NCBI RefSeq assembly: GCF_900324475.1
Contig: NZ_LT992502.1
Span: 2,170,001-2,234,000, forward strand
DNA: 64,000 nucleotides
Direction: 5' to 3'
Source of the DNA: Enterobacter bugandensis
Lineage (GTDB): Bacteria > Pseudomonadota > Gammaproteobacteria > Enterobacterales > Enterobacteriaceae
Every line of letters begins with the position of its first letter. Positions within the stretch are counted from its first letter, which is position 1. Both the position numbers and the translations under genes were made by a program. Below, in pieces: positions 1 through 64,000 of this stretch. The notes under the pieces are model-generated. The model was not told where the DNA came from and did not search any database. It saw only the letters and a list, made by a program, of their open reading frames with translations.

Positions 1-131
1 CCTGTCTGCAGGTTCCCGCAGAGGTGGCGTACCGCACCGGGGGCAAGAAGGGGCTTCATACCGAACATCTGGGTCCGATGCTGGCGGAAATGCAGTATCT
101 CCAGCGCGCGTATCCCGGTCAGCAGTGGTAA
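1..131 (+). CDS. paaC: PaaC, 3' end only (phenylacetyl-CoA epoxidase structural subunit)
   Basis: Partial gene cut by the left edge. The frame that begins at base 3 reads without a stop to TAA at 129-131 and ends in residues TEHLGPMLAEMQYLQRAYP followed by GQQW, which I recognise as the C-terminus of enterobacterial PaaC. PaaC is the non-catalytic ferritin-like partner of PaaA in the PaaABCE complex that epoxidises the ring of phenylacetyl-CoA. The paaD start follows 12 bases after its stop, with the paaD ribosome binding site GGAG lying just after the paaC stop, so the two are co-transcribed. The identification rests on about 42 residues plus perfect operon context. Confidence 0.9.
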   Translation, partial: CLQVPAEVAYRTGGKKGLHTEHLGPMLAEMQYLQRAYPGQQW

Positions 132-142
132 AGGAGAACGCT

Positions 143-640
143 ATGCAACGCCTCGTCGACATCGCGCCTGCGCAAATCCCGCAGATCTGGTCGCTGTTAA
201 GCCAGATCCCCGATCCGGAAGTGCCGGTGTTAACCATCACCGATTTAGGCATGGTGCGCAGCGTGAAGGCGCAGGGGGAAGGCTGGGTGATTGGCTTCAC
301 GCCAACCTACTCGGGCTGCCCGGCAACGGAACACCTGCTGGGGGCGATCCGCGAGGCGATGACCGCGCATGGCTTCACTCCCGTGCACATCGTGCTCCAG
401 CTTGAACCCGCCTGGACCACCGACTGGATGACCGCCGACGCGCGCGAGCGCCTGCGGGCGTACGGCATCAGCCCACCCGTGGGGCATAGCTGCCACGCGC
501 ACGCCCCGGCAGAGGTGAGCTGCCCGCGCTGTGCCAGCACCGACACCTCCCTTATCAGTGAATTTGGCTCGACGGCCTGCAAAGCGCTCTACCGCTGCAA
601 TACCTGCCGCGAGCCCTTCGACTATTTCAAATGTATTTGA
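143..640 (+). CDS. paaD: PaaD, MIP18-family maturation factor for the epoxidase
   Basis: 165 residues from the ATG at 143, chosen because AAAGGAGAACGCT provides a good ribosome binding site; an in-frame GTG at 125 lies inside paaC and is unlikely. The N-terminal part is a MIP18/DUF59-type domain with the DPEVPVLTITDLG signature and a conserved cysteine in TYSGCPA. The C-terminal 40 residues carry paired cysteines (CPRC, then CNTC and a final C), suggesting metal binding. In this family PaaD is thought to help insert the iron-sulfur cluster of PaaE. It sits between paaC and paaE as in E. coli. The function in cluster assembly is family knowledge, not shown by the sequence. Confidence 0.93.
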   Translation: MQRLVDIAPAQIPQIWSLLSQIPDPEVPVLTITDLGMVRSVKAQGEGWVIGFTPTYSGCPATEHLLGAIREAMTAHGFTPVHIVLQLEPAWTTDWMTADARERLRAYGISPPVGHSCHAHAPAEVSCPRCASTDTSLISEFGSTACKALYRCNTCREPFDYFKCI

Positions 641-647
641 GGCTGCC

Positions 648-1718
648 ATGACAACGTTTCATTCATTAACAGTGGCAAAAGTGGAACCCGAAACCCGCGA
701 CGCGGTAACCATCACCTTCGCGGTGCCGCAGGCGTTGCAGGAGGCCTACCGCTTCCGCCCCGGCCAGCACCTGACCCTGAAAACGACGCTGGGCGAAGAC
801 GAGCTGCGCCGCTGCTACTCCATCTGCCGCAGCACCGCGTCGGGTGAGATCAGCGTGGCGGTCAAAGCCATCGACGGTGGGCGCTTTTCCCGCTATGCCC
901 GGGATGAGATCAAAGCGGGCATGGCGCTGGAGGTGATGGTTCCTCAAGGGCAGTTTGGCTACCAGCCGCAGCCTGAACGTGAAGGCCACTACCTGGCAAT
1001 TGCCGCAGGCTCCGGGATCACCCCGATGCTGGCGATTATCTCCGCCACGCTTTCGATCGAATCCAACAGCCATTTCACCCTGATCTACGGCAACCGCAGC
1101 AGCCAGAGCATGATGTTCCGCCAGGCGCTGGCGGACCTGAAGGACAAATACCCGCAGCGGCTGCAGCTGGTCTCCATCTTCAGCCAGGAGCGGCTGGACA
1201 GCGACCTGCTCTTTGGCCGCATCGACGGGGAAAAGCTGCAGGCGCTGGCGAAAACCCTGATCAACTTCTGCCAGTACGACGAGGCATTTATCTGCGGCCC
1301 GTCGGCGATGATGGACGACGCCGAAGCGACGCTGAAGGCGCTGGGGATGCCGGAAAAATCCATTCACCTTGAGCGCTTTAACACCTCCGGAATCACCGTT
1401 AAGCGCGCGGTGCACGTGCAGGCGGAAGGTCAAAAAGTGACCGTGCGCCAGGACGGGCGCGACCGTGAAATCACCCTGACGGCGGACGACGAAAGCATTC
1501 TTGATGCCGCCCTGCGGCAGGGGGCAGATCTTCCGTATGCCTGCAAGGGCGGCGTGTGCGCCACCTGCAAATGCAAAGTGCTGCGCGGCAAGGTGGACAT
1601 GGCAACCAACTACAGCCTGGAGCCGGACGAGCTGGCCGCCGGGTACGTACTGAGCTGTCAGTCGCTGCCGTTAACCGCCGACGTGATTGTCGACTTTGAC
1701 GCGAAGGGGATGGCATGA
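648..1718 (+). CDS. paaE: PaaE, reductase of the phenylacetyl-CoA 1,2-epoxidase
   Basis: 356 residues from the ATG at 648, seven bases after the paaD stop; longer upstream frames overlap paaD and are rejected. The N-terminal two thirds is a ferredoxin-NADP reductase-like module with the flavin-binding RCYSICRS motif and the nucleotide-binding GSGITPM motif. The C-terminal domain is a plant-type 2Fe-2S ferredoxin with CKGGVCATC and a last cysteine in LSCQS. It passes electrons from NADPH to the di-iron PaaA site. The gene overlaps paaF by four bases (ATGA), indicating translational coupling. Length and motif order match the family. Confidence 0.96.
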   Translation: MTTFHSLTVAKVEPETRDAVTITFAVPQALQEAYRFRPGQHLTLKTTLGEDELRRCYSICRSTASGEISVAVKAIDGGRFSRYARDEIKAGMALEVMVPQGQFGYQPQPEREGHYLAIAAGSGITPMLAIISATLSIESNSHFTLIYGNRSSQSMMFRQALADLKDKYPQRLQLVSIFSQERLDSDLLFGRIDGEKLQALAKTLINFCQYDEAFICGPSAMMDDAEATLKALGMPEKSIHLERFNTSGITVKRAVHVQAEGQKVTVRQDGRDREITLTADDESILDAALRQGADLPYACKGGVCATCKCKVLRGKVDMATNYSLEPDELAAGYVLSCQSLPLTADVIVDFDAKGMA

Positions 1719-2482
1719 GCGAGCTGATTGTTACCCGTCATGGCCGCGTGCTGCAGCTGACGCTGAACCGTCCGGCGGCGCGCAACGCCCTTAACAACGC
1801 GCTGCTGGCGCAGCTTGCGGAACAGCTTGAGGCTGCCGCCGTGGATGCCGATATCGCCGTCTGCGTAATTTACGGTAGCGAGCGCTGCTTTGCCGCCGGG
1901 GCCGATCTCAACGAAATGGCGGAGAAGGACCTGCCCGCCACCCTGAACGATATCCGCCCGCAGCTATGGGCGCGCATTAACGCGTTTAACAAACCGCTGA
2001 TTGCCGCCGTGAACGGCTTCGCGCTGGGCGCAGGCTGCGAGCTGGCGTTGCTGTGCGACGTGATCATTGCTGGCGATAACGCCCGTTTCGGCCTGCCGGA
2101 AATCACGCTGGGCATCATGCCCGGCGCGGGCGGCACCCAGCGTCTTATCCGCAGCGTCGGTAAATCCCTTGCCAGCAAAATGGTGCTGACCGGCGAGAGC
2201 ATTACCGCAGAGCAGGCGCTGGGCGCCGGGCTGGTGAGCGATCTCTTCCCGGCGTCTCTGACACTGGAGTACGCCCTGAAGCAGGCGGCGCTGATGGCGC
2301 GCCACTCTCCGCTGGCGCTGCAGGCGGCGAAGCAGGCGCTGCGCCAGTCTCAGGAGGTGCCGCTCCAGGCCGGGCTCGCCCAGGAGCGCCAGCTGTTTAC
2401 GCTGCTTTCCGCCACCGAAGACCGCCGGGAAGGTATCGACGCCTTCTTACAAAAACGCACCCCCGACTTTAAAGGACGCTAA
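1715..2482 (+). CDS. paaF: PaaF, 2,3-dehydroadipyl-CoA hydratase
   Basis: 255-residue crotonase-fold protein. It has the oxyanion-hole segments CFAAGADLNEM near residue 60 and NGFALGAGCELAL near residue 105, and a glutamate in the GLPEITLGIMPGAGG segment, as in true enoyl-CoA hydratases. In the pathway it hydrates 2,3-dehydroadipyl-CoA to 3-hydroxyadipyl-CoA in the lower, beta-oxidation-like part. The ATG overlaps the paaE stop and the stop is two bases before the paaG start, so it is in the middle of the operon. Function is assigned from the family and from gene order. Confidence 0.95.
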   Translation: MSELIVTRHGRVLQLTLNRPAARNALNNALLAQLAEQLEAAAVDADIAVCVIYGSERCFAAGADLNEMAEKDLPATLNDIRPQLWARINAFNKPLIAAVNGFALGAGCELALLCDVIIAGDNARFGLPEITLGIMPGAGGTQRLIRSVGKSLASKMVLTGESITAEQALGAGLVSDLFPASLTLEYALKQAALMARHSPLALQAAKQALRQSQEVPLQAGLAQERQLFTLLSATEDRREGIDAFLQKRTPDFKGR

Positions 2483-2484
2483 TT

Positions 2485-3270
2485 GTGGAATTTATTCTCA
2501 GTCACGTAGAACAGGGCGTAATGACCATTACGCTGAACCGTCCGGAGCGTCTGAACAGCTTTAACGACGTGATGCACCAGCAGCTTGCCGAGTGCCTGAA
2601 GCAGGCCGAACGCGATGATGCCATCCGCTGCCTGCTGATCACCGGGGCAGGACGCGGGTTCTGCGCCGGTCAGGATCTGAACGACCGTAACGTCGACCCC
2701 AACGGCCCGGCGCCGGATCTGGGGATGTCCGTGGAAACCTTCTACAACCCGCTGGTGCGCCGCCTGGCAAAGCTGCCGAAGCCGGTCATCTGCGCGGTTA
2801 ACGGGGTGGCGGCTGGCGCGGGAGCTACGCTGGCGCTCGGCTGTGACATGGTGATTGCCGCCCGGTCGGCCAACTTCGTGATGGCCTTCAGCAAGCTCGG
2901 CCTGGTGCCGGACTGCGGCGGCACGTGGCTGCTGCCGCGCGTGGCCGGACGCGCCCGCGCCATGGGGCTGGCGCTGCTCGGGGACAAACTCAGCGCCGAG
3001 CAGGCGCAGGCGTGGGGGATGATCTGGCAGGTGGTGGACGACGACCAGCTCTCCGCCACGGCGCAGCAGATGGCGCTGCACTTTGCCTCGCAGCCGACCT
3101 TCGGCCTGGGCCTGATCAAGCTGGCGATCAATGCTGCGGAAACCAACACCCTCGACGCGCAGCTTGACCTGGAGCGCGACTATCAGCGTCTGGCCGGTCG
3201 CAGCGACGACTACCGCGAGGGCGTCAGCGCTTTCCTCGCGAAGCGCGCGCCTAACTTTACGGGGAAATAA
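2485..3270 (+). CDS. paaG: PaaG, ring 1,2-epoxyphenylacetyl-CoA isomerase
   Basis: 261 residues, beginning with GTG at 2485 two bases after the paaF stop; AAAGGACGCT in the end of paaF serves as ribosome binding site. Crotonase fold with FCAGQDLNDR and NGVAAGAGATLAL for CoA binding and the oxyanion hole. In place of the PaaF-type glutamate loop it has KLGLVPDCGGTW with an aspartate, typical of the isomerase branch. PaaG converts the ring epoxide to the oxepin-CoA and later moves a double bond. The GTG start may lower translation relative to the neighbours (inference). Confidence 0.95.
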   Translation: MEFILSHVEQGVMTITLNRPERLNSFNDVMHQQLAECLKQAERDDAIRCLLITGAGRGFCAGQDLNDRNVDPNGPAPDLGMSVETFYNPLVRRLAKLPKPVICAVNGVAAGAGATLALGCDMVIAARSANFVMAFSKLGLVPDCGGTWLLPRVAGRARAMGLALLGDKLSAEQAQAWGMIWQVVDDDQLSATAQQMALHFASQPTFGLGLIKLAINAAETNTLDAQLDLERDYQRLAGRSDDYREGVSAFLAKRAPNFTGK

Positions 3271-3271
3271 G

Positions 3272-4696
3272 ATGCTCAACATACGGACTGTCGCCGTGAT
3301 TGGCAGCGGCACGATGGGCGCGGGGATTGCAGAAGTGGCGGCCAGCCACGGGCATCAGGTGCTGCTCTACGATATTTCCAGCGATGCGATATCCCGCGCT
3401 ATCGACGGGATCCGCCAGCGTCTGGCCTCCCGGGTGACGCGAGGAAAACTTTCCGCCGATGCCGGGAGCCAGATCCTCGCCCGGCTGCTTCCCGTCACGG
3501 ATATCGACGCGCTCTCCGCGGCCGAACTGGTGATTGAAGCGGCCTCGGAACGGCTGGAGGTTAAAAAGGCGCTGTTTTCGCAGCTGGCGGAAATCTGCCC
3601 GCCGCAGACGGTGCTGACGAGCAATACCTCTTCGATCTCCGTCACGGCGATTGCTGCGGACATCCACCATCCGGAGCGCGTCGCCGGGCTGCACTTCTTC
3701 AACCCGGCGCCGGTTATGAAGCTGGTGGAGGTGGTCAGCGGGCTGGCGACCTCCCCGGAAGTGGCCGACGCGCTGTGCGAGCTGGCGCTGAACTGGGGCA
3801 AGCAGCCCGTGCGCTGCCAGTCGACGCCGGGGTTCATCGTCAACCGCGTCGCCCGTCCGTTCTATTCCGAGGCCTGGCGCGCGCTGGAAGAGCAGGTGGC
3901 CGCGCCGGAGGTGATTGACGCCGCCCTGCGCGAAGGCGGCGGCTTCCCGATGGGGCCGCTGGAGCTGACCGACATGATTGGTCAGGACGTTAACTTCGCG
4001 GTGACCTGCTCGGTATTTAACGCCTTCTGGCAGGAGCGTCGTTTTCTGCCCTCGCTGGTGCAGCAGGAGCTGGTGCTGGCGGGCAGGCTGGGCAAAAAAA
4101 GCGGGAAGGGCGTTTATGACTGGCAGGGCGACAGGCCCGGGGTGCGCTGGGCTGATACCGTGAACGACAGCTACAGCCCGATGCGCGTGGAAAAAAGACG
4201 TGACGGTGTCACGGAAATTGATGATGTGTACCTGATTGAAACGCAGGGCGAAACCGCGCAGGCCCTGGCGCTGCGGCTTAACGGCCCGGTGGTGGTGGTG
4301 GACCGCATCGAGCGCGATGTCGCGGTCATCGCCGCAGCCGCCAGCAACCCGCATACGGCGACGCAAAAGACCATCCGCTTCCTGCAGCAGCAGGGGCTTC
4401 GGGTGGTGCAGATTGCCGATTATCCCGGCCTGCTGGTCTGGCGCACGGTGGCGATGATTGCCAACGAAGCGCTGGATGCTCTGCAAAAAGGGGTCGCCAG
4501 CGAGAAGGACATCGATACCGCCATGCGCCTGGGCGTCAACTACCCGAGCGGGCCGATCGCCTGGGGCGAGCGTCTGGGCTGGCAGCGCCTGCTGACGCTG
4601 CTGGAGAACCTGCAGCGCCATTACGGCGAAGAACGCTATCGCCCCTGTTCCCTGCTGCGCCAGCGCGCGCTTCTGGAGAGTAGCTATGAGTCATAA
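3272..4696 (+). CDS. paaH: PaaH, 3-hydroxyadipyl-CoA dehydrogenase
   Basis: 474 residues from the ATG at 3272; the frame is open further upstream but that part lies in paaG. The N-terminal Rossmann domain has GSGTMGAGIAEVAASHG, followed by an aspartate for NAD selectivity and the FFNPAPVMKLVEVV segment of the 3-hydroxyacyl-CoA dehydrogenase family. Two C-terminal helical domains follow, with PGFIVNRVARPF and a second, more divergent copy around residues 390-460, as in long PaaH proteins. It oxidises 3-hydroxyadipyl-CoA to 3-oxoadipyl-CoA. Its end overlaps paaI by 11 bases. Confidence 0.95.
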   Translation: MLNIRTVAVIGSGTMGAGIAEVAASHGHQVLLYDISSDAISRAIDGIRQRLASRVTRGKLSADAGSQILARLLPVTDIDALSAAELVIEAASERLEVKKALFSQLAEICPPQTVLTSNTSSISVTAIAADIHHPERVAGLHFFNPAPVMKLVEVVSGLATSPEVADALCELALNWGKQPVRCQSTPGFIVNRVARPFYSEAWRALEEQVAAPEVIDAALREGGGFPMGPLELTDMIGQDVNFAVTCSVFNAFWQERRFLPSLVQQELVLAGRLGKKSGKGVYDWQGDRPGVRWADTVNDSYSPMRVEKRRDGVTEIDDVYLIETQGETAQALALRLNGPVVVVDRIERDVAVIAAAASNPHTATQKTIRFLQQQGLRVVQIADYPGLLVWRTVAMIANEALDALQKGVASEKDIDTAMRLGVNYPSGPIAWGERLGWQRLLTLLENLQRHYGEERYRPCSLLRQRALLESSYES

Positions 4697-5108
4697 CGCC
4701 TGGCACAACGCCCGCGCCATGTACGAACGGGACGCCTGCGCGCAGGCGATGGGGATGGACATTGTCGATATGGACGACGGCTACGCGGTGGTGTCCATGA
4801 CCATCACCCCGCAGATGCTCAACGGCCACCAAACCTGCCACGGCGGACAGCTGTTTTCGCTGGCAGACACCGCCTTTGCCTACGCCTGCAACAGTCAGGG
4901 GCTGGCGGCGGTGGCCTCCGGCTGTTCGATTGATTTTCTGCGTCCGGGCTTTGCCGGGGACACGCTCACCGCCACCGCGCGGGTGAAGCATCAGGGCAGG
5001 CTGACCGGCGTGTACGACATTGAAATTCAGAACCAGCAACAGAAAACCGTCGCCCTTTTTCGCGGAAAATCTCACCGCATCGGCGGCAATGTGACAGGAG
5101 AGGCCTGA
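4686..5108 (+). CDS. paaI: PaaI, hotdog-fold acyl-CoA thioesterase
   Basis: 140 residues. The motif NGHQTCHGGQLFSLADTAFAYA near residues 40-60 is the hotdog thioesterase signature, including HGG and the catalytic-region aspartate. PaaI hydrolyses phenylacetyl-CoA and ring-hydroxylated CoA intermediates, which is regarded as a safety valve that releases trapped CoA. The start overlaps the end of paaH and the stop TGA shares its last base with the paaJ ATG at 5108, so translation is tightly coupled. Confidence 0.95.
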   Translation: MSHNAWHNARAMYERDACAQAMGMDIVDMDDGYAVVSMTITPQMLNGHQTCHGGQLFSLADTAFAYACNSQGLAAVASGCSIDFLRPGFAGDTLTATARVKHQGRLTGVYDIEIQNQQQKTVALFRGKSHRIGGNVTGEA

Positions 5109-6313
5109 TGCGTGACGCATTTATTTGTGATGGCGTTCGAACCCCGGTGGGGCGCTACGGCGGGGCGCTTTCCGCCGTTCGGACTGACGATCTTGGCGCC
5201 GTGCCGCTGCGCGCGCTGCTGGCCCGCTATCCGCAGCTCGATCTGGAGCGGATTGACGACGTGATCTTCGGCTGCGCGAACCAGGCGGGTGAAGATAACC
5301 GCAACGTGGCGCGTATGTCGTCGCTGCTGGCCGGGCTGCCGCAGACGGTGTCCGGAACCACCATTAACCGCCTGTGCGGGTCGGGGCTGGACGCAATTGG
5401 TTTTGCCGCACGCGCCATTATGGCGGGCGACGGCGACCTGCTGATTGCGGGCGGCGTGGAGTCCATGTCCCGCGCGCCGTTTGTGATGGGCAAAGCCACC
5501 GCCGCGTTCCAGCGACAGGCGGAGATCTTTGATACCACCATCGGCTGGCGATTTGTGAATCCGCTCATGCATCAGCAATTTGGAACTGACAGCATGCCGG
5601 AAACGGCAGAGAATGTAGCGGAATTGTTAAATATCAGCCGTGCCGATCAGGACGCGTTCGCGCTGCGCAGCCAGCAGCGTACCGCGCAGGCGCAGCAGAA
5701 CGGCATTCTGGCGCAGGAGATTGTGTCGGTGCAGGTGCCGGGGAAAAAAGGGGCGGTCAACGAGTTCAGCGAGGATGAACATCCCCGCGCGGACACCACG
5801 CTTGAGCAGCTTGCCGGGCTAAAAACGCCGTTCCGCAGGAACGGGGTGGTCACGGCGGGAAATGCCTCCGGCGTCAACGACGGCGCAGCGGCGCTGATCG
5901 TCGCCAGCGAGCAGATGGCGCTGGCGCAGGGGCTGGTCCCGCGCACGCGTATCGTGGCGATGGCGACGGCAGGCGTGGAGCCACGTCTGATGGGACTCGG
6001 CCCGGTACCGGCCACGCGCAAGGTGCTGGAGCGCGCCGGACTCAGCATTAACGAGATGGACGTGATCGAGCTTAACGAAGCTTTCGCCGCGCAGGCGCTG
6101 GGCGTGCTGCGTCAGCTGGGATTGCCGGATGATGCCGCACACGTCAACCCGAACGGTGGCGCGATAGCGATTGGTCACCCGCTGGGGATGAGCGGCGCCA
6201 GACTGGCGCTGGCCGCGAGTAATGAACTGCACCGACGCGGCGGGCGCTACGCGCTGTGTACGATGTGCATCGGTGTGGGTCAGGGCATTGCCATGATCCT
6301 TGAGCGTGTTTGA
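5108..6313 (+). CDS. paaJ: PaaJ, 3-oxoadipyl-CoA/3-oxo-5,6-dehydrosuberyl-CoA thiolase
   Basis: 401-residue thiolase of normal length. The acyl-accepting cysteine is Cys90 in [10 protein letters not shown]; the [10 protein letters not shown] histidine motif and the second active-site cysteine in [10 protein letters not shown] lie near the C-terminus. It cleaves 3-oxoadipyl-CoA to acetyl-CoA and succinyl-CoA, and also the dehydrosuberyl intermediate earlier in the pathway. It follows paaI directly and is followed after 27 bases by paaK. Confidence 0.96.
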
Positions 6314-6340
6314 GCATAAAAACAATGTGAGTACCCTACA

Positions 6341-7657
6341 ATGACAAATACAACAAAGCTTGATCCGATCGAAACTGCGTCCCTTGACGAACTGCAGGCG
6401 CTGCAGACCGCGCGTCTGAAATGGACGCTGCACCACGCCTATAACAACGTGCCGATGTACAAACGCAAGTTTGACGCCGCGGGCGTTCACCCTGACGATT
6501 TCAACGAGCTGGCGGATATCCGCAAATTCCCGTGCACCACCAAGCAGGACCTGCGGGATAACTACCCGTTTGATACCTTTGCCGTGCCGATGGAGCAGGT
6601 GGTGCGCATTCACGCGTCATCCGGCACCACCGGCAAGCCGACGGTTGTCGGCTACACGCAGGGCGACATCGACAACTGGGCCAACCTGGTGGCGCGCTCC
6701 CTGCGCGCGGCGGGCGGCAGCGCGAAGGACAAAATTCACGTGGCCTATGGCTATGGCCTGTTTACCGGCGGGCTGGGCGCGCACTACGGCGCCGAGCGTT
6801 TGGGGGCGACGGTGATCCCGATGTCCGGCGGCCAGACAGAGAAACAGGCGCAGCTGATCCGTGATTTCCAGCCGGACATGATCATGGTGACACCGTCCTA
6901 CTGCCTCAACCTGATTGAGGAGCTGGAGCGCCAGATGGGCGGCGACGCCAGCACCTGCTCCCTGCGCGTTGGCGTTTTCGGCGCGGAGCCGTGGACGCAG
7001 GCCATGCGTCGCGAAATCGAAAAACGCTTAGGCATTACGGCGCTGGACATCTATGGCCTCTCCGAGGTGATGGGGCCGGGTGTGGCGATGGAGTGTATCG
7101 AAACCGCCGACGGCCCAACCATCTGGGAAGATCATTTCTACCCGGAGATCGTCAACCCGAACGACGGCACGCCGCTGGATGACGGCCAGCAGGGCGAACT
7201 GCTGTTCACCACGCTGACCAAAGAGGCGCTGCCGGTGATCCGCTACCGCACCCGCGACCTGACGCGTCTGCTGCCGGCAACCGCGCGCAGTATGCGCCGT
7301 ATGGACCGGATCGGCGGCCGCAGCGACGATATGCTGATCATCCGCGGCGTCAACGTTTTCCCGTCGCAGCTGGAAGAGGAGATCGTGAAGTTCGAACACC
7401 TTTCTCCGCACTATCAGCTGGAGGTGAACCGTCGTGGGCATCTTGATTCACTTTCCGTGAAGGTGGAGCTGAAAGAGAGCAGCTTAACGCTGACGCACGA
7501 GCAGCGTTGCCAGGTGTGCCACCAGCTGCGCCACCGCATAAAGTCGATGGTCGGGATTTCCACCGACGTGATGATTGTGAACTGCGGCAGCATCCCGCGC
7601 TCGGAGGGAAAAGCCTGCCGGGTGTTTGATCTGCGTAAAGTTGCGGCCAACGGTTAA
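6341..7657 (+). CDS. paaK: PaaK, phenylacetate-CoA ligase
   Basis: 438 residues. The adenylate-forming family motif appears as HASSGTTGKPTVVGYT near residue 95, with YGLSEVMGPGVA and YRTRDL further on, and the C-terminal domain begins after the DRIGGRSDDMLIIRG hinge. PaaK activates phenylacetate with ATP and CoA in the cytoplasm, producing both the first pathway intermediate and the inducer that releases PaaX. It is the last catabolic gene before the hairpin at 7662-7694 and the regulator gene. Confidence 0.96.
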   Translation: MTNTTKLDPIETASLDELQALQTARLKWTLHHAYNNVPMYKRKFDAAGVHPDDFNELADIRKFPCTTKQDLRDNYPFDTFAVPMEQVVRIHASSGTTGKPTVVGYTQGDIDNWANLVARSLRAAGGSAKDKIHVAYGYGLFTGGLGAHYGAERLGATVIPMSGGQTEKQAQLIRDFQPDMIMVTPSYCLNLIEELERQMGGDASTCSLRVGVFGAEPWTQAMRREIEKRLGITALDIYGLSEVMGPGVAMECIETADGPTIWEDHFYPEIVNPNDGTPLDDGQQGELLFTTLTKEALPVIRYRTRDLTRLLPATARSMRRMDRIGGRSDDMLIIRGVNVFPSQLEEEIVKFEHLSPHYQLEVNRRGHLDSLSVKVELKESSLTLTHEQRCQVCHQLRHRIKSMVGISTDVMIVNCGSIPRSEGKACRVFDLRKVAANG

Positions 7658-7661
7658 AACA

Positions 7662-7694
7662 CCTGGCCTTCTCCCCTTTGGGGAGAGGGCCAGG
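7662..7694. repeat. CTCCCC/GGGGAG hairpin between paaK and paaX
   Basis: A long stem with the outer arms CCTGGCC and GGCCAGG and an inner CTCCCC/GGGGAG stem. It is one of three related CCCTC/GAGGG hairpins in this window, the others being at 39331-39351 and 45272-45294, always at the 3' end of a gene. It lacks a convincing U-tract, so it could attenuate transcription or stabilise the paaK 3' end. It separates the catabolic genes from paaX. Confidence 0.6.
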
Positions 7695-7750
7695 ATGAGG
7701 GGCTTATGCTATGATTCATCCAGGACAAAAATAACAACAGAATGAATCAC

Positions 7751-8677
7751 ATGAATAAACTCGACGCCTTTATCCAGCACGCGGTCAGCTCGGTTCCCGT
7801 CAGCGGAACGTCGCTTATCTCCTCGTTATACGGTGACGCGCTTTCCCACCGCGGCGGCGAGATTTGGCTCGGCAGCCTGGCCGCCTTACTGGAAGGCATG
7901 GGATTTGGCGAGCGCTTCGTGCGCACCGCGCTGTTTCGCCTCAACAAAGAGGGCTGGCTGGACGTCTCCCGCATCGGGCGGCGCAGCTTTTACCGCCTGA
8001 GCGATAAGGGGCTGCGGCTGACGCGTCGCGCGGAGAATAAGATTTATCGCGCAGAGCTGCCCGCCTGGGACGGCAAATGGCTGCTGCTGCTTTCCGAAGG
8101 GCTGGATAAAACTACGCTCGCGGATGTGAAAAAACAGCTCATCTGGCAAGGATTTGGCACGCTGGCACCGAGCCTGATGGCCTCGCCGTCGCAGCATCTG
8201 GCGGACGTGCAGTCCCTGCTTCACGATGCCGGCGTGGCGGAAAACGTGATCTTCTTCGAAGCCCACTCGCCGCTGGCGCTCTCCCGCGCAGCGCTGCGTT
8301 CGCGGGTGGAAGAGTGCTGGCAGTTAACCGAGCAAAACGCGATGTACGAGTCGTTTATCAACTCGTTCCGCCCGCTGCTGCCTCTGCTGAAGGAGGCCGC
8401 GCCGGAGGAGCTGACGCCGGAGCGCTGCTTCCAGATCCAGCTGCTGCTGATTCACTTTTATCGCCGCGTGGTGCTGAAAGACCCACTGTTGCCGGAGGAG
8501 TTACTGCCCGCGCACTGGGCGGGGCAAAGCGCCCGACAGCTCTGCATTAATATCTATCAGCGTGTCGCGCCGGGGGCGCTGACGTTTGTCAGCGAGAAGG
8601 GCGAAACCTCCGTGGGCGAACTGCCCGTGCCCGGCACGCTCTACTATCAACGCTTTGGTGGTCTTACAAGCGCATAA
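7751..8677 (+). CDS. paaX: PaaX, phenylacetyl-CoA-responsive repressor
   Basis: 308 residues from the ATG at 7751 (MNKLDAFIQHAV), matching where the E. coli protein begins; an ATG nine bases upstream is also possible and neither start has a clear ribosome binding site. The N-terminal winged-helix region includes FVRTALFRLNKEGWLDVSRIG. PaaX represses the paa promoters and is released by phenylacetyl-CoA. The C-terminus is several residues shorter than the E. coli protein as I recall it, which may only reflect lineage variation. Spacing of about 90 bases after paaK leaves room for its own promoter. Confidence 0.93.
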   Translation: MNKLDAFIQHAVSSVPVSGTSLISSLYGDALSHRGGEIWLGSLAALLEGMGFGERFVRTALFRLNKEGWLDVSRIGRRSFYRLSDKGLRLTRRAENKIYRAELPAWDGKWLLLLSEGLDKTTLADVKKQLIWQGFGTLAPSLMASPSQHLADVQSLLHDAGVAENVIFFEAHSPLALSRAALRSRVEECWQLTEQNAMYESFINSFRPLLPLLKEAAPEELTPERCFQIQLLLIHFYRRVVLKDPLLPEELLPAHWAGQSARQLCINIYQRVAPGALTFVSEKGETSVGELPVPGTLYYQRFGGLTSA

Positions 8678-8686
8678 GGAGTGAAG

Positions 8687-9283
8687 ATGCCAGTTTATCA
8701 AATTGACGGTCTGACGCCGGTGGTACCTGACGAGAGCTATGTTCATCCAACGGCGGTGCTGATTGGCGACGTAATTCTGGGTAAAGGCGTTTATGTTGGC
8801 CCTAATGCCAGCCTGCGCGGTGATTTTGGCCGTATCGTGGTGAAAGATGGCGCGAACATTCAGGATAATTGCGTGATGCACGGTTTCCCGGAGCAGGACA
8901 CGGTGGTAGAGGAGGAGGGGCATATCGGCCACAGCGCCATCCTGCACGGCTGCATCATCCGCCGCAACGCGCTGGTGGGTATGAACGCGGTGGTGATGGA
9001 CGGGGCAGTGATTGGTGAAAACAGCATCGTCGGCGCGGCGGCGTTCGTGAAGGCGAAAGCGGAGATGCCTGCCAACCACTTGATTATCGGCAGCCCGGCG
9101 AAAGCGATTCGCGAGCTGAGCGAGCAGGAGATGGCGTGGAAGCGGCAGGGCACGCGGGAGTATCAAGTGCTGGTGGAGCGCTGCAAGCTAACTATGCACC
9201 AGGTTGAGCCGCTGCGCGAGGCTGAGCCTGACCGGAAACGGCTGGCGTTTGACGAGAACTTAAGGCCGAAGTCGGCGATGTAG
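8687..9283 (+). CDS. paaY: PaaY, hexapeptide-repeat thioesterase
   Basis: 198 residues from the ATG at 8687, chosen over the GTG at 8681 because GGAG lies six bases upstream. Left-handed beta-helix hexapeptide repeats run from about residue 15 to 150 (for example [12 protein letters not shown]), with histidines placed as in gamma-carbonic-anhydrase-like proteins. PaaY is a thioesterase for ring-hydroxylated CoA derivatives and assists PaaX in regulation in E. coli (family knowledge). It lies nine bases after paaX. Its last 92 bases are overlapped in antisense by the convergent lipoprotein gene. Confidence 0.93.
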
Positions 9284-10463
9284 GGGTAAGGCCGTCTTTT
9301 TTCGCCATATCCATCAGTAGCGCGATGCCAATATAGTTGCTCCAGTTAAAGATATTTTGCAGCACCACCACCGCATTGCCTTTCTTTTTGTCATAGCCGA
9401 TGAAGCTGGAGTAGCCGCCGATATAGCCGACCTGATAAGTGATTTTTTCCAGACCGATAAAGTCGGTGGTCCAGGCAATGCCCTGCACCCCGTCGGGGCG
9501 TTGAATATCGGTATTTCTGACTTCGTCAAAGACGCTGTCCAGCAAGGAATTGTGGGTCGTAGAGACGTGATAGCGAGCATAGGCCGCCAGATCTTCGGCG
9601 TTACTGTACAGGCTTGCCGCCGCCACCATGTTGTTGGAAAAATGCCAGTCTGGCGTAAGCTGCCCGCGCGGGATGAATTTTGGCTGATCGCCCGCGTGGC
9701 CGAGCGCCCGCTGGGGGTATCCTTTGAGCTTCTGGGGCGTAAAGCTGCTGTTAACCATGTGCAGCGGACGGAAAATATAGCGCGAGGCTAAACTCTGAAT
9801 ATCTTCGCCGGTTTTGTGCTTCAGGATATAGCCAATCAGGGCGTAGCCGGTATTCGAGTATTGCGGCGTTTTATCTCTCGGCGCGCGCCAGTTCGCCAGA
9901 TAACGCAGCACGTTATCGCTGTCCAGTTCACCGTAGAAATTATCACCCGTGCCTAAGTAGCGGATGAATTTTCCGAGCATCGGAACGTCCATATTCTGGC
10001 GCGGAAGGCCGGAGGTGTGGGTTACCAGCTCCAGCAGGGTGATTTTTTGTGCATCCTTACTTAGCGGCGTTCCCGGCGGTAGCAATGTCGCCAGGCTGTC
10101 GTCCCAGTTCAGTTGCCCCTCACTCACCAGACAGGCCACCACTTCCGCCGTGATCCCTTTGCTGAGCGAGCCGAGCGCAAACAGGGTATCGGGCCTGACC
10201 GGGTAGCGGTTGACCGCATCGGTAACGCCCCAGGTGTAAAACTGAGGCGAGCCGTGATTATGGATTACCGCGACCGTCATTCCTGGAACAGACTTTTGCG
10301 CCATGTAGTGACGCACCACGCTGTCAACGTCGCCATCCAGCGATTCATGGGTGAGGAGTTCCTGGGTACCTTCCGGGGAGGACATTTGCGAGAGCGTGCC
10401 ACAACCGCTGAGGAATGGGATAGCAAGCAGAAGCCAGCGAATTTTTTTTGTGATGTTCTGCAT
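9192..10463 (-). CDS. Beta-lactamase-fold serine hydrolase lipoprotein
   Basis: 423 residues. The N-terminus is a lipoprotein signal with a hydrophobic run and lipobox LSGC, so Cys21 would be lipidated. The penicillin-binding/class C beta-lactamase family motifs are visible: S99-L-S-K102 as the nucleophile tetrad and Y202-S-N204 as the second motif, with GGYSS in the position of the third. This suggests a periplasmic D,D-peptidase or esterase such as the AmpH/PBP4*/EstB group; real beta-lactamase activity cannot be inferred. The final 30 or so residues are Pro/Ala/Ser/Gln-rich and read through the opposite strand of paaY, probably a late C-terminal extension after loss of an earlier stop. Confidence 0.85.
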
Positions 10464-10599
10464 ACCTGATAGCGAGTGTGGTGGTCATTGGCGCGGCGGG
10501 AATGTATCACACTTAGCCTGTTTGAATGTAAACTTTCTGTACGGAGGCCGCCGCGTGGGTGGTCATAGCAGCTTTTCGGCCTGCTTTGAGGATTTCAGC

Positions 10600-11082
10600 A
10601 TGACACGCTTTCATCAGCTTACCGCCACCCGCCTGGATGGCAGTCTTATCTCAATGGCCGACTATGCGGGGAAGGTGGTTTTGGTCGTCAATACCGCCAG
10701 CCAGTGCGGCTTTACGCCCCAGTATGCGGGTCTCGAAGCGCTATACAAGAAATACGCCGAGCAAGGGTTAGTGGTGCTGGGCTTCCCCTGCAACCAGTTT
10801 GGTAAGCAGGAACCCGGCGACGCCGATGAAATCTCAAAGACCTGTTACATTAACTACGGCGTCAGTTTTCCCATGTTCGGGAAAGTTGAGGTCAATGGCG
10901 CCGCAGCACATCCGATTTTTCGTTATCTGAAAAGCGAATTGCCTGGCGTGCTGGGTGGGCGGATCAAGTGGAACTTTACTAAGTTTCTGATCGGACGCGA
11001 CGGTAAGCCGCTCAAGCGTTTTGCACCGATGACGACGCCAGAGAAAATGGAGGGGGCAATTGTTGCGGCACTGGGAAGATGA
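10600..11082 (+). CDS. Glutathione peroxidase family protein
   Basis: 160 residues from the ATG at 10600; the frame is open farther upstream but that part overlaps the neighbouring gene and does not resemble the family. Catalytic residues of thiol peroxidases of this fold are present: Cys36 in NTASQCGFTP, a glutamine in FGKQEPG, and Trp124-Asn125 in KWNFTKFL. A cysteine instead of selenocysteine and the FPCNQF segment fit bacterial enzymes related to BtuE. It would reduce lipid or hydrogen peroxides in the cytoplasm or periplasm using thioredoxin or glutathione. It is divergent from the lipoprotein gene. Confidence 0.9.
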   Translation: MTRFHQLTATRLDGSLISMADYAGKVVLVVNTASQCGFTPQYAGLEALYKKYAEQGLVVLGFPCNQFGKQEPGDADEISKTCYINYGVSFPMFGKVEVNGAAAHPIFRYLKSELPGVLGGRIKWNFTKFLIGRDGKPLKRFAPMTTPEKMEGAIVAALGR

Positions 11083-11135
11083 GTGTTTTTGTCGCCAGAG
11101 CCATCCATTTGCCGGGTATAGCCGAAATTCATTAT

Positions 11136-11159
11136 GTCCGCTCTGTGCCAGGAGCGGAC
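11136..11159. repeat. GTCCGCTC/GAGCGGAC hairpin after the peroxidase gene
   Basis: Eight perfectly paired bases (GTCCGCTC with GAGCGGAC) around an eight-base loop, between the two convergent genes that end at 11082 and 11200. There is no U-tract. Hairpins with similar GTCCGC...GCGGAC arms are common remnants in enterobacterial intergenic DNA. A partial relative (AGCGGACGTT) occurs near 12914. It may help terminate both genes. Confidence 0.5.
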
Positions 11160-11199
11160 GTTGGTACAGGTAGCCCAGTAGTCGCCGCGATGGATGGGG

Positions 11200-11991
11200 T
11201 TACTGGAGCAGCATCGCCAGTAGCACCAGGCACAGCAGTATTACATAGATTCGTGCGTGCCATATGTCAGGTAAAGCAGGTATAACCCGACGGCTAAAAA
11301 CTATTCCAGCCCAGCCCGTCAGTACCAACAGGCCTAAAATTTTCAGGCTGATAAAACCGAGAAATCCGCTTACCGGAATATTTTGCCAACCAATGACTGC
11401 ATACGTCACGGCACCACACAGCGCGACAGGCAGAGAAAGCGGGTTAGAAGCGCTAATACATTCACCCATCGCATAGCCGTGTCGCCGTAATAATGGCACT
11501 GTCATCACGCTGCCACCCACGCCCAGCAATGCGGCTATCATGCCGATGATCACTCCGCCGCCCGTTACCACAGAAAGTGACAAGCGACGCGGGGAACTGC
11601 AGCTAAAAAAACCTTTGCGCAACAAACAATCGCCAATGGTTACCAGCATATAAAGAATGAACAGTGCGCGAACAATATTCTCGCTGAAGACTCCCGCCAG
11701 ACAGGAACCCACGACAGCCCCGATGGCGATAAACCATAATAATGGGAACAATGTCTGCGCTGAAAGTTTGCCGGCGCGCCAGTTTCGATAGCTGACCCAG
11801 CCCGCGTTAAATATCATCACCGCCGTTGAGGTAGCAACCGCGATATGCATGGCGTTTCCTGCCAGCTCAGACTGCCGCAGCATCAGTTGATAAACAAATG
11901 GCACCACGACAAAACCGCCCCCAAAACCAAATAGCACCGTGGTGATACCGGTAGTAAAGCCTGCCAGTGCAATAATTGCGATATCGTTCAA
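11200..11991 (-). CDS. TSUP (TauE/SafE) family membrane permease
   Basis: 263 residues, about eight predicted membrane segments. The family signature is the repeated glycine-rich segment, seen here as GFGGGFVVVPF in the first half and LGVGGSVMTVPLL in the second. Members export or import small sulfur-containing or organic anions such as sulfite, sulfonates and sulfoacetate; the substrate here is unknown. It is divergent from the AraC-type regulator at 12101 with about 110 bases between, so the latter is a plausible controller. Confidence 0.87.
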   Translation of the reverse strand: MNDIAIIALAGFTTGITTVLFGFGGGFVVVPFVYQLMLRQSELAGNAMHIAVATSTAVMIFNAGWVSYRNWRAGKLSAQTLFPLLWFIAIGAVVGSCLAGVFSENIVRALFILYMLVTIGDCLLRKGFFSCSSPRRLSLSVVTGGGVIIGMIAALLGVGGSVMTVPLLRRHGYAMGECISASNPLSLPVALCGAVTYAVIGWQNIPVSGFLGFISLKILGLLVLTGWAGIVFSRRVIPALPDIWHARIYVILLCLVLLAMLLQ

Positions 11992-12100
11992 GAGATTATC
12001 CCCGACCAGAAAATGAGCGAGCAGCTTATACCGGTAGCATCCTGCTTCCCATTTGCGCAGCGCTCAATTACCTTTGTAAATCGTTCAGACGGAGACCGGT

Positions 12101-12895
12101 GTGCGCAACGTAAAAATTGAAGATGTCGATAAGCTCGATCGTGAAGTGGTGGCGTTAGGCAATGACTATGCGCAGGGATTTATACTGCCACAACACCAAC
12201 ATCGCCGCGCGCAGCTGCTGTATGGCGCAACGGGTCTCATGTACGTCTCAACCTGTAACGGAGAGTGGGTTGTTCCCCCACAACATGCAGTATGGATCCC
12301 ACCCGAAACCCCTCACGCTGTCCGGTTTGTAGGCGTGACCACGCGTAGCTTATATATTGAACCAACATGCGTGACGGGATCGATTAAGTATCGACACTGT
12401 AAGGTGATCAGCGTATCGCCATTGTTACGTCAGTTGTTGCTTGATGCCGTGGATTTGCCGCTGATGTATGACAGCGCACGCGACCGTGCGCTGGTAAATC
12501 TGCTGTTACTGGAACTGGCGGAAATGCCGGTTCGCGAATTCGATATTCCGCTGCCACAACATCCGGCACTGTTGGCTCTTTGTCAGGCGTTTTTACTCAA
12601 CCCCTCAATCCATGACCCTGCTGAGCGCTGGGCCAGTACGCTGTTTATGAGCGCCAGTACCTTTCGTCGACTTTTCTTACGGCAAACCGGCATGTCATTT
12701 TCTGCATGGCGACAGCGAGCCTGTGTCGTCAGTGCACTGACGTTGCTGATAACAGGTAAACCGGTGAATGAAGTGGCACTCACTCTCGGATACGACAATG
12801 CATCATCTTTCGCCACGATGTTCCGCCGTGTCACGGGACAGCCGCCTTCGTATTATAGGCTTGATTTCAAAAGCTTCACAGGGCACCGTTCATAA
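12101..12895 (+). CDS. AraC-family regulator with N-terminal cupin
   Basis: 264 residues from GTG at 12101 preceded by GGAG. The N-terminal cupin part contains HQHRRAQLLYG and PPQHAVWIPPETPHAV, typical of the NimR/YeaM-like group. The C-terminal 90 residues hold the double helix-turn-helix, ending in GYDNASSFATMFRRVTGQPPSYYR. Regulators of this subgroup usually control a divergent transporter, which here is the TSUP permease. The ligand is not evident. Confidence 0.9.
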   Translation: MRNVKIEDVDKLDREVVALGNDYAQGFILPQHQHRRAQLLYGATGLMYVSTCNGEWVVPPQHAVWIPPETPHAVRFVGVTTRSLYIEPTCVTGSIKYRHCKVISVSPLLRQLLLDAVDLPLMYDSARDRALVNLLLLELAEMPVREFDIPLPQHPALLALCQAFLLNPSIHDPAERWASTLFMSASTFRRLFLRQTGMSFSAWRQRACVVSALTLLITGKPVNEVALTLGYDNASSFATMFRRVTGQPPSYYRLDFKSFTGHRS

Positions 12896-12948
12896 CGTCA
12901 GTTATGTGACCACAGCGGACGTTCTGAGCTATGTTAGCGTTAATCAGG

Positions 12949-13569
12949 TTATCTTGTGCTGAGTGCAAGTTTAGCCGCAAAGCACAAAAACAATCCTCCT
13001 GTAGCTCTGTCCATTCCCCTGACAACACTGCTTTTCTTCAGTATGGCTGATGCAAAGTGCGTGGATAAAATGAGCGTGACTGACCACATTGTCCCTATTG
13101 CGACATGAATGCTGACAAGTATAAAAGTCCATACAAAAGGGGAATGCCCGGCAGGTATGAATTGAGGTAAAAAAGAGACATAGAAAATACCCATTTTAGG
13201 ATTGAGTACATTTCCCAGCATTCCTTTTATAAACCAGTTCCCCGCTGAAGGATTAACGCCATCGCCGTGATTGAAAGATGAACGTGGCCGCCTCAGCAGT
13301 TGTAAACCCAGCCAGCAAAGGTAAGTCGCACCACAAATTTTCAGCATGGTATAAGCGAGCTCTGACACCGCCAGCAGCGCTCCCAGTCCCAGCGCAACAA
13401 GTGCGCCCCAGATAAAACAGCCAGTATCAATTCCAAGAGCTGCCTGAAAAGCCTTCTTTCCACCTTCAGCACATGCCGTTCGTAGAATGAGTGCCGTATC
13501 CAGGCCCGGAGTGAGGGTGAGCAGTAGTGCAGCGAGAGAGAAGGCAAGGAGAGAATCAGTAACAGACAT
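12949..13569 (-). CDS. LysE/RhtB-family amino acid exporter
   Basis: 206 residues with six predicted membrane helices. The family signature is near the N-terminus (LTPGLDTALILRTA) and KMGIFYVSFLPQFIP lies in the middle, as in RhtB-type exporters of homoserine, threonine and related amino acids. It converges on the AraC gene and is read in the same direction as the XRE-cupin regulator 130 bases upstream. The nearby regulator, tRNA-editing-like protein and aldolase suggest a link to amino acid or amino-acid-analogue handling (inference). Confidence 0.88.
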   Translation of the reverse strand: MSVTDSLLAFSLAALLLTLTPGLDTALILRTACAEGGKKAFQAALGIDTGCFIWGALVALGLGALLAVSELAYTMLKICGATYLCWLGLQLLRRPRSSFNHGDGVNPSAGNWFIKGMLGNVLNPKMGIFYVSFLPQFIPAGHSPFVWTFILVSIHVAIGTMWSVTLILSTHFASAILKKSSVVRGMDRATGGLFLCFAAKLALSTR

Positions 13570-13696
13570 TTTCTTTATCCGAAAGAGTGGATGTTACCCC
13601 CTTACTTTGCGCCAATCAATTAGACAAAGGCAGTTATGTGAATAAATTGTAAATTGCTTTAATGAGACAAGCCCTGCTGGCATACCGGGCTACAAC

Positions 13697-14299
13697 TCAG
13701 GACGCTTTCTCATGCACTGTCATGATGAATACCAATGGGTTCTTCTCCCGGTTTTCATAGAAATGAGGAACGTCCGTTCTGGCAGTTGCCGAACAGCCAG
13801 TTTTTATCTGATACACGTGATCCTGTACGCCGAGTGTGAGCGTGCCCGACTGAACATAAAACAGTTCAAGCGTTCCTTCCGCGTGGCCGGGTGACGCAAA
13901 CTTTTCCCCGGGCTGCATTTCCCACATCCAGAGCTCGGTCATATCAGGGCCACCCGATCCTGCGAGCAATCTTGCTCTCCCGCCTGTTTCACCTTGCCAC
14001 AATTCTGGGATCTCATCTTCAGCAATGAGATGCACGGTCGGTTTGGCACTGACATCCACAAAATCAGCCACCGAAACCCCCATCGCGGCAGCCAGGCGAC
14101 ATAACAGGGCAATGCTGGGATTCGCCCGGCATCCCTCTATCTCAACCAACGCTCCCTTACTTACACCCGCCTGACGCGAGAGTTCATCCAGGGAGATTTT
14201 CTTTTGCTTACGATACAGTTTAATTCGCTGCGAAACGGCTTCATTCACGGAGCTGGCGATCGAATTTGCATCGGTCATTAAATTGACTTTTTTGGTCAT
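13697..14299 (-). CDS. XRE-type helix-turn-helix regulator with cupin domain
   Basis: 200 residues. The helix-turn-helix covers about residues 23-78 (RIKLYRKQKKISLDELSRQ, AGVSKGALVEIE), followed by a cupin sensor domain with GHAEGTLELFYVQSG. Architecture is that of the PuuR/SutR-like group of metabolite-sensing regulators. Two starts are possible, ATG at 14299 or 14278; both begin MT and neither has a recognisable ribosome binding site. Both start codons lie within copies of the GGTCATT repeat described at 14273-14329, so autoregulation at the start is likely. Confidence 0.87.
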   Translation of the reverse strand: MTKKVNLMTDANSIASSVNEAVSQRIKLYRKQKKISLDELSRQAGVSKGALVEIEGCRANPSIALLCRLAAAMGVSVADFVDVSAKPTVHLIAEDEIPELWQGETGGRARLLAGSGGPDMTELWMWEMQPGEKFASPGHAEGTLELFYVQSGTLTLGVQDHVYQIKTGCSATARTDVPHFYENREKNPLVFIMTVHEKAS

Positions 14300-14329
14300 T
14301 GGTCATTATCATGGAATAAATTGGTCATT
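14273..14329. promoter_or_regulatory. Four direct GGTCATT repeats between XRE and B3/B4 genes
   Basis: The heptamer GGTCATT occurs at 14273-14279, 14294-14300, 14301-14307 and 14323-14329. The start-to-start spacings are 21, 7 and 22 bases, so the outer copies are about two helical turns from the inner pair. The array spans the space between the divergent regulator and the B3/B4 gene. I infer an operator for the XRE-cupin regulator. Because the first two copies overlap the ATG codons of the regulator, part of the repetition could be chance; the copy at 14323 is outside any gene. Confidence 0.5.
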
Positions 14330-14342
14330 ACAGGATTATCAC

Positions 14343-15038
14343 GTGTTAACAGTATCTCCGTCAATTTCTCCTGAAATTTATCGTATTGCTCCCGGTTTTC
14401 GGGCGCTCAGTATCCGCGTAAAAGCTGCGCCAGTGCTTAATCCCGGCACTGGAGAAACGGCGCTGCGAGAAGCCTGTGAGGCGGTTCTGGCCGGTGAGCC
14501 TGCCTGGGCGGAATCTCATCTGGCGGCATGGGCCGACGTTTTTCAAAAATTTGGGGCTAAACCTAAACGCACCCCTTGCTCAGCGGATGCGTTACGCAAG
14601 CGCGTCTTACGTGACGGAACGATGCCAGCGCTCGATCCTGTCGTTGATCTTTATAATGCCGTCAGTCTCCGCTATGCCGTTCCGGTTGGTGGAGAGGATC
14701 TCTCTGCCTATCAGGGGGCGCCGCGTCTGACTGTGGCAAAAGGAACAGAACCTTTTGATACGGTCAAAGAGGGAGAGACCACCGTTGAGTATCCTTCACA
14801 AGGTGAGGTTATCTGGTGTGATGATATCGGCGTGACCTGCCGTCGCTGGAACTGGCGACAGGGGATCAGAACCCGCTTAGGCGTGGAAGCGCAGCAAATG
14901 TGGTTCATTCTGGAGAGTCTCCCGCAGATGCCGCTGGAGACGCTTCACGAAGCCGGAAAAATGCTGACCGACGGCCTGGAAAAAATGATGCCCGGTCTGT
15001 GGTTTGACGTTGCTCTCATCGAAGAACAACAGCAGTAA
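14343..15038 (+). CDS. B3/B4 (tRNA-editing-like) domain protein
   Basis: 231 residues from GTG at 14343, preceded by AGGA; the frame also extends upstream to 14283 through the repeat region, which is unlikely to be coding. The fold is the B3/B4 domain of the phenylalanyl-tRNA synthetase beta subunit, seen here as a free-standing protein with the segments LDPVVDLYNAVSLRYAVPVGG and EVIWCDDIGVTCRRWNWRQG. In the synthetase this domain hydrolyses mischarged tyrosyl-tRNA. Free-standing versions are poorly studied. Its stop is 21 bases before the aldolase gene, so the two form an operon. Confidence 0.83.
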   Translation: MLTVSPSISPEIYRIAPGFRALSIRVKAAPVLNPGTGETALREACEAVLAGEPAWAESHLAAWADVFQKFGAKPKRTPCSADALRKRVLRDGTMPALDPVVDLYNAVSLRYAVPVGGEDLSAYQGAPRLTVAKGTEPFDTVKEGETTVEYPSQGEVIWCDDIGVTCRRWNWRQGIRTRLGVEAQQMWFILESLPQMPLETLHEAGKMLTDGLEKMMPGLWFDVALIEEQQQ

Positions 15039-15059
15039 TATCCTTCAGGAGAAACATGT

Positions 15060-15953
15060 ATGTTTACCGGCTTGTCGGCATTTCCATTAACCCCAGTCAC
15101 CGCCAGCGGCGTGGATGAAAAGGGTTTCAGCCATATCCTTTCCCGTCTTACAGACGCTCGGGTTGATTCTATGGGCATCCTGGGGTCAACCGGAAGCTAC
15201 GCCTATCTGACCCGGGAGCAGCGCAAGCGCGTAGCAACGCTGGCCAAACAGCATGCAGGCAACATCCCCATGATGGTGTGTGTGGGAGCGGTCAGTACCG
15301 ATGCCATTCTGCATCTGGCAGATGATGCACAGGCCGCTGGTGCAAATGCGCTGTTACTCCCGGCGGTCAGCTACCAGCCACTCCGTGACGAAGAAGTCTT
15401 CTCACTCTTTGAGACCGTTACCCGGCACGTGTCTGTACCGGTGTGTATCTATGATAATCCGGGCACGACGCATTTTACCTTTACGGATGAACTCCACGGT
15501 CGTCTCTCATCACTTGAGGGGGTTCGCTCGGTCAAGATCCCTGGCGTCCCGAATAGCCCCGCTGCAGCGACTGAGCGGGTAAAGGCGTTACGTCAACATC
15601 TGCATCCTGGCGTAACAATCGGTATCAGTGGCGACGCTTATGCGGGACTGGGATTAAACGCCGGTTGTGAAGTGTGGTATTCCGTGTGTGGCGGTCTGTT
15701 CCCTGAGATGGCGAAACAAATCACTGAAGCTGCGGCGGCAAACGATCGTCAACGCGTTACAGCCCTGACAACCCGCCTTGAGCCATTGTGGTCGCTGTTC
15801 CGTAAACATGGCGGAAGTATTCGCGTTATTGCTGCTGCGGCTGGCGTGCTTGGTCTTACCGACATGGATTGCCTGCCTCGACCTCTGCAACCATTGTCGG
15901 CTGGCGACATCGCGGATATTTCCCATGTAATAAGCATGCTGGAACTGAAGTGA
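15060..15953 (+). CDS. DapA/NanA-family class I aldolase
   Basis: 297 residues. The Schiff-base lysine is Lys159 in VRSVKIPG and the partner tyrosine is Tyr131 in VCIYDNPG, at the positions known for the dihydrodipicolinate synthase family. The substrate-loop motif reads GSTGSYAYL instead of the GTTGE of true DapA, so the physiological substrate is probably not pyruvate plus aspartate semialdehyde. It lies downstream of the B3/B4 protein in the same operon. I would call it a dihydrodipicolinate synthase family protein of unknown substrate. Confidence 0.88.
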   Translation: MFTGLSAFPLTPVTASGVDEKGFSHILSRLTDARVDSMGILGSTGSYAYLTREQRKRVATLAKQHAGNIPMMVCVGAVSTDAILHLADDAQAAGANALLLPAVSYQPLRDEEVFSLFETVTRHVSVPVCIYDNPGTTHFTFTDELHGRLSSLEGVRSVKIPGVPNSPAAATERVKALRQHLHPGVTIGISGDAYAGLGLNAGCEVWYSVCGGLFPEMAKQITEAAAANDRQRVTALTTRLEPLWSLFRKHGGSIRVIAAAAGVLGLTDMDCLPRPLQPLSAGDIADISHVISMLELK

Positions 15954-15998
15954 TCTCCGCAGGACTGGGTGTCTACCGGTCCTTACCGAAAAATTTTA

Positions 15999-16445
15999 TT
16001 ATTGAAGTGACTCTTCTTCGCCTGATACCTTATCTGCATCAGGAGAATAATGCTGGCAAACGCACGCCAGTTTATGTCCGTCAGGATCGCGCAGATAGGC
16101 AACATAAAAGTCGGGGCCGTAGGCGGTTCGTATACCGGGTACGCCTTCATTTTTCCCACCCGCACGGAGGCCCGCTGCATGGAAGCGTCTGACAATGTCC
16201 GCGTTATCTGCTCTGAAAGCGAACATTGTCCCGTTTCCCGCCGTCGCGGGTTGCTGGTCAAAAGGAGGACAAATGCAGAAGCTAAATTCGTCATCCGGAT
16301 GATTTTCGTTTCCCCACATTGCCCAGCTATCAGTCCAGGCGGGCAGACGTGTATAGCCCAGCACGTTAAAAATAGCGTCATAAAAGTTCACGGCGCGCTG
16401 AAAGTCATTTGTCCCAATCGTGATATAAGCCAGCACTTTAAACAT
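15999..16445 (-). CDS. VOC-family (glyoxalase-fold) protein
   Basis: 148 residues. The N-terminal beta-alpha unit AYITIGTNDFQRAVNFYDAIF and the C-terminal FYVAYLRDPDGHKLACVCQ carry the histidine and acid residues expected of the vicinal-oxygen-chelate fold. Such proteins are lyases, dioxygenases or drug-binding proteins and the role cannot be told from sequence. It is divergent from the LysR-type gene at 16623, a likely regulator. Confidence 0.85.
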   Translation of the reverse strand: MFKVLAYITIGTNDFQRAVNFYDAIFNVLGYTRLPAWTDSWAMWGNENHPDDEFSFCICPPFDQQPATAGNGTMFAFRADNADIVRRFHAAGLRAGGKNEGVPGIRTAYGPDFYVAYLRDPDGHKLACVCQHYSPDADKVSGEEESLQ

Positions 16446-16622
16446 CCTCTTTTCCGTCAGTCTGAACAGAGATTATCTCAAAGTAGCTATCCTCATCACC
16501 ACCCAGGCCAGGATCATCGGCATGCCTCAGCAGGAAGCCTCGGCGATAAAAAATGTTGGCTGACGTCATCATGTGCCGATAATACAAAAACTGTATGATT
16601 ACACCTTCCAAAAAGGGAATGT

Positions 16623-17549
16623 ATGTCTTTACCGCCACTGTATGCGCTGCGCGCGTTCGAAGTTGCCGCACGGCTGAACTCGTTCAGCAAAGCGGCTGAA
16701 GTCCTGAATATCACGCCGGGGGCGGTCAGCAGGCATGTCCGCACGCTTGAGATGTGGTTCGACTGCGAGCTGTTTAAACGGCAGGGACCGAGAGTGGAGG
16801 TCAGCGACGCCGGGCGTATTCTGGCCGGGCAGCTTAGCGAAAGTTTCTCGAATATTGAGTGGGCCTGTCGCGCATTCAAAAGTGAAAACCATCTTCTGCG
16901 CCTCAAGGCCCCCAGCACACTGACGATGCGATGGCTTCTCAATGTGCTTAAATCCTTTCGGGAGAATCATGCGAAGCCGAAAATCGAAATCGCCAGCGTC
17001 TGGATGGACTTCGACACGGTTGACTTCAGCCGCGAGCCCTACGATTGTGCGATCCTCCTCGGTAACGGCTATTTCGGCGAGTCAACGGAGAGCAGGCTAC
17101 TGTTCAGTGAATGGCTTATTCCGGTTTGTACGCCGTCTTTGCTGGAGCCTGCCCGGTATCAGCTTCCTGAGTGCGATCTTATTCATCCGTCACCGGACCG
17201 ACGGGACTGGAAGCGCTGGCTGAAAAGGACGGGCTTATTCCCCGGCCTCGACATGAGCGGCGGGATCGTGTTCGACACCCTGGAGCAGGGAAGCCTTGCG
17301 GCCATGCACGGACACGGCGTGGCGATGGCCGATCTCCGGCTCACGCTCGACGCGCTGAAAAGCGGCCTGCTCGCGCTGCCCTTCCGGGAGGCGATAGCAA
17401 CAGGGGACGGTTACTATCTTGTCTGGCCGAAAAATTCGCTCAGAGGACAGAGTATTGAACGGTTGCTGGCCTGGCTTAACCTCAATTCGCCGGTCGTTCC
17501 TTCGCTGGATATCGTCTGTCTTGAGTATAATGAAAAGCGGCTGTCTTAA
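16623..17549 (+). CDS. LysR-family regulator (GcvA/AmpR-like)
   Basis: 308 residues. The N-terminal winged helix reads LYALRAFEVAARLNSFSKAAEVL, ITPGAVSRHVRTLE, which is the form typical of the GcvA/AmpR branch. The effector domain occupies the remaining 210 residues. Divergence from the VOC gene with about 180 bases between suggests it controls that gene. The gene ends at a symmetrical hairpin shared with the convergent gene. Confidence 0.9.
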   Translation: MSLPPLYALRAFEVAARLNSFSKAAEVLNITPGAVSRHVRTLEMWFDCELFKRQGPRVEVSDAGRILAGQLSESFSNIEWACRAFKSENHLLRLKAPSTLTMRWLLNVLKSFRENHAKPKIEIASVWMDFDTVDFSREPYDCAILLGNGYFGESTESRLLFSEWLIPVCTPSLLEPARYQLPECDLIHPSPDRRDWKRWLKRTGLFPGLDMSGGIVFDTLEQGSLAAMHGHGVAMADLRLTLDALKSGLLALPFREAIATGDGYYLVWPKNSLRGQSIERLLAWLNLNSPVVPSLDIVCLEYNEKRLS

Positions 17550-17552
17550 ATC

Positions 17553-17584
17553 AAACAGGATATTCCTTACGGACTATCCTGTTT
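17553..17584. terminator. Bidirectional hairpin terminator
   Basis: A perfect ten-base-pair stem (AAACAGGATA with TATCCTGTTT) around a twelve-base loop, between two genes that converge at 17549 and 17592. The outer bases give TTT on either strand, so it can act in both directions, although the U-tracts are short. Confidence 0.75.
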
Positions 17585-17591
17585 AATAAGT

Positions 17592-18062
17592 TTACGCGTA
17601 GGGTATATTCGCCATCTTTTTATATCTTTCCGGCAGTGCGCTATTCAGGTTAAGTAATTTATCCAGAATATAAAGCGCTGGCGTCCCCTTTGCGCGCTCT
17701 TCGTCGATCAGCGAAGAACGTAGCACATTGGCAGCCGAGGTCATTTTACGAAAATACTCTTCTGATTCCGGCGTCTGTACTTCACCGGACTCGGCGTAAC
17801 GCACCCGTGGCCAGTCCGCGAAGTCAGGCTGGGGGAAGAGTCCGACGTCTTTTGTAATATGTGCTGAGAGTAGCTCCTCGGCATTGCCAGGAGCGTTCTG
17901 GGCAAATGAGAGCAGGTGCAGTCGATGTATAAATGGCGAAAGCGCTTCTGAACGATGACTTTCTGAGGAAAGTAAGGTGATTAGCGCAGGTATTTTTTCA
18001 TCAGCGGTGCTTTTTTCTGGTGAGAGGGTTTTCAATAAATGGAATAAAACATCGAGTGTCAT
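17592..18062 (-). CDS. Hypothetical protein, 156 residues
   Basis: Not recognised. The start at 18062 is preferred to the one 21 bases upstream because GGAGCACCT precedes it at good spacing. The product is predicted soluble and mostly helical, with no signal peptide or membrane segment, few cysteines and no obvious metal motif. It begins MTLDVLFHLLKTLSP and ends in ALPERYKKMANIPYA. It shares a terminator with the LysR gene and stands alone, with about 290 bases of non-coding DNA upstream. Confidence 0.7.
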   Translation of the reverse strand: MTLDVLFHLLKTLSPEKSTADEKIPALITLLSSESHRSEALSPFIHRLHLLSFAQNAPGNAEELLSAHITKDVGLFPQPDFADWPRVRYAESGEVQTPESEEYFRKMTSAANVLRSSLIDEERAKGTPALYILDKLLNLNSALPERYKKMANIPYA

Positions 18063-18355
18063 AGGTGCTCCATATCCGCACATTATTATTTATTGTTTTT
18101 ACGTCGCTATCTGTTTTTGACAGCGGTATACCAGGGGTAAATGGATGGTATTTCAGTGCGGTTATGTTTGAAAAACGATAAATAGTTGGCATTAATGTGA
18201 GTTTTACTCAATGTGGCGCTCTGGGCTCCAACATTGCAGATCCTCTCACGGCAGCGTTTTGTTTCACAAATGCCTTAGCTTATCGGCTTTTCAGGATGGT
18301 ATAACGTCGTGCAGCAATCGGCTTGCCGTTAATCGCCACATTCTCAAAGGCTTAT
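18063..18355. other. Intergenic region between two divergent genes
   Basis: About 290 bases without a gene, more AT-rich than its surroundings. It must contain the promoters of the hypothetical gene (leftward) and of the WbuC gene (rightward). I see no strong palindrome or riboswitch-like fold. Confidence 0.6.
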
Positions 18356-18832
18356 ATGAAACAAATTACTTTTAGTGACCTGCAGCAGCAAAGCGAGCAG
18401 GCCGCACATTCTCCTCGCTTACGCGCACACCGTAATTTACACCCTGACCTGAGCGACCCGGTGCAGCGCCTGGCCATTGCAATGGAACCCGGTACCTATG
18501 TCCGCCCCCATCGCCATCCGCACACGTTTGAACTGCTGACGGCGCTGAGCGGCCGCTTTCTGGTGCTGAATTTTGACGACAGCGGAAACGTGACCCGGCG
18601 CGTGGTGTTAGGCGAAGAGTGTAAAGTCCTGGAGATGGATGCCGGAACCTGGCATGCCGTGCTGTCGCTGGATAAAGGCGGCGTCATTTTTGAGGTAAAA
18701 CACGGGGCGTATCAGCCCGTGCCTGAGCACGATACCGCCCCGTGGTCGCCTGCTCAGAACGCGCCAGGTACTGTAGAGTTGATGAAATGGTACGCCCAGG
18801 CGCAGGTGGGTGATAGGCGTTTTACCCTGTAA
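18356..18832 (+). CDS. WbuC-family cupin metalloprotein
   Basis: 158 residues from the ATG at 18356, preceded by AAAGG; the frame continues upstream to TTG at 18323 but without a ribosome binding site. The cupin motif appears as YVRPHRHPHTFELLTALSG and the second as AGTWHAVLSL, giving likely metal ligands. The EVKHGAYQPV segment is typical of WbuC. WbuC genes were first noted in O-antigen clusters, but free-standing copies such as this are common and have no known role. Confidence 0.86.
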   Translation: MKQITFSDLQQQSEQAAHSPRLRAHRNLHPDLSDPVQRLAIAMEPGTYVRPHRHPHTFELLTALSGRFLVLNFDDSGNVTRRVVLGEECKVLEMDAGTWHAVLSLDKGGVIFEVKHGAYQPVPEHDTAPWSPAQNAPGTVELMKWYAQAQVGDRRFTL

Positions 18833-18850
18833 TTTTCCTGTAGTGTTCCC

Positions 18851-18870
18851 GGCGCGCAGAAAAGCGCGCC
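18851..18870. terminator. GGCGCGC/GCGCGCC hairpin between convergent genes
   Basis: Seven GC pairs around the loop AGAAAA, lying between the WbuC gene stop at 18832 and the flavoprotein gene stop at 18884. No U-tract follows on either strand, so intrinsic termination is uncertain; it may simply define both 3' ends. Confidence 0.5.
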
Positions 18871-18883
18871 AGCACCGTATGGT

Positions 18884-19483
18884 TTACTGGATGTCGCCGA
18901 GTCTTTGCAGGAATTCCTCAACCTGCTCAGGCGTAGCCGTGTCTGCCTGGTAAAGGATTTCGAGCTTAACGTTCTTCAACCCGCAGAAGCCAAATACCCC
19001 TTCGATTATCTGCGTCTGAATCGCCGTCGAATAGCCGTGTTTGTCGAAGCCGGTAAGATCGCTACCGCCGGTGGCAATCAGGCGGACGGGAACATCACGT
19101 AAGTTGCCCACAATCCGGCCGTCGTCGGCCACCTTATACGCCCAGTTCAGGGTTAACACGCGATCGAACCAGCCTTTCAACAGCGCGGGAACCGACCACC
19201 AGTACACCGGGAAGACGAATACCAGCATATCCGCGCGCTCGACGCGCTTTTGCTCGCGCAGAATATCGTCGGGAAGGGCGCTCGGATCGCCGTGATACAA
19301 ATCGAGATCGGCGCGGGTCATCGCCGGATTAAACCCTTCAGAATGCAGATCGGCGATCTCAACCTGCGTACCTTCCTCGCGTAATTTCCCGGCAATACGG
19401 GCTGCCAGCGTATGGGATAACGAATTGTCGATCGGGTGTGCCGTCACGATCAGCGCGTTTTTAATGGCATGGGTTGCAGACAT
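18884..19483 (-). CDS. NAD(P)H-dependent flavin oxidoreductase (NQO/MdaB-like)
   Basis: 199 residues. The flavodoxin-like fold with NALIVTAHPIDNSLSHTLA at the N-terminus and VFVFPVYWWSVPALLKGWFDRVL in the middle is the signature of the NAD(P)H:quinone reductase/modulator-of-drug-activity family. It probably reduces quinones or electrophiles by two electrons using FMN or FAD in the cytoplasm. A TetR-type regulator lies 74 bases upstream on the same strand, with a small TTAC/GTAA inverted repeat at 19519-19531 between them. Confidence 0.9.
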   Translation of the reverse strand: MSATHAIKNALIVTAHPIDNSLSHTLAARIAGKLREEGTQVEIADLHSEGFNPAMTRADLDLYHGDPSALPDDILREQKRVERADMLVFVFPVYWWSVPALLKGWFDRVLTLNWAYKVADDGRIVGNLRDVPVRLIATGGSDLTGFDKHGYSTAIQTQIIEGVFGFCGLKNVKLEILYQADTATPEQVEEFLQRLGDIQ

Positions 19484-19557
19484 AGCGACCTCCAGATGGG
19501 GGAGAAGTGATGCCTATATTACTATTGGTAACTTAGGTGTCAATCCGCCCCCGGCGA

Positions 19558-20151
19558 TCATTTTGTGCTATTCGCGTAGGTCTCCAGCACCCCGGTCATG
19601 GCGCCGCAGAGCATATCTTCTGCCACATTCCGGGCGAGCACGCCGTTGCCAGCCGAGGTGCTGAGCGCCTCCGCCGCGCCAATGATGGCCGTCAGTACCG
19701 CTTCTCCCTGAACGCCTTTTAAGACGATAAAAGGAGAAAGCGCGGTGCGCAGGCAGTCGGCGCATTCGGCCACGCATGCTTCCCGAAACGTCTGCAGCGC
19801 GCGAGAACCAGACAGCGCCGCGGCGATTGGCCCGGTTTCAGGTCCGGCGGCAATGGCACAGTCGATATAGGCGGCGCTGAAAAAGCGGATCGTCTTCTCC
19901 AGCGTTTTGCTGTCCACCGCCAGCGTCTCCCTGAATTTCGCCAGCTGCCGATCGCTATAGTCCTGATACAGTGCCATCAGCAGCCCCTCACGATCGCCAA
20001 AGTGGTCGTAGGGGATAGGCTTGGTCACGTTGGCCCGTTCTGCCAGATAGCCAAGGGTCAACGCCTCCGTGCCTTGCTGACGCACGATCCCTCGCGCAAC
20101 CTCCAGCAGCTGCACGCGGCGGTCCTCTTTTCTTAAGCGCTTAACAACCAT
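19558..20151 (-). CDS. TetR/AcrR-family regulator
   Basis: 197 residues. The N-terminal helix-turn-helix is LGYLAERANVTKPIPYDHFGDREGLL, preceded by an Arg/Lys-rich start. The remaining helices form the ligand domain. It is followed on the same strand by the quinone-reductase-like gene, so it most likely controls this two-gene unit and responds to an electrophile or drug (inference). Confidence 0.88.
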   Translation of the reverse strand: MVVKRLRKEDRRVQLLEVARGIVRQQGTEALTLGYLAERANVTKPIPYDHFGDREGLLMALYQDYSDRQLAKFRETLAVDSKTLEKTIRFFSAAYIDCAIAAGPETGPIAAALSGSRALQTFREACVAECADCLRTALSPFIVLKGVQGEAVLTAIIGAAEALSTSAGNGVLARNVAEDMLCGAMTGVLETYANSTK

Positions 20152-20241
20152 GCTTTCCTCGGTTTTATTATCTACTCATGGTAGTTTACACGTTTTCGGC
20201 AGGCTGCTGCACCCGTTGTTCCACAGAGCGGATCCGGCACT

Positions 20242-20709
20242 TTATAGCCCCAGATCGCTCAGAGAAGGGTGATCGTCCGGGCGTCTGCCCAGCGGCCAGT
20301 GGAACAGGCGTTCAGATTCTTTTATCGGTATATCGTTAACGCAGGCAAAACGGCGCTTCATCAGTCCGTCCGGTTCAAACTCCCAGTTTTCATTGCCGTA
20401 CGAGCGGAACCAGTTGCCGGAATCATCATGCCATTCATAGGCATAGCGCACCGCGATCCGGTTGCCCGTAAATGCCCAGAGCTCTTTAATCAGACGATAG
20501 TCGAGTTCTTTTTTCCATTTCCGCGCCAGAAACGCCTGGGCTTCTTCACGGCCATTGGCGAATTCCGCACGGTTGCGCCATTGGGTATCCAGCGAATAGG
20601 CCAGCGCGACTTTCGCCGGATCCCGACTGTTCCAGCCATCTTCTGCCAGTCTGACCTTTTCGATCGCGCTTTCACGGGTGAAGGGCGGTAAGGGTGGGCG
20701 TGTGTTCAT
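20242..20709 (-). CDS. DUF1348 / NTF2-like protein
   Basis: 155 residues. The segments [36 protein letters not shown] and [21 protein letters not shown] are characteristic of DUF1348, a SnoaL/NTF2-like fold family with a cone-shaped pocket. The biochemical role is unknown. It is divergent from a TetR gene at 20811, and a 20-base palindrome lies just upstream of it. Confidence 0.87.
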
Positions 20710-20731
20710 GGCGATTACCTCTGTATGATGG

Positions 20732-20751
20732 AGTAGACAGGTCTGTCTACT
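20732..20751. promoter_or_regulatory. Probable TetR operator
   Basis: A perfect inverted repeat of nine bases per arm (AGTAGACAG and CTGTCTACT) around a two-base centre, in the 101 bases between the divergent DUF1348 and TetR genes. Size and symmetry are those of TetR-family operators. It lies about 23 bases upstream of the DUF1348 start, where bound protein would block transcription of that gene. The binding partner is inferred to be the protein encoded at 20811. Confidence 0.7.
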
Positions 20752-20810
20752 TGCGCTAATCTATGCCTGAAAAATAACGCTGTCAACATCCGTTTTGAGG
20801 CTACCGAAAA

Positions 20811-21392
20811 GTGAAAACCGAGCACGCAGGCAACGAAGCAAAAATCAGCGTCAGGGATAAAATATTACTGACGGCGCACGATCTTTTTTATTCCAATGGC
20901 TTCAGGGCGACGGGGGTGGATACGCTGATTAAAGAGGCGAAGGTGACCAAGGTGACGTTTTATCGCCATTTTCCGAGTAAAAGTTTACTGATTCTCGCCT
21001 ACCTGCACTATCGACATGAAATATGGATTAACTGGTTTGAGACCACGCTGCGTCGACATCTTGATGAAGGCGAAATACCTTCTGATGCGATATCTGCAAC
21101 CCTTTATGAATGGTTTATTTCGCCCGAGTTCCACGGCTGCGCGTTTATTAATGCCAGCGCAGAAGCCAAATCCGAAGATATAGAAAGCGAAATAAAAGCG
21201 ATATGCCGCGGTCATAAAATCGAAACTAAGAATATGATTGCGTTGCTGACGAAGATCGCTGATGAGCGCGTCGTCAATGAAATCATGCTGCTTATTGACG
21301 GCGCCATTATTCATGCACAGATGGGCATGGATTCAGAGACGGTAATAAATGTGCTAAAAAGGGGATTAGAGGCGTTGACCGGTCAGAAATAA
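20811..21392 (+). CDS. TetR/AcrR-family regulator
   Basis: 193 residues from GTG at 20811 with GAGG ten bases upstream. The DNA-binding region is FRATGVDTLIKEAKVTKVTFYRHFPSKSLL, of the kind with a KVTFYRHF recognition helix. The rest is the variable ligand domain. Divergent to the DUF1348 gene, with the operator-like palindrome between. Its GC content appears lower than that of the paa genes, which may mean later acquisition (impression, not measured). Confidence 0.9.
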   Translation: MKTEHAGNEAKISVRDKILLTAHDLFYSNGFRATGVDTLIKEAKVTKVTFYRHFPSKSLLILAYLHYRHEIWINWFETTLRRHLDEGEIPSDAISATLYEWFISPEFHGCAFINASAEAKSEDIESEIKAICRGHKIETKNMIALLTKIADERVVNEIMLLIDGAIIHAQMGMDSETVINVLKRGLEALTGQK

Positions 21393-21477
21393 GTCCTGAA
21401 TCTGCCGCAAGTATTACGGTAGCTGGAATATCGACTCACCGAATCGGTAAGCTATTTATCCAAAGGAAACGAAAAAT

Positions 21478-21879
21478 ATGAGAACGCAGAAACGATGCCT
21501 GGGATGCGTGGCTATCGTGGTTGATGACTACGATCGCGCCATTGAATACTACACCGACAGGCTGGGTTTTACCCTCGTAGAGGATACGCCCCAACCGGGG
21601 AAACGCTGGGTCGTCGTCTCACCCAACCCGGAAAGCGACTGCAATATCCTGCTGGCTCGTGCCTCCAACGAAAGGCAGGAAGGTTTTATCGGTAATCAAA
21701 GCGGTGGAAGAGTTTTCCTGTTCCTTCAGACGGATGACTTTTGGCGCGATTACCATGCCATGAAAGCAAAAGGCGTTCATTTCTGCGAAGAACCGCGTGA
21801 GGAAGAGTACGGTACGGTGGTGGTGTTTGAAGATATTTACGGCAACCGCTGGGATCTTTATCAGAATGCGCAACCGTGA
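21478..21879 (+). CDS. VOC-family (glyoxalase/bleomycin-resistance fold) protein
   Basis: 133 residues. CVAIVVDDYDRAIEYYTDRLGFTLVED at the start and VVVFEDIYGNRWDLYQN at the end form the paired beta-alpha units of the fold, with an acidic ligand near the C-terminus. The product may bind or detoxify a small electrophile. It follows the TetR gene by about 85 bases on the same strand and could be under the same control. Confidence 0.86.
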   Translation: MRTQKRCLGCVAIVVDDYDRAIEYYTDRLGFTLVEDTPQPGKRWVVVSPNPESDCNILLARASNERQEGFIGNQSGGRVFLFLQTDDFWRDYHAMKAKGVHFCEEPREEEYGTVVVFEDIYGNRWDLYQNAQP

Positions 21880-21946
21880 ATATCACCATAAATGATGTGT
21901 CATTCGCCTTTCGTCGTGCACGCTTCCCAGCAGAGCGTACTCAACA

Positions 21947-22723
21947 TTATGGGGACGTCTGGCTCTCGTCCCGCTGTGCAAGCGACAGCGCGCTGGCGCT
22001 GGCAGGATCGAACAGCGATATGCTCTCAATCTGATTAAGCAAAATCACCTTGCGGAATGACATGGCGCTGCGGGGTTCAGAGTCGAGCGTAATGTCATGC
22101 TCCGCATACCACCTGCTGTAATTATTCTCGATACGCAGATTCATCGTCTTCGCATCCCGGTACCCGCTCAACATTGGGATCAGCACGATATTGGCCGTTT
22201 TTTCATATTCCAGCGTCGCGGTGTGGATCATGCCGACGTAAATCCGCCGCGACCGGAGTGTGACCTGCGCCAGCTCGCCTTGCTCCATACACTGATAGAG
22301 CAGTTGTTCAATCCCGCTCGCCTGCGCAAGCCGTTTGTAGAGCTTTTTCCGGCTCTCGCCGTCCAGCCTGGCGCTGCCTGCCCAGTTAGAGCGGTAGAGG
22401 CAAAACAGGATAGCAAACGCCAGCATCACGACCACCGGAGCCTGAATGCCTAAAAAACTCCAGTTCATAAAGTCGATTTGCCAGTCGGTGTATTTCGGTG
22501 AGGCAAAGTGAAAAGCGTTGTTGGCGGCGGAAAGGGCGAACAGCAGCAGCCAGAGCAATCCCGTGGCGATTACGCCCTGCAGAACGAAAATACAGCCGTA
22601 AAGCGCGACGAGAAAATAGACGTCCCAGCCAAAGGAACGCTTGATTTTAAAGCGGGTCGACAGGTCGCGGCTGGTGTACCAGTACCCGCAGACCATCAGC
22701 ACCATAAATATCGCCGTTCCCAT
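21947..22723 (-). CDS. Membrane protein of unknown function
   Basis: 258 residues. Three hydrophobic segments are visible, at about residues 3-17, 33-67 (probably one or two helices) and 93-110. They are followed by a soluble cytoplasmic part of about 145 residues with TLRSRRIYVGMIHTATLEY and IVLIPMLSGYRDAKTMNLRI. I do not recognise the family. The start is one base after the stop of the small gene upstream, so the pair is an operon. Confidence 0.72.
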   Translation of the reverse strand: MGTAIFMVLMVCGYWYTSRDLSTRFKIKRSFGWDVYFLVALYGCIFVLQGVIATGLLWLLLFALSAANNAFHFASPKYTDWQIDFMNWSFLGIQAPVVVMLAFAILFCLYRSNWAGSARLDGESRKKLYKRLAQASGIEQLLYQCMEQGELAQVTLRSRRIYVGMIHTATLEYEKTANIVLIPMLSGYRDAKTMNLRIENNYSRWYAEHDITLDSEPRSAMSFRKVILLNQIESISLFDPASASALSLAQRDESQTSP

Positions 22724-22724
22724 A

Positions 22725-22922
22725 TCAGGCCCTCTTCAGCGTGTTGACGTGACGCAGAAAGTCCTGCCGCACCTCGTTGCTCTTGTAGTTAACCGAGGCG
22801 TTCCCGTCCTGGTCGATAATGATGCGATCGCCATCTTCCACGGCTTCAATAATTTCCTGCTGACTCATCACCTGCAGTAAGGATTCCGGGCTTGAGAATA
22901 GGGAGAGAAAGAAACGTTTCAT
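22725..22922 (-). CDS. Small protein of unknown function, 65 residues
   Basis: The ATG at 22922 is preferred to one nine bases upstream because AAGGAT is then at proper spacing. The product starts MKRFFLSLFSSPESLL, which is hydrophobic enough for a weak membrane association but has no clear signal cleavage site, and continues with an acidic then lysine-rich region. It is directly followed by the membrane protein gene. Not recognised; probably translated together with it. Confidence 0.65.
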   Translation of the reverse strand: MKRFFLSLFSSPESLLQVMSQQEIIEAVEDGDRIIIDQDGNASVNYKSNEVRQDFLRHVNTLKRA

Positions 22923-23002
22923 GTCAGGCATCCTTATGAATAAAAAGGATAAGCCTGGAAGATGACGGCTGAATTTGCCTTAAGGATAACCTGAAAGTGA
23001 AA

Positions 23003-23035
23003 GCCGGGTGGCGGCTACACCTTACCCGGCCTACA
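23003..23035. repeat. REP element
   Basis: GCCGGGTGGCGGCTAC...ACCCGGC is the standard enterobacterial REP palindrome. It lies in the 257 bases between the divergent small unknown gene and the lipid-modification operon. Confidence 0.85.
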
Positions 23036-23101
23036 AAAGCGTCAAATGATCGAGTTTTCAAATTGTTGATATTTATGGGTAATAAAAAATAAACTTGCAC
23101 A

Positions 23102-23133
23102 AACTTGGACAAATAACGTTAATTGTGTAAGTT
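23102..23133. promoter_or_regulatory. 32-bp near-palindrome upstream of the lipid-modification operon
   Basis: The arms AACTTGGACAA and TTGTGTAAGTT are centred on AACGTT; 13 of the 16 symmetric pairs match. It lies about 45 bases upstream of the first start codon at 23180. TTGGAC within the left arm could serve as a -35 element and TAAGTT in the right arm as a weak -10 at a 17-base spacing, so a bound dimer would straddle the promoter. This resembles the layout of MerR-family operators, and homologous operons in other bacteria are under light- or singlet-oxygen-responsive control; that link is inference. Confidence 0.55.
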
Positions 23134-23179
23134 TTAATTATGCGATTACGCCACGTTGTTTACAGCCAGGATGTGACCC

Positions 23180-23614
23180 ATGAGCACTTTGCCCTCTGTC
23201 GTGAGTCGGTTTATTGAGTACTACGCCGCACTGGATAGTCAGCCGCCGACCGCGCTGGTCGGGCTTTACCATTCGAATGCCACTCTTATCGATCCGTTCG
23301 GGGAGCACAACGGTATTTTCGCGCTTCAGCGCTATTTCACCCATCTGCTGGCAAACGTCGAGAAATGCCGTTTTGTCATCGATCCGCCGCTGTGCAGCGG
23401 GAACCGGTTTGTTGTCACCTGGGTAATGCACTGGTCGCATCCGCGCATTGCCGGAGGCGAGCCGCTTGAACTGCCCGGATGTTCGGTGGTGGACACCGAA
23501 AACAATCTCATCACCCGTCAGCGGGACTTCTACGATGCGGGAGAGATGATCTACGAACACCTCCCTCTGCTGGGCTGGGCGGTACGCGGCGTGAAGCGGA
23601 GGGTCAAATCATGA
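23180..23614 (+). CDS. SnoaL/NTF2-like protein, first gene of the operon
   Basis: 144 residues. An NTF2-like fold is indicated by FIEYYAALDSQPPTALVGLYH near the start and the internal DPFGEHNGIFALQRYF segment. Free-standing NTF2-like proteins open several operons that include FAD oxidoreductase, DUF1365 and a CFA-type methyltransferase. Function unknown, possibly a lipid-binding accessory. Its last bases overlap the SDR gene (ATGA), as do most joints in this operon. Confidence 0.82.
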   Translation: MSTLPSVVSRFIEYYAALDSQPPTALVGLYHSNATLIDPFGEHNGIFALQRYFTHLLANVEKCRFVIDPPLCSGNRFVVTWVMHWSHPRIAGGEPLELPGCSVVDTENNLITRQRDFYDAGEMIYEHLPLLGWAVRGVKRRVKS

Positions 23615-24330
23615 AGACGGTGCTGATTACCGGCGCAAGCTCGGGCATCGGCGCGGGGCTGGCGAAGTCCTTTGCCGCTGACGGCTACCACGTGATTGCC
23701 TGCGGGCGCGATCCTGCGAGGCTTGAAGCGCTACATCAGACCTGCCCCAATCTCACCGTTCGCCTGTTCGATATGACAGACAGGGACGCCTGTCGCCAGG
23801 CGCTCAGCAGCGTTTACGCCGATCTGGTTATTCTCTGCGCCGGTACCTGCGAATATCTCGACGGCGGCGTGGTGGATGCGGCGCTGGTGGAGCGGGTCAT
23901 GACCACCAATTTTCTCGGGCCGGTGAACTGCCTGGCCGCGCTGCAGCCGCAGCTGGTTGCCGGTAACCGCGTGGTGCTGGTGAGCTCGATGGCCCACTGG
24001 CTTCCCTTCCCGCGGGCAGAGGCCTACGGCGCGTCCAAAGCGGCGCTGAGCTGGTTTGCCGACAGTCTGCGTCTGGACTGGGAGCCAAAGGGGATTGCCG
24101 TGACGGTCGTCTCTCCGGGATTTGTCGATACCCCGCTGACGCGGAAAAACGATTTTGCCATGCCGGGCAGGGTGAGCGTTGACGAAGCGGTCAAGGCGAT
24201 CCGTACCGGGCTGGCGAAGGGCAAAATGCATATCGCGTTTCCGGCCGGGTTTGGCCTTATTTTGCGGCTGCTCTCCGGGCTGCCCGCGTTTTTGCAGCGC
24301 ACGCTGCTGCGCAGGATGGTGCGCTCATGA
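23611..24330 (+). CDS. Short-chain dehydrogenase/reductase
   Basis: 239 residues from the ATG at 23611, which overlaps the previous stop; an upstream extension of the frame is not used. The cofactor motif TGASSGIGAG is at residues 8-17 and the catalytic Tyr139-x-x-x-Lys143 is in EAYGASK, with serines at 125-126. The C-terminus is hydrophobic, perhaps for membrane contact. It probably oxidises or reduces a fatty-acyl or lipid carbonyl (inference from operon context). Overlaps the next gene by four bases. Confidence 0.9.
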   Translation: MKTVLITGASSGIGAGLAKSFAADGYHVIACGRDPARLEALHQTCPNLTVRLFDMTDRDACRQALSSVYADLVILCAGTCEYLDGGVVDAALVERVMTTNFLGPVNCLAALQPQLVAGNRVVLVSSMAHWLPFPRAEAYGASKAALSWFADSLRLDWEPKGIAVTVVSPGFVDTPLTRKNDFAMPGRVSVDEAVKAIRTGLAKGKMHIAFPAGFGLILRLLSGLPAFLQRTLLRRMVRS

Positions 24331-25586
24331 ACATTGCAATTATCGGCAGCGGCATCGCCGGGTTGACCTGCGCCTGGCGGCTGGCAGGGCATCATCAGGT
24401 AACCCTGTTTGAAGCGGGCACCACGCCCGGCGGCCATACCGCGACGGTTGACGTCTCAACGCCGCAGGGCACATACGCGATCGATACCGGGTTTATTGTC
24501 TACAACGACCGCACCTACCCGCGCTTTATGGGCCTGCTCAGCGAGCTCGGCATCAGCGGGCAAAAAACACAGATGAGCTTTTCAGTACACAACCCCGAGA
24601 CGGGGCTTGAGTACAACGGCCACACGCTGACATCGCTGTTTGCCCAGCGCCGAAACCTGGTAAATCCGGCATTCTGGCGGCTGCTCGGTGACATCGTCCG
24701 CTTTAACCGCCTGGCGAAACAGGCCCTTGAAGGGGAAGTCGATCCGAACGCCACGCTGCAGACGTTTCTGGACCAGCACGGCTTCACGCCGTTTTTTGCG
24801 CGCCACTACATTCTGCCGATGGGGGCCGCGATCTGGTCGTCGTCGCTGCAGGAGATGAAGCGTTTCCCGCTGCCGCTCTTCCTGCGCTTCTTTCACCATC
24901 ACGGCCTGCTGGATATCACCCAGCGTCCGCAGTGGTACGTGGTGCCGGGCGGCTCGCGGGAGTATATCCGCGCCATGCTGGAAAAACTGGGCGACCGCCT
25001 GACGCTGCGCCTGAACGCGCCTGTTCTGCGGGCGAGCCGCCACGCGCACGGGGTCACGCTCCAGCTTGAAAACGGCAGCCACACCTTCGACCAGGTGATA
25101 TTTGCCTGCCACTCCGCCCAGGCGCTGGCCATGCTTGACGACCCAACCGCCTCAGAGCGCGAAGTGCTGGGCGATATCGGCTGGCAGCGCAACGAGGTTG
25201 TTTTGCACAGCGATCCGCGCTGGCTGCCGGTGCGGCAGCGCGCCTGGGCCAGCTGGAACTACCGCCTGAGCGCGCAGGAGCAGGCCAGCGCCTGCGTCAC
25301 CTACAACATGAACATTCTGCAGGGTCTGCCTGCGGGCAGCCCACTGTTCTGCGTCACCCTGAACCCGGACGAGCCGGTGGATGAACGCTTCGTCCTGCAA
25401 CGCTTTGTCTATGAGCATCCGCTGTTTAACCCGCAAAGCTGGCGTGCGCAGGCGCGCCGTGGGGAGATCAACGGTCATCACCGGAGCTGGTTCTGCGGCG
25501 CTTACTGGTACAACGGTTTTCATGAAGACGGCGTGCGCAGCGCGCTGGACGTGGTCAATGAAATAGCCGCCGGGGAGGGGAACTGA
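24327..25586 (+). CDS. FAD-dependent amine-oxidase/desaturase-like oxidoreductase
   Basis: 419 residues. The N-terminal FAD-binding motif is [23 protein letters not shown], followed by GGHTATVD. The protein is of the NAD(P)/FAD-dependent type found with CFA-type methyltransferases. Related enzymes in other proteobacteria take part in forming modified fatty acids, including furan-containing ones; whether this one does is unknown. It lies between the SDR and DUF1365 genes, with a stop one base before the latter's ATG. Confidence 0.9.
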
Positions 25587-25587
25587 C

Positions 25588-26310
25588 ATGAACAGCTGCC
25601 TCTATCACGGCGTATTGCGCCACCGCCGCCTTCAGCCGAAAACGCATGAATTCAGCTACGGCGTTTTTATGGCCTGGCTGGATCTTGATGAACTGCCGCT
25701 GCTGGCGTCCGTCGGCGTGCGGCGCAACCGCTTTGCCGCCGCCGCGTTCCATGACGCGGACTATCCGCTCGGCACGCCGCTTAAAGAGAACGTGCTGAAC
25801 AGGCTGGAGAGCCTGACCGGGGAACGTCCCGCAGGGCGGGTCATGCTTCTGACGCAGCTGCGCTACTTCGGGTTTCATTTCAATCCGGTCAATTTTTACT
25901 ACTGCTATGACCAGGAAAACACGCTTCGCTGGGTGCTGGCGGAGGTGCGCAATACGCCGTGGAACGAGCGCCATTATTACGCGGTCGACGGGCAAAATGC
26001 CCGGCCCACGGAAAAAGCGTTTCACGTTTCCCCCTTCAACCCGATGGACATGGTCTACCACTGGCGCTTCAACAACCCGGACAACACGCTGCATATGCAC
26101 ATTGAAAATCATCAGGAGGCGAAGGTCTTTGACGCCACGCTGGCCCTGCGCCGGGAGCCTCTGACCCGTCCGGCGCTGCGCGCGCTGCTGCTGCGCATCC
26201 CGCTGATGACTCTGAAAACCGTTTTCGCCATTTACTGGCAGGCGCTGAGGCTGTGGCTCAAGCGCGTGCCGCTGTATAACCATCCCGTCAGCAGGAGTGA
26301 ACGCTCATGA
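25588..26310 (+). CDS. DUF1365 protein
   Basis: 240 residues. The segments [37 protein letters not shown] and [17 protein letters not shown] are the hallmark of DUF1365. The family almost always sits beside an FAD oxidoreductase and a CFA-type methyltransferase, but its activity is not known. The ribosome binding site GGGGAGGGG is very strong. Overlaps the methyltransferase gene by four bases. Confidence 0.92.
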
Positions 26311-27527
26311 CCGATCCCGTCTTTGCGCTAGAACCCGATATCCCGCGCAACGTCCGCATCGCGCGATGGCTGCTGTTTCGTCTGTTAAGCGGCATTCGCG
26401 GCGGCTCACTCACCCTGCGTGAAGGGGCGCAGACCTTCCATTTTGGCGAGACATCCTCCGCGCTGCACGCCGACGTGCAGATCCTCACGTCCGGCGTCTA
26501 CTGGCGCGTCTTAACGGGCGGGAGCCTTGCCGCCGCAGAAGCCTGGATGGACGGCGAATGGGAGACCGCGCAGCTTACGCCGCTTCTGCAAATCCTGGCC
26601 CTCAACGGCGAGGTGCTTGGTCGTCTGGAGAACGGGTTCCGGCTGCTTGGCCGACCGCTGGAGCGGCTGCGCCACTGGACGCGGCGCAACTCCCGCGCCC
26701 AGGCCCGCGAAAATATTGCCGCCCATTACGATCTGGGCAACGCTTTCTATGCCCATTTTCTGGATAAGGAACTGCTTTACTCCAGCGCACTGTTTACCGC
26801 GGACGAGCAGGATCTGACGGCGGCTCAGCAGGCCAAAATGGCGCGCCTGTGTGAGCAGCTGGCGCTAAACCCGGGTGATCACCTGCTGGAAATTGGCACC
26901 GGCTGGGGGGCGATGGCGGAATACGCCGCCCGTCACTACGGCTGTCGGGTGACCACCACCACGCTGTCGCAGGAGCAATATATCTGGGCGACCGAGCGCA
27001 TTGCCCGCGCCGGGCTGCAGGATCGGGTTGAGGTACTGCTCTGCGACTATCGCGACCTCACCGGGCAGTACGACAAGCTGGTCTCGATAGAGATGATTGA
27101 AGCCGTCGGGCAACGCTATCTGCCCACGTTCTTCCGTACCTGTCAGGCGCGGCTGCGCCCCGGTGGACGGATGGCGATTCAGGCCATCACCATTCAGGAC
27201 CAGCGCTACCGCGACTACAGCAAAAGCGTCGATTTTATCCAACGCTACATTTTCCCCGGCGGCTTCCTGCCGAGCATTACGGCGATGAACGAACTGATGA
27301 CGCGCCACACCGATTTCGTGGTGCGCAATCTCTTCGACATGGGACCGGACTACGCCCGCACGCTGGCCCACTGGCGGCAGCGCTTTGTCCACGCCTGGCA
27401 GGAGATTGAAAAGCTTGGCTTTGATGAACGGTTCCGCCGCATGTGGCTGTACTACTTCGGCTACTGCGAAGCCGGGTTTAACGCCCGCACCATCAGCGTG
27501 GTGCAGCTGACCGCCGAGCGCGTATGA
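26307..27527 (+). CDS. Cyclopropane-fatty-acyl-phospholipid synthase family methyltransferase
   Basis: 406 residues. The SAM-binding motif is [16 protein letters not shown], preceded by the [18 protein letters not shown] signature of the CFA synthase family and followed by [17 protein letters not shown]. It therefore acts on double bonds of acyl chains in membrane phospholipid, forming cyclopropane or methyl-branched chains. It is a paralogue-type enzyme, distinct from housekeeping cfa by its operon. UfaM-like activity in furan fatty acid formation is a possible alternative (inference). Confidence 0.92.
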
Positions 27528-28009
27528 GACGCTACCTTCAGGTCTTTCTGCTGGCCGTCGCGTTCGATCTCTACTGGGCGCTGGTAGTACTGTTTCGCGA
27601 ACAGGGCCTGATTATCTGGCTCGGGCTGGCGATCCTGGCGTGCCTGCTCTTGCCGTCAGCATACCGTCTTTACGCCATTGGGCTGGCCGCGGCGGGCAGC
27701 CTGCTGGATGCGCTCTGGGCGCTGACGGGGCTGATTGCCTTCACGGGCGACTCCCTGATGCCACTCTGGATGGTGGCATTGTGGTTGATGTTCGCCGTGG
27801 TCTGGACGCAGCTTGCGCGTACCACCACGTTACCCGGCTGGCTGCTGACCCTGCTGGCGGCCGTGGGAGGCCCGGTAGCCTACCTGATTGGCGAGCGGTT
27901 GGGCGCCATCACGTTTCTGGAGCCAACCTTTATCGTCGTCAGCTGGATGGCGCCGGGCTGGCTGGTGCTGATGCTGTTTTTCCACCTGCTGATGGGGAGA
28001 CAAAAATGA
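27524..28009 (+). CDS. DUF2878 membrane protein
   Basis: 161 residues with about five hydrophobic segments and almost no soluble part. Segments such as AVAFDLYWALVVLFREQGL and FLEPTFIVVSWMAPGW fit DUF2878, which is found in the same operon type in gamma-proteobacteria. No catalytic residues are obvious. It could help anchor the pathway at the inner membrane (inference). It overlaps both neighbours by four bases. Confidence 0.88.
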   Translation: MRRYLQVFLLAVAFDLYWALVVLFREQGLIIWLGLAILACLLLPSAYRLYAIGLAAAGSLLDALWALTGLIAFTGDSLMPLWMVALWLMFAVVWTQLARTTTLPGWLLTLLAAVGGPVAYLIGERLGAITFLEPTFIVVSWMAPGWLVLMLFFHLLMGRQK

Positions 28010-28530
28010 GGACTGCGATTCTGCTGTTTTGGCTCATGCTGGTTGTTCCTGGTGCTCAGGCCGCCGACTGGCTGGCCTGGCGCAAGGTGGGCGACGCCAC
28101 GCTGACCTGGGGGCCGTTCACGGTCTATACCTCTCAGCTCCGCACGCCGGATGGCCGTTACAGCCGGGACGATCAGGATCAGGCGCTGATTATTACCTAC
28201 GCGCGCGACATAGATCGCGATGAACTGGTTGAGGCGACCCGTGACCAGTGGCAGGCGCAGGGGATCCTGACGCAGGAACCGCAAAGTGAAGCCTGGCTAA
28301 GGATGCTCCAGTCCCTGTGGCCGGATGTCCGGCCGGGTTCACAGCTGGCGTTTGTTCTCAACGATAAGCAGGGGCAGTTCTGGTACCGCGCGTCGTCGGC
28401 GCAAAAATCCTTTATTCCGCTCGGTCCGCGCCAGTCAGAAGCGTTCAGCACCCGCTTTCTGGCCATCTGGCTCGATCCCCGCACGCAATATCCTGAGCTG
28501 CGTCAGCAGCTAATCGGAGGTAAAAAATGA
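28006..28530 (+). CDS. Chalcone-isomerase-like periplasmic protein
   Basis: 174 residues from the ATG at 28006, which overlaps the upstream stop as ATGA. A signal peptide is evident (LLFWLMLVVPGAQA, cleavage before ADW). The mature part with KVGDATLTWGPFTVYTSQLRT resembles the bacterial chalcone-isomerase-like fold, a family that binds fatty acids. A fatty acid or lipid carrier role in the periplasm fits the operon. Confidence 0.83.
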   Translation: MRTAILLFWLMLVVPGAQAADWLAWRKVGDATLTWGPFTVYTSQLRTPDGRYSRDDQDQALIITYARDIDRDELVEATRDQWQAQGILTQEPQSEAWLRMLQSLWPDVRPGSQLAFVLNDKQGQFWYRASSAQKSFIPLGPRQSEAFSTRFLAIWLDPRTQYPELRQQLIGGKK

Positions 28531-29066
28531 AACGAATCCTGACGCTGGCGCTGGCGCTGGCATTCACGATGCTGCTGGCCGGCTGCAGTACGGAGGTGTC
28601 CGAGTATCGTCAGCAGCAGCCGCGGCTTGATATCTTCCACTACTTCCAGGGCAAAACCGAAGCGTGGGGCATGGTGCAGGATCGCAGCGGCAAGCAGATC
28701 CGCCGCTTTCACGTTGAGATTGCCGGGGACGTCATCGGCGATACGCTGACGCTGAACGAGCGCTTCGTTTACGACGACGGCGAGAAGCAGCAGCGGGTAT
28801 GGCACATTCGCCGCGTGGGGAACGACCGCTACGAGGGAACGGCAGGTGATATTGAAGGGGTTGCCACCGGGCAGGCCGCAGGGAACGCCTTTAACTGGCA
28901 TTACAGCATGAACGTGAAGGCCAACGGCAAAACGTGGCTGCTGAACTTTGATGACTGGATGTACCTGCAGGATGAGACGCATCTGTTCAATAAAACAGAG
29001 ATGAAGAAATTTGGCGTCACCGTCGCCACGGTGACGCTGTTCTTTACCCGGAATACGGAAGCTTAG
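28527..29066 (+). CDS. DUF3833 lipoprotein, last gene of the operon
   Basis: 179 residues. It has a lipoprotein signal with lipobox LLAGC, placing Cys20 as the lipidated residue. The mature part includes RLDIFHYFQGKTEAWGMVQDR, WHYSMNVKANGKTWLLNFDDW and NKTEMKKFG, typical of DUF3833, whose fold may bind lipid. It closes the eight-gene unit and its stop overlaps the convergent transporter gene stop by four bases, with no terminator seen between. Confidence 0.9.
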   Translation: MKRILTLALALAFTMLLAGCSTEVSEYRQQQPRLDIFHYFQGKTEAWGMVQDRSGKQIRRFHVEIAGDVIGDTLTLNERFVYDDGEKQQRVWHIRRVGNDRYEGTAGDIEGVATGQAAGNAFNWHYSMNVKANGKTWLLNFDDWMYLQDETHLFNKTEMKKFGVTVATVTLFFTRNTEA

Positions 29067-29521
29067 TCGCGAACATCGCCGGTTTTGCTGCTGGAGTAAA
29101 TGAAGTACAGGGCAATCCCCAGGCACACCACCGCGCCCAGACGGCTCGGTGAAAACGGAATAGCGGGATTGTTCAACCAGCCAAAGTTATCTATCAGCAT
29201 GCTCATGGCGAGCTGGCCGAATATCACCGCCACCGTGGCGACGGCGGTGCCGATGCGCTGCACGGCGAGCACCATGATCACAATGTAGGGCACGCCGAAC
29301 ATCGCCCCGAGAAGCTGCCATTTCGGCACGTCCAGCAGCGTGACCGTCTGCTTAGGCTCAAAGAAGAAAATGAGCAGGGCGGTCACCAGCGCGCCGACGG
29401 AAAACGTCAGAAACGCGCTCTTGAAAACGCCCACGCTGCTGCCGAGCTGTCCGTTAATTGCGGCCTGTATGCTCAGCGTCGCGCCGCCGCAGATGGCCAG
29501 AATTATCATCATCAGTGTCAT
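29063..29521 (-). CDS. DMT-family (DUF606/YdcZ) small membrane transporter, second of a pair
   Basis: 152 residues from the ATG at 29521, preceded by AAAGGGG; a longer frame upstream is inside the previous gene. About five membrane helices, with the DUF606 signature ALSIQAAINGQLGSS-like segment (TLSIQAAINGQLG) at the N-terminus. Proteins of this length hold half of a ten-helix DMT transporter and probably work as dimers with the neighbouring paralogue. Substrate unknown. Confidence 0.87.
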   Translation of the reverse strand: MTLMMIILAICGGATLSIQAAINGQLGSSVGVFKSAFLTFSVGALVTALLIFFFEPKQTVTLLDVPKWQLLGAMFGVPYIVIMVLAVQRIGTAVATVAVIFGQLAMSMLIDNFGWLNNPAIPFSPSRLGAVVCLGIALYFIYSSSKTGDVRD

Positions 29522-29525
29522 GTGC

Positions 29526-29960
29526 TTACCCCTTTGCGACCAGTACCAGTGCGGCAATAATAAAAACCAGCGCCACGATGCGTCTTGCGTTTATCTTCCT
29601 GTGCGGCGTACCCAGCAGGCCAAAGTGGTCAATGATCAGGCTTTTAAAAACCTGACCTGCCAGAATGCCGATCATCGTCAGAGCGATGCCGATAGCGGGG
29701 GTGGCGATAGTCAGAATGATAACGTAAACAGGACCCAGCACGCCGCCGAGCAGCTGCCAGCCGGGCTGTGCGAAAAACGACGGACCGTTGCGCGGGCTAA
29801 AAAACAGCATCAGCAGAAAGGTCAGCGCGGCGCCGACCCCGAAAATGCTGAACGTGGCCCATAAATCGCCTACTTCTCCCCCTAACGGCCCCAGCAAACC
29901 CGCCTCGACGGAGAGGCCCATCCCGCCGGCAATCACCAGTAAAATCAATACAAACTGCAT
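29526..29960 (-). CDS. DMT-family (DUF606/YdcZ) small membrane transporter, first of a pair
   Basis: 144 residues, about five membrane helices, with VEAGLLGPLGGEVGDLWATF near the start. It resembles its downstream neighbour closely enough to be a tandem paralogue, and the two are four bases apart. A heterodimeric transporter is the simple interpretation. It is divergent from the LysR gene at 30056, which is the likely regulator. Confidence 0.87.
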   Translation of the reverse strand: MQFVLILLVIAGGMGLSVEAGLLGPLGGEVGDLWATFSIFGVGAALTFLLMLFFSPRNGPSFFAQPGWQLLGGVLGPVYVIILTIATPAIGIALTMIGILAGQVFKSLIIDHFGLLGTPHRKINARRIVALVFIIAALVLVAKG

Positions 29961-30055
29961 TATGCTTCCTCCATTATCAGGCGAAGAAGATTACGTCGGT
30001 AGACATGTGAGAAAAATGCCATAATGCAGGAAACACCTTTGCAGGAAATGCATTA

Positions 30056-30988
30056 ATGTCAGATGCCGGAAGCATGAACCTTCGCTCACTGCTGCTGTTT
30101 ATTGCCGTCTATGAAACGCAGAACTTTTCCGTCGTTGCGCGACGGGAGGGAATTTCTGCCTCGCAGGTGTCGCGGATTATTCATCAGCTTGAGGACGCGC
30201 TCGGCCAGCAGCTGTTCTATCGCAATACCCGGGCGGTGATCCCCACGGAAAACGGGCATCTTTTTATCCGCTATGCCCGGGCGATGGTGGATAACTTCGA
30301 AGAGGCGCGTCGGGAGCTGGATGAACGTTCGACCGAACCCTCCGGCACGGTACGCATTAACGGGCCGGTATTTTTTGGACAGAGGCACGTTGCACCCGGC
30401 CTGGCAGGCCTGGCCGAGCGTTATCCACGGTTAACCATAGAGCTGACGCTGACCGATGACTTTATCGACCCGCACCGGGATGCCGCCGACCTCATTTTTC
30501 GCATCGGCACGCTGACGGACTCGACGTTCCACGCCCGCATCTTCGGGCAGCAGCGCTACCATCTTGCCGCGTCGCCCGCGTATCTGCGTCAACACGGCGT
30601 ACCGGCCGACCCGGCCGAGCTGAGCCAGCATAAATGCCTGGTGTATCGCGGTTCGTCTGGCCCTAATCGCTGGCTTGTGCGACGCAAGGGGGAGAATTGG
30701 GTGCACTATCCCGTCGCGCCGCTGATGACGTCCAATAATGCGGAGTCGCTGCTCATTGCCGCGCTGGGTGGAATGGGGATCGTCCTGTTTCCGGACTGGC
30801 TGATTGGCGACAGGCTGCAGCGGGGGGAGCTGGTCGCTCTTATGCCGGAAATGGCGTGCGCTATCAATACGGAGCCGCTGAATATTGCGGCGATCTATCC
30901 TCACGCACGTCATCCGCCCCTGAACGTCAGGGCGGTGATTGATTATTACGTGGCGTTTTTCGGCTCGCCGCCGTACTGGCAAACGTAA
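30056..30988 (+). CDS. LysR-family regulator
   Basis: 310 residues. The DNA-binding part is LLFIAVYETQNFSVVARREGISASQVSRIIHQLEDALGQQLFYRNTR, and the effector domain fills the rest (PSLL-type fold with FPDWLIGDRLQRGELV near the C-terminus). Divergent from the DMT pair with about 95 bases between. The stop is only five bases from the convergent mesD stop. Confidence 0.92.
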   Translation: MSDAGSMNLRSLLLFIAVYETQNFSVVARREGISASQVSRIIHQLEDALGQQLFYRNTRAVIPTENGHLFIRYARAMVDNFEEARRELDERSTEPSGTVRINGPVFFGQRHVAPGLAGLAERYPRLTIELTLTDDFIDPHRDAADLIFRIGTLTDSTFHARIFGQQRYHLAASPAYLRQHGVPADPAELSQHKCLVYRGSSGPNRWLVRRKGENWVHYPVAPLMTSNNAESLLIAALGGMGIVLFPDWLIGDRLQRGELVALMPEMACAINTEPLNIAAIYPHARHPPLNVRAVIDYYVAFFGSPPYWQT

Positions 30989-30993
30989 GGCAA

Positions 30994-32022
30994 TTACGCG
31001 CCGAGCTCCTTGCGGATAATTTCTGCGCCGGCGCTGAGCGCTTTCAGCTTACCGTTAGCCACCTGACGGGAGAGGGGAGCCATGCCGCAGTTGGTTGAGG
31101 GGTAAAGCTTGTCGGCGTCGACGAACTGCAGCGCTTTACGCAGGGTGTCGGCGACCTCTTCTGGCGTTTCGACGGTGTTGGTTGCCACGTCAATCGCCCC
31201 AACCATCACCTTTTTACCGCGAATCAGCTCCAGCAGATCCATCGGTACGCGGGAGTTGTGGCACTCCAGGGAAATGATGTCGATGTTAGAGGTTTGCAGC
31301 TTAGGGAAGGCCTCTTCATACTGGCGCCATTCTGAGCCGAGCGTCTTTTTCCAGTCGGTATTGGCCTTGATGCCGTAGCCGTAGCAGATGTGTACCGCGG
31401 TTTCGCATTTCAGACCCTCAATGGCGCGCTCGAGTGCGGCGATACCCCAGTCGTTGACCTCATCAAAAAAGACGTTAAACGCCGGCTCGTCGAACTGGAT
31501 AATATCCACGCCCGCGGCTTCTAATTCGCGCGCCTCCTGGTTGAGGATTTTGGCGAATTCCCAGGCCAGCTTTTCGCGGCTTTTATAATGCGCGTCGTAA
31601 AGGGTGTCGATCATGGTCATTGGCCCAGGCAGGGCCCATTTGATCGGCTTGTCCGTGAGCTGGCGCAGGTATTTTGCATCGTCCACGAATACCGGCTTCT
31701 GACGCGCAACGGCAGAAACCACGGTCGGCACGCTGGCGTCGTAGCGGTTACGAATGCGCACGGTTTGGCGATTTTCAAAATCGACGCCGCTCAGGTGTTC
31801 AATAAAGGTGGTGACGAAGTGCTGACGGGTCTGTTCCCCGTCGCTGACAATATCGATTCCCGCACGGATCTGCTCGTCAAGGGACAGGCGCAGTGCATCC
31901 TGTTTACCTGCCAGTAATTCCTGATCCTGCAATTTCCACGGAGACCAGAGCGTTTCAGGTTGCGCAAGCCAGGTCGGCTTAGGCAGGCTGCCAGCCGTAG
32001 ACGTCGGGAGCAATGTTTTCAT
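30994..32022 (-). CDS. mesD: Folate-independent methionine synthase core protein (MesD)
   Basis: 342 residues, corresponding to the catalytic C-terminal half of MetE only. The four zinc/homocysteine ligands are in place: His211 and Cys213 in HICYGYG, Glu253 in SLECHNS, and Cys312 in TNCGMAPL. There is no N-terminal folate-binding domain. Its partner immediately upstream is DUF1852, and this pair was named MesD/MesX; the system needs oxygen and an unidentified methyl donor (published on other bacteria). AAGGTC precedes the start. Homologues were often called vitamin-B12-independent methionine synthase. Confidence 0.88.
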   Translation of the reverse strand: MKTLLPTSTAGSLPKPTWLAQPETLWSPWKLQDQELLAGKQDALRLSLDEQIRAGIDIVSDGEQTRQHFVTTFIEHLSGVDFENRQTVRIRNRYDASVPTVVSAVARQKPVFVDDAKYLRQLTDKPIKWALPGPMTMIDTLYDAHYKSREKLAWEFAKILNQEARELEAAGVDIIQFDEPAFNVFFDEVNDWGIAALERAIEGLKCETAVHICYGYGIKANTDWKKTLGSEWRQYEEAFPKLQTSNIDIISLECHNSRVPMDLLELIRGKKVMVGAIDVATNTVETPEEVADTLRKALQFVDADKLYPSTNCGMAPLSRQVANGKLKALSAGAEIIRKELGA

Positions 32023-32045
32023 AATAAAAGACCTTTTTTGATGAA

Positions 32046-33020
32046 TTAAAGCGTGTAGTTATCAGACCACTGCTCGAGAATGTGTTTATAAGGCTTAATG
32101 AAATATTCTTCGGTAAATCGACCCTGTTCAATCGCCAACCGGCTTCGCTCTTCGCGGTCATAAACAATTTTGGTTAATGAATGATCCTGCTGGTTCAGGT
32201 CCGGGCGATAAAACAGTCCCGCCGCCGAGTTCGCGTTATAAATTTCCGGGCGATAGATTTTCTGGAACGTTTCCATCGTGCTGATGGTGCCGATCAGTTC
32301 CAGATCGGTGTAATCGCTCAGCAAGTCTCCGGTAAAGAAGAACGCGAAAGGCGCCACGCTGTTCTCAGGCATGAAGTAGCGGACCTTCAGGCCCATTTTG
32401 GCGAAGTACAGTTCCGTTAACGATTCGCCATCCGGCGCGTACTCAATACCCAGAACAGGGTGCTGGTTACCGGTGCGGCGATAGGTGTCTTTGCTCGAGA
32501 CGCTCAGGCAGATCACCGGGCCCTTTCTGAAGTTCTCTTTGTATTCCGGCGAGTTCACAAAATGGCGGAAAATATTGCCGTGCAGTTCGCCAAACTTTTC
32601 CGGAATACTGAAGTGCTGCTGGTTCTTGTTGTGCTCCAGCAGCAGGACGCTGAAATCATAATCCCGCACGTAAGAGGAGAAGTTATTCCCGACAATGCCT
32701 GCGATACGCTGGTTATTTTTTTTGTCGACAATATACGTCTGCAAAATCTCGATGGCCGGGAACGGCTTTTCCGCGCCAATGTTCAAATCGACAGAGATGA
32801 TTTCAAGCTCAACCGCGTAGCGATCGGCGGTCGGGTTATCCCAACGCGCCAGGGCGTTAAAGCGGTTGTTGATCATCACCAGCGTATTGCGCAGGTTTTC
32901 CTGACGTTTTTCCCCACGCGCCAGGTTGGCAAAGTTGGTGGTTGTACGCGTATTTTCTGACGGGTTGTAATTCTCATCGAAGCAACTGCGCTTAAGGGTA
33001 TATGTGAAAGCTTTGCTCAT
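32046..33020 (-). CDS. mesX: MesX (DUF1852), accessory protein of MesD
   Basis: 324 residues from the ATG at 33020, with AGGAT upstream; an earlier in-frame start adds eight unlikely residues. Conserved segments FTYTLKRSCFDENYNPSEN, TVDKKNNQRI-like YIVDKKNNQRIAGIVGNNF and ARWDNPTADRYAVELEIISV mark DUF1852. The 23 bases before mesD mean co-transcription. In Price and co-workers' work the MesX protein is required for MesD activity. Its promoter region carries two MetR-type boxes. Confidence 0.88.
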   Translation of the reverse strand: MSKAFTYTLKRSCFDENYNPSENTRTTTNFANLARGEKRQENLRNTLVMINNRFNALARWDNPTADRYAVELEIISVDLNIGAEKPFPAIEILQTYIVDKKNNQRIAGIVGNNFSSYVRDYDFSVLLLEHNKNQQHFSIPEKFGELHGNIFRHFVNSPEYKENFRKGPVICLSVSSKDTYRRTGNQHPVLGIEYAPDGESLTELYFAKMGLKVRYFMPENSVAPFAFFFTGDLLSDYTDLELIGTISTMETFQKIYRPEIYNANSAAGLFYRPDLNQQDHSLTKIVYDREERSRLAIEQGRFTEEYFIKPYKHILEQWSDNYTL

Positions 33021-33100
33021 TGTGGTTATGCATCCTAAGTTCATGTTGCTAAGAAGTTACTAATGCATAATTTATGCCTGAGCCCGCGGCGTAGGGGAAG

Positions 33101-33134
33101 TGACTTAATTTCAATGCAACATGAGCGAAGTTCA
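33101..33134 (-). promoter_or_regulatory. Two MetR-like boxes upstream of mesX
   Basis: TGACTTAATTTCA at 33101-33113 and TGAGCGAAGTTCA at 33122-33134 each match the MetR consensus TGAA-N5-TTCA at all but one base, and their starts are 21 bases apart, about two helical turns. They lie 81 and 102 bases upstream of mesX, typical for activator sites. MetR with homocysteine is the activator of metE, so control of a methionine synthase by it is biologically sensible. The assignment is by eye, not by matrix. Confidence 0.6.
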
Positions 33135-33169
33135 TGAAGTGTAATGCTCGCGGTGTTGCTGCCTTTCTT

Positions 33170-33200
33170 GCCGGGTGGCGCTGCGCTTACACGGCCTACG
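33170..33200. repeat. REP element
   Basis: GCCGGGTGGCGCTGCGCTTAC followed by ACGGCCTAC. It is a standard REP unit between mesX and yaiL. Confidence 0.8.
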
Positions 33201-33274
33201 ATTCTCCTAATGTCGCACTCTTTACTCAATTCCCGCTATAATCCCCAAAATTTCCAACCGGTTTAGAAACGATC

Positions 33275-33814
33275 ATGACAAAACTCACCTTACAAGAGCA
33301 GATGCTGAAAGCGGGCCTGGTCAGCAGCAAGAAAGCGGCGAAAGTGCAGCGCACGGCAAAGAAATCACGCGTTCAGGCACGTGAGGCTCGGGAAGCGGTA
33401 GAAGAGAACAAGAAGGCGCAGATCGAGCGAGACAAGCTGCTGAGCGAGCAGCAGAAGCAGGCCGTACTCGCTAAAGAGTTTAAAGCGCAGGTGAAGCAGC
33501 TGATCGAGATGAACCGCATCACCGTGGCGAAGGGTAACATCACCTTTAACTTCACCGACGGTAATCTGATCAAAAAAATTGAGGTCGACAAGCAGACGCA
33601 AACCCAGCTGATCAACGGCCGTCTGGCCATTGCGCGCCTGGTGCTCAATGCAAACGGCGATTGTGAATACGCGATCATTCCGGCGGTGGTGGCTGATAAA
33701 ATTGCCCAGCGCGATGCCGACAGCATCGTGTTAAACAGCGCGCTCAGTCAGGAAGAGCACGACGAAGACGATCCGTACGCGGACTTCAAAATTCCTGACG
33801 ATTTGATGTGGTAA
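33275..33814 (+). CDS. yaiL: YaiL, DUF2058 nucleoid-associated-like protein
   Basis: 179 residues, full length, closely resembling E. coli YaiL from MTKLTLQEQMLKAGL to the ending DPYADFKIPDDLMW. The N-terminal 80 residues form a highly charged coiled coil with many Lys/Arg/Glu. The middle part is a small beta-rich domain. The protein has been described as a nucleoprotein or polynucleotide-associated enzyme regulator, but its role is not established. It converges on the pseudouridine synthase gene. Confidence 0.93.
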   Translation: MTKLTLQEQMLKAGLVSSKKAAKVQRTAKKSRVQAREAREAVEENKKAQIERDKLLSEQQKQAVLAKEFKAQVKQLIEMNRITVAKGNITFNFTDGNLIKKIEVDKQTQTQLINGRLAIARLVLNANGDCEYAIIPAVVADKIAQRDADSIVLNSALSQEEHDEDDPYADFKIPDDLMW

Positions 33815-33821
33815 ACCGCGT

Positions 33822-34508
33822 TCAAAACAGGGCGGCGTGGCGGGCGTTAACCGGCTCTCCGCTCACGGGATGAATAAAATTCAGCTCGCTGGCATGCAGC
33901 ATCAGCCGGGGCGTTTCCTTAGCCCCCGGCGCGTCAAGACCGCCATACAGATCGCAGCCCAGAATAGGGTGCCCCAGCTGTTGGCAGTGGATGCGCAGCT
34001 GGTGGGTTCGCCCGGTTTCCGGCGTCAGTTCCACCCGCGTTAACGGCACTCCTGTTCCCCGATAAAAACGTTCCACCACCCGATAGCGGGAACGGGCGGG
34101 TTTACCGTTGATGGCGCAGATCGACATCAGCGGGAACAGCGCCGGGTCTTTGGCAATGGGCGCGTCTATTATTCCCTCGTCGTTTCCCAGATGTCCATAA
34201 AGCAGGGCGCTGTAGACTTTCTCCACGCTGCGCTGGCTGAACTGCTGGCAAAGCGCCGCATTGATGGCCTTATTGCGCGCAACCACCATCAGCCCGGACG
34301 TGCCGAAATCCAGACGGTGCACCAGCGTGCAGCCGGGGAACGTCTGGACCAGACGATAATGGACAGAATCGAGGTTTTGCGGGTTTTTGCCCGAGAGGCT
34401 GAGCAGGCCAGAAGGCTTATTAATCAGCAGCAGATGTTCATCCTGCCAGAGGATCTCAATGTCGTCGTGACACGGTGGGGCAATAAAAGAATCGATAATC
34501 GCAGACAT
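33822..34508 (-). CDS. RluA-family pseudouridine synthase
   Basis: 228 residues. The catalytic motif is VHRLDFGTSGLMVVA, with Asp in HRLD as the nucleophile, and INKPSGLLSL marks the N-terminal strand. The C-terminal half carries TGRTHQLRIHCQQLGHPILG. The length is close to RluA rather than the longer RluC or RluD, so no S4 domain is present. The protein is RluA-like but a TIGR01621-type paralogue, so the specific RNA target is uncertain. Confidence 0.9.
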   Translation of the reverse strand: MSAIIDSFIAPPCHDDIEILWQDEHLLLINKPSGLLSLSGKNPQNLDSVHYRLVQTFPGCTLVHRLDFGTSGLMVVARNKAINAALCQQFSQRSVEKVYSALLYGHLGNDEGIIDAPIAKDPALFPLMSICAINGKPARSRYRVVERFYRGTGVPLTRVELTPETGRTHQLRIHCQQLGHPILGCDLYGGLDAPGAKETPRLMLHASELNFIHPVSGEPVNARHAALF

Positions 34509-34561
34509 CAGGCCGTCCGGCTGGAGAGTGGAAGCGGATGATAGCGAAATGCGGGGAAAAG

Positions 34562-34590
34562 AAAAACCCTCCCACCGGGCGGTGAGAGGG
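34562..34590 (-). terminator. Intrinsic terminator of azoR
   Basis: On the minus strand: CCCTCTCACCG/CGGTGGGAGGG stem with a short loop, then TTTTT. It lies about 8 bases after the azoR stop. Classical rho-independent terminator. Confidence 0.9.
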
Positions 34591-34597
34591 GGAAATC

Positions 34598-35353
<756 letters not shown>

Positions 35354-35408
35354 CTATAGCAATCATTAAAAAGAGATTTTATCCGGCAGAGCACTGCCCG
35401 TTAACGCT

Positions 35409-38400
35409 ATGACAGAACAACAAAAATTCACCTTCCCGATGCTCCTGCAACAGCTCGATTCTCTGACGCTGCGCGATAAACAGCGCTTCGCCCGCCGTCT
35501 GCACGGCGTGAAGAAGGTTAAAAATCCTGATGCACAACAGGCCATTTACCAGGAGATGGCCAAAGAGATTGAACAGGCGGCAGGGAAGGTTGTGCTGCGC
35601 GAAGCCGCGCGTCCGGCGATCACCTACCCGGAAAACCTGCCCGTCAGCCAGAAGAAACAGGACATCCTTGAGGCCGTCCGCGATCATCAGGTGGTGATTG
35701 TCGCGGGGGAAACCGGTTCAGGCAAAACCACCCAGTTGCCGAAAATCTGCATGGAGCTGGGCCGCGGGGTGAAGGGGCTGATTGGCCACACCCAGCCGCG
35801 TCGTCTGGCGGCGCGCACCGTGGCGAACCGTATTGCCGAAGAGCTGCAGACGGAGCCGGGCGGCTGCATCGGCTACAAGGTGCGATTCAGCGACCACGTC
35901 AGCGACAACACCATGGTCAAGCTGATGACGGACGGTATCCTGCTGGCGGAAATACAGCAGGACCGCCTGCTGATGCAGTACGACACCATCATCATTGACG
36001 AAGCGCACGAGCGCAGCCTGAACATTGACTTCCTGCTTGGCTATCTTAAAGAGTTGCTGCCACGTCGCCCTGATCTGAAAATCATCATCACCTCCGCGAC
36101 CATCGACCCGGAGCGTTTCTCAAAACACTTCAACAATGCGCCGATTATTGAAGTGTCGGGCCGCACCTATCCGGTGGAAGTGCGCTATCGCCCGATTGTG
36201 GAAGAGGCGGACGATACCGAGCGCGATCAGCTGCAGGCCATCTTCGACGCCGTTGACGAGCTGGGCAACGAGAGCGCGGGCGACATCCTGATCTTCATGA
36301 GCGGCGAGCGCGAAATTCGCTATACTGCCGATGCGCTCAGCAAGCGCGACCTGCGCCACACCGAGATCCTGCCGCTGTATGCCCGCCTGTCCAACAGCGA
36401 ACAGAACCGCGTCTTCCAGCCACACAGCGGACGCCGCATCGTGCTGGCGACCAACGTGGCGGAGACCTCGCTGACCGTACCGGGGATTAAATACGTGATC
36501 GACCCGGGCACGGCGCGCATCAGCCGCTACAGCTACCGCACCAAGGTTCAGCGCCTGCCGATTGAGCCGGTCTCCCAGGCGTCTGCTAACCAGCGTAAGG
36601 GCCGCTGCGGCCGCGTGTCGGAAGGGATCTGTATTCGTCTTTATTCCGAAGACGATTTCCTGTCGCGCCCGGAGTTTACCGACCCGGAAATTCTGCGCAC
36701 CAACCTGGCGTCCGTAATCCTGCAGATGACGGCCCTGGGGCTGGGCGACATCGCGGCGTTTCCGTTTGTCGAAGCGCCGGATAAGCGCAACATTCAGGAC
36801 GGCGTGCGTCTGCTGGAAGAGCTCGGAGCGATTACCACCGACGAGCAGGCAACGGTCTATAAGCTGACGCCGCTGGGCCGCCAGCTCAGCCAGCTGCCGG
36901 TCGACCCGCGCCTGGCGCGCATGGTGCTGGAAGCGCAAAAGCACGGTTGCGTGCGCGAGGCGATGATCATCACCTCGGCGCTCTCCATTCAGGACCCGCG
37001 CGAGCGTCCGATGGACAAACAGCAGGCGTCGGACGAAAAGCACCGTCGCTTCCACGACAAAGAGTCCGATTTCCTCGCCTTTGTGAACCTGTGGAACTAC
37101 CTCGGCGAGCAGCAGAAAGCGCTCTCCTCGAACCAGTTCCGCCGCCAGTGCCGCGTGGATTTCCTTAATTATCTGCGCGTGCGTGAATGGCAGGATATCT
37201 ACACCCAGCTGCGCCAGGTGGTGAAAGAGCTGGGCATTCCGGTGAACAGTGAACCGGCGGAGTACCGCGAAATTCATATCGCGCTGCTGACTGGCCTGCT
37301 GTCCCATATCGGGATGAAGGATGCGGATAAGCAGGAATATACCGGCGCGCGTAACGCGCGTTTCTCCATCTTCCCGGGTTCCGGCTTGTTCAAGAAGCCG
37401 CCGAAGTGGACCATGGTCGCGGAGCTTGTGGAAACCAGCCGCCTGTGGGGGCGCATTGCCGCGCGCATCGACCCGGAATGGGTTGAGCCGGTGGCTCAGC
37501 ACCTGCTGAAACGCTCGTACAGCGAGCCGCACTGGGAGCGCGCGCAGGGCGCGGTGATGGCGACCGAAAAAGTGACCGTTTACGGCCTGCCGGTGGTCGC
37601 CGCGCGTAAGGTCAACTACAGCCAGATCGATCCGGCGCTCAGCCGCGAGCTGTTTATCCGCCACGCGCTGGTGGAGGGGGACTGGCAGACGCGCCACGCG
37701 TTCTTCCGTGAAAACCTGAAGCTGCGCGCCGAGGTGGAAGAGCTTGAGCACAAGTCCCGACGCCGCGACATTCTGGTGGACGATGAGGCGCTGTTTGAGT
37801 TTTACGACCAGCGCATCAGCCATGATGTTATCTCCGCCCGCCACTTTGACAGCTGGTGGAAGAAGGCCAGCAAAGCGACGCCGGACCTGCTCAACTTCGA
37901 AAAGAGCATGCTGATTAAAGAGGGGGCGGAGTCGGTCAGCAAGCTCGACTACCCGAACTTCTGGCATCAGGGCAACCTCAAGCTGCGTCTGACCTACCAG
38001 TTTGAACCGGGCACCGACGCGGACGGCGTAACCGTCCACATTCCGCTGCCGCTGTTAAACCAGGTCGACGAGAGCGGGTTTGAGTGGCAAATTCCCGGCC
38101 TGCGCCGCGAGCTGGTGATTGCGCTGATCAAATCCCTGCCGAAACCGGTGCGGCGCAATTTTGTGCCAGCACCAAACTATGCGGAAGCGTTTCTGGGCCG
38201 CGTCACGCCGCTGGAACTGCCGCTGCTGGACGCGCTGGAGCGTGAGTTCCGCCGCATGACCGGCACCACTATCGACCGCGAAGACTGGAACTGGGATCAG
38301 GTGCCCGATCACCTGAAAATCAGCTTCCGCGTGGTGGATGATAAAAACAAAAAGCTGCTGGAAGGGCGTTCTCTCAGCGAGCTGAAAGAGGCGCTGAAAG

Positions 38401-39311
38401 GAAAAGTTCAGGAGACGCTTTCTGCGGTGGCGGACGACGGCATCGAGCAGAGCGGGCTGCATATCTGGAGCTTTGGCCAGCTTCCGGAAAGCTACGAGCA
38501 GAAGCGCGGCAACTATAAGGTCAAAGCCTGGCCGGCGCTGGTGGACGAACGTGACAGCGTGGCGATCAAACTTTTTGATAACCCGCAGGAACAGCAGCAG
38601 ATGATGTGGCGCGGGCTGCGCCGCCTGCTGCTGCTCAACATCCCGTCGCCGATCAAGTATCTGCACGAGAAGCTGCCGAACAAAGCCAAGCTGGGGCTCT
38701 ACTTTAACCCGTACGGCAAAGTGCTGGATCTGATTGACGACTGCATCTCCTGCGGCGTGGACAAGCTGATCCACGAGGCGGGCGGCCCGGTCTGGACGGA
38801 AGAAGGTTTTGCGAAGCTGCATGACAAGGTGCGCGCCGAGCTGAACGACACCGTGGTGGAGATTGCCAAACAGGTCGAGCAGATCCTCACCGCCGTGTTC
38901 AACATCAACAAGCGCCTGAAGGGGCGCGTGGATATGACCATGGCGCTGGGGCTGTCGGACGTGAAGGCGCAGATGGCGGGACTGGTGTACCGCGGCTTTG
39001 TCACCGGCAACGGCTTTAAGCGTCTGGGCGATACGCTGCGCTATCTGCAGGCGATTGAAAAACGGCTGGAGAAAATGTCGATCGATCCGCACCGCGATCG
39101 CGCGCAGATGCTGAAGGTCGAAAGCGTGCAGCAGGCGTGGCAGCAGTGGTTAAACAAGCTGCCGCCGGCGCGCCGCGACGATGAAGATGTGCAGGAGATC
39201 CGCTGGATGATCGAGGAGCTGCGCGTCAGCTTCTTTGCTCAGCAGCTCGGTACGCCGTATCCGATTTCGGATAAACGTATATTGCAGGCGATGGAGCAGA
39301 TTTCCGCTTAA
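35409..39311 (+). CDS. hrpA: HrpA, DEAH-box ATP-dependent RNA helicase
   Basis: 1300 residues, the expected length. The P-loop GETGSGKT is at residues 100-107 and the DEAH box at 197-200 (IIIDEAHERS), followed by the SATIDPERF motif, TNVAETSLTVPGI and the HrpA-type QRKGRCGRVSEGICIRLY. The long C-terminal region is specific to this family. HrpA acts in mRNA processing and in rescuing stalled ribosomes. The next gene downstream in E. coli is ydcF; here about 5 kb of other genes lies between. Confidence 0.97.
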   Translation: MTEQQKFTFPMLLQQLDSLTLRDKQRFARRLHGVKKVKNPDAQQAIYQEMAKEIEQAAGKVVLREAARPAITYPENLPVSQKKQDILEAVRDHQVVIVAGETGSGKTTQLPKICMELGRGVKGLIGHTQPRRLAARTVANRIAEELQTEPGGCIGYKVRFSDHVSDNTMVKLMTDGILLAEIQQDRLLMQYDTIIIDEAHERSLNIDFLLGYLKELLPRRPDLKIIITSATIDPERFSKHFNNAPIIEVSGRTYPVEVRYRPIVEEADDTERDQLQAIFDAVDELGNESAGDILIFMSGEREIRYTADALSKRDLRHTEILPLYARLSNSEQNRVFQPHSGRRIVLATNVAETSLTVPGIKYVIDPGTARISRYSYRTKVQRLPIEPVSQASANQRKGRCGRVSEGICIRLYSEDDFLSRPEFTDPEILRTNLASVILQMTALGLGDIAAFPFVEAPDKRNIQDGVRLLEELGAITTDEQATVYKLTPLGRQLSQLPVDPRLARMVLEAQKHGCVREAMIITSALSIQDPRERPMDKQQASDEKHRRFHDKESDFLAFVNLWNYLGEQQKALSSNQFRRQCRVDFLNYLRVREWQDIYTQLRQVVKELGIPVNSEPAEYREIHIALLTGLLSHIGMKDADKQEYTGARNARFSIFPGSGLFKKPPKWTMVAELVETSRLWGRIAARIDPEWVEPVAQHLLKRSYSEPHWERAQGAVMATEKVTVYGLPVVAARKVNYSQIDPALSRELFIRHALVEGDWQTRHAFFRENLKLRAEVEELEHKSRRRDILVDDEALFEFYDQRISHDVISARHFDSWWKKASKATPDLLNFEKSMLIKEGAESVSKLDYPNFWHQGNLKLRLTYQFEPGTDADGVTVHIPLPLLNQVDESGFEWQIPGLRRELVIALIKSLPKPVRRNFVPAPNYAEAFLGRVTPLELPLLDALEREFRRMTGTTIDREDWNWDQVPDHLKISFRVVDDKNKKLLEGRSLSELKEALKGKVQETLSAVADDGIEQSGLHIWSFGQLPESYEQKRGNYKVKAWPALVDERDSVAIKLFDNPQEQQQMMWRGLRRLLLLNIPSPIKYLHEKLPNKAKLGLYFNPYGKVLDLIDDCISCGVDKLIHEAGGPVWTEEGFAKLHDKVRAELNDTVVEIAKQVEQILTAVFNINKRLKGRVDMTMALGLSDVKAQMAGLVYRGFVTGNGFKRLGDTLRYLQAIEKRLEKMSIDPHRDRAQMLKVESVQQAWQQWLNKLPPARRDDEDVQEIRWMIEELRVSFFAQQLGTPYPISDKRILQAMEQISA

Positions 39312-39330
39312 CGTCCTTGCCCGGTTTTCT

Positions 39331-39351
39331 CCCTCTCCCACAGGGAGAGGG
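39331..39351. repeat. CCCTCTCCC/GGGAGAGGG hairpin after hrpA
   Basis: Nine perfectly paired bases and a three-base loop (ACA), between the convergent stops of hrpA and the O-methyltransferase gene. Second copy of the family also seen at 7662 and 45272. No strong U-tract. Confidence 0.65.
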
Positions 39352-39365
39352 TCGGGCTGATGCCT

Positions 39366-40025
39366 TCACCCATTCACAATCGCCAGCGTAAACCCATCCC
39401 ATCCCTTAACCCCCACCGTTTGCAGCGCGGTGGCGGTTAAGCGCGGGTTATCCCCCGTCATCTCGATAAAACGCCGCACGCCCAGCACGCGCGCGTCGTC
39501 GCTTTGCCCGTTAATGACCTCGCCGTCGCGGACCACGTTATCGCCGATGATCACCGTGCCGGGACGGGAATAGTGCAGCGCCCACTCCAGATAGCCGGGA
39601 TTGTTTGGCTTATCGGCATCAATAAAGATCAGGTCGAACGGTGGAACGTCACCGAAATTCTCCAGCGAGTTCAGTGCCGGGCCTTCAATTAATTCAATAC
39701 GATCGTTCAGCCCCGCGAGGCGAATATTCTGGCGGGCAACATCGGCATGCGTTGGGTCCGCCTCGAGCGTAATCAGCTTTCCGTCCGGCGGCAGGGCGCG
39801 CGCCATCCAGATAGAGCTATAGGCACCCAGCGTACCGATCTCAAGAATGCGTCTTGCCTGCGTCATGCGCACGAACAGCGCCAGCAGCTGTCCCTGATTG
39901 GCCGCAACATCGTGTTCGGGTAGCCCGGCGCGTTTATTGTTCTCAAGAACCTTCTGTAGAACCTCATCCTCAGGGATAAGCGAAGAAATCATGTAATTAT
40001 CTACTGCAGACCATTGTTGTTGCAT
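39366..40025 (-). CDS. Class I SAM-dependent O-methyltransferase
   Basis: 219 residues. The SAM motif is RRILEIGTLGAYSSIWMARALP and a catechol-type DADKPN motif (FIDADKPNNPGYLEW) follows, as in the caffeoyl-CoA/catechol O-methyltransferase family. The product would methylate a small hydroxylated aromatic or a catechol in a Mg-dependent way; the substrate is not known. It sits beside a drug efflux operon, separated by a BIME. Confidence 0.9.
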   Translation of the reverse strand: MQQQWSAVDNYMISSLIPEDEVLQKVLENNKRAGLPEHDVAANQGQLLALFVRMTQARRILEIGTLGAYSSIWMARALPPDGKLITLEADPTHADVARQNIRLAGLNDRIELIEGPALNSLENFGDVPPFDLIFIDADKPNNPGYLEWALHYSRPGTVIIGDNVVRDGEVINGQSDDARVLGVRRFIEMTGDNPRLTATALQTVGVKGWDGFTLAIVNG

Positions 40026-40048
40026 AGATTGACTCCTTAAGAGGGATT

Positions 40049-40122
40049 GCCGGGTGGCGGCTACGCCTTACCCGGCCTACGGGTGCGAAATGCAGGTCCG
40101 GTAAGCAAAGCGCCACCGGGCA
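40049..40122. repeat. BIME (two REP units in opposite orientation)
   Basis: First unit GCCGGGTGGCGGCTACG near 40049-40076, second, inverted, at 40097-40122 (ending GCCACCGGGCAGG). The pair lies between the O-methyltransferase start and the efflux operon end. Confidence 0.85.
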
Positions 40123-40127
40123 GGTTT

Positions 40128-41507
40128 TCAGGCACTGACCCATCCTCCGCCCAGTGCTTTATACAAATCAATCTGCGCCAGCAGCAGGTTATTTTTGACC
40201 TGCACCACGCTGGTCTGGACCGAGTACAGCGTGCGCTGCGCGTCCAGCACGTCAAGATAGGATGAATAACCGTTGCGATAGCGGTTCTGCGCAATGCGCA
40301 GCGTCTCCCGGGCCACATCCTGCTGGGCAAGCAGCTCCGTCAGCTGTTCCTGATAGCGCGTAATGGCATCAAGGCTGTTGTTCACTTCGGCAAACGCGTT
40401 ACGCACGGTTTTTTCATACGCATACAGCGCCTGGTTACGCTGGGACTGGGAAATATCCACCTGCGCGTTCAGCGCCTGGCGGTTCAGCAGCGGGGCGAGA
40501 ATGCTGCCGCCTGCGCTCCAGAGCTGGAGCGGGTTGTCCAGCAGGCCGGAAAGGGTGCGATCCTGGATCGATCCGGTTGCGGTCAGGTTGATCGACGGCA
40601 GCAGGCTGGCGCGTGACGCGGCAAGCGAGGCGTCAGCCGCGACCAGCTGTCGCTCGGCCTGCACGATATCTGGCCGACGATTCAGGAGCGTGGAGGGCAG
40701 CTGTGACGGCAGCGTGAGCGGCGTCAGCGCCGCAAAGCTTTCGCTACGCGCTACCGCACCGGGATTGCTTCCCAGCAGCAGGCTCAGGGCATTCTCCTGC
40801 TGCGCAATCTGATGCCGCAGCACGGGCACCTGCGCTCGCGTTGAGCGAAGCTCGGAATCCGACTGCATCAGCTCCAGGCGCGAACTGTAGCCCGTCTCAA
40901 GCTGGCGTTTGGCAAGATTAAACGCCTCTTCGCGCGATTTCAGCGTGGATTCGGTCACGCGCAGCTGTTCATCAAGCGAGAGCAGGGTGACGTACCCGGA
41001 GGCAACGGACGAGGCGACGGTGAGATCCGCAGCCGCGGCGGCGGCTTTTTGCGCCTCCAGCGAGGCTTCGGCGGCATTGGCCACGCTGCGGTTGACGCCC
41101 CAGATATCAACGTCATAGCTCGCCGTCAGGCTGCCTCTGTACAGCGTGCTGTAAACCGGAAGCCCAGTGGCGGCGGATTGAGAACGGGCGCGCGTCCCGG
41201 TTACGCCCGCGTCGAGCGAAGGAAACAGGCTGCCGTCGGCGGCAAAGACCCGCGCCTGATATTCGTTTATCCGCTCGCGGGCAATCAGCACATCGCTGTT
41301 ATTTTTTAGCGCCTGGTCCACATAGCGGTTGAGGTTGTTGTCATGAAAATTGCGCCACCAGAGCTGTTCCGTCGGGCTGGTTGGCCCTGAGACGGCGCGC
41401 CATTGAGCCGGAATTTGCAGGGTCGGCTGCGCCGGCTTGACGTCAACGGACTGGCATCCGGCCAGCATGAGCGCCCCCACCAGCGCGGCTATCGGGCGAA
41501 GGATCAT
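40128..41507 (-). CDS. Outer membrane efflux lipoprotein (NodT/OprM family)
   Basis: 459 residues. The lipoprotein signal MILRPIAALVGALMLAGCQS has lipobox LAGC, so Cys18 would carry the lipid. Two repeated coiled-coil halves follow, with LYRGSLTASYDVDIWG in the first and NRRPDIVQAERQLVAADAS in the second, as in TolC-like NodT proteins. It would form the outer membrane exit of the tripartite system encoded by the next two genes, with which it overlaps by four bases. Confidence 0.93.
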   Translation of the reverse strand: MILRPIAALVGALMLAGCQSVDVKPAQPTLQIPAQWRAVSGPTSPTEQLWWRNFHDNNLNRYVDQALKNNSDVLIARERINEYQARVFAADGSLFPSLDAGVTGTRARSQSAATGLPVYSTLYRGSLTASYDVDIWGVNRSVANAAEASLEAQKAAAAAADLTVASSVASGYVTLLSLDEQLRVTESTLKSREEAFNLAKRQLETGYSSRLELMQSDSELRSTRAQVPVLRHQIAQQENALSLLLGSNPGAVARSESFAALTPLTLPSQLPSTLLNRRPDIVQAERQLVAADASLAASRASLLPSINLTATGSIQDRTLSGLLDNPLQLWSAGGSILAPLLNRQALNAQVDISQSQRNQALYAYEKTVRNAFAEVNNSLDAITRYQEQLTELLAQQDVARETLRIAQNRYRNGYSSYLDVLDAQRTLYSVQTSVVQVKNNLLLAQIDLYKALGGGWVSA

Positions 41508-42586
41508 GGCTTCGCCTCCCGCGTATCAATCGTCACCTGTACCGACATACCCGGACGCAGCAGCGCAGACTCTTCAGGCTTACCGAGCACCTCAATGCGC
41601 ACCGGAATACGCTGGGCGATTTTGACAAAGTTGCCGGTGGCGTTGTCCGGCGTGATAGCGCTGAATTCAACCCCGGTCGCCGGCGAGATGCTCTCTACGC
41701 GGCCCTGATACGCTTTGTTGTTTAAGGCATCGACGGTAAACTTCACCGGCTGACCGACGCGCAGCTCCGCCAGCTGGGTCTCTTTGATGTTGGCAATCAC
41801 CCAGTGCTGCGGCGGTACCAGCGTAGTGAGGTGCGTTCCGGCAGTCACGTACGCGCCGAGACGCACGGCAATCTGGCCGAGCTGGCCGTCCCGCGGGGCG
41901 ATAATGCGGGTGTTTTGCAGGTCAATCTGCGCCAGCTCCAGCGCCGCTTTGGCGTTTTCAACATCTGCCTCCAGCGCGCCGCGGTTCACAATCACCGTCT
42001 GCAGATCCTGACGCGACATCTCAAGCGTGGCTTTCGCCTGGTCGATATCCGCGCTGCCCTGAGCCGCACTGGCCAGCGCGGCATCGCGCTCGCGAATGGA
42101 AAGCGACCCATCCGCCGTCAGATCCTTCACGCGCTTTAAATCCGCCTGGGTTTTCAGGCTCTGGGCGCGGGCATTTTTCAGCGCGGCTTCATTTTTGGCA
42201 ATGGTCGCTTCGGCGCTTTTCCGCTGCTGCAGGTTGTTATTCAGCGCGGCAATTTTCATCGCCAGCTGCGCCTCGGCCTGATGCACGCGCTGACGATAGA
42301 TGCGGTCATCGATCTGCAACAGCAGATCGCCTTTTTTAACCTGCACAAAGTCCTGAACCTTCACCTCGGTGATATAGCCGTTAACCTGGGGGCTAATGAA
42401 CGTCGTCTGGCCGCGCACGTAGGCGTTGTCGGTAAACTGCGCGTGGCGGGTAAACGGCGGCAGCTGCCAGGCGTAAAGAATGACCAGCACGCCGACAATA
42501 CCGATGGCAGCGGCGGTGAAAACGGAAACAATGCGCACATTTTTGCGGGTGTTGGCCTGCTCTTTGGCGGCATCCTGCTGACTCAT
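41504..42586 (-). CDS. HlyD/EmrA-family membrane fusion protein
   Basis: 360 residues. One N-terminal membrane helix (VSVFTAAAIGIVGVLVILYAW), then the lipoyl-like half FTDNAYVRGQTTFISPQVNGYI and a long alpha-helical hairpin, followed by the second lipoyl half near IIAPRDGQLGQIAVRLG. It connects the MFS pump to the outer membrane channel. Gene order MFS, HlyD, outer membrane protein is that of EmrAB-type operons with their own exit duct. Confidence 0.94.
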   Translation of the reverse strand: MSQQDAAKEQANTRKNVRIVSVFTAAAIGIVGVLVILYAWQLPPFTRHAQFTDNAYVRGQTTFISPQVNGYITEVKVQDFVQVKKGDLLLQIDDRIYRQRVHQAEAQLAMKIAALNNNLQQRKSAEATIAKNEAALKNARAQSLKTQADLKRVKDLTADGSLSIRERDAALASAAQGSADIDQAKATLEMSRQDLQTVIVNRGALEADVENAKAALELAQIDLQNTRIIAPRDGQLGQIAVRLGAYVTAGTHLTTLVPPQHWVIANIKETQLAELRVGQPVKFTVDALNNKAYQGRVESISPATGVEFSAITPDNATGNFVKIAQRIPVRIEVLGKPEESALLRPGMSVQVTIDTREAKP

Positions 42587-42608
42587 AAACTCTCCAGAAA
42601 TATTACAA

Positions 42609-44261
42609 TTATTTGTTGCCGGTGGCGTTCTTCAGCGCCATACGGGCAGTAATGCGCAGGCGCAGCAAGCGCCATAAAATCCAGACCAGCGTGGCGGCAG
42701 CGATGCTTGCCGTCAGCAGATAAGTATCGTTATAGGCCAGAATATTTGCCTCAAGGGTGGTCACCGTCTGTAGCTGGGTAATGGCCTGCGTTCCCAGCAG
42801 CGTACTGTCGCCAATCAGGCTTTTATACATCTGGGTATAAAGCTGAATCCGCTCGTTGACCAGCGGGTTAAGCGTGGTGAGCTGATCCGCCAGCAGGCTG
42901 GAGTGGTATTTCTCGCGCCAGGTCTGGAAGGTGCCGAGAATCGCCGATCCCAGCAGGCCGCCGAGGTTCTGGCTCATGCCAAACATGACCGAAAAGCTGA
43001 CCAGGTTACGCGGGTCGGCAATTACCCCGCCAATGGCGGCCAGCATGGCGGGCGCCAGGAAGAAGGCGCTGCCGAAGCCCAGCAGGAACTGGCTGACCAT
43101 CAGCTGATCCGGGCGGGTCAGATTATTGGACTGGCTGTCCAGCAGCGAGGCAACAATCATCAGCGCCAGAGAGGTGATAATCGGCCACGCCAGCTTTGTG
43201 GGCTTGATGGTGAGGCAGCTGGTGACGATCCCGCAGACGATCCCGGCGAAAATGGACCACGCCAGATGGGTCATCTGCTCATTCTGTAACCCCACGTACT
43301 GCAGCCAGCCGATGACGCCGGTATTTTGCTCCGCCAGCACGATGCGGATCAGCAGCATGATCAGCCCCAGGCGAACGATGCTGCCGCTCGACAGCCAGCG
43401 GGTGTTCAGCAGTGGGTTGGCGCGGTTATGTTCAAACACGATGGCGGAAACAATCAGCACCAGCGATAGCGCCAGCGACCAGCCGATCCACGGCGCCTCG
43501 AACCACCAGTCCAGACGGCCTAAAGAGAGCACGGCGCAGAGCAGGGCCATTCCGGGAGCCAGTAAAAAGAAGGTGACAAAGTCTTTCTTCTCGAAGACCT
43601 TGCGTCGGTCACCCGGCGGCAGTTTTAAGGCGATTACGCAGGCCAGGGAGATCAGCGCCAGCCCCAGTTCAAAGAAATAGAGCCCGCGCCACTCGTCCAG
43701 CTGGAGAAGCTCAGTGGAAAACAGACGCGCCAGCGGAATAGCGAGCGACGATCCGGTGATCCCGATGGTAAGCGCCTTCAGGCGATGCTTCGCAGGCCAG
43801 GCCTGGATTTGGTAGTAAATCCCCAGCGAGCTGAGCGCGGCGGCCACCATCCCGTGCGCGGCGCGTACCATCAGCGCGGAGCTGAGGTCGTTAACGAACA
43901 GGTGGAAAAAGGTGACCAGCACGTAGAGCACCAGAAAACCTTCCGTAAAGGCGCGCAGGCCGTACTGTTGACGAAATTTGACCAGCAGCAGGTTAATGGA
44001 GATGTTGGTCATCACATAGACTGCGGGCAGCCAGGCGATTTCGGTCGACCAGGCCCCGAAGGTTCCCTGCAGGTTTTGCAGGTTGGCGGTGACCACCGCA
44101 TTGCCCAGTGCCCCCGTCAGGCAAACCAGCAGCCCAACGACGCCATAGGCGACGCGTTTTGGCGTACTGTGCTCGGGGGTGGAAGGCGAACCCAGCAGGG
44201 CGGGTTTCTCATGGGGCTGCCACTCGCGAGGAGCATAAGGGTCGCGTTCGGGCAGGCGCAT
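42609..44261 (-). CDS. DHA2-family MFS efflux pump (EmrB-like)
   Basis: 550 residues with about 14 membrane helices, the length expected for the DHA2 drug:proton antiporters. The first helix region VVGLLVCLTGALGNAVVTANLQNL and AHGMVAAALSSLGIYYQIQ mark the family. It is somewhat divergent from EmrB itself, so the drug spectrum is unknown. First gene of the three-gene operon, divergent from ydcF. Confidence 0.93.
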   Translation of the reverse strand: MRLPERDPYAPREWQPHEKPALLGSPSTPEHSTPKRVAYGVVGLLVCLTGALGNAVVTANLQNLQGTFGAWSTEIAWLPAVYVMTNISINLLLVKFRQQYGLRAFTEGFLVLYVLVTFFHLFVNDLSSALMVRAAHGMVAAALSSLGIYYQIQAWPAKHRLKALTIGITGSSLAIPLARLFSTELLQLDEWRGLYFFELGLALISLACVIALKLPPGDRRKVFEKKDFVTFFLLAPGMALLCAVLSLGRLDWWFEAPWIGWSLALSLVLIVSAIVFEHNRANPLLNTRWLSSGSIVRLGLIMLLIRIVLAEQNTGVIGWLQYVGLQNEQMTHLAWSIFAGIVCGIVTSCLTIKPTKLAWPIITSLALMIVASLLDSQSNNLTRPDQLMVSQFLLGFGSAFFLAPAMLAAIGGVIADPRNLVSFSVMFGMSQNLGGLLGSAILGTFQTWREKYHSSLLADQLTTLNPLVNERIQLYTQMYKSLIGDSTLLGTQAITQLQTVTTLEANILAYNDTYLLTASIAAATLVWILWRLLRLRITARMALKNATGNK

Positions 44262-44463
44262 AACGTCATTACCTTAGAAATGATTGAATAATTAGCGGGC
44301 TAGCGATTCTACGTCTGCCGCAAATGATAATTCAAGTGAATATGATTTGCGCATGTTAATCAAATGTACGAAAGAAATTTAAGGAAAAAGAGCGGCCCGA
44401 TGTCGCCGTTGTGTTGAGAACCTGAAGTCGCTACCCTGAAGGGATAGCGAGAAGGAGTTCATC

Positions 44464-45258
44464 ATGGAACAGACCCATTTTCCCATCCTGCCGGATGCCA
44501 CGCTGGCGGCCATTAATACTGTCGGTGAATGGCTGGCGCAGGACGACCTGAGCGGCAGCCGCCTGCACCCGGACGTCGATGCGGTAATTCTGGCAGGGAA
44601 CGCGGTGATCCCGACCATTGAGGCAGCCTGCCGTATTGCCGCTCAGCGAGAAATCCCGCTCCTGATTAGCGGCGGTATTGGTCATTCAACCGCGTTTTTA
44701 TATTCAGCTATCGGCAATCATCCGCGTTATCACACCTTACAAGTCGAAGGGCGGGCCGAAGCGAGCATTCTTGCCGACGTTGCGCGGGCGTTCTGGCAGA
44801 TCCCCGAGGCGCGCCTGTGGGTTGAAGATCGCTCCACCAACTGCGGTGAAAACGCGCGCTTTAGCTGGAACATGCTGAAAGAGCGTCAGCGGACAAGCGG
44901 GCGCGTGCTGGTGGTGCAGGACCCAACGATGCAGCGCCGCACGATGGCGACGTTTGCCCGCGTGTGCCGCGATGAACCCGCATCACCGCAGTGGATCAGC
45001 CATCCCGGGTTTACGCCAGTGCTGCAAAACGGCACAGAGGGCGTGGAGTTTAGTGGGGGCAATGCCGGGCTGTGGCCCGTTGACCGTTATCTTTCACTGG
45101 TTATGGGGGAACTGCCGCGCCTGTATGATGACGTTAACGGCTATGGCCCGGCCGGGCGGGATTTTATCGCCCACGTTGAATTCCCTGAAACCGTCACCGC
45201 CGCATGGAGACAGCTTCAACAGGACCCAGTCCTGAAGGTGGCGCGTAAAATCATCTGA
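44464..45258 (+). CDS. ydcF: YdcF, DUF218-family protein
   Basis: 264 residues. The DUF218 motifs are AVILAGNAVIPTIEAACRIA, VEDRSTNCGENARFSWNML and VVQDPTMQRRTMATFARV. E. coli YdcF binds S-adenosylmethionine, but its role is unclear. In E. coli it follows hrpA, and aldA and gapC come next; here it is separated from hrpA by the methyltransferase and efflux genes, and aldA is absent. Confidence 0.94.
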   Translation: MEQTHFPILPDATLAAINTVGEWLAQDDLSGSRLHPDVDAVILAGNAVIPTIEAACRIAAQREIPLLISGGIGHSTAFLYSAIGNHPRYHTLQVEGRAEASILADVARAFWQIPEARLWVEDRSTNCGENARFSWNMLKERQRTSGRVLVVQDPTMQRRTMATFARVCRDEPASPQWISHPGFTPVLQNGTEGVEFSGGNAGLWPVDRYLSLVMGELPRLYDDVNGYGPAGRDFIAHVEFPETVTAAWRQLQQDPVLKVARKII

Positions 45259-45271
45259 GCACGGAACAATC

Positions 45272-45294
45272 CCCTCGCCCCATTGGGGAGAGGG
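45272..45294. repeat. CCCTCGCCCC/GGGGAGAGGG hairpin after ydcF
   Basis: Ten-base stem with one mismatch and a three-base loop (ATT), followed by TTAGGGTGCGGGG. It lies between the convergent stops of ydcF and gapC. Third copy of the hairpin family also found at 7662 and 39331. Confidence 0.65.
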
Positions 45295-45311
45295 TTAGGG
45301 TGCGGGGAAAA

Positions 45312-46313
45312 TCATAGCGCCGCAAACTTATCCAGCGTCCGCACCAGCTGCGTCACAAACCCATACTCATTGTCATACCAGGCAACGGCTTTCACCAGCT
45401 GCAGATCTCCCGCTTCTGACACCTCCGTCTGCGTGGCGTCAAACACCGAACCATAGTGCGAGCCAATCACATCTGACGACACAATCTCGTCATCGGTATA
45501 CCCGAACGATTTATTCCCCTGGGTCGCCTTTTTCAGCGCGGCGTTGATCTCCTCGACCGTCACTTTTTTACCCAGAATCGCTACCAGCTCGGTTACCGAT
45601 CCGGTTTTCACCGGCACGCGCTGGGCGTGACCCTTTAGTTTGCCGCTGAGCGCGGGGATCACCAGGCCGATGGCTTTCGCCGCACCGGTGGTATTCGGAA
45701 TAATATTTTCTGCCGCCGCCCGCGAGGCGCGCAAATCTTTCCCGCGTGGGCCATCCACCAGCGCCTGGGTGCCGGTATAGGCATGAATGGTGGTCATGGT
45801 GCCCACTTTAATTTCAAACGCGTCGTTCAGGGCTTTTGCCAGCGGGGCGAGGCAGTTGGTGGTGCAGGACGCGACGGAAATAATGGTATCACTGGCGTCA
45901 ATGGTATCGTCATTCACGCTATAGACGATGGTCTTCATCTCACCCGCGGGCGCCGAAATCAGCACTTTCTTCGCACCGGCGTCCAGGTGCGCCCGCGATT
46001 TTTCTTCTGAGGTATAAAAGCCGGTGCACTCCACGACGATATCCACGCCCGCGGCTTTCCACGGAATGTGCTTTGCCTCTTTTTCGGCGTACACCGCGAT
46101 GGTTTTACCGTCGACAATCAGCGCATCCTCGGTGAAGTCCACGCTCCAGGGGAAGCCACCGTAGTTGGAATCATGCCTGAGCAGGTAGGCCAGGACTTTC
46201 GGGGAGGTGAGGTCGTTGATGGCGACGACGGTATTACTGTCCTGGGTTTCAAGAAGGCGGCGCAGCACAAGGCGTCCAATGCGTCCAAATCCGTTAATGC
46301 CAATTTTACTCAT
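45312..46313 (-). CDS. gapC: GapC, glyceraldehyde-3-phosphate dehydrogenase
   Basis: 333 residues, full length and intact. Rossmann motif [16 protein letters not shown]; catalytic Cys150 in SCTTNC and His177 in [18 protein letters not shown] phosphate site ([18 protein letters not shown]). Placement between ydcF and cybB identifies it as the gapC locus. In E. coli K-12 the gene is a pseudogene, so an intact copy is notable. It may act beside GapA in glycolysis. Confidence 0.93.
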
Positions 46314-46465
46314 GGTGTTCTCCTGTGAACGTGTCGATACGACAGTTTGAACTCATCCAGGCTTAGACCATCACGGGCAGGGCAGCAATTGAAGATGCTT
46401 CATGCGAGGGGAAGTATTTGAAAAACCATACAGAAAAGTTAATGAATTTTTAAGGAAAGGAGATT

Positions 46466-46480
46466 ATGTTGGCGCGGTGA
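46466..46480 (+). other. Four-codon mini reading frame upstream of cybB
   Basis: ATG TTG GCG CGG TGA follows a very strong ribosome binding site (AAGGAAAGGAG) and ends 22 bases before the cybB start. It could couple translation of cybB or be fortuitous. Only the sequence supports it. Confidence 0.3.
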
Positions 46481-46502
46481 CTGTTTTATTTCAGGAAATC
46501 CC

Positions 46503-47033
46503 ATGCGCACTAAATATACAAGCCTGCAAATCACGATTCACTGGCTGGTGTTTTTGTTAATCGTCGTCGCTTACTGCGCGATGGAATTCAGGGGCTTTTT
46601 CCCGCGTTCCGACCGACCGCTTATTAACATGATCCACGTCTCCTGCGGCATCTCGGTTCTGGTGCTGATGGTGGCGAGATTGCTGATCCGCCTGAAGTTT
46701 CCCGCACCGCCCATTCAACCTAAACCTAAAGCGATGATTACCGGTATGTCCCACCTTGGGCATCTGATCGTCTATCTGCTGTTTATTGCGCTGCCGCTGA
46801 TTGGCATTGTAATGATGTATAACCGTGGAAACGACTGGTTCGCCTTTGGTCTGACGATGCCTCACGCGGCGGAGGGGAATTTTGACCTGGTGGATGTGCT
46901 GAAGGAGTGGCACGTTACGCTGGCAAACCTGGGCTATTTCGTGATTGGTCTGCACGCCTTTGCGGCGCTGATGCACCACTATTTCTGGAAAGATAATACT
47001 CTTTTGCGCATGATGCCGAATAAGCGTCAGTAG
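46503..47033 (+). CDS. cybB: Cytochrome b561 (CybB)
   Basis: 176 residues, four membrane helices. Histidines in QITIHWLVFLLIV, MIHVSCGISVLVL, SHLGHLIVYLLFI and GLHAFAALMHHYFW are the haem ligands and neighbours. It is an inner membrane di-haem cytochrome that accepts electrons from ubiquinol or superoxide. Location next to gapC as in E. coli. AGGA precedes the ATG. Confidence 0.94.
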   Translation: MRTKYTSLQITIHWLVFLLIVVAYCAMEFRGFFPRSDRPLINMIHVSCGISVLVLMVARLLIRLKFPAPPIQPKPKAMITGMSHLGHLIVYLLFIALPLIGIVMMYNRGNDWFAFGLTMPHAAEGNFDLVDVLKEWHVTLANLGYFVIGLHAFAALMHHYFWKDNTLLRMMPNKRQ

Positions 47034-47045
47034 TCTTTAACTCTT

Positions 47046-47070
47046 GCCGGGCGGCGCAGCGCCACCCGGC
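47046..47070. repeat. REP element
   Basis: GCCGGGCGGCGCAGCG followed by CCACCCGGC, immediately after cybB and before the convergent ydgJ stop. Confidence 0.85.
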
Positions 47071-47077
47071 TTGTTTT

Positions 47078-48145
47078 TTAACCCAGAAGAACACGCTCTT
47101 CATCAGTTAACGCCAGCGTCTGCGTTGACCCCGTCTCTGACGATTTCACCGCCGCTTCCAGAACAGCCATGACCGCTAACGCCTCGACAGGATGAACGGG
47201 ATTGGCGATCTTCCCGAGCATCGCATCCCGCACGTTGATGTAGTACTGCCGCTGATCGCCCTTTGGCGTGGCAATCGTTTGGGGTTCACCATCAACTCCG
47301 AAGAACACCATGCTGTCGTCGTCTTCGCCCCAGGCGTCGCTGCCGGGGATTACGCCAGCCAGCAGCTGCGCTTCCTGCTGATCGATTCTGGCTTTCACCA
47401 CGCTGCCTTTGTCCCCGTGAACGGTAAAGCGCGCCGTACCGCCAGCCACCAGCATGCTGGCGTGCAGAACCACCTTATGAGCCGGGTAATTGAGGACCAC
47501 GTGCGCCCAGTCGTTAACCTCTGCGCCGTCGCGCAGCGTGGCGATATTTCCCTGAACAGACTCTGGCAGGCCAAACAGCTGAAGCGTCTGGTCGATCAGG
47601 TGAGGGCCCAGGTCAAACCACAGGCCGCTGCCGGGACCGTTCTGCTCGCGCCAGCGCACGCGCACTTCCGGGCGGAAGCGGTCAATATGCGACTCCAGAT
47701 GTTTAACCTTGCCAACCGTGCCTTGCTCAATAATCTGCTTAATGCCGAGGAAATCGCTGTCCCAGCGGCGGTTGTGGAAAACCGAGAGCAGAAGCTGCTT
47801 TTCATCCGCCAGGGCAATCAGGTCCCGGGCTTCCTGCATATCCAGAGTGAAAGGCTTATCCACGACCACGTGTTTTCCCGAGTTCAGGGCCAGCGTCGCC
47901 AGCGGCGCGTGGGTGGCGTTAGGGGAGGCAATGACCACCAGGTCGACATCAGGATGTTGAATGGCTTCTTCGGGCGTGGCTACCACCAGCACATCCGGAA
48001 GATCGCGCTTCACTTTCTCTTCATCACGGGAAGAGACCACCGCCAGCTTGAGCCCGTCCACGGACTGGATCAGCGGGGCATGGAAGGTTTTACCGACAAA
48101 ACCGTACCCGATCAGCGCAATGTTGATTGTTTGAACTTTACTCAT
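47078..48145 (-). CDS. ydgJ: YdgJ, Gfo/Idh/MocA-family oxidoreductase
   Basis: 355 residues from the ATG at 48145 (MSKVQTINIALIGYGFVGK), with GAGAAGGTC just upstream; a TTG-initiated extension is rejected. The N-terminal Rossmann motif GYGFVGKTFHAP and the conserved VDKPFTLDMQEARDLIALA mark the family, and GLWFDLGPHLIDQTLQLFG is the C-terminal substrate domain. It is a probable NAD(P)-dependent sugar dehydrogenase of unknown substrate. A DeoR regulator lies 13 bases upstream in the same operon. Confidence 0.9.
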   Translation of the reverse strand: MSKVQTINIALIGYGFVGKTFHAPLIQSVDGLKLAVVSSRDEEKVKRDLPDVLVVATPEEAIQHPDVDLVVIASPNATHAPLATLALNSGKHVVVDKPFTLDMQEARDLIALADEKQLLLSVFHNRRWDSDFLGIKQIIEQGTVGKVKHLESHIDRFRPEVRVRWREQNGPGSGLWFDLGPHLIDQTLQLFGLPESVQGNIATLRDGAEVNDWAHVVLNYPAHKVVLHASMLVAGGTARFTVHGDKGSVVKARIDQQEAQLLAGVIPGSDAWGEDDDSMVFFGVDGEPQTIATPKGDQRQYYINVRDAMLGKIANPVHPVEALAVMAVLEAAVKSSETGSTQTLALTDEERVLLG

Positions 48146-48158
48146 GACCTTCTCCACG

Positions 48159-48902
48159 TTATTGCGCGCACACCGTGACCCGTAATGCGCCAGGGTCCCC
48201 AAGCTCAGGCCAGGGACGATCTAAAAAGAGTTGATGAATATCGGTGAGCCCGGAGACCAGATACGGCTCGCAGCGGTTAACTTTCAGGTGATCGGCAACA
48301 ATCCAGTGCGCATGGCTTGCGGCGAGCATCGCGCGTTTCACCTCGGCATCCGCTTCTTTACCGGCACTCAGACCGAGTTCGGCATGAAGGGCGCACGCAC
48401 CGAGAATGGCGATATCGGCCCGATAGCGTGACAGCAGGGACAACGTGGCGCTGCCGGCAAACAGGCGCTGCTTCGGGTCCCATTTTCCACCGAGCAGAAT
48501 AAGCTCAATGTCTTCCCGGTCGCTAAAATGCTGGGCGATATCCAGCGAGGTAGTGATCACGGTGTGAGGTCCCTGCAGAAAAGTAGCGACGGCCATCACC
48601 GTACTGCCGGCATCCAGAAACAAGGTGGAACCCGGCGGAACCGCCTGCGCAACCTGTTTCCCCAGACGCTGCTTGGTTTCCGGCAACAGGGTATTGCGGC
48701 CCTGACGATTCATGGCCGAAAGATTCAGAGCAATAGCCCCGCCGTGATTCTTCTGGGCAAGCCCCTGATTTTCCAGATCGGTCAGATCCCGACGAACGGT
48801 ATCCGCCGAAACCTGCAGCTTTTCTGCCAGCTCGGTGATGCTGGCCTGACCTTGTTCACTGAGAATATCAAGGACATAGCGTTGACGTGCGGTTTTGTGC
48901 AT
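48159..48902 (-). CDS. DeoR-family regulator
   Basis: 247 residues from the ATG at 48902 (MHKTARQRYVLDILSE). The DNA-binding part is SITELAEKLQVSADTVRRDLTDLENQGL, followed by the sugar-phosphate-sensing domain with DAGSTVMAVATFL and ILLGGKWDPKQRLFAGSATL. It is upstream of the sugar dehydrogenase-like ydgJ and most likely controls it. A longer frame begins 27 bases upstream but has a weaker start. Confidence 0.9.
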   Translation of the reverse strand: MHKTARQRYVLDILSEQGQASITELAEKLQVSADTVRRDLTDLENQGLAQKNHGGAIALNLSAMNRQGRNTLLPETKQRLGKQVAQAVPPGSTLFLDAGSTVMAVATFLQGPHTVITTSLDIAQHFSDREDIELILLGGKWDPKQRLFAGSATLSLLSRYRADIAILGACALHAELGLSAGKEADAEVKRAMLAASHAHWIVADHLKVNRCEPYLVSGLTDIHQLFLDRPWPELGDPGALRVTVCAQ

Positions 48903-49618
48903 GGGCAGCAATCCTGCAAAATGTCGCAATAAATCGCATAATACAGCATTTTGACGCAGAAGGAAGGAGTATCGTAAACCAGGTTGATGTTTAATTATTG
49001 GAATTATATTAAGCGGATATCATTAAGCCGTTCTGAATGTTAACCACAGTGTTAATGTTATGTTTTAATCAACGATTTGGGTTATGTAACCAACGCATTG
49101 TCATTAACTGGTGGAATATGCTGATATGTAATTAAAATAAAGCATTTAATGTCTGATTTATGTTTTTTATTAGAATTATTTTTCAACAAATCGATGGCTC
49201 TTACTTAAGTTGACACTTCTTTGAAAATCTTTGTGTCTGACCCGCTCAGAAATTAACGCAAAAATGTGCGCAGAGGAGATTAAGAATTTTCCTTAAATTA
49301 CAGTGTGTTTTGATGTTTCATCTGAAAGGCTATTTTCGGAGTTTTGTCCAGAAACCCCATGTTTTTTCTTATATGTAACACTGCATTAACATTGTGGGTG
49401 TAGTGGCCTATACCACATTTTGTTATGCTGCAAATCAACTTATGAAATAAGTAATTTCTTAAATTTAATAAGACAAAGGCGGATCTCATCTCCATCGGAA
49501 ATGGGTATGGGGAGCTTTACCTGAAATTTAGCGAGGAAGTTAAATAAGATATTTGTCTAATTATCTGTACCTCTTTTTGGGTAATTGCTTGAGTATCACT
49601 CAGAGTCAGGGAGATAAA
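48903..49618. other. Long AT-rich intergenic region before the adhesin locus
   Basis: About 716 bases without a convincing gene, visibly AT-rich compared with everything around it. It contains a TTGACA -35-like hexamer at 49210-49215 without a good -10, and a GGTTA-TG-TAACC inverted repeat at 49080-49091. The stretch must hold the DeoR promoter and the promoter and regulatory sites of the secretion locus. Such AT-rich leaders are typical H-NS targets (inference). A 65-codon antisense frame at 49298-49495 has no recognisable product. Confidence 0.6.
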
Positions 49619-50956
49619 ATGACGATATTACGCAAGCCTGTTTCACGCCAATTTATAGCTACGCTGGCGTTAATTTCATTAGCCCTAAATACGGCTTATG
49701 CCAATAGTGGCGCGGTAGGTATTGCCCCGATGGCAACGACGACCTTAAAGGAAAGTATTCTTTTCGCTATCGATCGCGATCCGTCAATTAGCCAGCAGGC
49801 CGCGCAGTTAGGTATTGGTCAGGCGCAAATAGACGAGGCGCGCAGCGGCTGGATGCCGCAAATAGCGTTGAACGGGAGTACGGGGCATAGCCAGACCACC
49901 GATTCCAGCGGTTCGCTGAAGAACTCTGCGGCCTGGGGGGTGAGCCTGACCCAGCTGATATACGATTTTGGCAAGACCAACAACAGCATCAGCCAGTCTT
50001 CCGCCCAGCGCGATAGCTACCGCTACCAGCTGATGAGCACGCTTTCTGACGTGGCGGAAAAAACGGCGCTCGGCTACGTGGAGGTCAAACGTTATTCCGA
50101 CCTGCTACAGGCGGCAAAAGAGAATGTTCAGGCACTGAAAAACGTGGAGCAGCTGGCCAAGCTGCGCGCCGATGCGGGCGTGAGTTCCACCTCCGATGAA
50201 CTCCAGACCCGCACGCGTATTGCCGGCATGCAGGCGACGGTGGCGCAGTATAACGCCGCATTGAACAGCGCCCGCGCAAGGCTCGCGGTATTAACCGGAA
50301 TGCAGGCAGATCATTATTCGCCGGTCCCCGCAAACCTCGCCGTTGAGCCGGATTCGCTTAACCGCATTGATTATTCGTTAATACCGGCGGTAATGGCCGC
50401 GCAGAATATGGAACGTTCGGCCCAGTATGGCGTTGAAACGGCGAAGTCCCAGCACTGGCCAACCCTGAGCCTGAAGGGGGGACGCACGCGTTACGAATCG
50501 GACAACCGCTCATACTGGGACGACCAGATCCAGCTCAATATTGACGCACCGCTTTATCAGGGCGGCGCGGTATCCGCACGCGTGCGTCAGGCTGAGGGTG
50601 CACGAGCGATGGCGTCCTCTCAGGTCGATCAGGCGCGTTTCGACGTGCTGCAAAAGGCCTCCGTCGCGCAAGCTGACTGGACCGGCGCACGGGGAAGAAT
50701 GGAGGCCGGGAAGCGGCAGCTGGAAAATGCGCTGCGGGCCCGCGAGGTTTATAAAAATGAATACACCCTGAGCAAGCGGAGCATTAATGATTTGCTCAGC
50801 GTTGAGCAGGATGTCTGGCAGGCCACGTCGGCGAAAATAATCGCCGAGTATGATGGCTGGAGTTCGGCAATTAATTATGCTTCCGCGGTTGATAATTTAA
50901 TGCCGCTTATTGGAATAGAGAAAAACGCTGCCGCAAAATTACCCGATTTGAGTTAA
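49619..50956 (+). CDS. TolC-family outer membrane protein of a type I secretion locus
   Basis: 445 residues from the ATG at 49619, chosen because AGGGAGATAAA precedes it; an earlier in-frame start at 49553 adds 22 unlikely residues. A signal peptide is evident (MTILRKPVSRQFIATLALISL, cleavage near ANS). The TolC-like helical repeats include QAQIDEARSGWMPQIALNGS, YDFGKTNNSISQSSAQ and the second-half LNIDAPLYQGGAVSARVRQAEG. It immediately precedes the giant adhesin gene on the same strand and would form its outer membrane duct. The inner membrane ABC and HlyD partners are not in the window. Confidence 0.9.
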   Translation: MTILRKPVSRQFIATLALISLALNTAYANSGAVGIAPMATTTLKESILFAIDRDPSISQQAAQLGIGQAQIDEARSGWMPQIALNGSTGHSQTTDSSGSLKNSAAWGVSLTQLIYDFGKTNNSISQSSAQRDSYRYQLMSTLSDVAEKTALGYVEVKRYSDLLQAAKENVQALKNVEQLAKLRADAGVSSTSDELQTRTRIAGMQATVAQYNAALNSARARLAVLTGMQADHYSPVPANLAVEPDSLNRIDYSLIPAVMAAQNMERSAQYGVETAKSQHWPTLSLKGGRTRYESDNRSYWDDQIQLNIDAPLYQGGAVSARVRQAEGARAMASSQVDQARFDVLQKASVAQADWTGARGRMEAGKRQLENALRAREVYKNEYTLSKRSINDLLSVEQDVWQATSAKIIAEYDGWSSAINYASAVDNLMPLIGIEKNAAAKLPDLS

Positions 50957-51033
50957 CAAAAGCCACGCATAGCTGCACGAAATAAGTCTGAAAATAATGG
51001 GTGTTTTTTCCCAGGGATAGCTACATCCGTCTG

Positions 51034-51047
51034 GTGGATATATCCAC
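51034..51047. promoter_or_regulatory. Perfect 14-base palindrome between tolC-like gene and adhesin gene
   Basis: GTGGATATATCCAC lies 30 bases upstream of the adhesin start in the 121-base gap. It could be an operator, or an RNA hairpin that modulates the downstream ribosome binding site (AAGGAGAGGAAT). No known motif matches. Confidence 0.4.
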
Positions 51048-51077
51048 AGGGATCCGTACACCTGCAAGGAGAGGAAT

Positions 51078-54000
51078 ATGAGTAACGTAAAGGTTGTTGA
51101 TGTCATCATTCGCAAAACGGCGGAGAAAACGAAATTAACCGGCGAAGGGAATCTGTCGGTCTCTATTTCATCGCCGAGCGTGCTTGAAATTCAGGGCTCT
51201 GCTCAGGACGTGGTGCGTTATGTCCGCCAGGGTAAAGACCTTCTCATTTATATGAAGGACGGCAGCGTTATTCGCTGCAATAACTATTTTGTTGAAGATC
51301 CTGAAACCCAACATCAGTCAGAGCTGGTGTTCAACGACGGGCAGGAACTGACTCATCTCTCTTTTGCCGATGCCGGGGAAGCATCAGGCGTTGCCGCTAC
51401 TGAATTAACCGCGCAGGCCACACCCATTAGCAGCATTGAACCCTTCCTGGAGCAGGGAAGCGCCCTGAGCGATGCCCCGTGGGGCTGGATTGCAGGGGCG
51501 GCGTTAGGCGGCGGTGCTATCGGCGCACTGCTGGCCCACGGCGGTGACGGCGAAACCAAAACGAAAGTCATTGATAACACAAAAGAAGTGGAAAGCGCCA
51601 CGCCGACCTTCCTGCTGTCGGACAAGGTGGGCGACAAGCAGGGAGTGCTGAGCGCAAACGCCCTCACGGACGATAACGCGCCGACCTTCAGCGGTACCGG
51701 TCAGCCGGGCGCGACCATCCAGATTAAAGACGGCAGCGGCAGCACCATCGCCAGCGCGATGGTCGGTAAAGACGGCACCTGGACGGTAAAACTCCCGACC
51801 CAGGCCGACGGAGAGCACACCTGGTCGGTGGTGCAGATCGACGGCAGTAAAACCACGTCAGCGGGCAACATCACCGTGACCGTTTCTACGTCCGAGGCCA
51901 CGCTTACGCTGGCGACAACGGCGGGTGACAACGTGATTAACGCCAGCGAACAGTCCGCAGGCTTTACGCTGTCCGGCAGCAGCCAGCATCTGGCGCAGGG
52001 AACCGACGTTTCCGTAACGCTGAACGGCAAAGCCTACACCGCTCAGGTGGGAGCAGACGGCGCGTGGAGCGTTAACGTGCCTGCGGCAGACGCGCAGGCG
52101 CTCAGCGACGGTACCTGGACCGTCAGCGTCAGCGGCAAAGACGCGGCGGGTAACACCGTGAGCGGAAGCCAGACGATTGGCGTGGATACCGCTGCGCCAA
52201 CGCTCTCCGTCGATACGCTCGCGCAGGACAACATCATTAATGCCGCTGAGCACAACCAGCCGCTGACGCTGAGTGGTAAAACCAACGCGGAAGCCGGGCA
52301 GATTGTGACGGTGACGCTGAACGGCAAAAATTATAACGCCACGGTGGGCAGCGACGGCACCTGGTCCGTCACGCTGGCGGCCAGCGAGGTGCATGCCCTT
52401 AATGAGGGTCACCACACCCTGACGGTGAACGTCAGCGACAAAGCAGGCAACGGCTCGTCCGTGACCGCGGATTTCACGGTAGATACCAACGCGCCGGTCG
52501 TCACCATCAACACCGTCGCGGGCGACGATATCCTCAACACCAGCGAGCAGGGACAGGCGCAGATTATTTCCGGGCAGGCGAGCGGCGCGGCGGCAGGCGA
52601 TGTCGTCACCGTGACCGTTGGCGGCCAGACCTTCACCGGCGTCGTACAGGTAGACGGCAGCTGGAGCGTGGGCGTTCCTGCCTCCGTCGTCGGCGCGCTG
52701 GGTGAGGGCAACCACACCATTGCCGTCTCCGTCACCGACGCAGCGGGGAACACCGGTAGCGCCATGCACGGCATTGCGCTGAGCGGCAACCCGCCGGAAT
52801 TTACGATTGACGCCATCAGCCAGGACAACGTGCTGAATGCCCGGGAGGCAATGCAGCCGCTGAGCCTGAGCGGCACCAGCAATCTGCCGGACGGCAGCGC
52901 CGTTACCGTGACGCTGAACAACGTCAGCTATCAGGCGACCGTCGAAAACGGTATCTGGACGGTTCAGGTGCCGGTATCCGACGTCCTGAATCTGGCGAAC
53001 ACCCTCTATAGCGTCAGCGTCAGCGGCACCGACAGCGTGGGTAACAGCGGCTCCGCAGAGGCGAATCTGCTGGTCGATACCGTGCTGCCGAAGGTGATCA
53101 TTAACACCTTTGCGGGGGATAACCTGGTTAATAACGCCGAAGCGGGAGTGGACCAAACCCTCAGTGGCCGCGTTACCGGCGCGGCGGCGGGCGATACGGT
53201 GTCTGTTACCGTTGGCGGTAAGAGTTACAGCGCCACGGTGGGCAGCGATCTGACCTGGAACGTCACGATCCCTTCAGCGGATCTTCAGGCGTTCGGCGAC
53301 GGGGATTTGACCTTTACCGCCTCCGTGACCAACGGGCACGGTAATACCGGCACCGGCGAGCGCGATATCAATATCAACGCGGAACTGCCGGGTCTGCGCG
53401 TAAATACCATTTCCGGCGATGATGTGATCAACGCCATCGAGCAACAGCAGGATCTGACCGTCACCGGCGCCAGCACCCATCTGGCCGCAGGTACGCCGAT
53501 TGTCGTCACCATCAACAACGTCGACTATCAGGCCGTGGTGACCGCCAGCGGCGGCTGGAGCATTGGCGTTCCTGCTGCGGATCTGCAAGCCTGGACGGCC
53601 GGAGGTATGACGGTCAGCGTCAGCGCGGAAGATGCCTGGGGCAACACCGTTGCGGCTGAACACCCGATTGAACTCGATCTCAACGCCGTGGCGGTCACCA
53701 TTGATACCGTCTCCGGTGATGACCTGCTGAACGCGGCAGAAAAAGGGAGCGACTTAACCCTCTCCGGCCAGACGCAGGGCGTGGAGGCGGGGCAAACCGT
53801 GGTGGTGAAATTTGCCGACCAGACTTTTACCGCGCAGGTGCAGCAGGATGGCTCCTGGAGCCTGACCGTCCCGGCGAACGCCATGGAAACGCTGATTGAC
53901 GGGCGGGCGCAGGTAAGCGTCAGCGTGACTAACGTCAGCGGCAACAGCGCGGACGCCTCACGCGTGGTAACCGTCGATACGCAGCCGCCCGCCATTACGC

Positions 54001-57000
54001 TCGATAATCTGACCGACGACAACATCATCAATGCGGCAGAAGCGCAGCAGGATCTGGTGCTCAGCGGCAGCACAACAGCTGAAACGGGGCAGACGGTCAC
54101 CGTGACGCTGAACGGCAAAAACTATCAAACTACCGTGCAAGCTGACGGCACCTGGACGCTGAACGTGCCTGCCGCCGACGTTGGCGCGCTGGCAGACGGC
54201 ACTGTCACCGTGACGGCCTCCGTCAGCGACGTGGCAGGTAACAGCAGCAGTACGGACCGCGTTGGGCTGGTGGATGCCACCGTGCCGCAGGTGACCATTA
54301 ATGACTTTGTCACCGACACCAACACCGTTAACCAGCTGGCCCATTCTCAGGCGCAGATCCTGAGCGGCTCCGTCACTGGCGCGGCGGCGGGCGATTTGGT
54401 CACCATCACTATTAATAACGTGGACTACACCACCGCGGTGGACGCGGCGGGCAACTGGAGCCTCGGCCTGCCTGCATCCGTCGTTCAGGGGCTGACGGAC
54501 GGCACATGGACCATTAACGTCTCCGTGACCGATCGCTCCGGCAACACCGGCAGCAGTTCTCTGGATGTGGTGGTGAATACCGTGACGCCTGTTATCGGTA
54601 TTAACACCCTGGCCGTAGATGACGTGATCAATGCGGCAGAGAAGGGTGAAGATCTGCTGCTTTCCGGTACCAGCAACCAGCCGGAAGGGACCACCATCAC
54701 TGTAAACCTGAACGGTATCAACTACACCACCACCACTAACGCTAGCGGCAGCTGGAGCGTCACCGTGCCTGCCTCTGCGGTGAGCGCGCTGGGCGAAGCC
54801 AATTACACCGTGACGGCGAGCGTTACCGATAATGTGGGCAACAGCGCCTCAACCTCGCACGATGTGCTGGTGGACAGCGCGTTGCCGGTCGTCACTATCA
54901 ACACTTTCGCGACCGACAATATCGTCAACGCGGCGGAAGTCACCGCAGGGCAAACCCTGACCGGGAAGGTCTCTAACGCGGCATCGGGCGATACCGTCAC
55001 GATTATCCTCGGTGGTCAGACATACACCGCTACCGTGCAGGACGATCTCTCATGGAGCCTGCCGTTAACCGAGAGCCAGTTAACCGCGCTCGGCAACGGC
55101 GAACTGGCCGTATCGGCCAGCGTCACCAACGCGCACGGCAACACCGGTTCGACTTCGCTGGACTTCACCATCGACGCCCAACTGCCGGGCCTGCGTATTG
55201 ATACCGTGGCGGGTGATGATGTCATTAACGTCATTGAGCACGCTCAGAACCTGATTGTTTCCGGTTCAAGCACCGATCTGGCAGCGGGCAGCACCGTCAC
55301 GGTGACCATTAACGGCAAGATCTATTCCGCAACCGTACTGGCGGACGGTACCTGGCAGGCGGCGGTTCCGGCAGCGGACGTGTCCCAGTGGGCGGACGGT
55401 TCGCTGGATATCAAGGCAAGCGCGCAGGACCCTTCCGGCAACCCGGTGACTATCGGCACCGTCGTGGACGTCGATCTCGCGCCGGTCGCCGTCAGCATCA
55501 ACAGCGTGACCGCGGACAACGTGCTCAACGCGGCAGAAAAAGGTCAGGATCTGGTGCTTTCCGGCTCCTCCGCGAACGTAGAAGCGGGCCAGACCGTCAC
55601 CATCACCTTTGCGGGTAAAACCTACACCACGACGGTGAACGCCAACGGCGACTGGACGTACACCGTACCGGCAGCCGATTTGAGCGGCCTGAAGGACGGC
55701 GACGCCAGCGTGCAGGTCAGCGTGAGCAACCTGAACGGCAACGCGGCGTCGTCTGCGCAGGAGTTCAGCATCGATACCGCCGCGCCAACGGTGACCATCA
55801 ATACCATCAGCGGCGACAACATGCTGAACGCGGCTGAGGCAGCGCAGGATCTGACCCTGAGCGGAACGTCCACTGCCGAAGCGGGCCAGACGGTTACCGT
55901 AACCTTCAACGGCAACCAGTACACCGCGCAGGTGCAGGCCGACGGCAGCTGGACGCTGGTCGTGCCGGCAGCCGATCTGGCGGGCATCACCGACGGCAGC
56001 GCGGCGGTCACGGCGACCGTGTCCGACAAAGCCGGCAACCCGGCCAGCGCGGATGCCTCCGTGCTGGTGGATACCACCGTACCGCAGATTAGTTTCAACA
56101 TCGTCGCGGGCGACGACATTGTGAATATTGCCGAGCACGGCCAGGCGCTGATCGTCTCCGGCAAGGTCACGGGCGCGCAGGCGGGTGACGTCATTACCGT
56201 CACCCTGAACGGCAAAGACTACACCGCGATGCTGGACGCGTCCGGAAGCTGGAGCGTGGGCGTTCCGGCGGCAGACGTGGGCACGCTGGCTAACGGCGAG
56301 CAGACGATCTCCGCGACCCTCACCGACAAAGCGGGTAACAGCACCACCGCCACGCATGAATTTGACGTCTCCCTGGCCGCGCCGGAGATTGCCATCAATA
56401 CCCTGGCGCTTGACGACGTGATTAACGCGGTCGAGAAAGGCCAGGATCTGCTGATTTCGGGCACCAGCAACCAGCCGGAAGGTACAGCCATTACGGTGAT
56501 CCTGAACGGCATCAGCTACGCCGCGACCACCAACGCCAGCGGCGGCTGGAGCGTAACCGTTCCGGCGGCGAACGTCTCTGCGCTGGGCGAAGCGAGCTAT
56601 ACCGTCACGGCAGGCGTGACCGATAGCGCAGGCAACGGCGCGAACGCCAGCCATAGCGTGCTGGTCGACAGCGCGCTGCCACAGGTTACCATTAACGTAA
56701 TCGCCATCGATGACGTGATTAACGCGGCGGAAGTCGCTTCCGGACAAACCCTGAGCGGGAAGGTGAGCGGCGCGGCGAGCGGTGACACTGTCACCCTTTC
56801 AATCGGCGGCAATACGTATACCGCGACGGTTCAGGACGATCTGAGCTGGTCGGTCAACGTGCCGTCCGCGGTCTTAACCGCCATCGGTAATGGCGATCTG
56901 ACGGTGTCAGCCAGCGTCACTAACGGCCACTGCAACACCGGCTTCGGCGAGCGCGAGATCACCATCGACGCCAATCTGCCGGGCCTGCGCGTCGATACCG

Positions 57001-60000
57001 TGGCGGGCGACGACGTGATTAACAGCATTGAGCATGCGCAGAACCTGATTATTACCGGCTCCAGCGACGGCCTGGCAGCGGGCGCGGCGCTGAGCGTGAT
57101 CGTCAACGGCAAAACCTACGCGGCCACGGTGCTGGCAGACGGTACCTGGACGGCGGCCATTCCGGCGGCAGACGTCAGCGCGCTCGGCGCAGGCACGGTC
57201 ACCGTGAAGGTCGAGGGAAATAGCGCGGCAGGCAACCCGGTCTCCATCAGCCACGACGTGAAGGTCGATCTGGCGACGGTTGCTATCAGCATTGACGCGA
57301 TTGCGACCGACGATGTGATTAATGCGGCAGAAAAAGGCGCAGATCTGGTGCTTTCAGGTTCTACCAGCAACGTGGAAGAGAACCAGACGGTTTACATCAC
57401 GTTCGGCGGCAAGTCCTACACGGCGAAAGTGGATGCCAGCGGCAACTGGACGGCGACCGTGCCGTCGGCAGATCTGGCTGGCCTGAAGGATGGCGACGCC
57501 AGCGTGCAGGTGAGCGTCACCAACGTGAACGGCAACAGCGCCTCGGCGGGACGCGAATACGGCGTGGACGCCACCGCGCCGACGGTCTCCATCGAAATCG
57601 TCAGCGACAACAACATCATCAATGCCGCCGAAGCGCAGCAGGATCTGGTCGTCAACGGCGTCTCTAACGCCGAAGCGGGCCAGACCGTGACCGTCACGCT
57701 GAACGGCGTGGATTACACCACCACCGTGCAGGCAAACGGCAGCTGGAGCGTGACCGTGCCTTCTGCTGATGTGGGCGCGATTACCGACGGGAACTATACC
57801 GTCAGCGCCGCCGTGTCGGACAAAGCGGGCAACCCGGCCTCCGCGGCTCGCGATGTGCTGGTCGATACCACCGTGCCACAGCTGACCATCAACACCGTTT
57901 CCGATGACGACGTGATCAACAGCGCCGAGCACGGGCAGGCTCTGATCGTTACCGGCTCAGTGACCGGCGCGGCGGCGGGCGACGTGGTGACCGTCACCAT
58001 CAATAACAAAGATTACACGGCGACGCTGGATGCGTCCGGCAACTGGAGCGTGGGCGTGCCTGCGGCGGACGTCGGTGCCCTGACCGCCGGGGATTACACC
58101 ATCACCGCGGCGCTGACCGACAAAGCCGGAAACAGCAACAGCGCGACGCGCGAGGTGGAAGTCAACCTGAGCGCGCCAGTGCTGACCATCGACACCGTCT
58201 CCGGTGACGATGTGATCAACAGCAGCGAGAAAACGCAGGATCTGACCATCACCGGTACGGCTTCCGGACTGGCGGCGGGCGCGGTGGTGAACGTGATGCT
58301 CAACGGCAAAGCCTACAGCGCCACGGTTGAGGCCAACGGCCAATGGTCCACGACGGTTCCGGCGAGCGAAGTGGGGCAACTGGGTGAAGCGCTTTACACC
58401 GTCACTGCCTCCGCAACGGACAGCGTCGGCAACGGCACCAGCACCTCGCACACCGTCAACGTGGAGTCCGTTCTGCCGGGCGTCACGATCAACACCGTGG
58501 CAGGCGATGACGTCATCAACGCGGCGGAGCTGGCTGCCGGCCAGACCATTAGCGGTAAGGTGGTGAATGCCGAGGCGGGCAACACCGTGACCGTAACGAT
58601 TGGCGGCAACAGCTACACCGCAACGGTGCAGAGCGATCTGACCTGGTCCGTCGATGTACCGGAATCGGTCCTGACGGCGCTGGGCAACGGCGATCTGACT
58701 GTAACCGCCAGCGTGACGAACGGCGTGGGCAACAGCGGCAGCGGCGAGCGTGAGATCGCGATAGACGCCAGCCTGCCGGGCCTGCGCGTGGACACCGTGG
58801 CGGGCGACGACGTGATCAACAGCATCGAACACGGACAGAACCTGATTATTACCGGTTCCAGCAATGGCCTGAGCGCAGGCACGGCGCTGACCGTTACCGT
58901 CAACGGCAAAACCTATCCCGCGACGGTACTGGCGGATGGTACATGGAGCGCGGCTCTCCCTTCTGCGGACGTAAGTGCCCTGGCAGCGGGCACGGTCACC
59001 GTGACCGTTGAAGGCCAGAGCAGCGCGGGCAATCCGGTTTCCATCAGCCACGATGTGACGGTGGATCTGGCGAACGTCGCTATCAGCATCGACGCCATTG
59101 CCACCGATGACGTGATTAACGCGGCGGAGAAAGGGGCGGATCTGGAGCTCTCCGGCACCACCTCAAACGTGGAGGAAAATCAAACCGTCACCATCACCTT
59201 CGGCGGCAAGAACTACACCGCCACGGTGGACGCTGAGGGTAAGTGGACCGCCACGGTGCCAGCGGCAGATCTGGCGGGCCTGAAGGACGGTGACGCCAGC
59301 GTGCAGGTAAGCGTCACCAACGTCAACGGCAACAGCGCCTCTGCGGGCCGCGAGTACAGCGTGGATGCCACCGCGCCATCCGTCACCATTAATACTATTG
59401 CGACCGATGACATTCTGAACGCCACGGAAGCGCAGTCTGACCTGGCGATTTCCGGCAGCAGCACCGCCGAAGCGGGCCAGACCGTGACTGTGTCGCTGAA
59501 CGGCAAAGACTACACCTCAACCGTCAGCGCGGACGGCAGCTGGACGCTGAACGTTCCGTCGGCGGATCTGGCGGCGCTTAATGACGGCAGCGTCACCGTT
59601 ACCGCATCGGTCAGCGACAAGGCGGGCAACCCGGCATCCGTAAACCATAACCTGACGGTGGACGTGACCGTCCCTGCAGTCACCATCAACGCCGTGGCGG
59701 GCGACGACGTGATTAACGTCGCCGAGCACGGTCAGGCGCAGATTATCAGCGGCACCGCCACCGGCGCGGCAGCGGGCGATAAGGTCACCGTGACTATCGG
59801 CGGCCAGACTTACACCACCGTACTGGACGCGGCGGGTAACTGGAGCGTGGGCGTTCCGGCGAGCGTGATTTCCGGCCTCAGCGACGGCACCGTGACCGTC
59901 ACTGCGTCTGTTACCGACGCGGCGGGCAACACCGGCAGCGGCACCCATAACGTGACCGTCGATACCGGTCTGCCATCGGTCAACTTCAACGCCATCAGCG

Positions 60001-63000
60001 GCGATAACGTTCTGAATGCGGTGGAAAAAGGTCAGGATCTGAGCGTCAGCGGCACCAGCGCCAACCTGGCGGAAGGCACCGTGGTGACCGTGACCCTCAA
60101 CGGTAAAAACTACACCGCAACGACCGCTGCGGACGGCACCTGGAGCCTGACGGTTCCGGCTGCGGATCTGGCCGGTCTCGGTCAGGCAAGTTACACCCTC
60201 AATGCGACCGCCACCAACGGCGTGGGCAACAGCGTGAGCAGCGCTGCGAACCTGCTGGTCGACACCGCGCTGCCGACCGTCACCATCAACACCGTGGCGG
60301 GCGATAACGTTATCAACGCGGCGGAAGTGGCGGCAGGCCAGACCCTGAGCGGTACCGTGGCGAATGCCGAAGCGGGCAACACCGTAACCGTGACCATTGG
60401 CGGCAACAGCTATACCGCAACGGTGCAGAACGATCTGAGCTGGTCCGTGAACGTGCCGTCTGATGTGCTGACCGCACTCGGCAACGGCAGCCTGAGCGTG
60501 ACGGCAACCGTCACCAACGGCCACGGCAACACCGGCAGCGGCGAGCGTGAGATCGCGATAGACGCTAACCTGCCGGGCCTGCGCGTGAACACCGTGGCGG
60601 GCGACGACGTGGTCAACAGCATTGAGCATGCGCAGAACCTGATCGTCACCGGCTCCAGCGACGGGCTGGCGGCGGGCACTACGCTGACCGTTACCGTGAA
60701 CGGCAAAGACTATGCGGCGACGGTGCTGGCGGACGGCACCTGGAGCGCGGCGGTTCCGTCTGCGGACGTGAGCGCGTGGCCGGAAGGCACAGTAAAAATC
60801 AGCGTCACTGGCGACAGCGCGGCGGGTAACCCGATTACCATCAGTCACGATGTGACCGTCGATCTGGCCTCTGTTGCCATCAGCATCAACGCCATTGCCA
60901 CCGACGACGTGATCAACGCTGCGGAGAAAGGGGCGGATCTGGTGCTGTCCGGCGCGACCACCAACGTGGAAGCCGGGCAGACCGTCACCCTGAGCCTGAA
61001 CGGTAAAATCTACACCACTACCGTAGAAGCAGACGGCAACTGGACCTATACCGTGCCGGCTGCGGATCTGGCGGGCCTCAAGGACGGCGACGCCAGCCTG
61101 CAGGTGAGCGTCACCAACGTGAACGGCAACAGCGCCTCGGCGGGCCGCGAGTACAGCGTGGATGCCACCGCGCCATCCGTCACCATCAATAAGATGGCGA
61201 CTGACGACATCCTGAACGCCACGGAAGCGCAGTCTGACCTGACGGTTTCCGGCACCAGCACCGCCGAAGCGGGCCAGACCGTGACCGTGTCGCTGAACGG
61301 CAAAGACTACACCACAACCGTCGGCGCGGACGGTAGCTGGACGCTGAACGTTCCGGCAGCGGATCTGGCGTCGCTCAGCGACGGCAGCGTCACCGTGACC
61401 GCGAGCGTAAGCGACAAGGCGGGCAACCCGGCATCCGTAAACCATAACCTGACGGTGGACGTGACCGTGCCTGCGGTGACCATCAACACCGTGGCGGGCG
61501 ATGACGTGATCAACCTCGCCGAGCACGCGCAGGCGCAAATCATCAGCGGCACCGCCACCGGCGCAGCAGCGGGCGATAAGGTCACCGTCACGATTGGCGG
61601 CCAGACGTACACTACCGTGCTGGACGCGGCGGGGAACTGGAGCGTGGGCGTTCCGGCCAGCGTGATTTCCGGTCTCAGCGACGGCACCGTGACCGTCACT
61701 GCATCTGTTACCGACGCGGCGGGCAACACCGGCAGCGGCAGCCATAACGTCACCGTGGACACCGGGCTGCCGTCCGTGGGCTTTAACGCCATCAGCGGCG
61801 ATAACGTCCTGAACGCGGTGGAAAAAGGTCAGGAACTAAGCGTCAGCGGCACCAGCGCCAACCTGGCGGAAGGCACCGTGGTGACCGTGGCCCTCAACGG
61901 TAAAAACTACACCGCAACGACCGCCGCAGACGGCACCTGGAGCCTGACGGTTCCGGCGGCGGATCTGGCGGGTCTGGGCGAAGCGAATTACACCCTGAGC
62001 GCAGCCGCGACCAACGGCGTGGGCAATAGCGTCAGCAATACGGCGAACCTGCTGGTCGACACCGCGCTGCCGACCGTCACCATCAACACCGTGGCGGGTG
62101 ATAACGTCATCAACGCGGCAGAAGTGGCGGCAGGCCAGACCATCACCGGTAAGGTGGCGAACGCGGAAGCCGGTAACACGGTGACGATGAACATTGGCGG
62201 CAACAGCTACACCGCGACGGTGCAGAGCGACCTGACCTGGTCCGTGAGCGTGCCGGAGTCCGTCCTGACGGCCTTGGGCAACGGCGATTTGACCGTGTCG
62301 GCGACCGTCACCAACGGCCACGGCAATACCGGCGCGGGCGAGCGCGAAATCGTTATAGACGCCAGCCTGCCGGGTCTGCGTATCAATACCGTGGCGGGCG
62401 ATGATGTGATCAACAGCATCGAGCACGGACAGAACCTGATCGTCACCGGTTCCAGCGACGGGCTGGCGGCGGGCACCACGCTCACCGTGACCGTTAACGG
62501 CAAAACTTATGCGGCCTCCGTGCTGGCGAACGGTACCTGGAGCGCGGCGATCCCGGCCGCAGACGTGGGTGCCCTGGCAGCAGGCGCGGTGACCGTCACC
62601 GTGGCAGGCCAGAGCAGCGCGGGTAACCCGGTCTCCATCAGTCACGACGTCACCGTCGATCTGGCGGCCGTGGCGATCAGCATCGATGCGATCGCCACCG
62701 ACGACGTGATTAACGCGGCGGAGAAAGGCGCGGATCTGGTGCTCTCGGGCAGCACCTCGAACGTGGAGGAAAACCAGACCGTCACAATCGCCTTCGGCGG
62801 CAAAACCTACACCGCGAAAGTGGATGCCGACGGCAACTGGACGGCCACCGTGCCTTCCGCGGATCTCGCGGGCCTGAAGGACGGCGACGCCAGCGTGCAG
62901 GTGAGCGTCACCAACGTGCACGGCAACAGCGCGACGGCAGGCCGCGAGTACAGCGTGGACGCGACCGCGCCGACCGTGACGATTGATACGGTGGCAGGTG

Positions 63001-64000
63001 ATAACGTGATTAACGGCAGCGAAGCGGCTGCGGGCGTGACCATCTCCGGCACCACCACGGCGGAAGCCGGGCAGACGGTCACCGTGACGCTGGGCGGCAA
63101 GAGCTATAGCGCTCAGGTGCAGCAGGGCGGTATCTGGAGCGTCAACGTGCCGGGCACCGACCTCTCCGCACTGGCCGATAACGGTTACACCCTGCAGGTC
63201 AGCGTGAGCGACGCCGCGGGTAACCCGGGCAGCGCGGGCAAAGCGATTACGCTTGATACCACACCGCCGTCCGTCAGCTTTAAGGCTGTGGCGGGCGATG
63301 ACGTCATCAACAGCGTGGAGCACGGGCAGGCGCAGATCGTGAGCGGAACGGCAACCGGCGCGAGCGTCGGCGATAAGCTGGTCATCACCATCGGTTCGAA
63401 CCAGTACACCACCACCGTTGACGCCAGCGGCAACTGGAGCGTGGGCGTTCCGGCCAGCGTGATTTCTGCCCTGACCGACGGCACCGTGACCATTAGCGCG
63501 ACCATTACCGACAGCGCGGGCAACAGCAGCACCCAGACTCACGATGTGGTGGTGAACACGGCTTCCGTGGCGCTGACGGTGAACACCCTCAGCGGTGACG
63601 ACGTCATCAACGCGACAGAAGCGGGTAGTTCGCTGGTGATTAACGGCTCCAGCGCCCAGTTCGCCAGCGGGACGCAGGTCACCGTGACGCTGAACGGCAA
63701 GACCTATACGGCCACCATCCAGAACGACGGCAGCTGGACGACCACCGTTCCGGCCGCAGACGTGGGTGCCCTGGCCGATGGCGCGAGCTATCAGGTATCC
63801 GTGTCGGCGCAGGACAGCGCGGGCAACAGCGCCTCGGCGACGCACGGCATCAGCGTGGATACCACCGCGCCTGTCGTGAGCATTGCGACGCTGTCGGGTG
63901 ACGACATGCTGAACGCGCTGGAAGCGCAGCAGCCGCTGACGGTACACGGGTCGTCCAGCGCGGAGGCGGGCCAGACCGTCACCGTGACGCTGGGCGGCAA
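51078..64000 (+). CDS. bapA: Giant BapA-type adhesin, 3' end outside window
   Basis: The ATG at 51078 is preceded by AAGGAGAGGAAT and the frame stays open to the last base, at least 4,307 codons. Residues 1-130 form a BapA-like prefix module without a signal peptide, followed by a glycine-rich hydrophobic segment at about 134-153 (PWGWIAGAALGGGAIGALLA) and an Ig-like domain at about 175-270. From about residue 271 onward some 41 Ig-like repeats of about 100 residues follow, each with a DDVIN or DNVIN turn and an aspartate-rich start. The protein would be exported by a type I system through the TolC-like protein encoded upstream and act in surface attachment and biofilm formation. Only two cysteines were noticed, at residues 67 and 1952. 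The C-terminal secretion signal is not in view. The symbol bapA is by similarity in plan. Confidence 0.9.
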   Translation, partial: MSNVKVVDVIIRKTAEKTKLTGEGNLSVSISSPSVLEIQGSAQDVVRYVRQGKDLLIYMKDGSVIRCNNYFVEDPETQHQSELVFNDGQELTHLSFADAGEASGVAATELTAQATPISSIEPFLEQGSALSDAPWGWIAGAALGGGAIGALLAHGGDGETKTKVIDNTKEVESATPTFLLSDKVGDKQGVLSANALTDDNAPTFSGTGQPGATIQIKDGSGSTIASAMVGKDGTWTVKLPTQADGEHTWSVVQIDGSKTTSAGNITVTVSTSEATLTLATTAGDNVINASEQSAGFTLSGSSQHLAQGTDVSVTLNGKAYTAQVGADGAWSVNVPAADAQALSDGTWTVSVSGKDAAGNTVSGSQTIGVDTAAPTLSVDTLAQDNIINAAEHNQPLTLSGKTNAEAGQIVTVTLNGKNYNATVGSDGTWSVTLAASEVHALNEGHHTLTVNVSDKAGNGSSVTADFTVDTNAPVVTINTVAGDDILNTSEQGQAQIISGQASGAAAGDVVTVTVGGQTFTGVVQVDGSWSVGVPASVVGALGEGNHTIAVSVTDAAGNTGSAMHGIALSGNPPEFTIDAISQDNVLNAREAMQPLSLSGTSNLPDGSAVTVTLNNVSYQATVENGIWTVQVPVSDVLNLANTLYSVSVSGTDSVGNSGSAEANLLVDTVLPKVIINTFAGDNLVNNAEAGVDQTLSGRVTGAAAGDTVSVTVGGKSYSATVGSDLTWNVTIPSADLQAFGDGDLTFTASVTNGHGNTGTGERDININAELPGLRVNTISGDDVINAIEQQQDLTVTGASTHLAAGTPIVVTINNVDYQAVVTASGGWSIGVPAADLQAWTAGGMTVSVSAEDAWGNTVAAEHPIELDLNAVAVTIDTVSGDDLLNAAEKGSDLTLSGQTQGVEAGQTVVVKFADQTFTAQVQQDGSWSLTVPANAMETLIDGRAQVSVSVTNVSGNSADASRVVTVDTQPPAITLDNLTDDNIINAAEAQQDLVLSGSTTAETGQTVTVTLNGKNYQTTVQADGTWTLNVPAADVGALADGTVTVTASVSDVAGNSSSTDRVGLVDATVPQVTINDFVTDTNTVNQLAHSQAQILSGSVTGAAAGDLVTITINNVDYTTAVDAAGNWSLGLPASVVQGLTDGTWTINVSVTDRSGNTGSSSLDVVVNTVTPVIGINTLAVDDVINAAEKGEDLLLSGTSNQPEGTTITVNLNGINYTTTTNASGSWSVTVPASAVSALGEANYTVTASVTDNVGNSASTSHDVLVDSALPVVTINTFATDNIVNAAEVTAGQTLTGKVSNAASGDTVTIILGGQTYTATVQDDLSWSLPLTESQLTALGNGELAVSASVTNAHGNTGSTSLDFTIDAQLPGLRIDTVAGDDVINVIEHAQNLIVSGSSTDLAAGSTVTVTINGKIYSATVLADGTWQAAVPAADVSQWADGSLDIKASAQDPSGNPVTIGTVVDVDLAPVAVSINSVTADNVLNAAEKGQDLVLSGSSANVEAGQTVTITFAGKTYTTTVNANGDWTYTVPAADLSGLKDGDASVQVSVSNLNGNAASSAQEFSIDTAAPTVTINTISGDNMLNAAEAAQDLTLSGTSTAEAGQTVTVTFNGNQYTAQVQADGSWTLVVPAADLAGITDGSAAVTATVSDKAGNPASADASVLVDTTVPQISFNIVAGDDIVNIAEHGQALIVSGKVTGAQAGDVITVTLNGKDYTAMLDASGSWSVGVPAADVGTLANGEQTISATLTDKAGNSTTATHEFDVSLAAPEIAINTLALDDVINAVEKGQDLLISGTSNQPEGTAITVILNGISYAATTNASGGWSVTVPAANVSALGEASYTVTAGVTDSAGNGANASHSVLVDSALPQVTINVIAIDDVINAAEVASGQTLSGKVSGAASGDTVTLSIGGNTYTATVQDDLSWSVNVPSAVLTAIGNGDLTVSASVTNGHCNTGFGEREITIDANLPGLRVDTVAGDDVINSIEHAQNLIITGSSDGLAAGAALSVIVNGKTYAATVLADGTWTAAIPAADVSALGAGTVTVKVEGNSAAGNPVSISHDVKVDLATVAISIDAIATDDVINAAEKGADLVLSGSTSNVEENQTVYITFGGKSYTAKVDASGNWTATVPSADLAGLKDGDASVQVSVTNVNGNSASAGREYGVDATAPTVSIEIVSDNNIINAAEAQQDLVVNGVSNAEAGQTVTVTLNGVDYTTTVQANGSWSVTVPSADVGAITDGNYTVSAAVSDKAGNPASAARDVLVDTTVPQLTINTVSDDDVINSAEHGQALIVTGSVTGAAAGDVVTVTINNKDYTATLDASGNWSVGVPAADVGALTAGDYTITAALTDKAGNSNSATREVEVNLSAPVLTIDTVSGDDVINSSEKTQDLTITGTASGLAAGAVVNVMLNGKAYSATVEANGQWSTTVPASEVGQLGEALYTVTASATDSVGNGTSTSHTVNVESVLPGVTINTVAGDDVINAAELAAGQTISGKVVNAEAGNTVTVTIGGNSYTATVQSDLTWSVDVPESVLTALGNGDLTVTASVTNGVGNSGSGEREIAIDASLPGLRVDTVAGDDVINSIEHGQNLIITGSSNGLSAGTALTVTVNGKTYPATVLADGTWSAALPSADVSALAAGTVTVTVEGQSSAGNPVSISHDVTVDLANVAISIDAIATDDVINAAEKGADLELSGTTSNVEENQTVTITFGGKNYTATVDAEGKWTATVPAADLAGLKDGDASVQVSVTNVNGNSASAGREYSVDATAPSVTINTIATDDILNATEAQSDLAISGSSTAEAGQTVTVSLNGKDYTSTVSADGSWTLNVPSADLAALNDGSVTVTASVSDKAGNPASVNHNLTVDVTVPAVTINAVAGDDVINVAEHGQAQIISGTATGAAAGDKVTVTIGGQTYTTVLDAAGNWSVGVPASVISGLSDGTVTVTASVTDAAGNTGSGTHNVTVDTGLPSVNFNAISGDNVLNAVEKGQDLSVSGTSANLAEGTVVTVTLNGKNYTATTAADGTWSLTVPAADLAGLGQASYTLNATATNGVGNSVSSAANLLVDTALPTVTINTVAGDNVINAAEVAAGQTLSGTVANAEAGNTVTVTIGGNSYTATVQNDLSWSVNVPSDVLTALGNGSLSVTATVTNGHGNTGSGEREIAIDANLPGLRVNTVAGDDVVNSIEHAQNLIVTGSSDGLAAGTTLTVTVNGKDYAATVLADGTWSAAVPSADVSAWPEGTVKISVTGDSAAGNPITISHDVTVDLASVAISINAIATDDVINAAEKGADLVLSGATTNVEAGQTVTLSLNGKIYTTTVEADGNWTYTVPAADLAGLKDGDASLQVSVTNVNGNSASAGREYSVDATAPSVTINKMATDDILNATEAQSDLTVSGTSTAEAGQTVTVSLNGKDYTTTVGADGSWTLNVPAADLASLSDGSVTVTASVSDKAGNPASVNHNLTVDVTVPAVTINTVAGDDVINLAEHAQAQIISGTATGAAAGDKVTVTIGGQTYTTVLDAAGNWSVGVPASVISGLSDGTVTVTASVTDAAGNTGSGSHNVTVDTGLPSVGFNAISGDNVLNAVEKGQELSVSGTSANLAEGTVVTVALNGKNYTATTAADGTWSLTVPAADLAGLGEANYTLSAAATNGVGNSVSNTANLLVDTALPTVTINTVAGDNVINAAEVAAGQTITGKVANAEAGNTVTMNIGGNSYTATVQSDLTWSVSVPESVLTALGNGDLTVSATVTNGHGNTGAGEREIVIDASLPGLRINTVAGDDVINSIEHGQNLIVTGSSDGLAAGTTLTVTVNGKTYAASVLANGTWSAAIPAADVGALAAGAVTVTVAGQSSAGNPVSISHDVTVDLAAVAISIDAIATDDVINAAEKGADLVLSGSTSNVEENQTVTIAFGGKTYTAKVDADGNWTATVPSADLAGLKDGDASVQVSVTNVHGNSATAGREYSVDATAPTVTIDTVAGDNVINGSEAAAGVTISGTTTAEAGQTVTVTLGGKSYSAQVQQGGIWSVNVPGTDLSALADNGYTLQVSVSDAAGNPGSAGKAITLDTTPPSVSFKAVAGDDVINSVEHGQAQIVSGTATGASVGDKLVITIGSNQYTTTVDASGNWSVGVPASVISALTDGTVTISATITDSAGNSSTQTHDVVVNTASVALTVNTLSGDDVINATEAGSSLVINGSSAQFASGTQVTVTLNGKTYTATIQNDGSWTTTVPAADVGALADGASYQVSVSAQDSAGNSASATHGISVDTTAPVVSIATLSGDDMLNALEAQQPLTVHGSSSAEAGQTVTVTLGG
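51888..64000 (+). repeat. Array of about 41 Ig-like repeats within the adhesin gene
   Basis: Tandem units of about 297-303 bases. The anchor codons for the D-D/N-x-[IL]-N turn lie at 51927 (first) and 63900 (last), giving a mean period of 299 bases over 40 intervals. All units stay in one frame. Units share the core xVTVTLNGKxYTATV, ADGxWSVxVPAADV and TDxAGNTxS, with variable ends. The array continues past the window edge. Confidence 0.92.
52182..62955 (+). repeat. Higher-order repeat: six copies of a six-unit block (1.79-1.80 kb)
   Basis: Six unit types recur in the same order. Anchors of the first type (NAAEAxQDL, TAEAGQT) lie at 52227, 54018, 55815, 57609, 59406, 61203 and 63000; intervals are 1791, 1797, 1794, 1797, 1797 and 1797 bases. 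Another type, LPGLRxxTVAGDDVxNSIEH, recurs at about 53400, 55200, 57000, 58790, 60590 and 62380. The remaining types are recognisable by GAAAGD, LDDVINAVEKGQDL, AAEVAAGQTLSG and ATDDVINAAEKGADL. Boundaries are approximate. The cycle is broken at the 41st unit (63900). Confidence 0.88.

Follow-up and report, generated by a model that had tools for sequence, protein, structure and literature searches.

BapA is an adhesin of Salmonella that is grouped with the type I-secreted adhesins of the LapA type, and the A-band of titin is known for its multi-domain super-repeat. Domain repeats grow by several domains per step, often in the middle of the array, with seven domains in the case of nebulin, and according to the passages on their distribution they occur mainly in eukaryotes (Bjorklund et al. 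2006, PMC1553488). In Periscope Proteins, which consist of highly identical tandem domains, the rod length differs among close relatives via repeat gain and loss, and the passages on this variation propose homologous recombination as its cause (PMC8201768, PMC9704523). The repeats of MpAFP are identical in the passage that describes them (PMC4083281). The giant Ig-like adhesin Bap of Acinetobacter is polymorphic and composed of several lettered module types; a strict order of six types is not described in the passages on these modules (PMC4647330).

The window analysed here, a stretch of 64,000 nucleotides from Enterobacter bugandensis, contains the 5' part of a giant adhesin gene with several domain types in fixed order, as in the super-repeats. 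Those of Bjorklund et al. are mainly eukaryotic, whereas the block step of the adhesin still segregates between bacterial strains. Its repeat number varies among close relatives as in Periscope Proteins, here in steps of 599 residues, but neighbouring domains are only about 40% alike and the usual step comprises six of them. The six types in turn distinguish it from MpAFP, with which it shares the beta-sandwich fold, and their strict order distinguishes it from Acinetobacter Bap; no published description of this six-type array was found in the open-access literature. We read the array as the shaft of a calcium-dependent Ig-like adhesin exported by type I secretion, in which six unlike domains together make up the evolutionary unit, and consider it very probable that in-register homologous recombination adds and removes such blocks.

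The adhesin gene and its six-type blocks

Judged by its predicted role, the frame at 51078..63998 (forward strand, as all features below; 4307 codons inside the window, the 3' end lying past its edge) is a type I-secreted, BapA-type giant adhesin of Enterobacter. The closest among the listed matches is an E. bugandensis protein of 6001 aa, which differs at 60 of the 4307 residues. A BapA_N prefix-like domain (51099..51482, residues 8-135; PF22783 76.3 bits, cut-off 27; NF033677 56.3, cut-off 35) and a Big_6 Ig-like domain (51660..51863, residues 195-262; PF17936 42.2 bits, cut-off 27.6) precede the array, and profile searches of the frame found Ig-like repeats in tandem (30 stretches for PF19077, 42 for NF033510). 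The gene for a TolC-family type I secretion outer-membrane protein (49553..50956; TIGR01844 314.3 bits, cut-off 225.15) adjoins upstream, so that prefix, Ig-like repeats and adjoining TolC-type gene are common to the adhesin and the BapA/LapA type. In the E. cloacae orthologue, ABC (TIGR03375) and HlyD-type (TIGR01843) genes are located downstream of the adhesin, and its C-terminus carries a type I secretion target (TIGR03661 32.3 bits, cut-off 17.6); the gene of the window is cut before this point. A near search of E. coli genomes gave no match to the stretch 49400-52000. Of the 17 genomes searched, 16 contain a second, more distant BapA_N match, and the two examined proteins of this kind (about 3735 aa) are without a six-unit period; the gene of the window is the long one with block repeats.

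Forty Ig-like units of about 100 residues each were cut from the frame. Unit u1 (51903..52202) stands outside the six-unit register, u2 to u37 form six ABCDEF blocks at 52203..62975, and u38-u40 (62976..63875) begin a diverged tail in which u38 and u39 are labelled A and B, the label of u38 being weak. Block 1 (u2-u7, 52203..53993, 1791 bp) is the most divergent; it is followed by block 2 (u8-u13, 53994..55790, 1797 bp), block 3 (u14-u19, 55791..57584, 1794 bp), block 4 (u20-u25, 57585..59381, 1797 bp), block 5 (u26-u31, 59382..61178, 1797 bp) and block 6 (u32-u37, 61179..62975, 1797 bp), and the DNA of the last two is 85.8% identical. An earlier note made from the sequence alone had described the same array at 52182-62955, a span shifted by about 20 bp, with a block of about 599 residues recurring six times at intervals of 1791-1797 bases. 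These block lengths bear it out, as do the self-comparisons of the protein (4307 aa; peak of 47% identity at an offset of 599 residues, only 29% at 100) and of the DNA (peak of 57% at 1797 bp, only 46% at 300 bp), which also give the strong and the weaker offset signal that the note had expected.

The strict order of six unit types claimed in the same note holds as well. Units six positions apart share a mean identity of 0.656, versus 0.40-0.42 at lags 1-5 (lag 1: mean 0.398, maximum 0.55), and the best partner is a multiple of six units away for 36 of the 40 units, the exceptions being u1, u7, u38 and u40. Clustering of the 36 block units into six groups recovered the types without error by two methods (adjusted Rand index 1.0 versus type, -0.167 versus block), which excludes a clustering by adjacency, the outcome that the note had named beforehand as refuting. 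Same-type identity exceeds different-type identity by 0.217, a value reached in none of 20000 permutations (permutation maximum 0.061). Tandem Repeats Finder listed no array, because the block exceeds its longest period of 500 and the single units of 300 bp have diverged too far for it.

The mean protein likeness between the six types is only 33-47%, so that DNA homology of a length suited to recombination exists almost solely between units of the same type in different blocks. Exact repeats lie at multiples of six units in 20 of 22 cases at a length of at least 25 bp, in 13 of 13 at 30 bp or more and in 3 of 3 at 50 bp or more; the longest of the array (59 bp, 59613..59671) has its second copy at 61410, 1797 bp downstream, and would serve in-register recombination as a substrate. 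With homology almost confined to same types, unequal recombination, presumably of the RecA type, would pair the blocks in register, and 599 residues would be gained or lost. Such whole-block products would keep the reading frame, the type order and the chemical character of each of the six joints, and each step would change the fibre by about 28 nm if every domain measures about 47 A as in MpAFP.

Length variants among homologues

The comparison of copy number between relatives was based on 241 proteins, namely the window's own and two lists with the best 120 of 3592 and the best 120 of 3593 matches, which stem largely from the Enterobacter cloacae complex and include near copies. The expected C-terminus is present in 225 of them, and the other 16 were left out of the full-length counts. 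The (ABCDEF)n array is intact in 218 of these 225 listed homologues, in 217 together with the usual tail, and the latter have four (3 proteins), five (65) or six blocks (149). All 57 listed proteins of 5402 aa correspond to the 6001-aa form with a single gap of 599 residues and 3-93 mismatches; near-identical homologues differ by one block. The breakpoints of this gap fall into at least nine disjoint intervals over the 57 proteins, and into at least four among the nine proteins with at most ten mismatches to the 6001-aa form. A fixed site of excision or insertion is ruled out by this scatter.

Eight of the 225 full-length listed proteins deviate, seven of them within the array. P0136 (5202 aa) matches a protein of 5402 aa without a single mismatch but lacks 200 residues, which amount to two domains, P0131 (3598 aa) is a 5402-aa protein minus 1804 residues, P0138 (5378 aa) lacks 24 residues within one domain, and the array is also broken in forms of 5097, 5603, 5636 and 5832 aa; in the 5902-aa form one domain is gone outside the array. 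All eight are found on contigs below 2 Mb and none on larger ones, so assembly error is possible for them, and the two-domain loss of P0136, being clean, may be real. The idea that the block counts as such are artefacts, with repeats collapsed or expanded in short-read data, draws on the known collapse of repeats (PMC6868369) and on the location of these eight forms. We regard it as largely refuted and very improbable: a hand count of the listed contigs above 2 Mb gave the 6001-aa form 23 times, 5402 aa 12 times, 6017 aa twice and 5999 aa once, so that five- and six-block forms both occur on chromosome-sized contigs, and the same grammar recurs in several genera. Blocks 5 and 6 of the window, without an exact tract above 59 bp at their 85.8% identity, are moreover too unlike for easy collapse.

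Blocks in other genera and other giants

The ABCDEF grammar is common to Enterobacter, Lelliottia, Huaxiibacter, Buttiauxella and Pluralibacter. Complete genes hold 4 to 15 blocks, and contig ends truncate the arrays of Huaxiibacter and Buttiauxella. Blocks 1-4 can be matched one to one in all Enterobacter species of the comparison and in Lelliottia WAP21, and in the block tree, a quick tree with SH-aLRT values as its only support, the first blocks of 10 of 12 genes group in a single clade. In the same tree most blocks of one gene fall into one clade in Pluralibacter (14 of 14, support 100) and in the genes S50 (14 of 15, 100), S63 (7 of 8, 100), S82 (7 of 8, 93) and S47 (4 of 5, 99), so that in those lineages the block was amplified separately and in register. 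In S_L063, blocks 6 and 7 agree at 98.7% of their DNA and share an exact tract of 1287 bp. Half-block irregularities occur in the arrays of S_L045, S_L062 and Pluralibacter. The array in the window's own lineage is old, given the one-to-one match of blocks 1-4 across relatives and the mere 85.8% identity of even the closest pair, blocks 5 and 6.

Expansion through whole six-domain blocks, as proposed in the earlier note, is supported by three levels of evidence, the fixed order, the 599-residue steps and the separate amplification elsewhere; the proposal has to be restricted insofar as steps other than six also exist. Among the BapA_N frames of at least 3300 aa (49 of 50 taken in, one of 3394 aa and all shorter frames left out; L033 and L057 with long masked stretches), other giants show periods of 404 aa (four units) or about 297 aa (three units), and L044 has a homogeneous array of 106-aa units. 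These related blocks of three and four rule out six as a fixed structural number, and six thus reflects lineage history. A three-domain ancestry of the block found no support, with the pairing A-D, B-E, C-F ranking only fourth of 15 in identity.

Joints, calcium ligands and alternative readings

The domains of the adhesin have the beta-sandwich fold of MpAFP region II, and at some joints their Asp positions appear to match those of the Ca2+ extender domains (NF033510 Ca_tandemer; PDB 4p99, 5irb, 6xi3; SiiE 2yn3/2yn5). SiiE (2yn3/2yn5) has no row among the best 50 of two fold-search lists, and the sequence profile does match it. Of the six joints, only two regularly carry the full canonical inter-domain Asp pair of the extenders: across 19 genes, Asp95/Asp80 is found at 132 of 133 F-A and 146 of 150 A-B joints, versus 5 of 137 (B-C), 2 of 131 (C-D), 12 of 130 (D-E) and 0 of 132 (E-F), joints whose units missed the type or alignment filter being left out. 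Columns 80/95 as SiiE D97/D117 are our own placement, as is the acid at column 31 as third ligand, and column 95 is ambiguous by two residues versus MpAFP and pairs with an Asp in the SiiE profile. For the inter-repeat ligands of MpAFP, a passage of the paper gives residue numbers and a hairpin (PMC4083281); the second one, as the Asp of a D-x-x-G-N loop, is our count along the chain sequence. Asn can stand in for Asp as a calcium ligand. Across lineages (ten genes for the type-specific residues, 19 for the joints), Asp80 is present in 99% of A and B, Asn80 in 97% of D and 92% of F, Asp95 in 98-99% of A and F, and Pro99 is absent in E, present in 82-84% of B and in practically all units of the other types. 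In a seven-domain structure model (mean pLDDT 92) the linker strand is only two residues long at E-F, against three to four at the other five joints, a weak hint.

F-A, A-B and perhaps E-F would be calcium-clamped and B-C, C-D and D-E looser. With the complete pair regular at F-A and A-B and rare at the other four joints, the block may be one mechanical period, a clamped E-F-A-B followed by a looser B-C-D-E; recombination would then alter the length mainly by whole periods, and bacteria may tune the rhythm of flexibility via block repeats. We put this forward tentatively; the type-specific clamp residues turn the structural period suggested in the earlier note into a concrete, testable proposal. 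Periodic joint patterns of a different kind are seen in the related giants whose blocks have three or four domains; counted by ligands, the four-domain array of L071 gives 3-3-1-1, about half its joints being poorly aligned and filtered out. MpAFP turns by about 90 degrees per domain according to the passage on its geometry (PMC4083281); with such a rotation, six domains would leave the turn open.

Recombination of any kind might occur and only whole-block products work, the block being a selected period in which clamped and unclamped joints follow a set pattern. Asp80, Asn80, Asp95 and Pro99, near fixed by type across lineages, speak for such selection, and the short E-F linker of the model hints at it. 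We see it as possible, though on balance doubtful: in-register homology already accounts for whole-block steps without selection, related giants contain three- and four-domain blocks, and mixed joints are also found in BapA_N arrays that lack a block period, so a period is not proved by the joint pattern on its own. That neighbours are kept unlike against misfolding, with the block as a means to lengthen the array while like domains stay apart, appears unlikely to us. The lag-1 identity of about 40% does equal the figure that passages of PMC4647330 and PMC9704523 give for multidomain proteins, but the type order ranks only 14th lowest of 120 in neighbour identity in the window and 12th of 120 in a nine-gene set, ranks that make selection for unlike neighbours unconvincing. 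MpAFP, in the passage cited above (PMC4083281), repeats one identical unit about 120 times in tandem, and the 106-aa array of L044 is homogeneous.

Amplification of the six-domain block by in-register recombination remains our preferred reading. The usual account of length-variable bacterial adhesins is that near-identical domains vary in number, whereas the usual step here is six unlike domains, the order of which has persisted in several genera and survived separate amplifications. As homology exists almost solely in register, a diverse array can still vary its length in frame. With natural near-identical strains one block apart, the influence of fibre length can be tested on strains that need no engineering. 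Should the joint pattern hold physically, fibre stiffness would be encoded as a repeating sequence of joints, akin in idea to the super-repeats of muscle. Related strains mostly alter the length of the fibre by whole blocks, a step that also leaves the recurring alternation of joints, some probably stiff and others probably flexible, intact.

Block organization of the adhesin array

The giant BapA-type adhesin is encoded on the forward strand by a frame (51078..63998) that contributes 4307 residues to the window and continues past its end. Profile searches identified an N-terminal BapA prefix-like domain followed by Ig-like repeats (PF19077 Big_13 / NF033510 Ca_tandemer). The closest of the matches listed is an Enterobacter bugandensis protein of 6001 residues, with 60 differences across the 4307 residues. 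A TolC-family type I secretion protein, recognized by profile match, is located immediately upstream (49553..50956, forward strand). Downstream of the E. cloacae orthologue lie genes that encode an ABC transporter of type I secretion and an adaptor of the HlyD type. Within its last 1500 residues, this orthologue carries FG-GAP repeats and a type I secretion target besides more Ig-like domains. A hydrophobic, glycine-rich stretch right behind the BapA_N domain (51477-51536) may be, as our own guess, a segment that plugs the secretion channel or mediates retention there. The window also harbors an efflux system of three contiguous genes for a DHA2-type transporter, an EmrA-like adaptor and a NodT-type outer-membrane protein (40128-44261).

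Forty units of 98-101 residues each were cut from the adhesin. The alignment columns assigned to the joints between units derive from profile alignment and in part from our own placement. Units 2-37 form six ABCDEF blocks on the forward strand (52203-62975; 1791, 1797, 1794, 1797, 1797 and 1797 bp). The earlier note had described six unit types in strict order that recur six times at a spacing of about 1.8 kb, and its number, order and spacing are all correct. The mean identity of units is 0.656 at a distance of six units versus 0.40-0.42 at distances of one to five. Two clustering methods recovered the six types error-free (adjusted Rand index 1.0) and showed no grouping of units by block (-0.167), and none of 20000 permutations reached the observed same-type contrast.

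Length variation and probable recombination in register

The homologue set of 241 proteins consists of the best 120 of 3592 and the best 120 of 3593 protein matches together with the window's own adhesin; it represents mostly the Enterobacter cloacae complex, near copies included. The expected C-terminus is present in 225 of them. An intact (ABCDEF)n array, with type labels derived from the window's own units, was found in 218 of these 225 homologues, 217 of which also have the usual tail (four blocks in 3, five in 65 and six in 149). Lengths of 6001 aa and 5402 aa are the commonest, with 138 and 57 proteins, respectively, and differ by one block, in agreement with the earlier proposal that the gene grew by six-domain blocks. 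Every 5402-aa protein fits some 6001-aa protein with one 599-residue gap and 3-93 mismatches, and in three such pairs the identity outside the extra block is 99.9%. The gap positions require at least nine separate breakpoints, at least four of them among the nine 5402-aa proteins with at most 10 mismatches. On contigs >2 Mb, a hand count of the matches listed gave 23 proteins of 6001 aa, 12 of 5402 aa, two of 6017 aa and one of 5999 aa.

Length steps of whole blocks and the scatter of their breakpoints speak for homologous recombination between blocks paired in register, which would lead to gain or loss of entire blocks. Exact direct repeats of 25 bp or longer number 22 in the window's array, and 20 of them are spaced by multiples of six units, a spacing shared by every one of the 13 repeats ≥30 bp and the three ≥50 bp; the longest (59 bp) connects blocks 5 and 6 at a spacing of exactly 1797 bp. 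No exact repeat of at least 20 bp was found between neighboring units of this array, and recombination can therefore hardly mispair types.

Eight of the 225 homologues deviate from the usual array or tail, none of which is located on a contig >2 Mb in the hand count of the matches listed. P0136 (5202 aa) corresponds to a 5402-aa protein minus 200 residues, i.e. two domains, with zero mismatches and a loss inside the array (residues 2877-2880), and P0131 (3598 aa) to a 5402-aa protein minus 1804 residues. In P0138 (5378 aa), 24 residues are missing from a single domain, and the type order is also broken in the 5097-, 5603-, 5636- and 5832-aa forms. P0107 (5902 aa) is apparently one domain shorter in the non-block tail (99 residues lost at residues 4396-4401); the comparison was with a 6001-aa protein of only 92% identity. 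Among the 217 intact homologues, two of 5297 and 5896 aa are missing 105 residues past the block array. The exceptional forms, which stem from contigs <2 Mb, may be assembly errors; the clean ones may be real losses, and block steps are thus the rule but not the sole kind of change.

The growth of domain repeats by several domains at once is established, with nebulin (seven) as an example (PMC1553488). The length of surface rods is proposed to vary through recombination in the Periscope Proteins, for which highly identical neighboring domains serve as criterion (PMC8201768, PMC9704523). The neighboring domains of the Enterobacter adhesin are not of this kind, but it behaves alike at the level of blocks. 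No published description of a six-type ABCDEF array was found in the literature searched.

Block history in relatives and other BapA_N giants

Profiles built from the window's units retrieved the ABCDEF order in relatives with 4 (Lelliottia CCUG 25894) to 15 blocks (11324 aa). The Pluralibacter gergoviae adhesin has 11128 residues; the largest relatives, L029+L030 (11128 aa) and L050+L051 (11324 aa), contain 14-15 blocks. The arrays of Huaxiibacter and Buttiauxella keep the type order up to their contig ends, and irregular half blocks occur in the arrays S_L045, S_L062 and that of Pluralibacter. Blocks 1-4 of the window correspond one to one to blocks of E. cloacae and E. hormaechei, with values of 0.86-0.92 versus 0.50-0.72 for other blocks. 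A tree of 93 blocks from 12 genes, calculated with a quick method and supported by SH-aLRT values alone, unites block 1 of 10 of the 12 genes in a single clade. Most blocks of single genes form clades of their own, namely in Pluralibacter (14/14), S50 (14/15), S63 (7/8), S82 (7/8, support 93) and S47 (4/5); the block was thus amplified separately in several lineages while its register was retained. Blocks 6 and 7 of S_L063 share 98.7% DNA identity and an exact tract of 1287 bp, and the process is therefore recent there.

BapA_N (PF22783) was detected by profile search in 54 of 149 family genomes. Among 50 frames of at least 3300 aa, 46 were surveyed for their period and three more were already in the set; the six-unit period and order are present in 9 of the 46, and many long frames have no strong block period. 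L052 and L071 exhibit four-unit blocks (~404 residues), and L057 and L085 three-unit blocks (~297-299 residues) of types B, C and D, with E and F being rare. Some 300-bp stretches of L071 are identical at one-block spacing, and the BapA_N protein L044 (5239 aa) has a homogeneous 106-residue tandem array, unlike the diverse ones. A second, more distant BapA_N match occurs in 16 of 17 genomes searched, and 14 of these matches lie in frames 3355-4206 aa long. Two of the proteins were examined (L031, L032; units of ~104 aa) and revealed no six-unit period. A 599 period was absent from the second BapA_N protein of both E. cloacae and Lelliottia CCUG 25894. Since related BapA_N giants show other periods or none, the sequence comparison argues for the six-domain block as a product of lineage history rather than of a fixed structural number.
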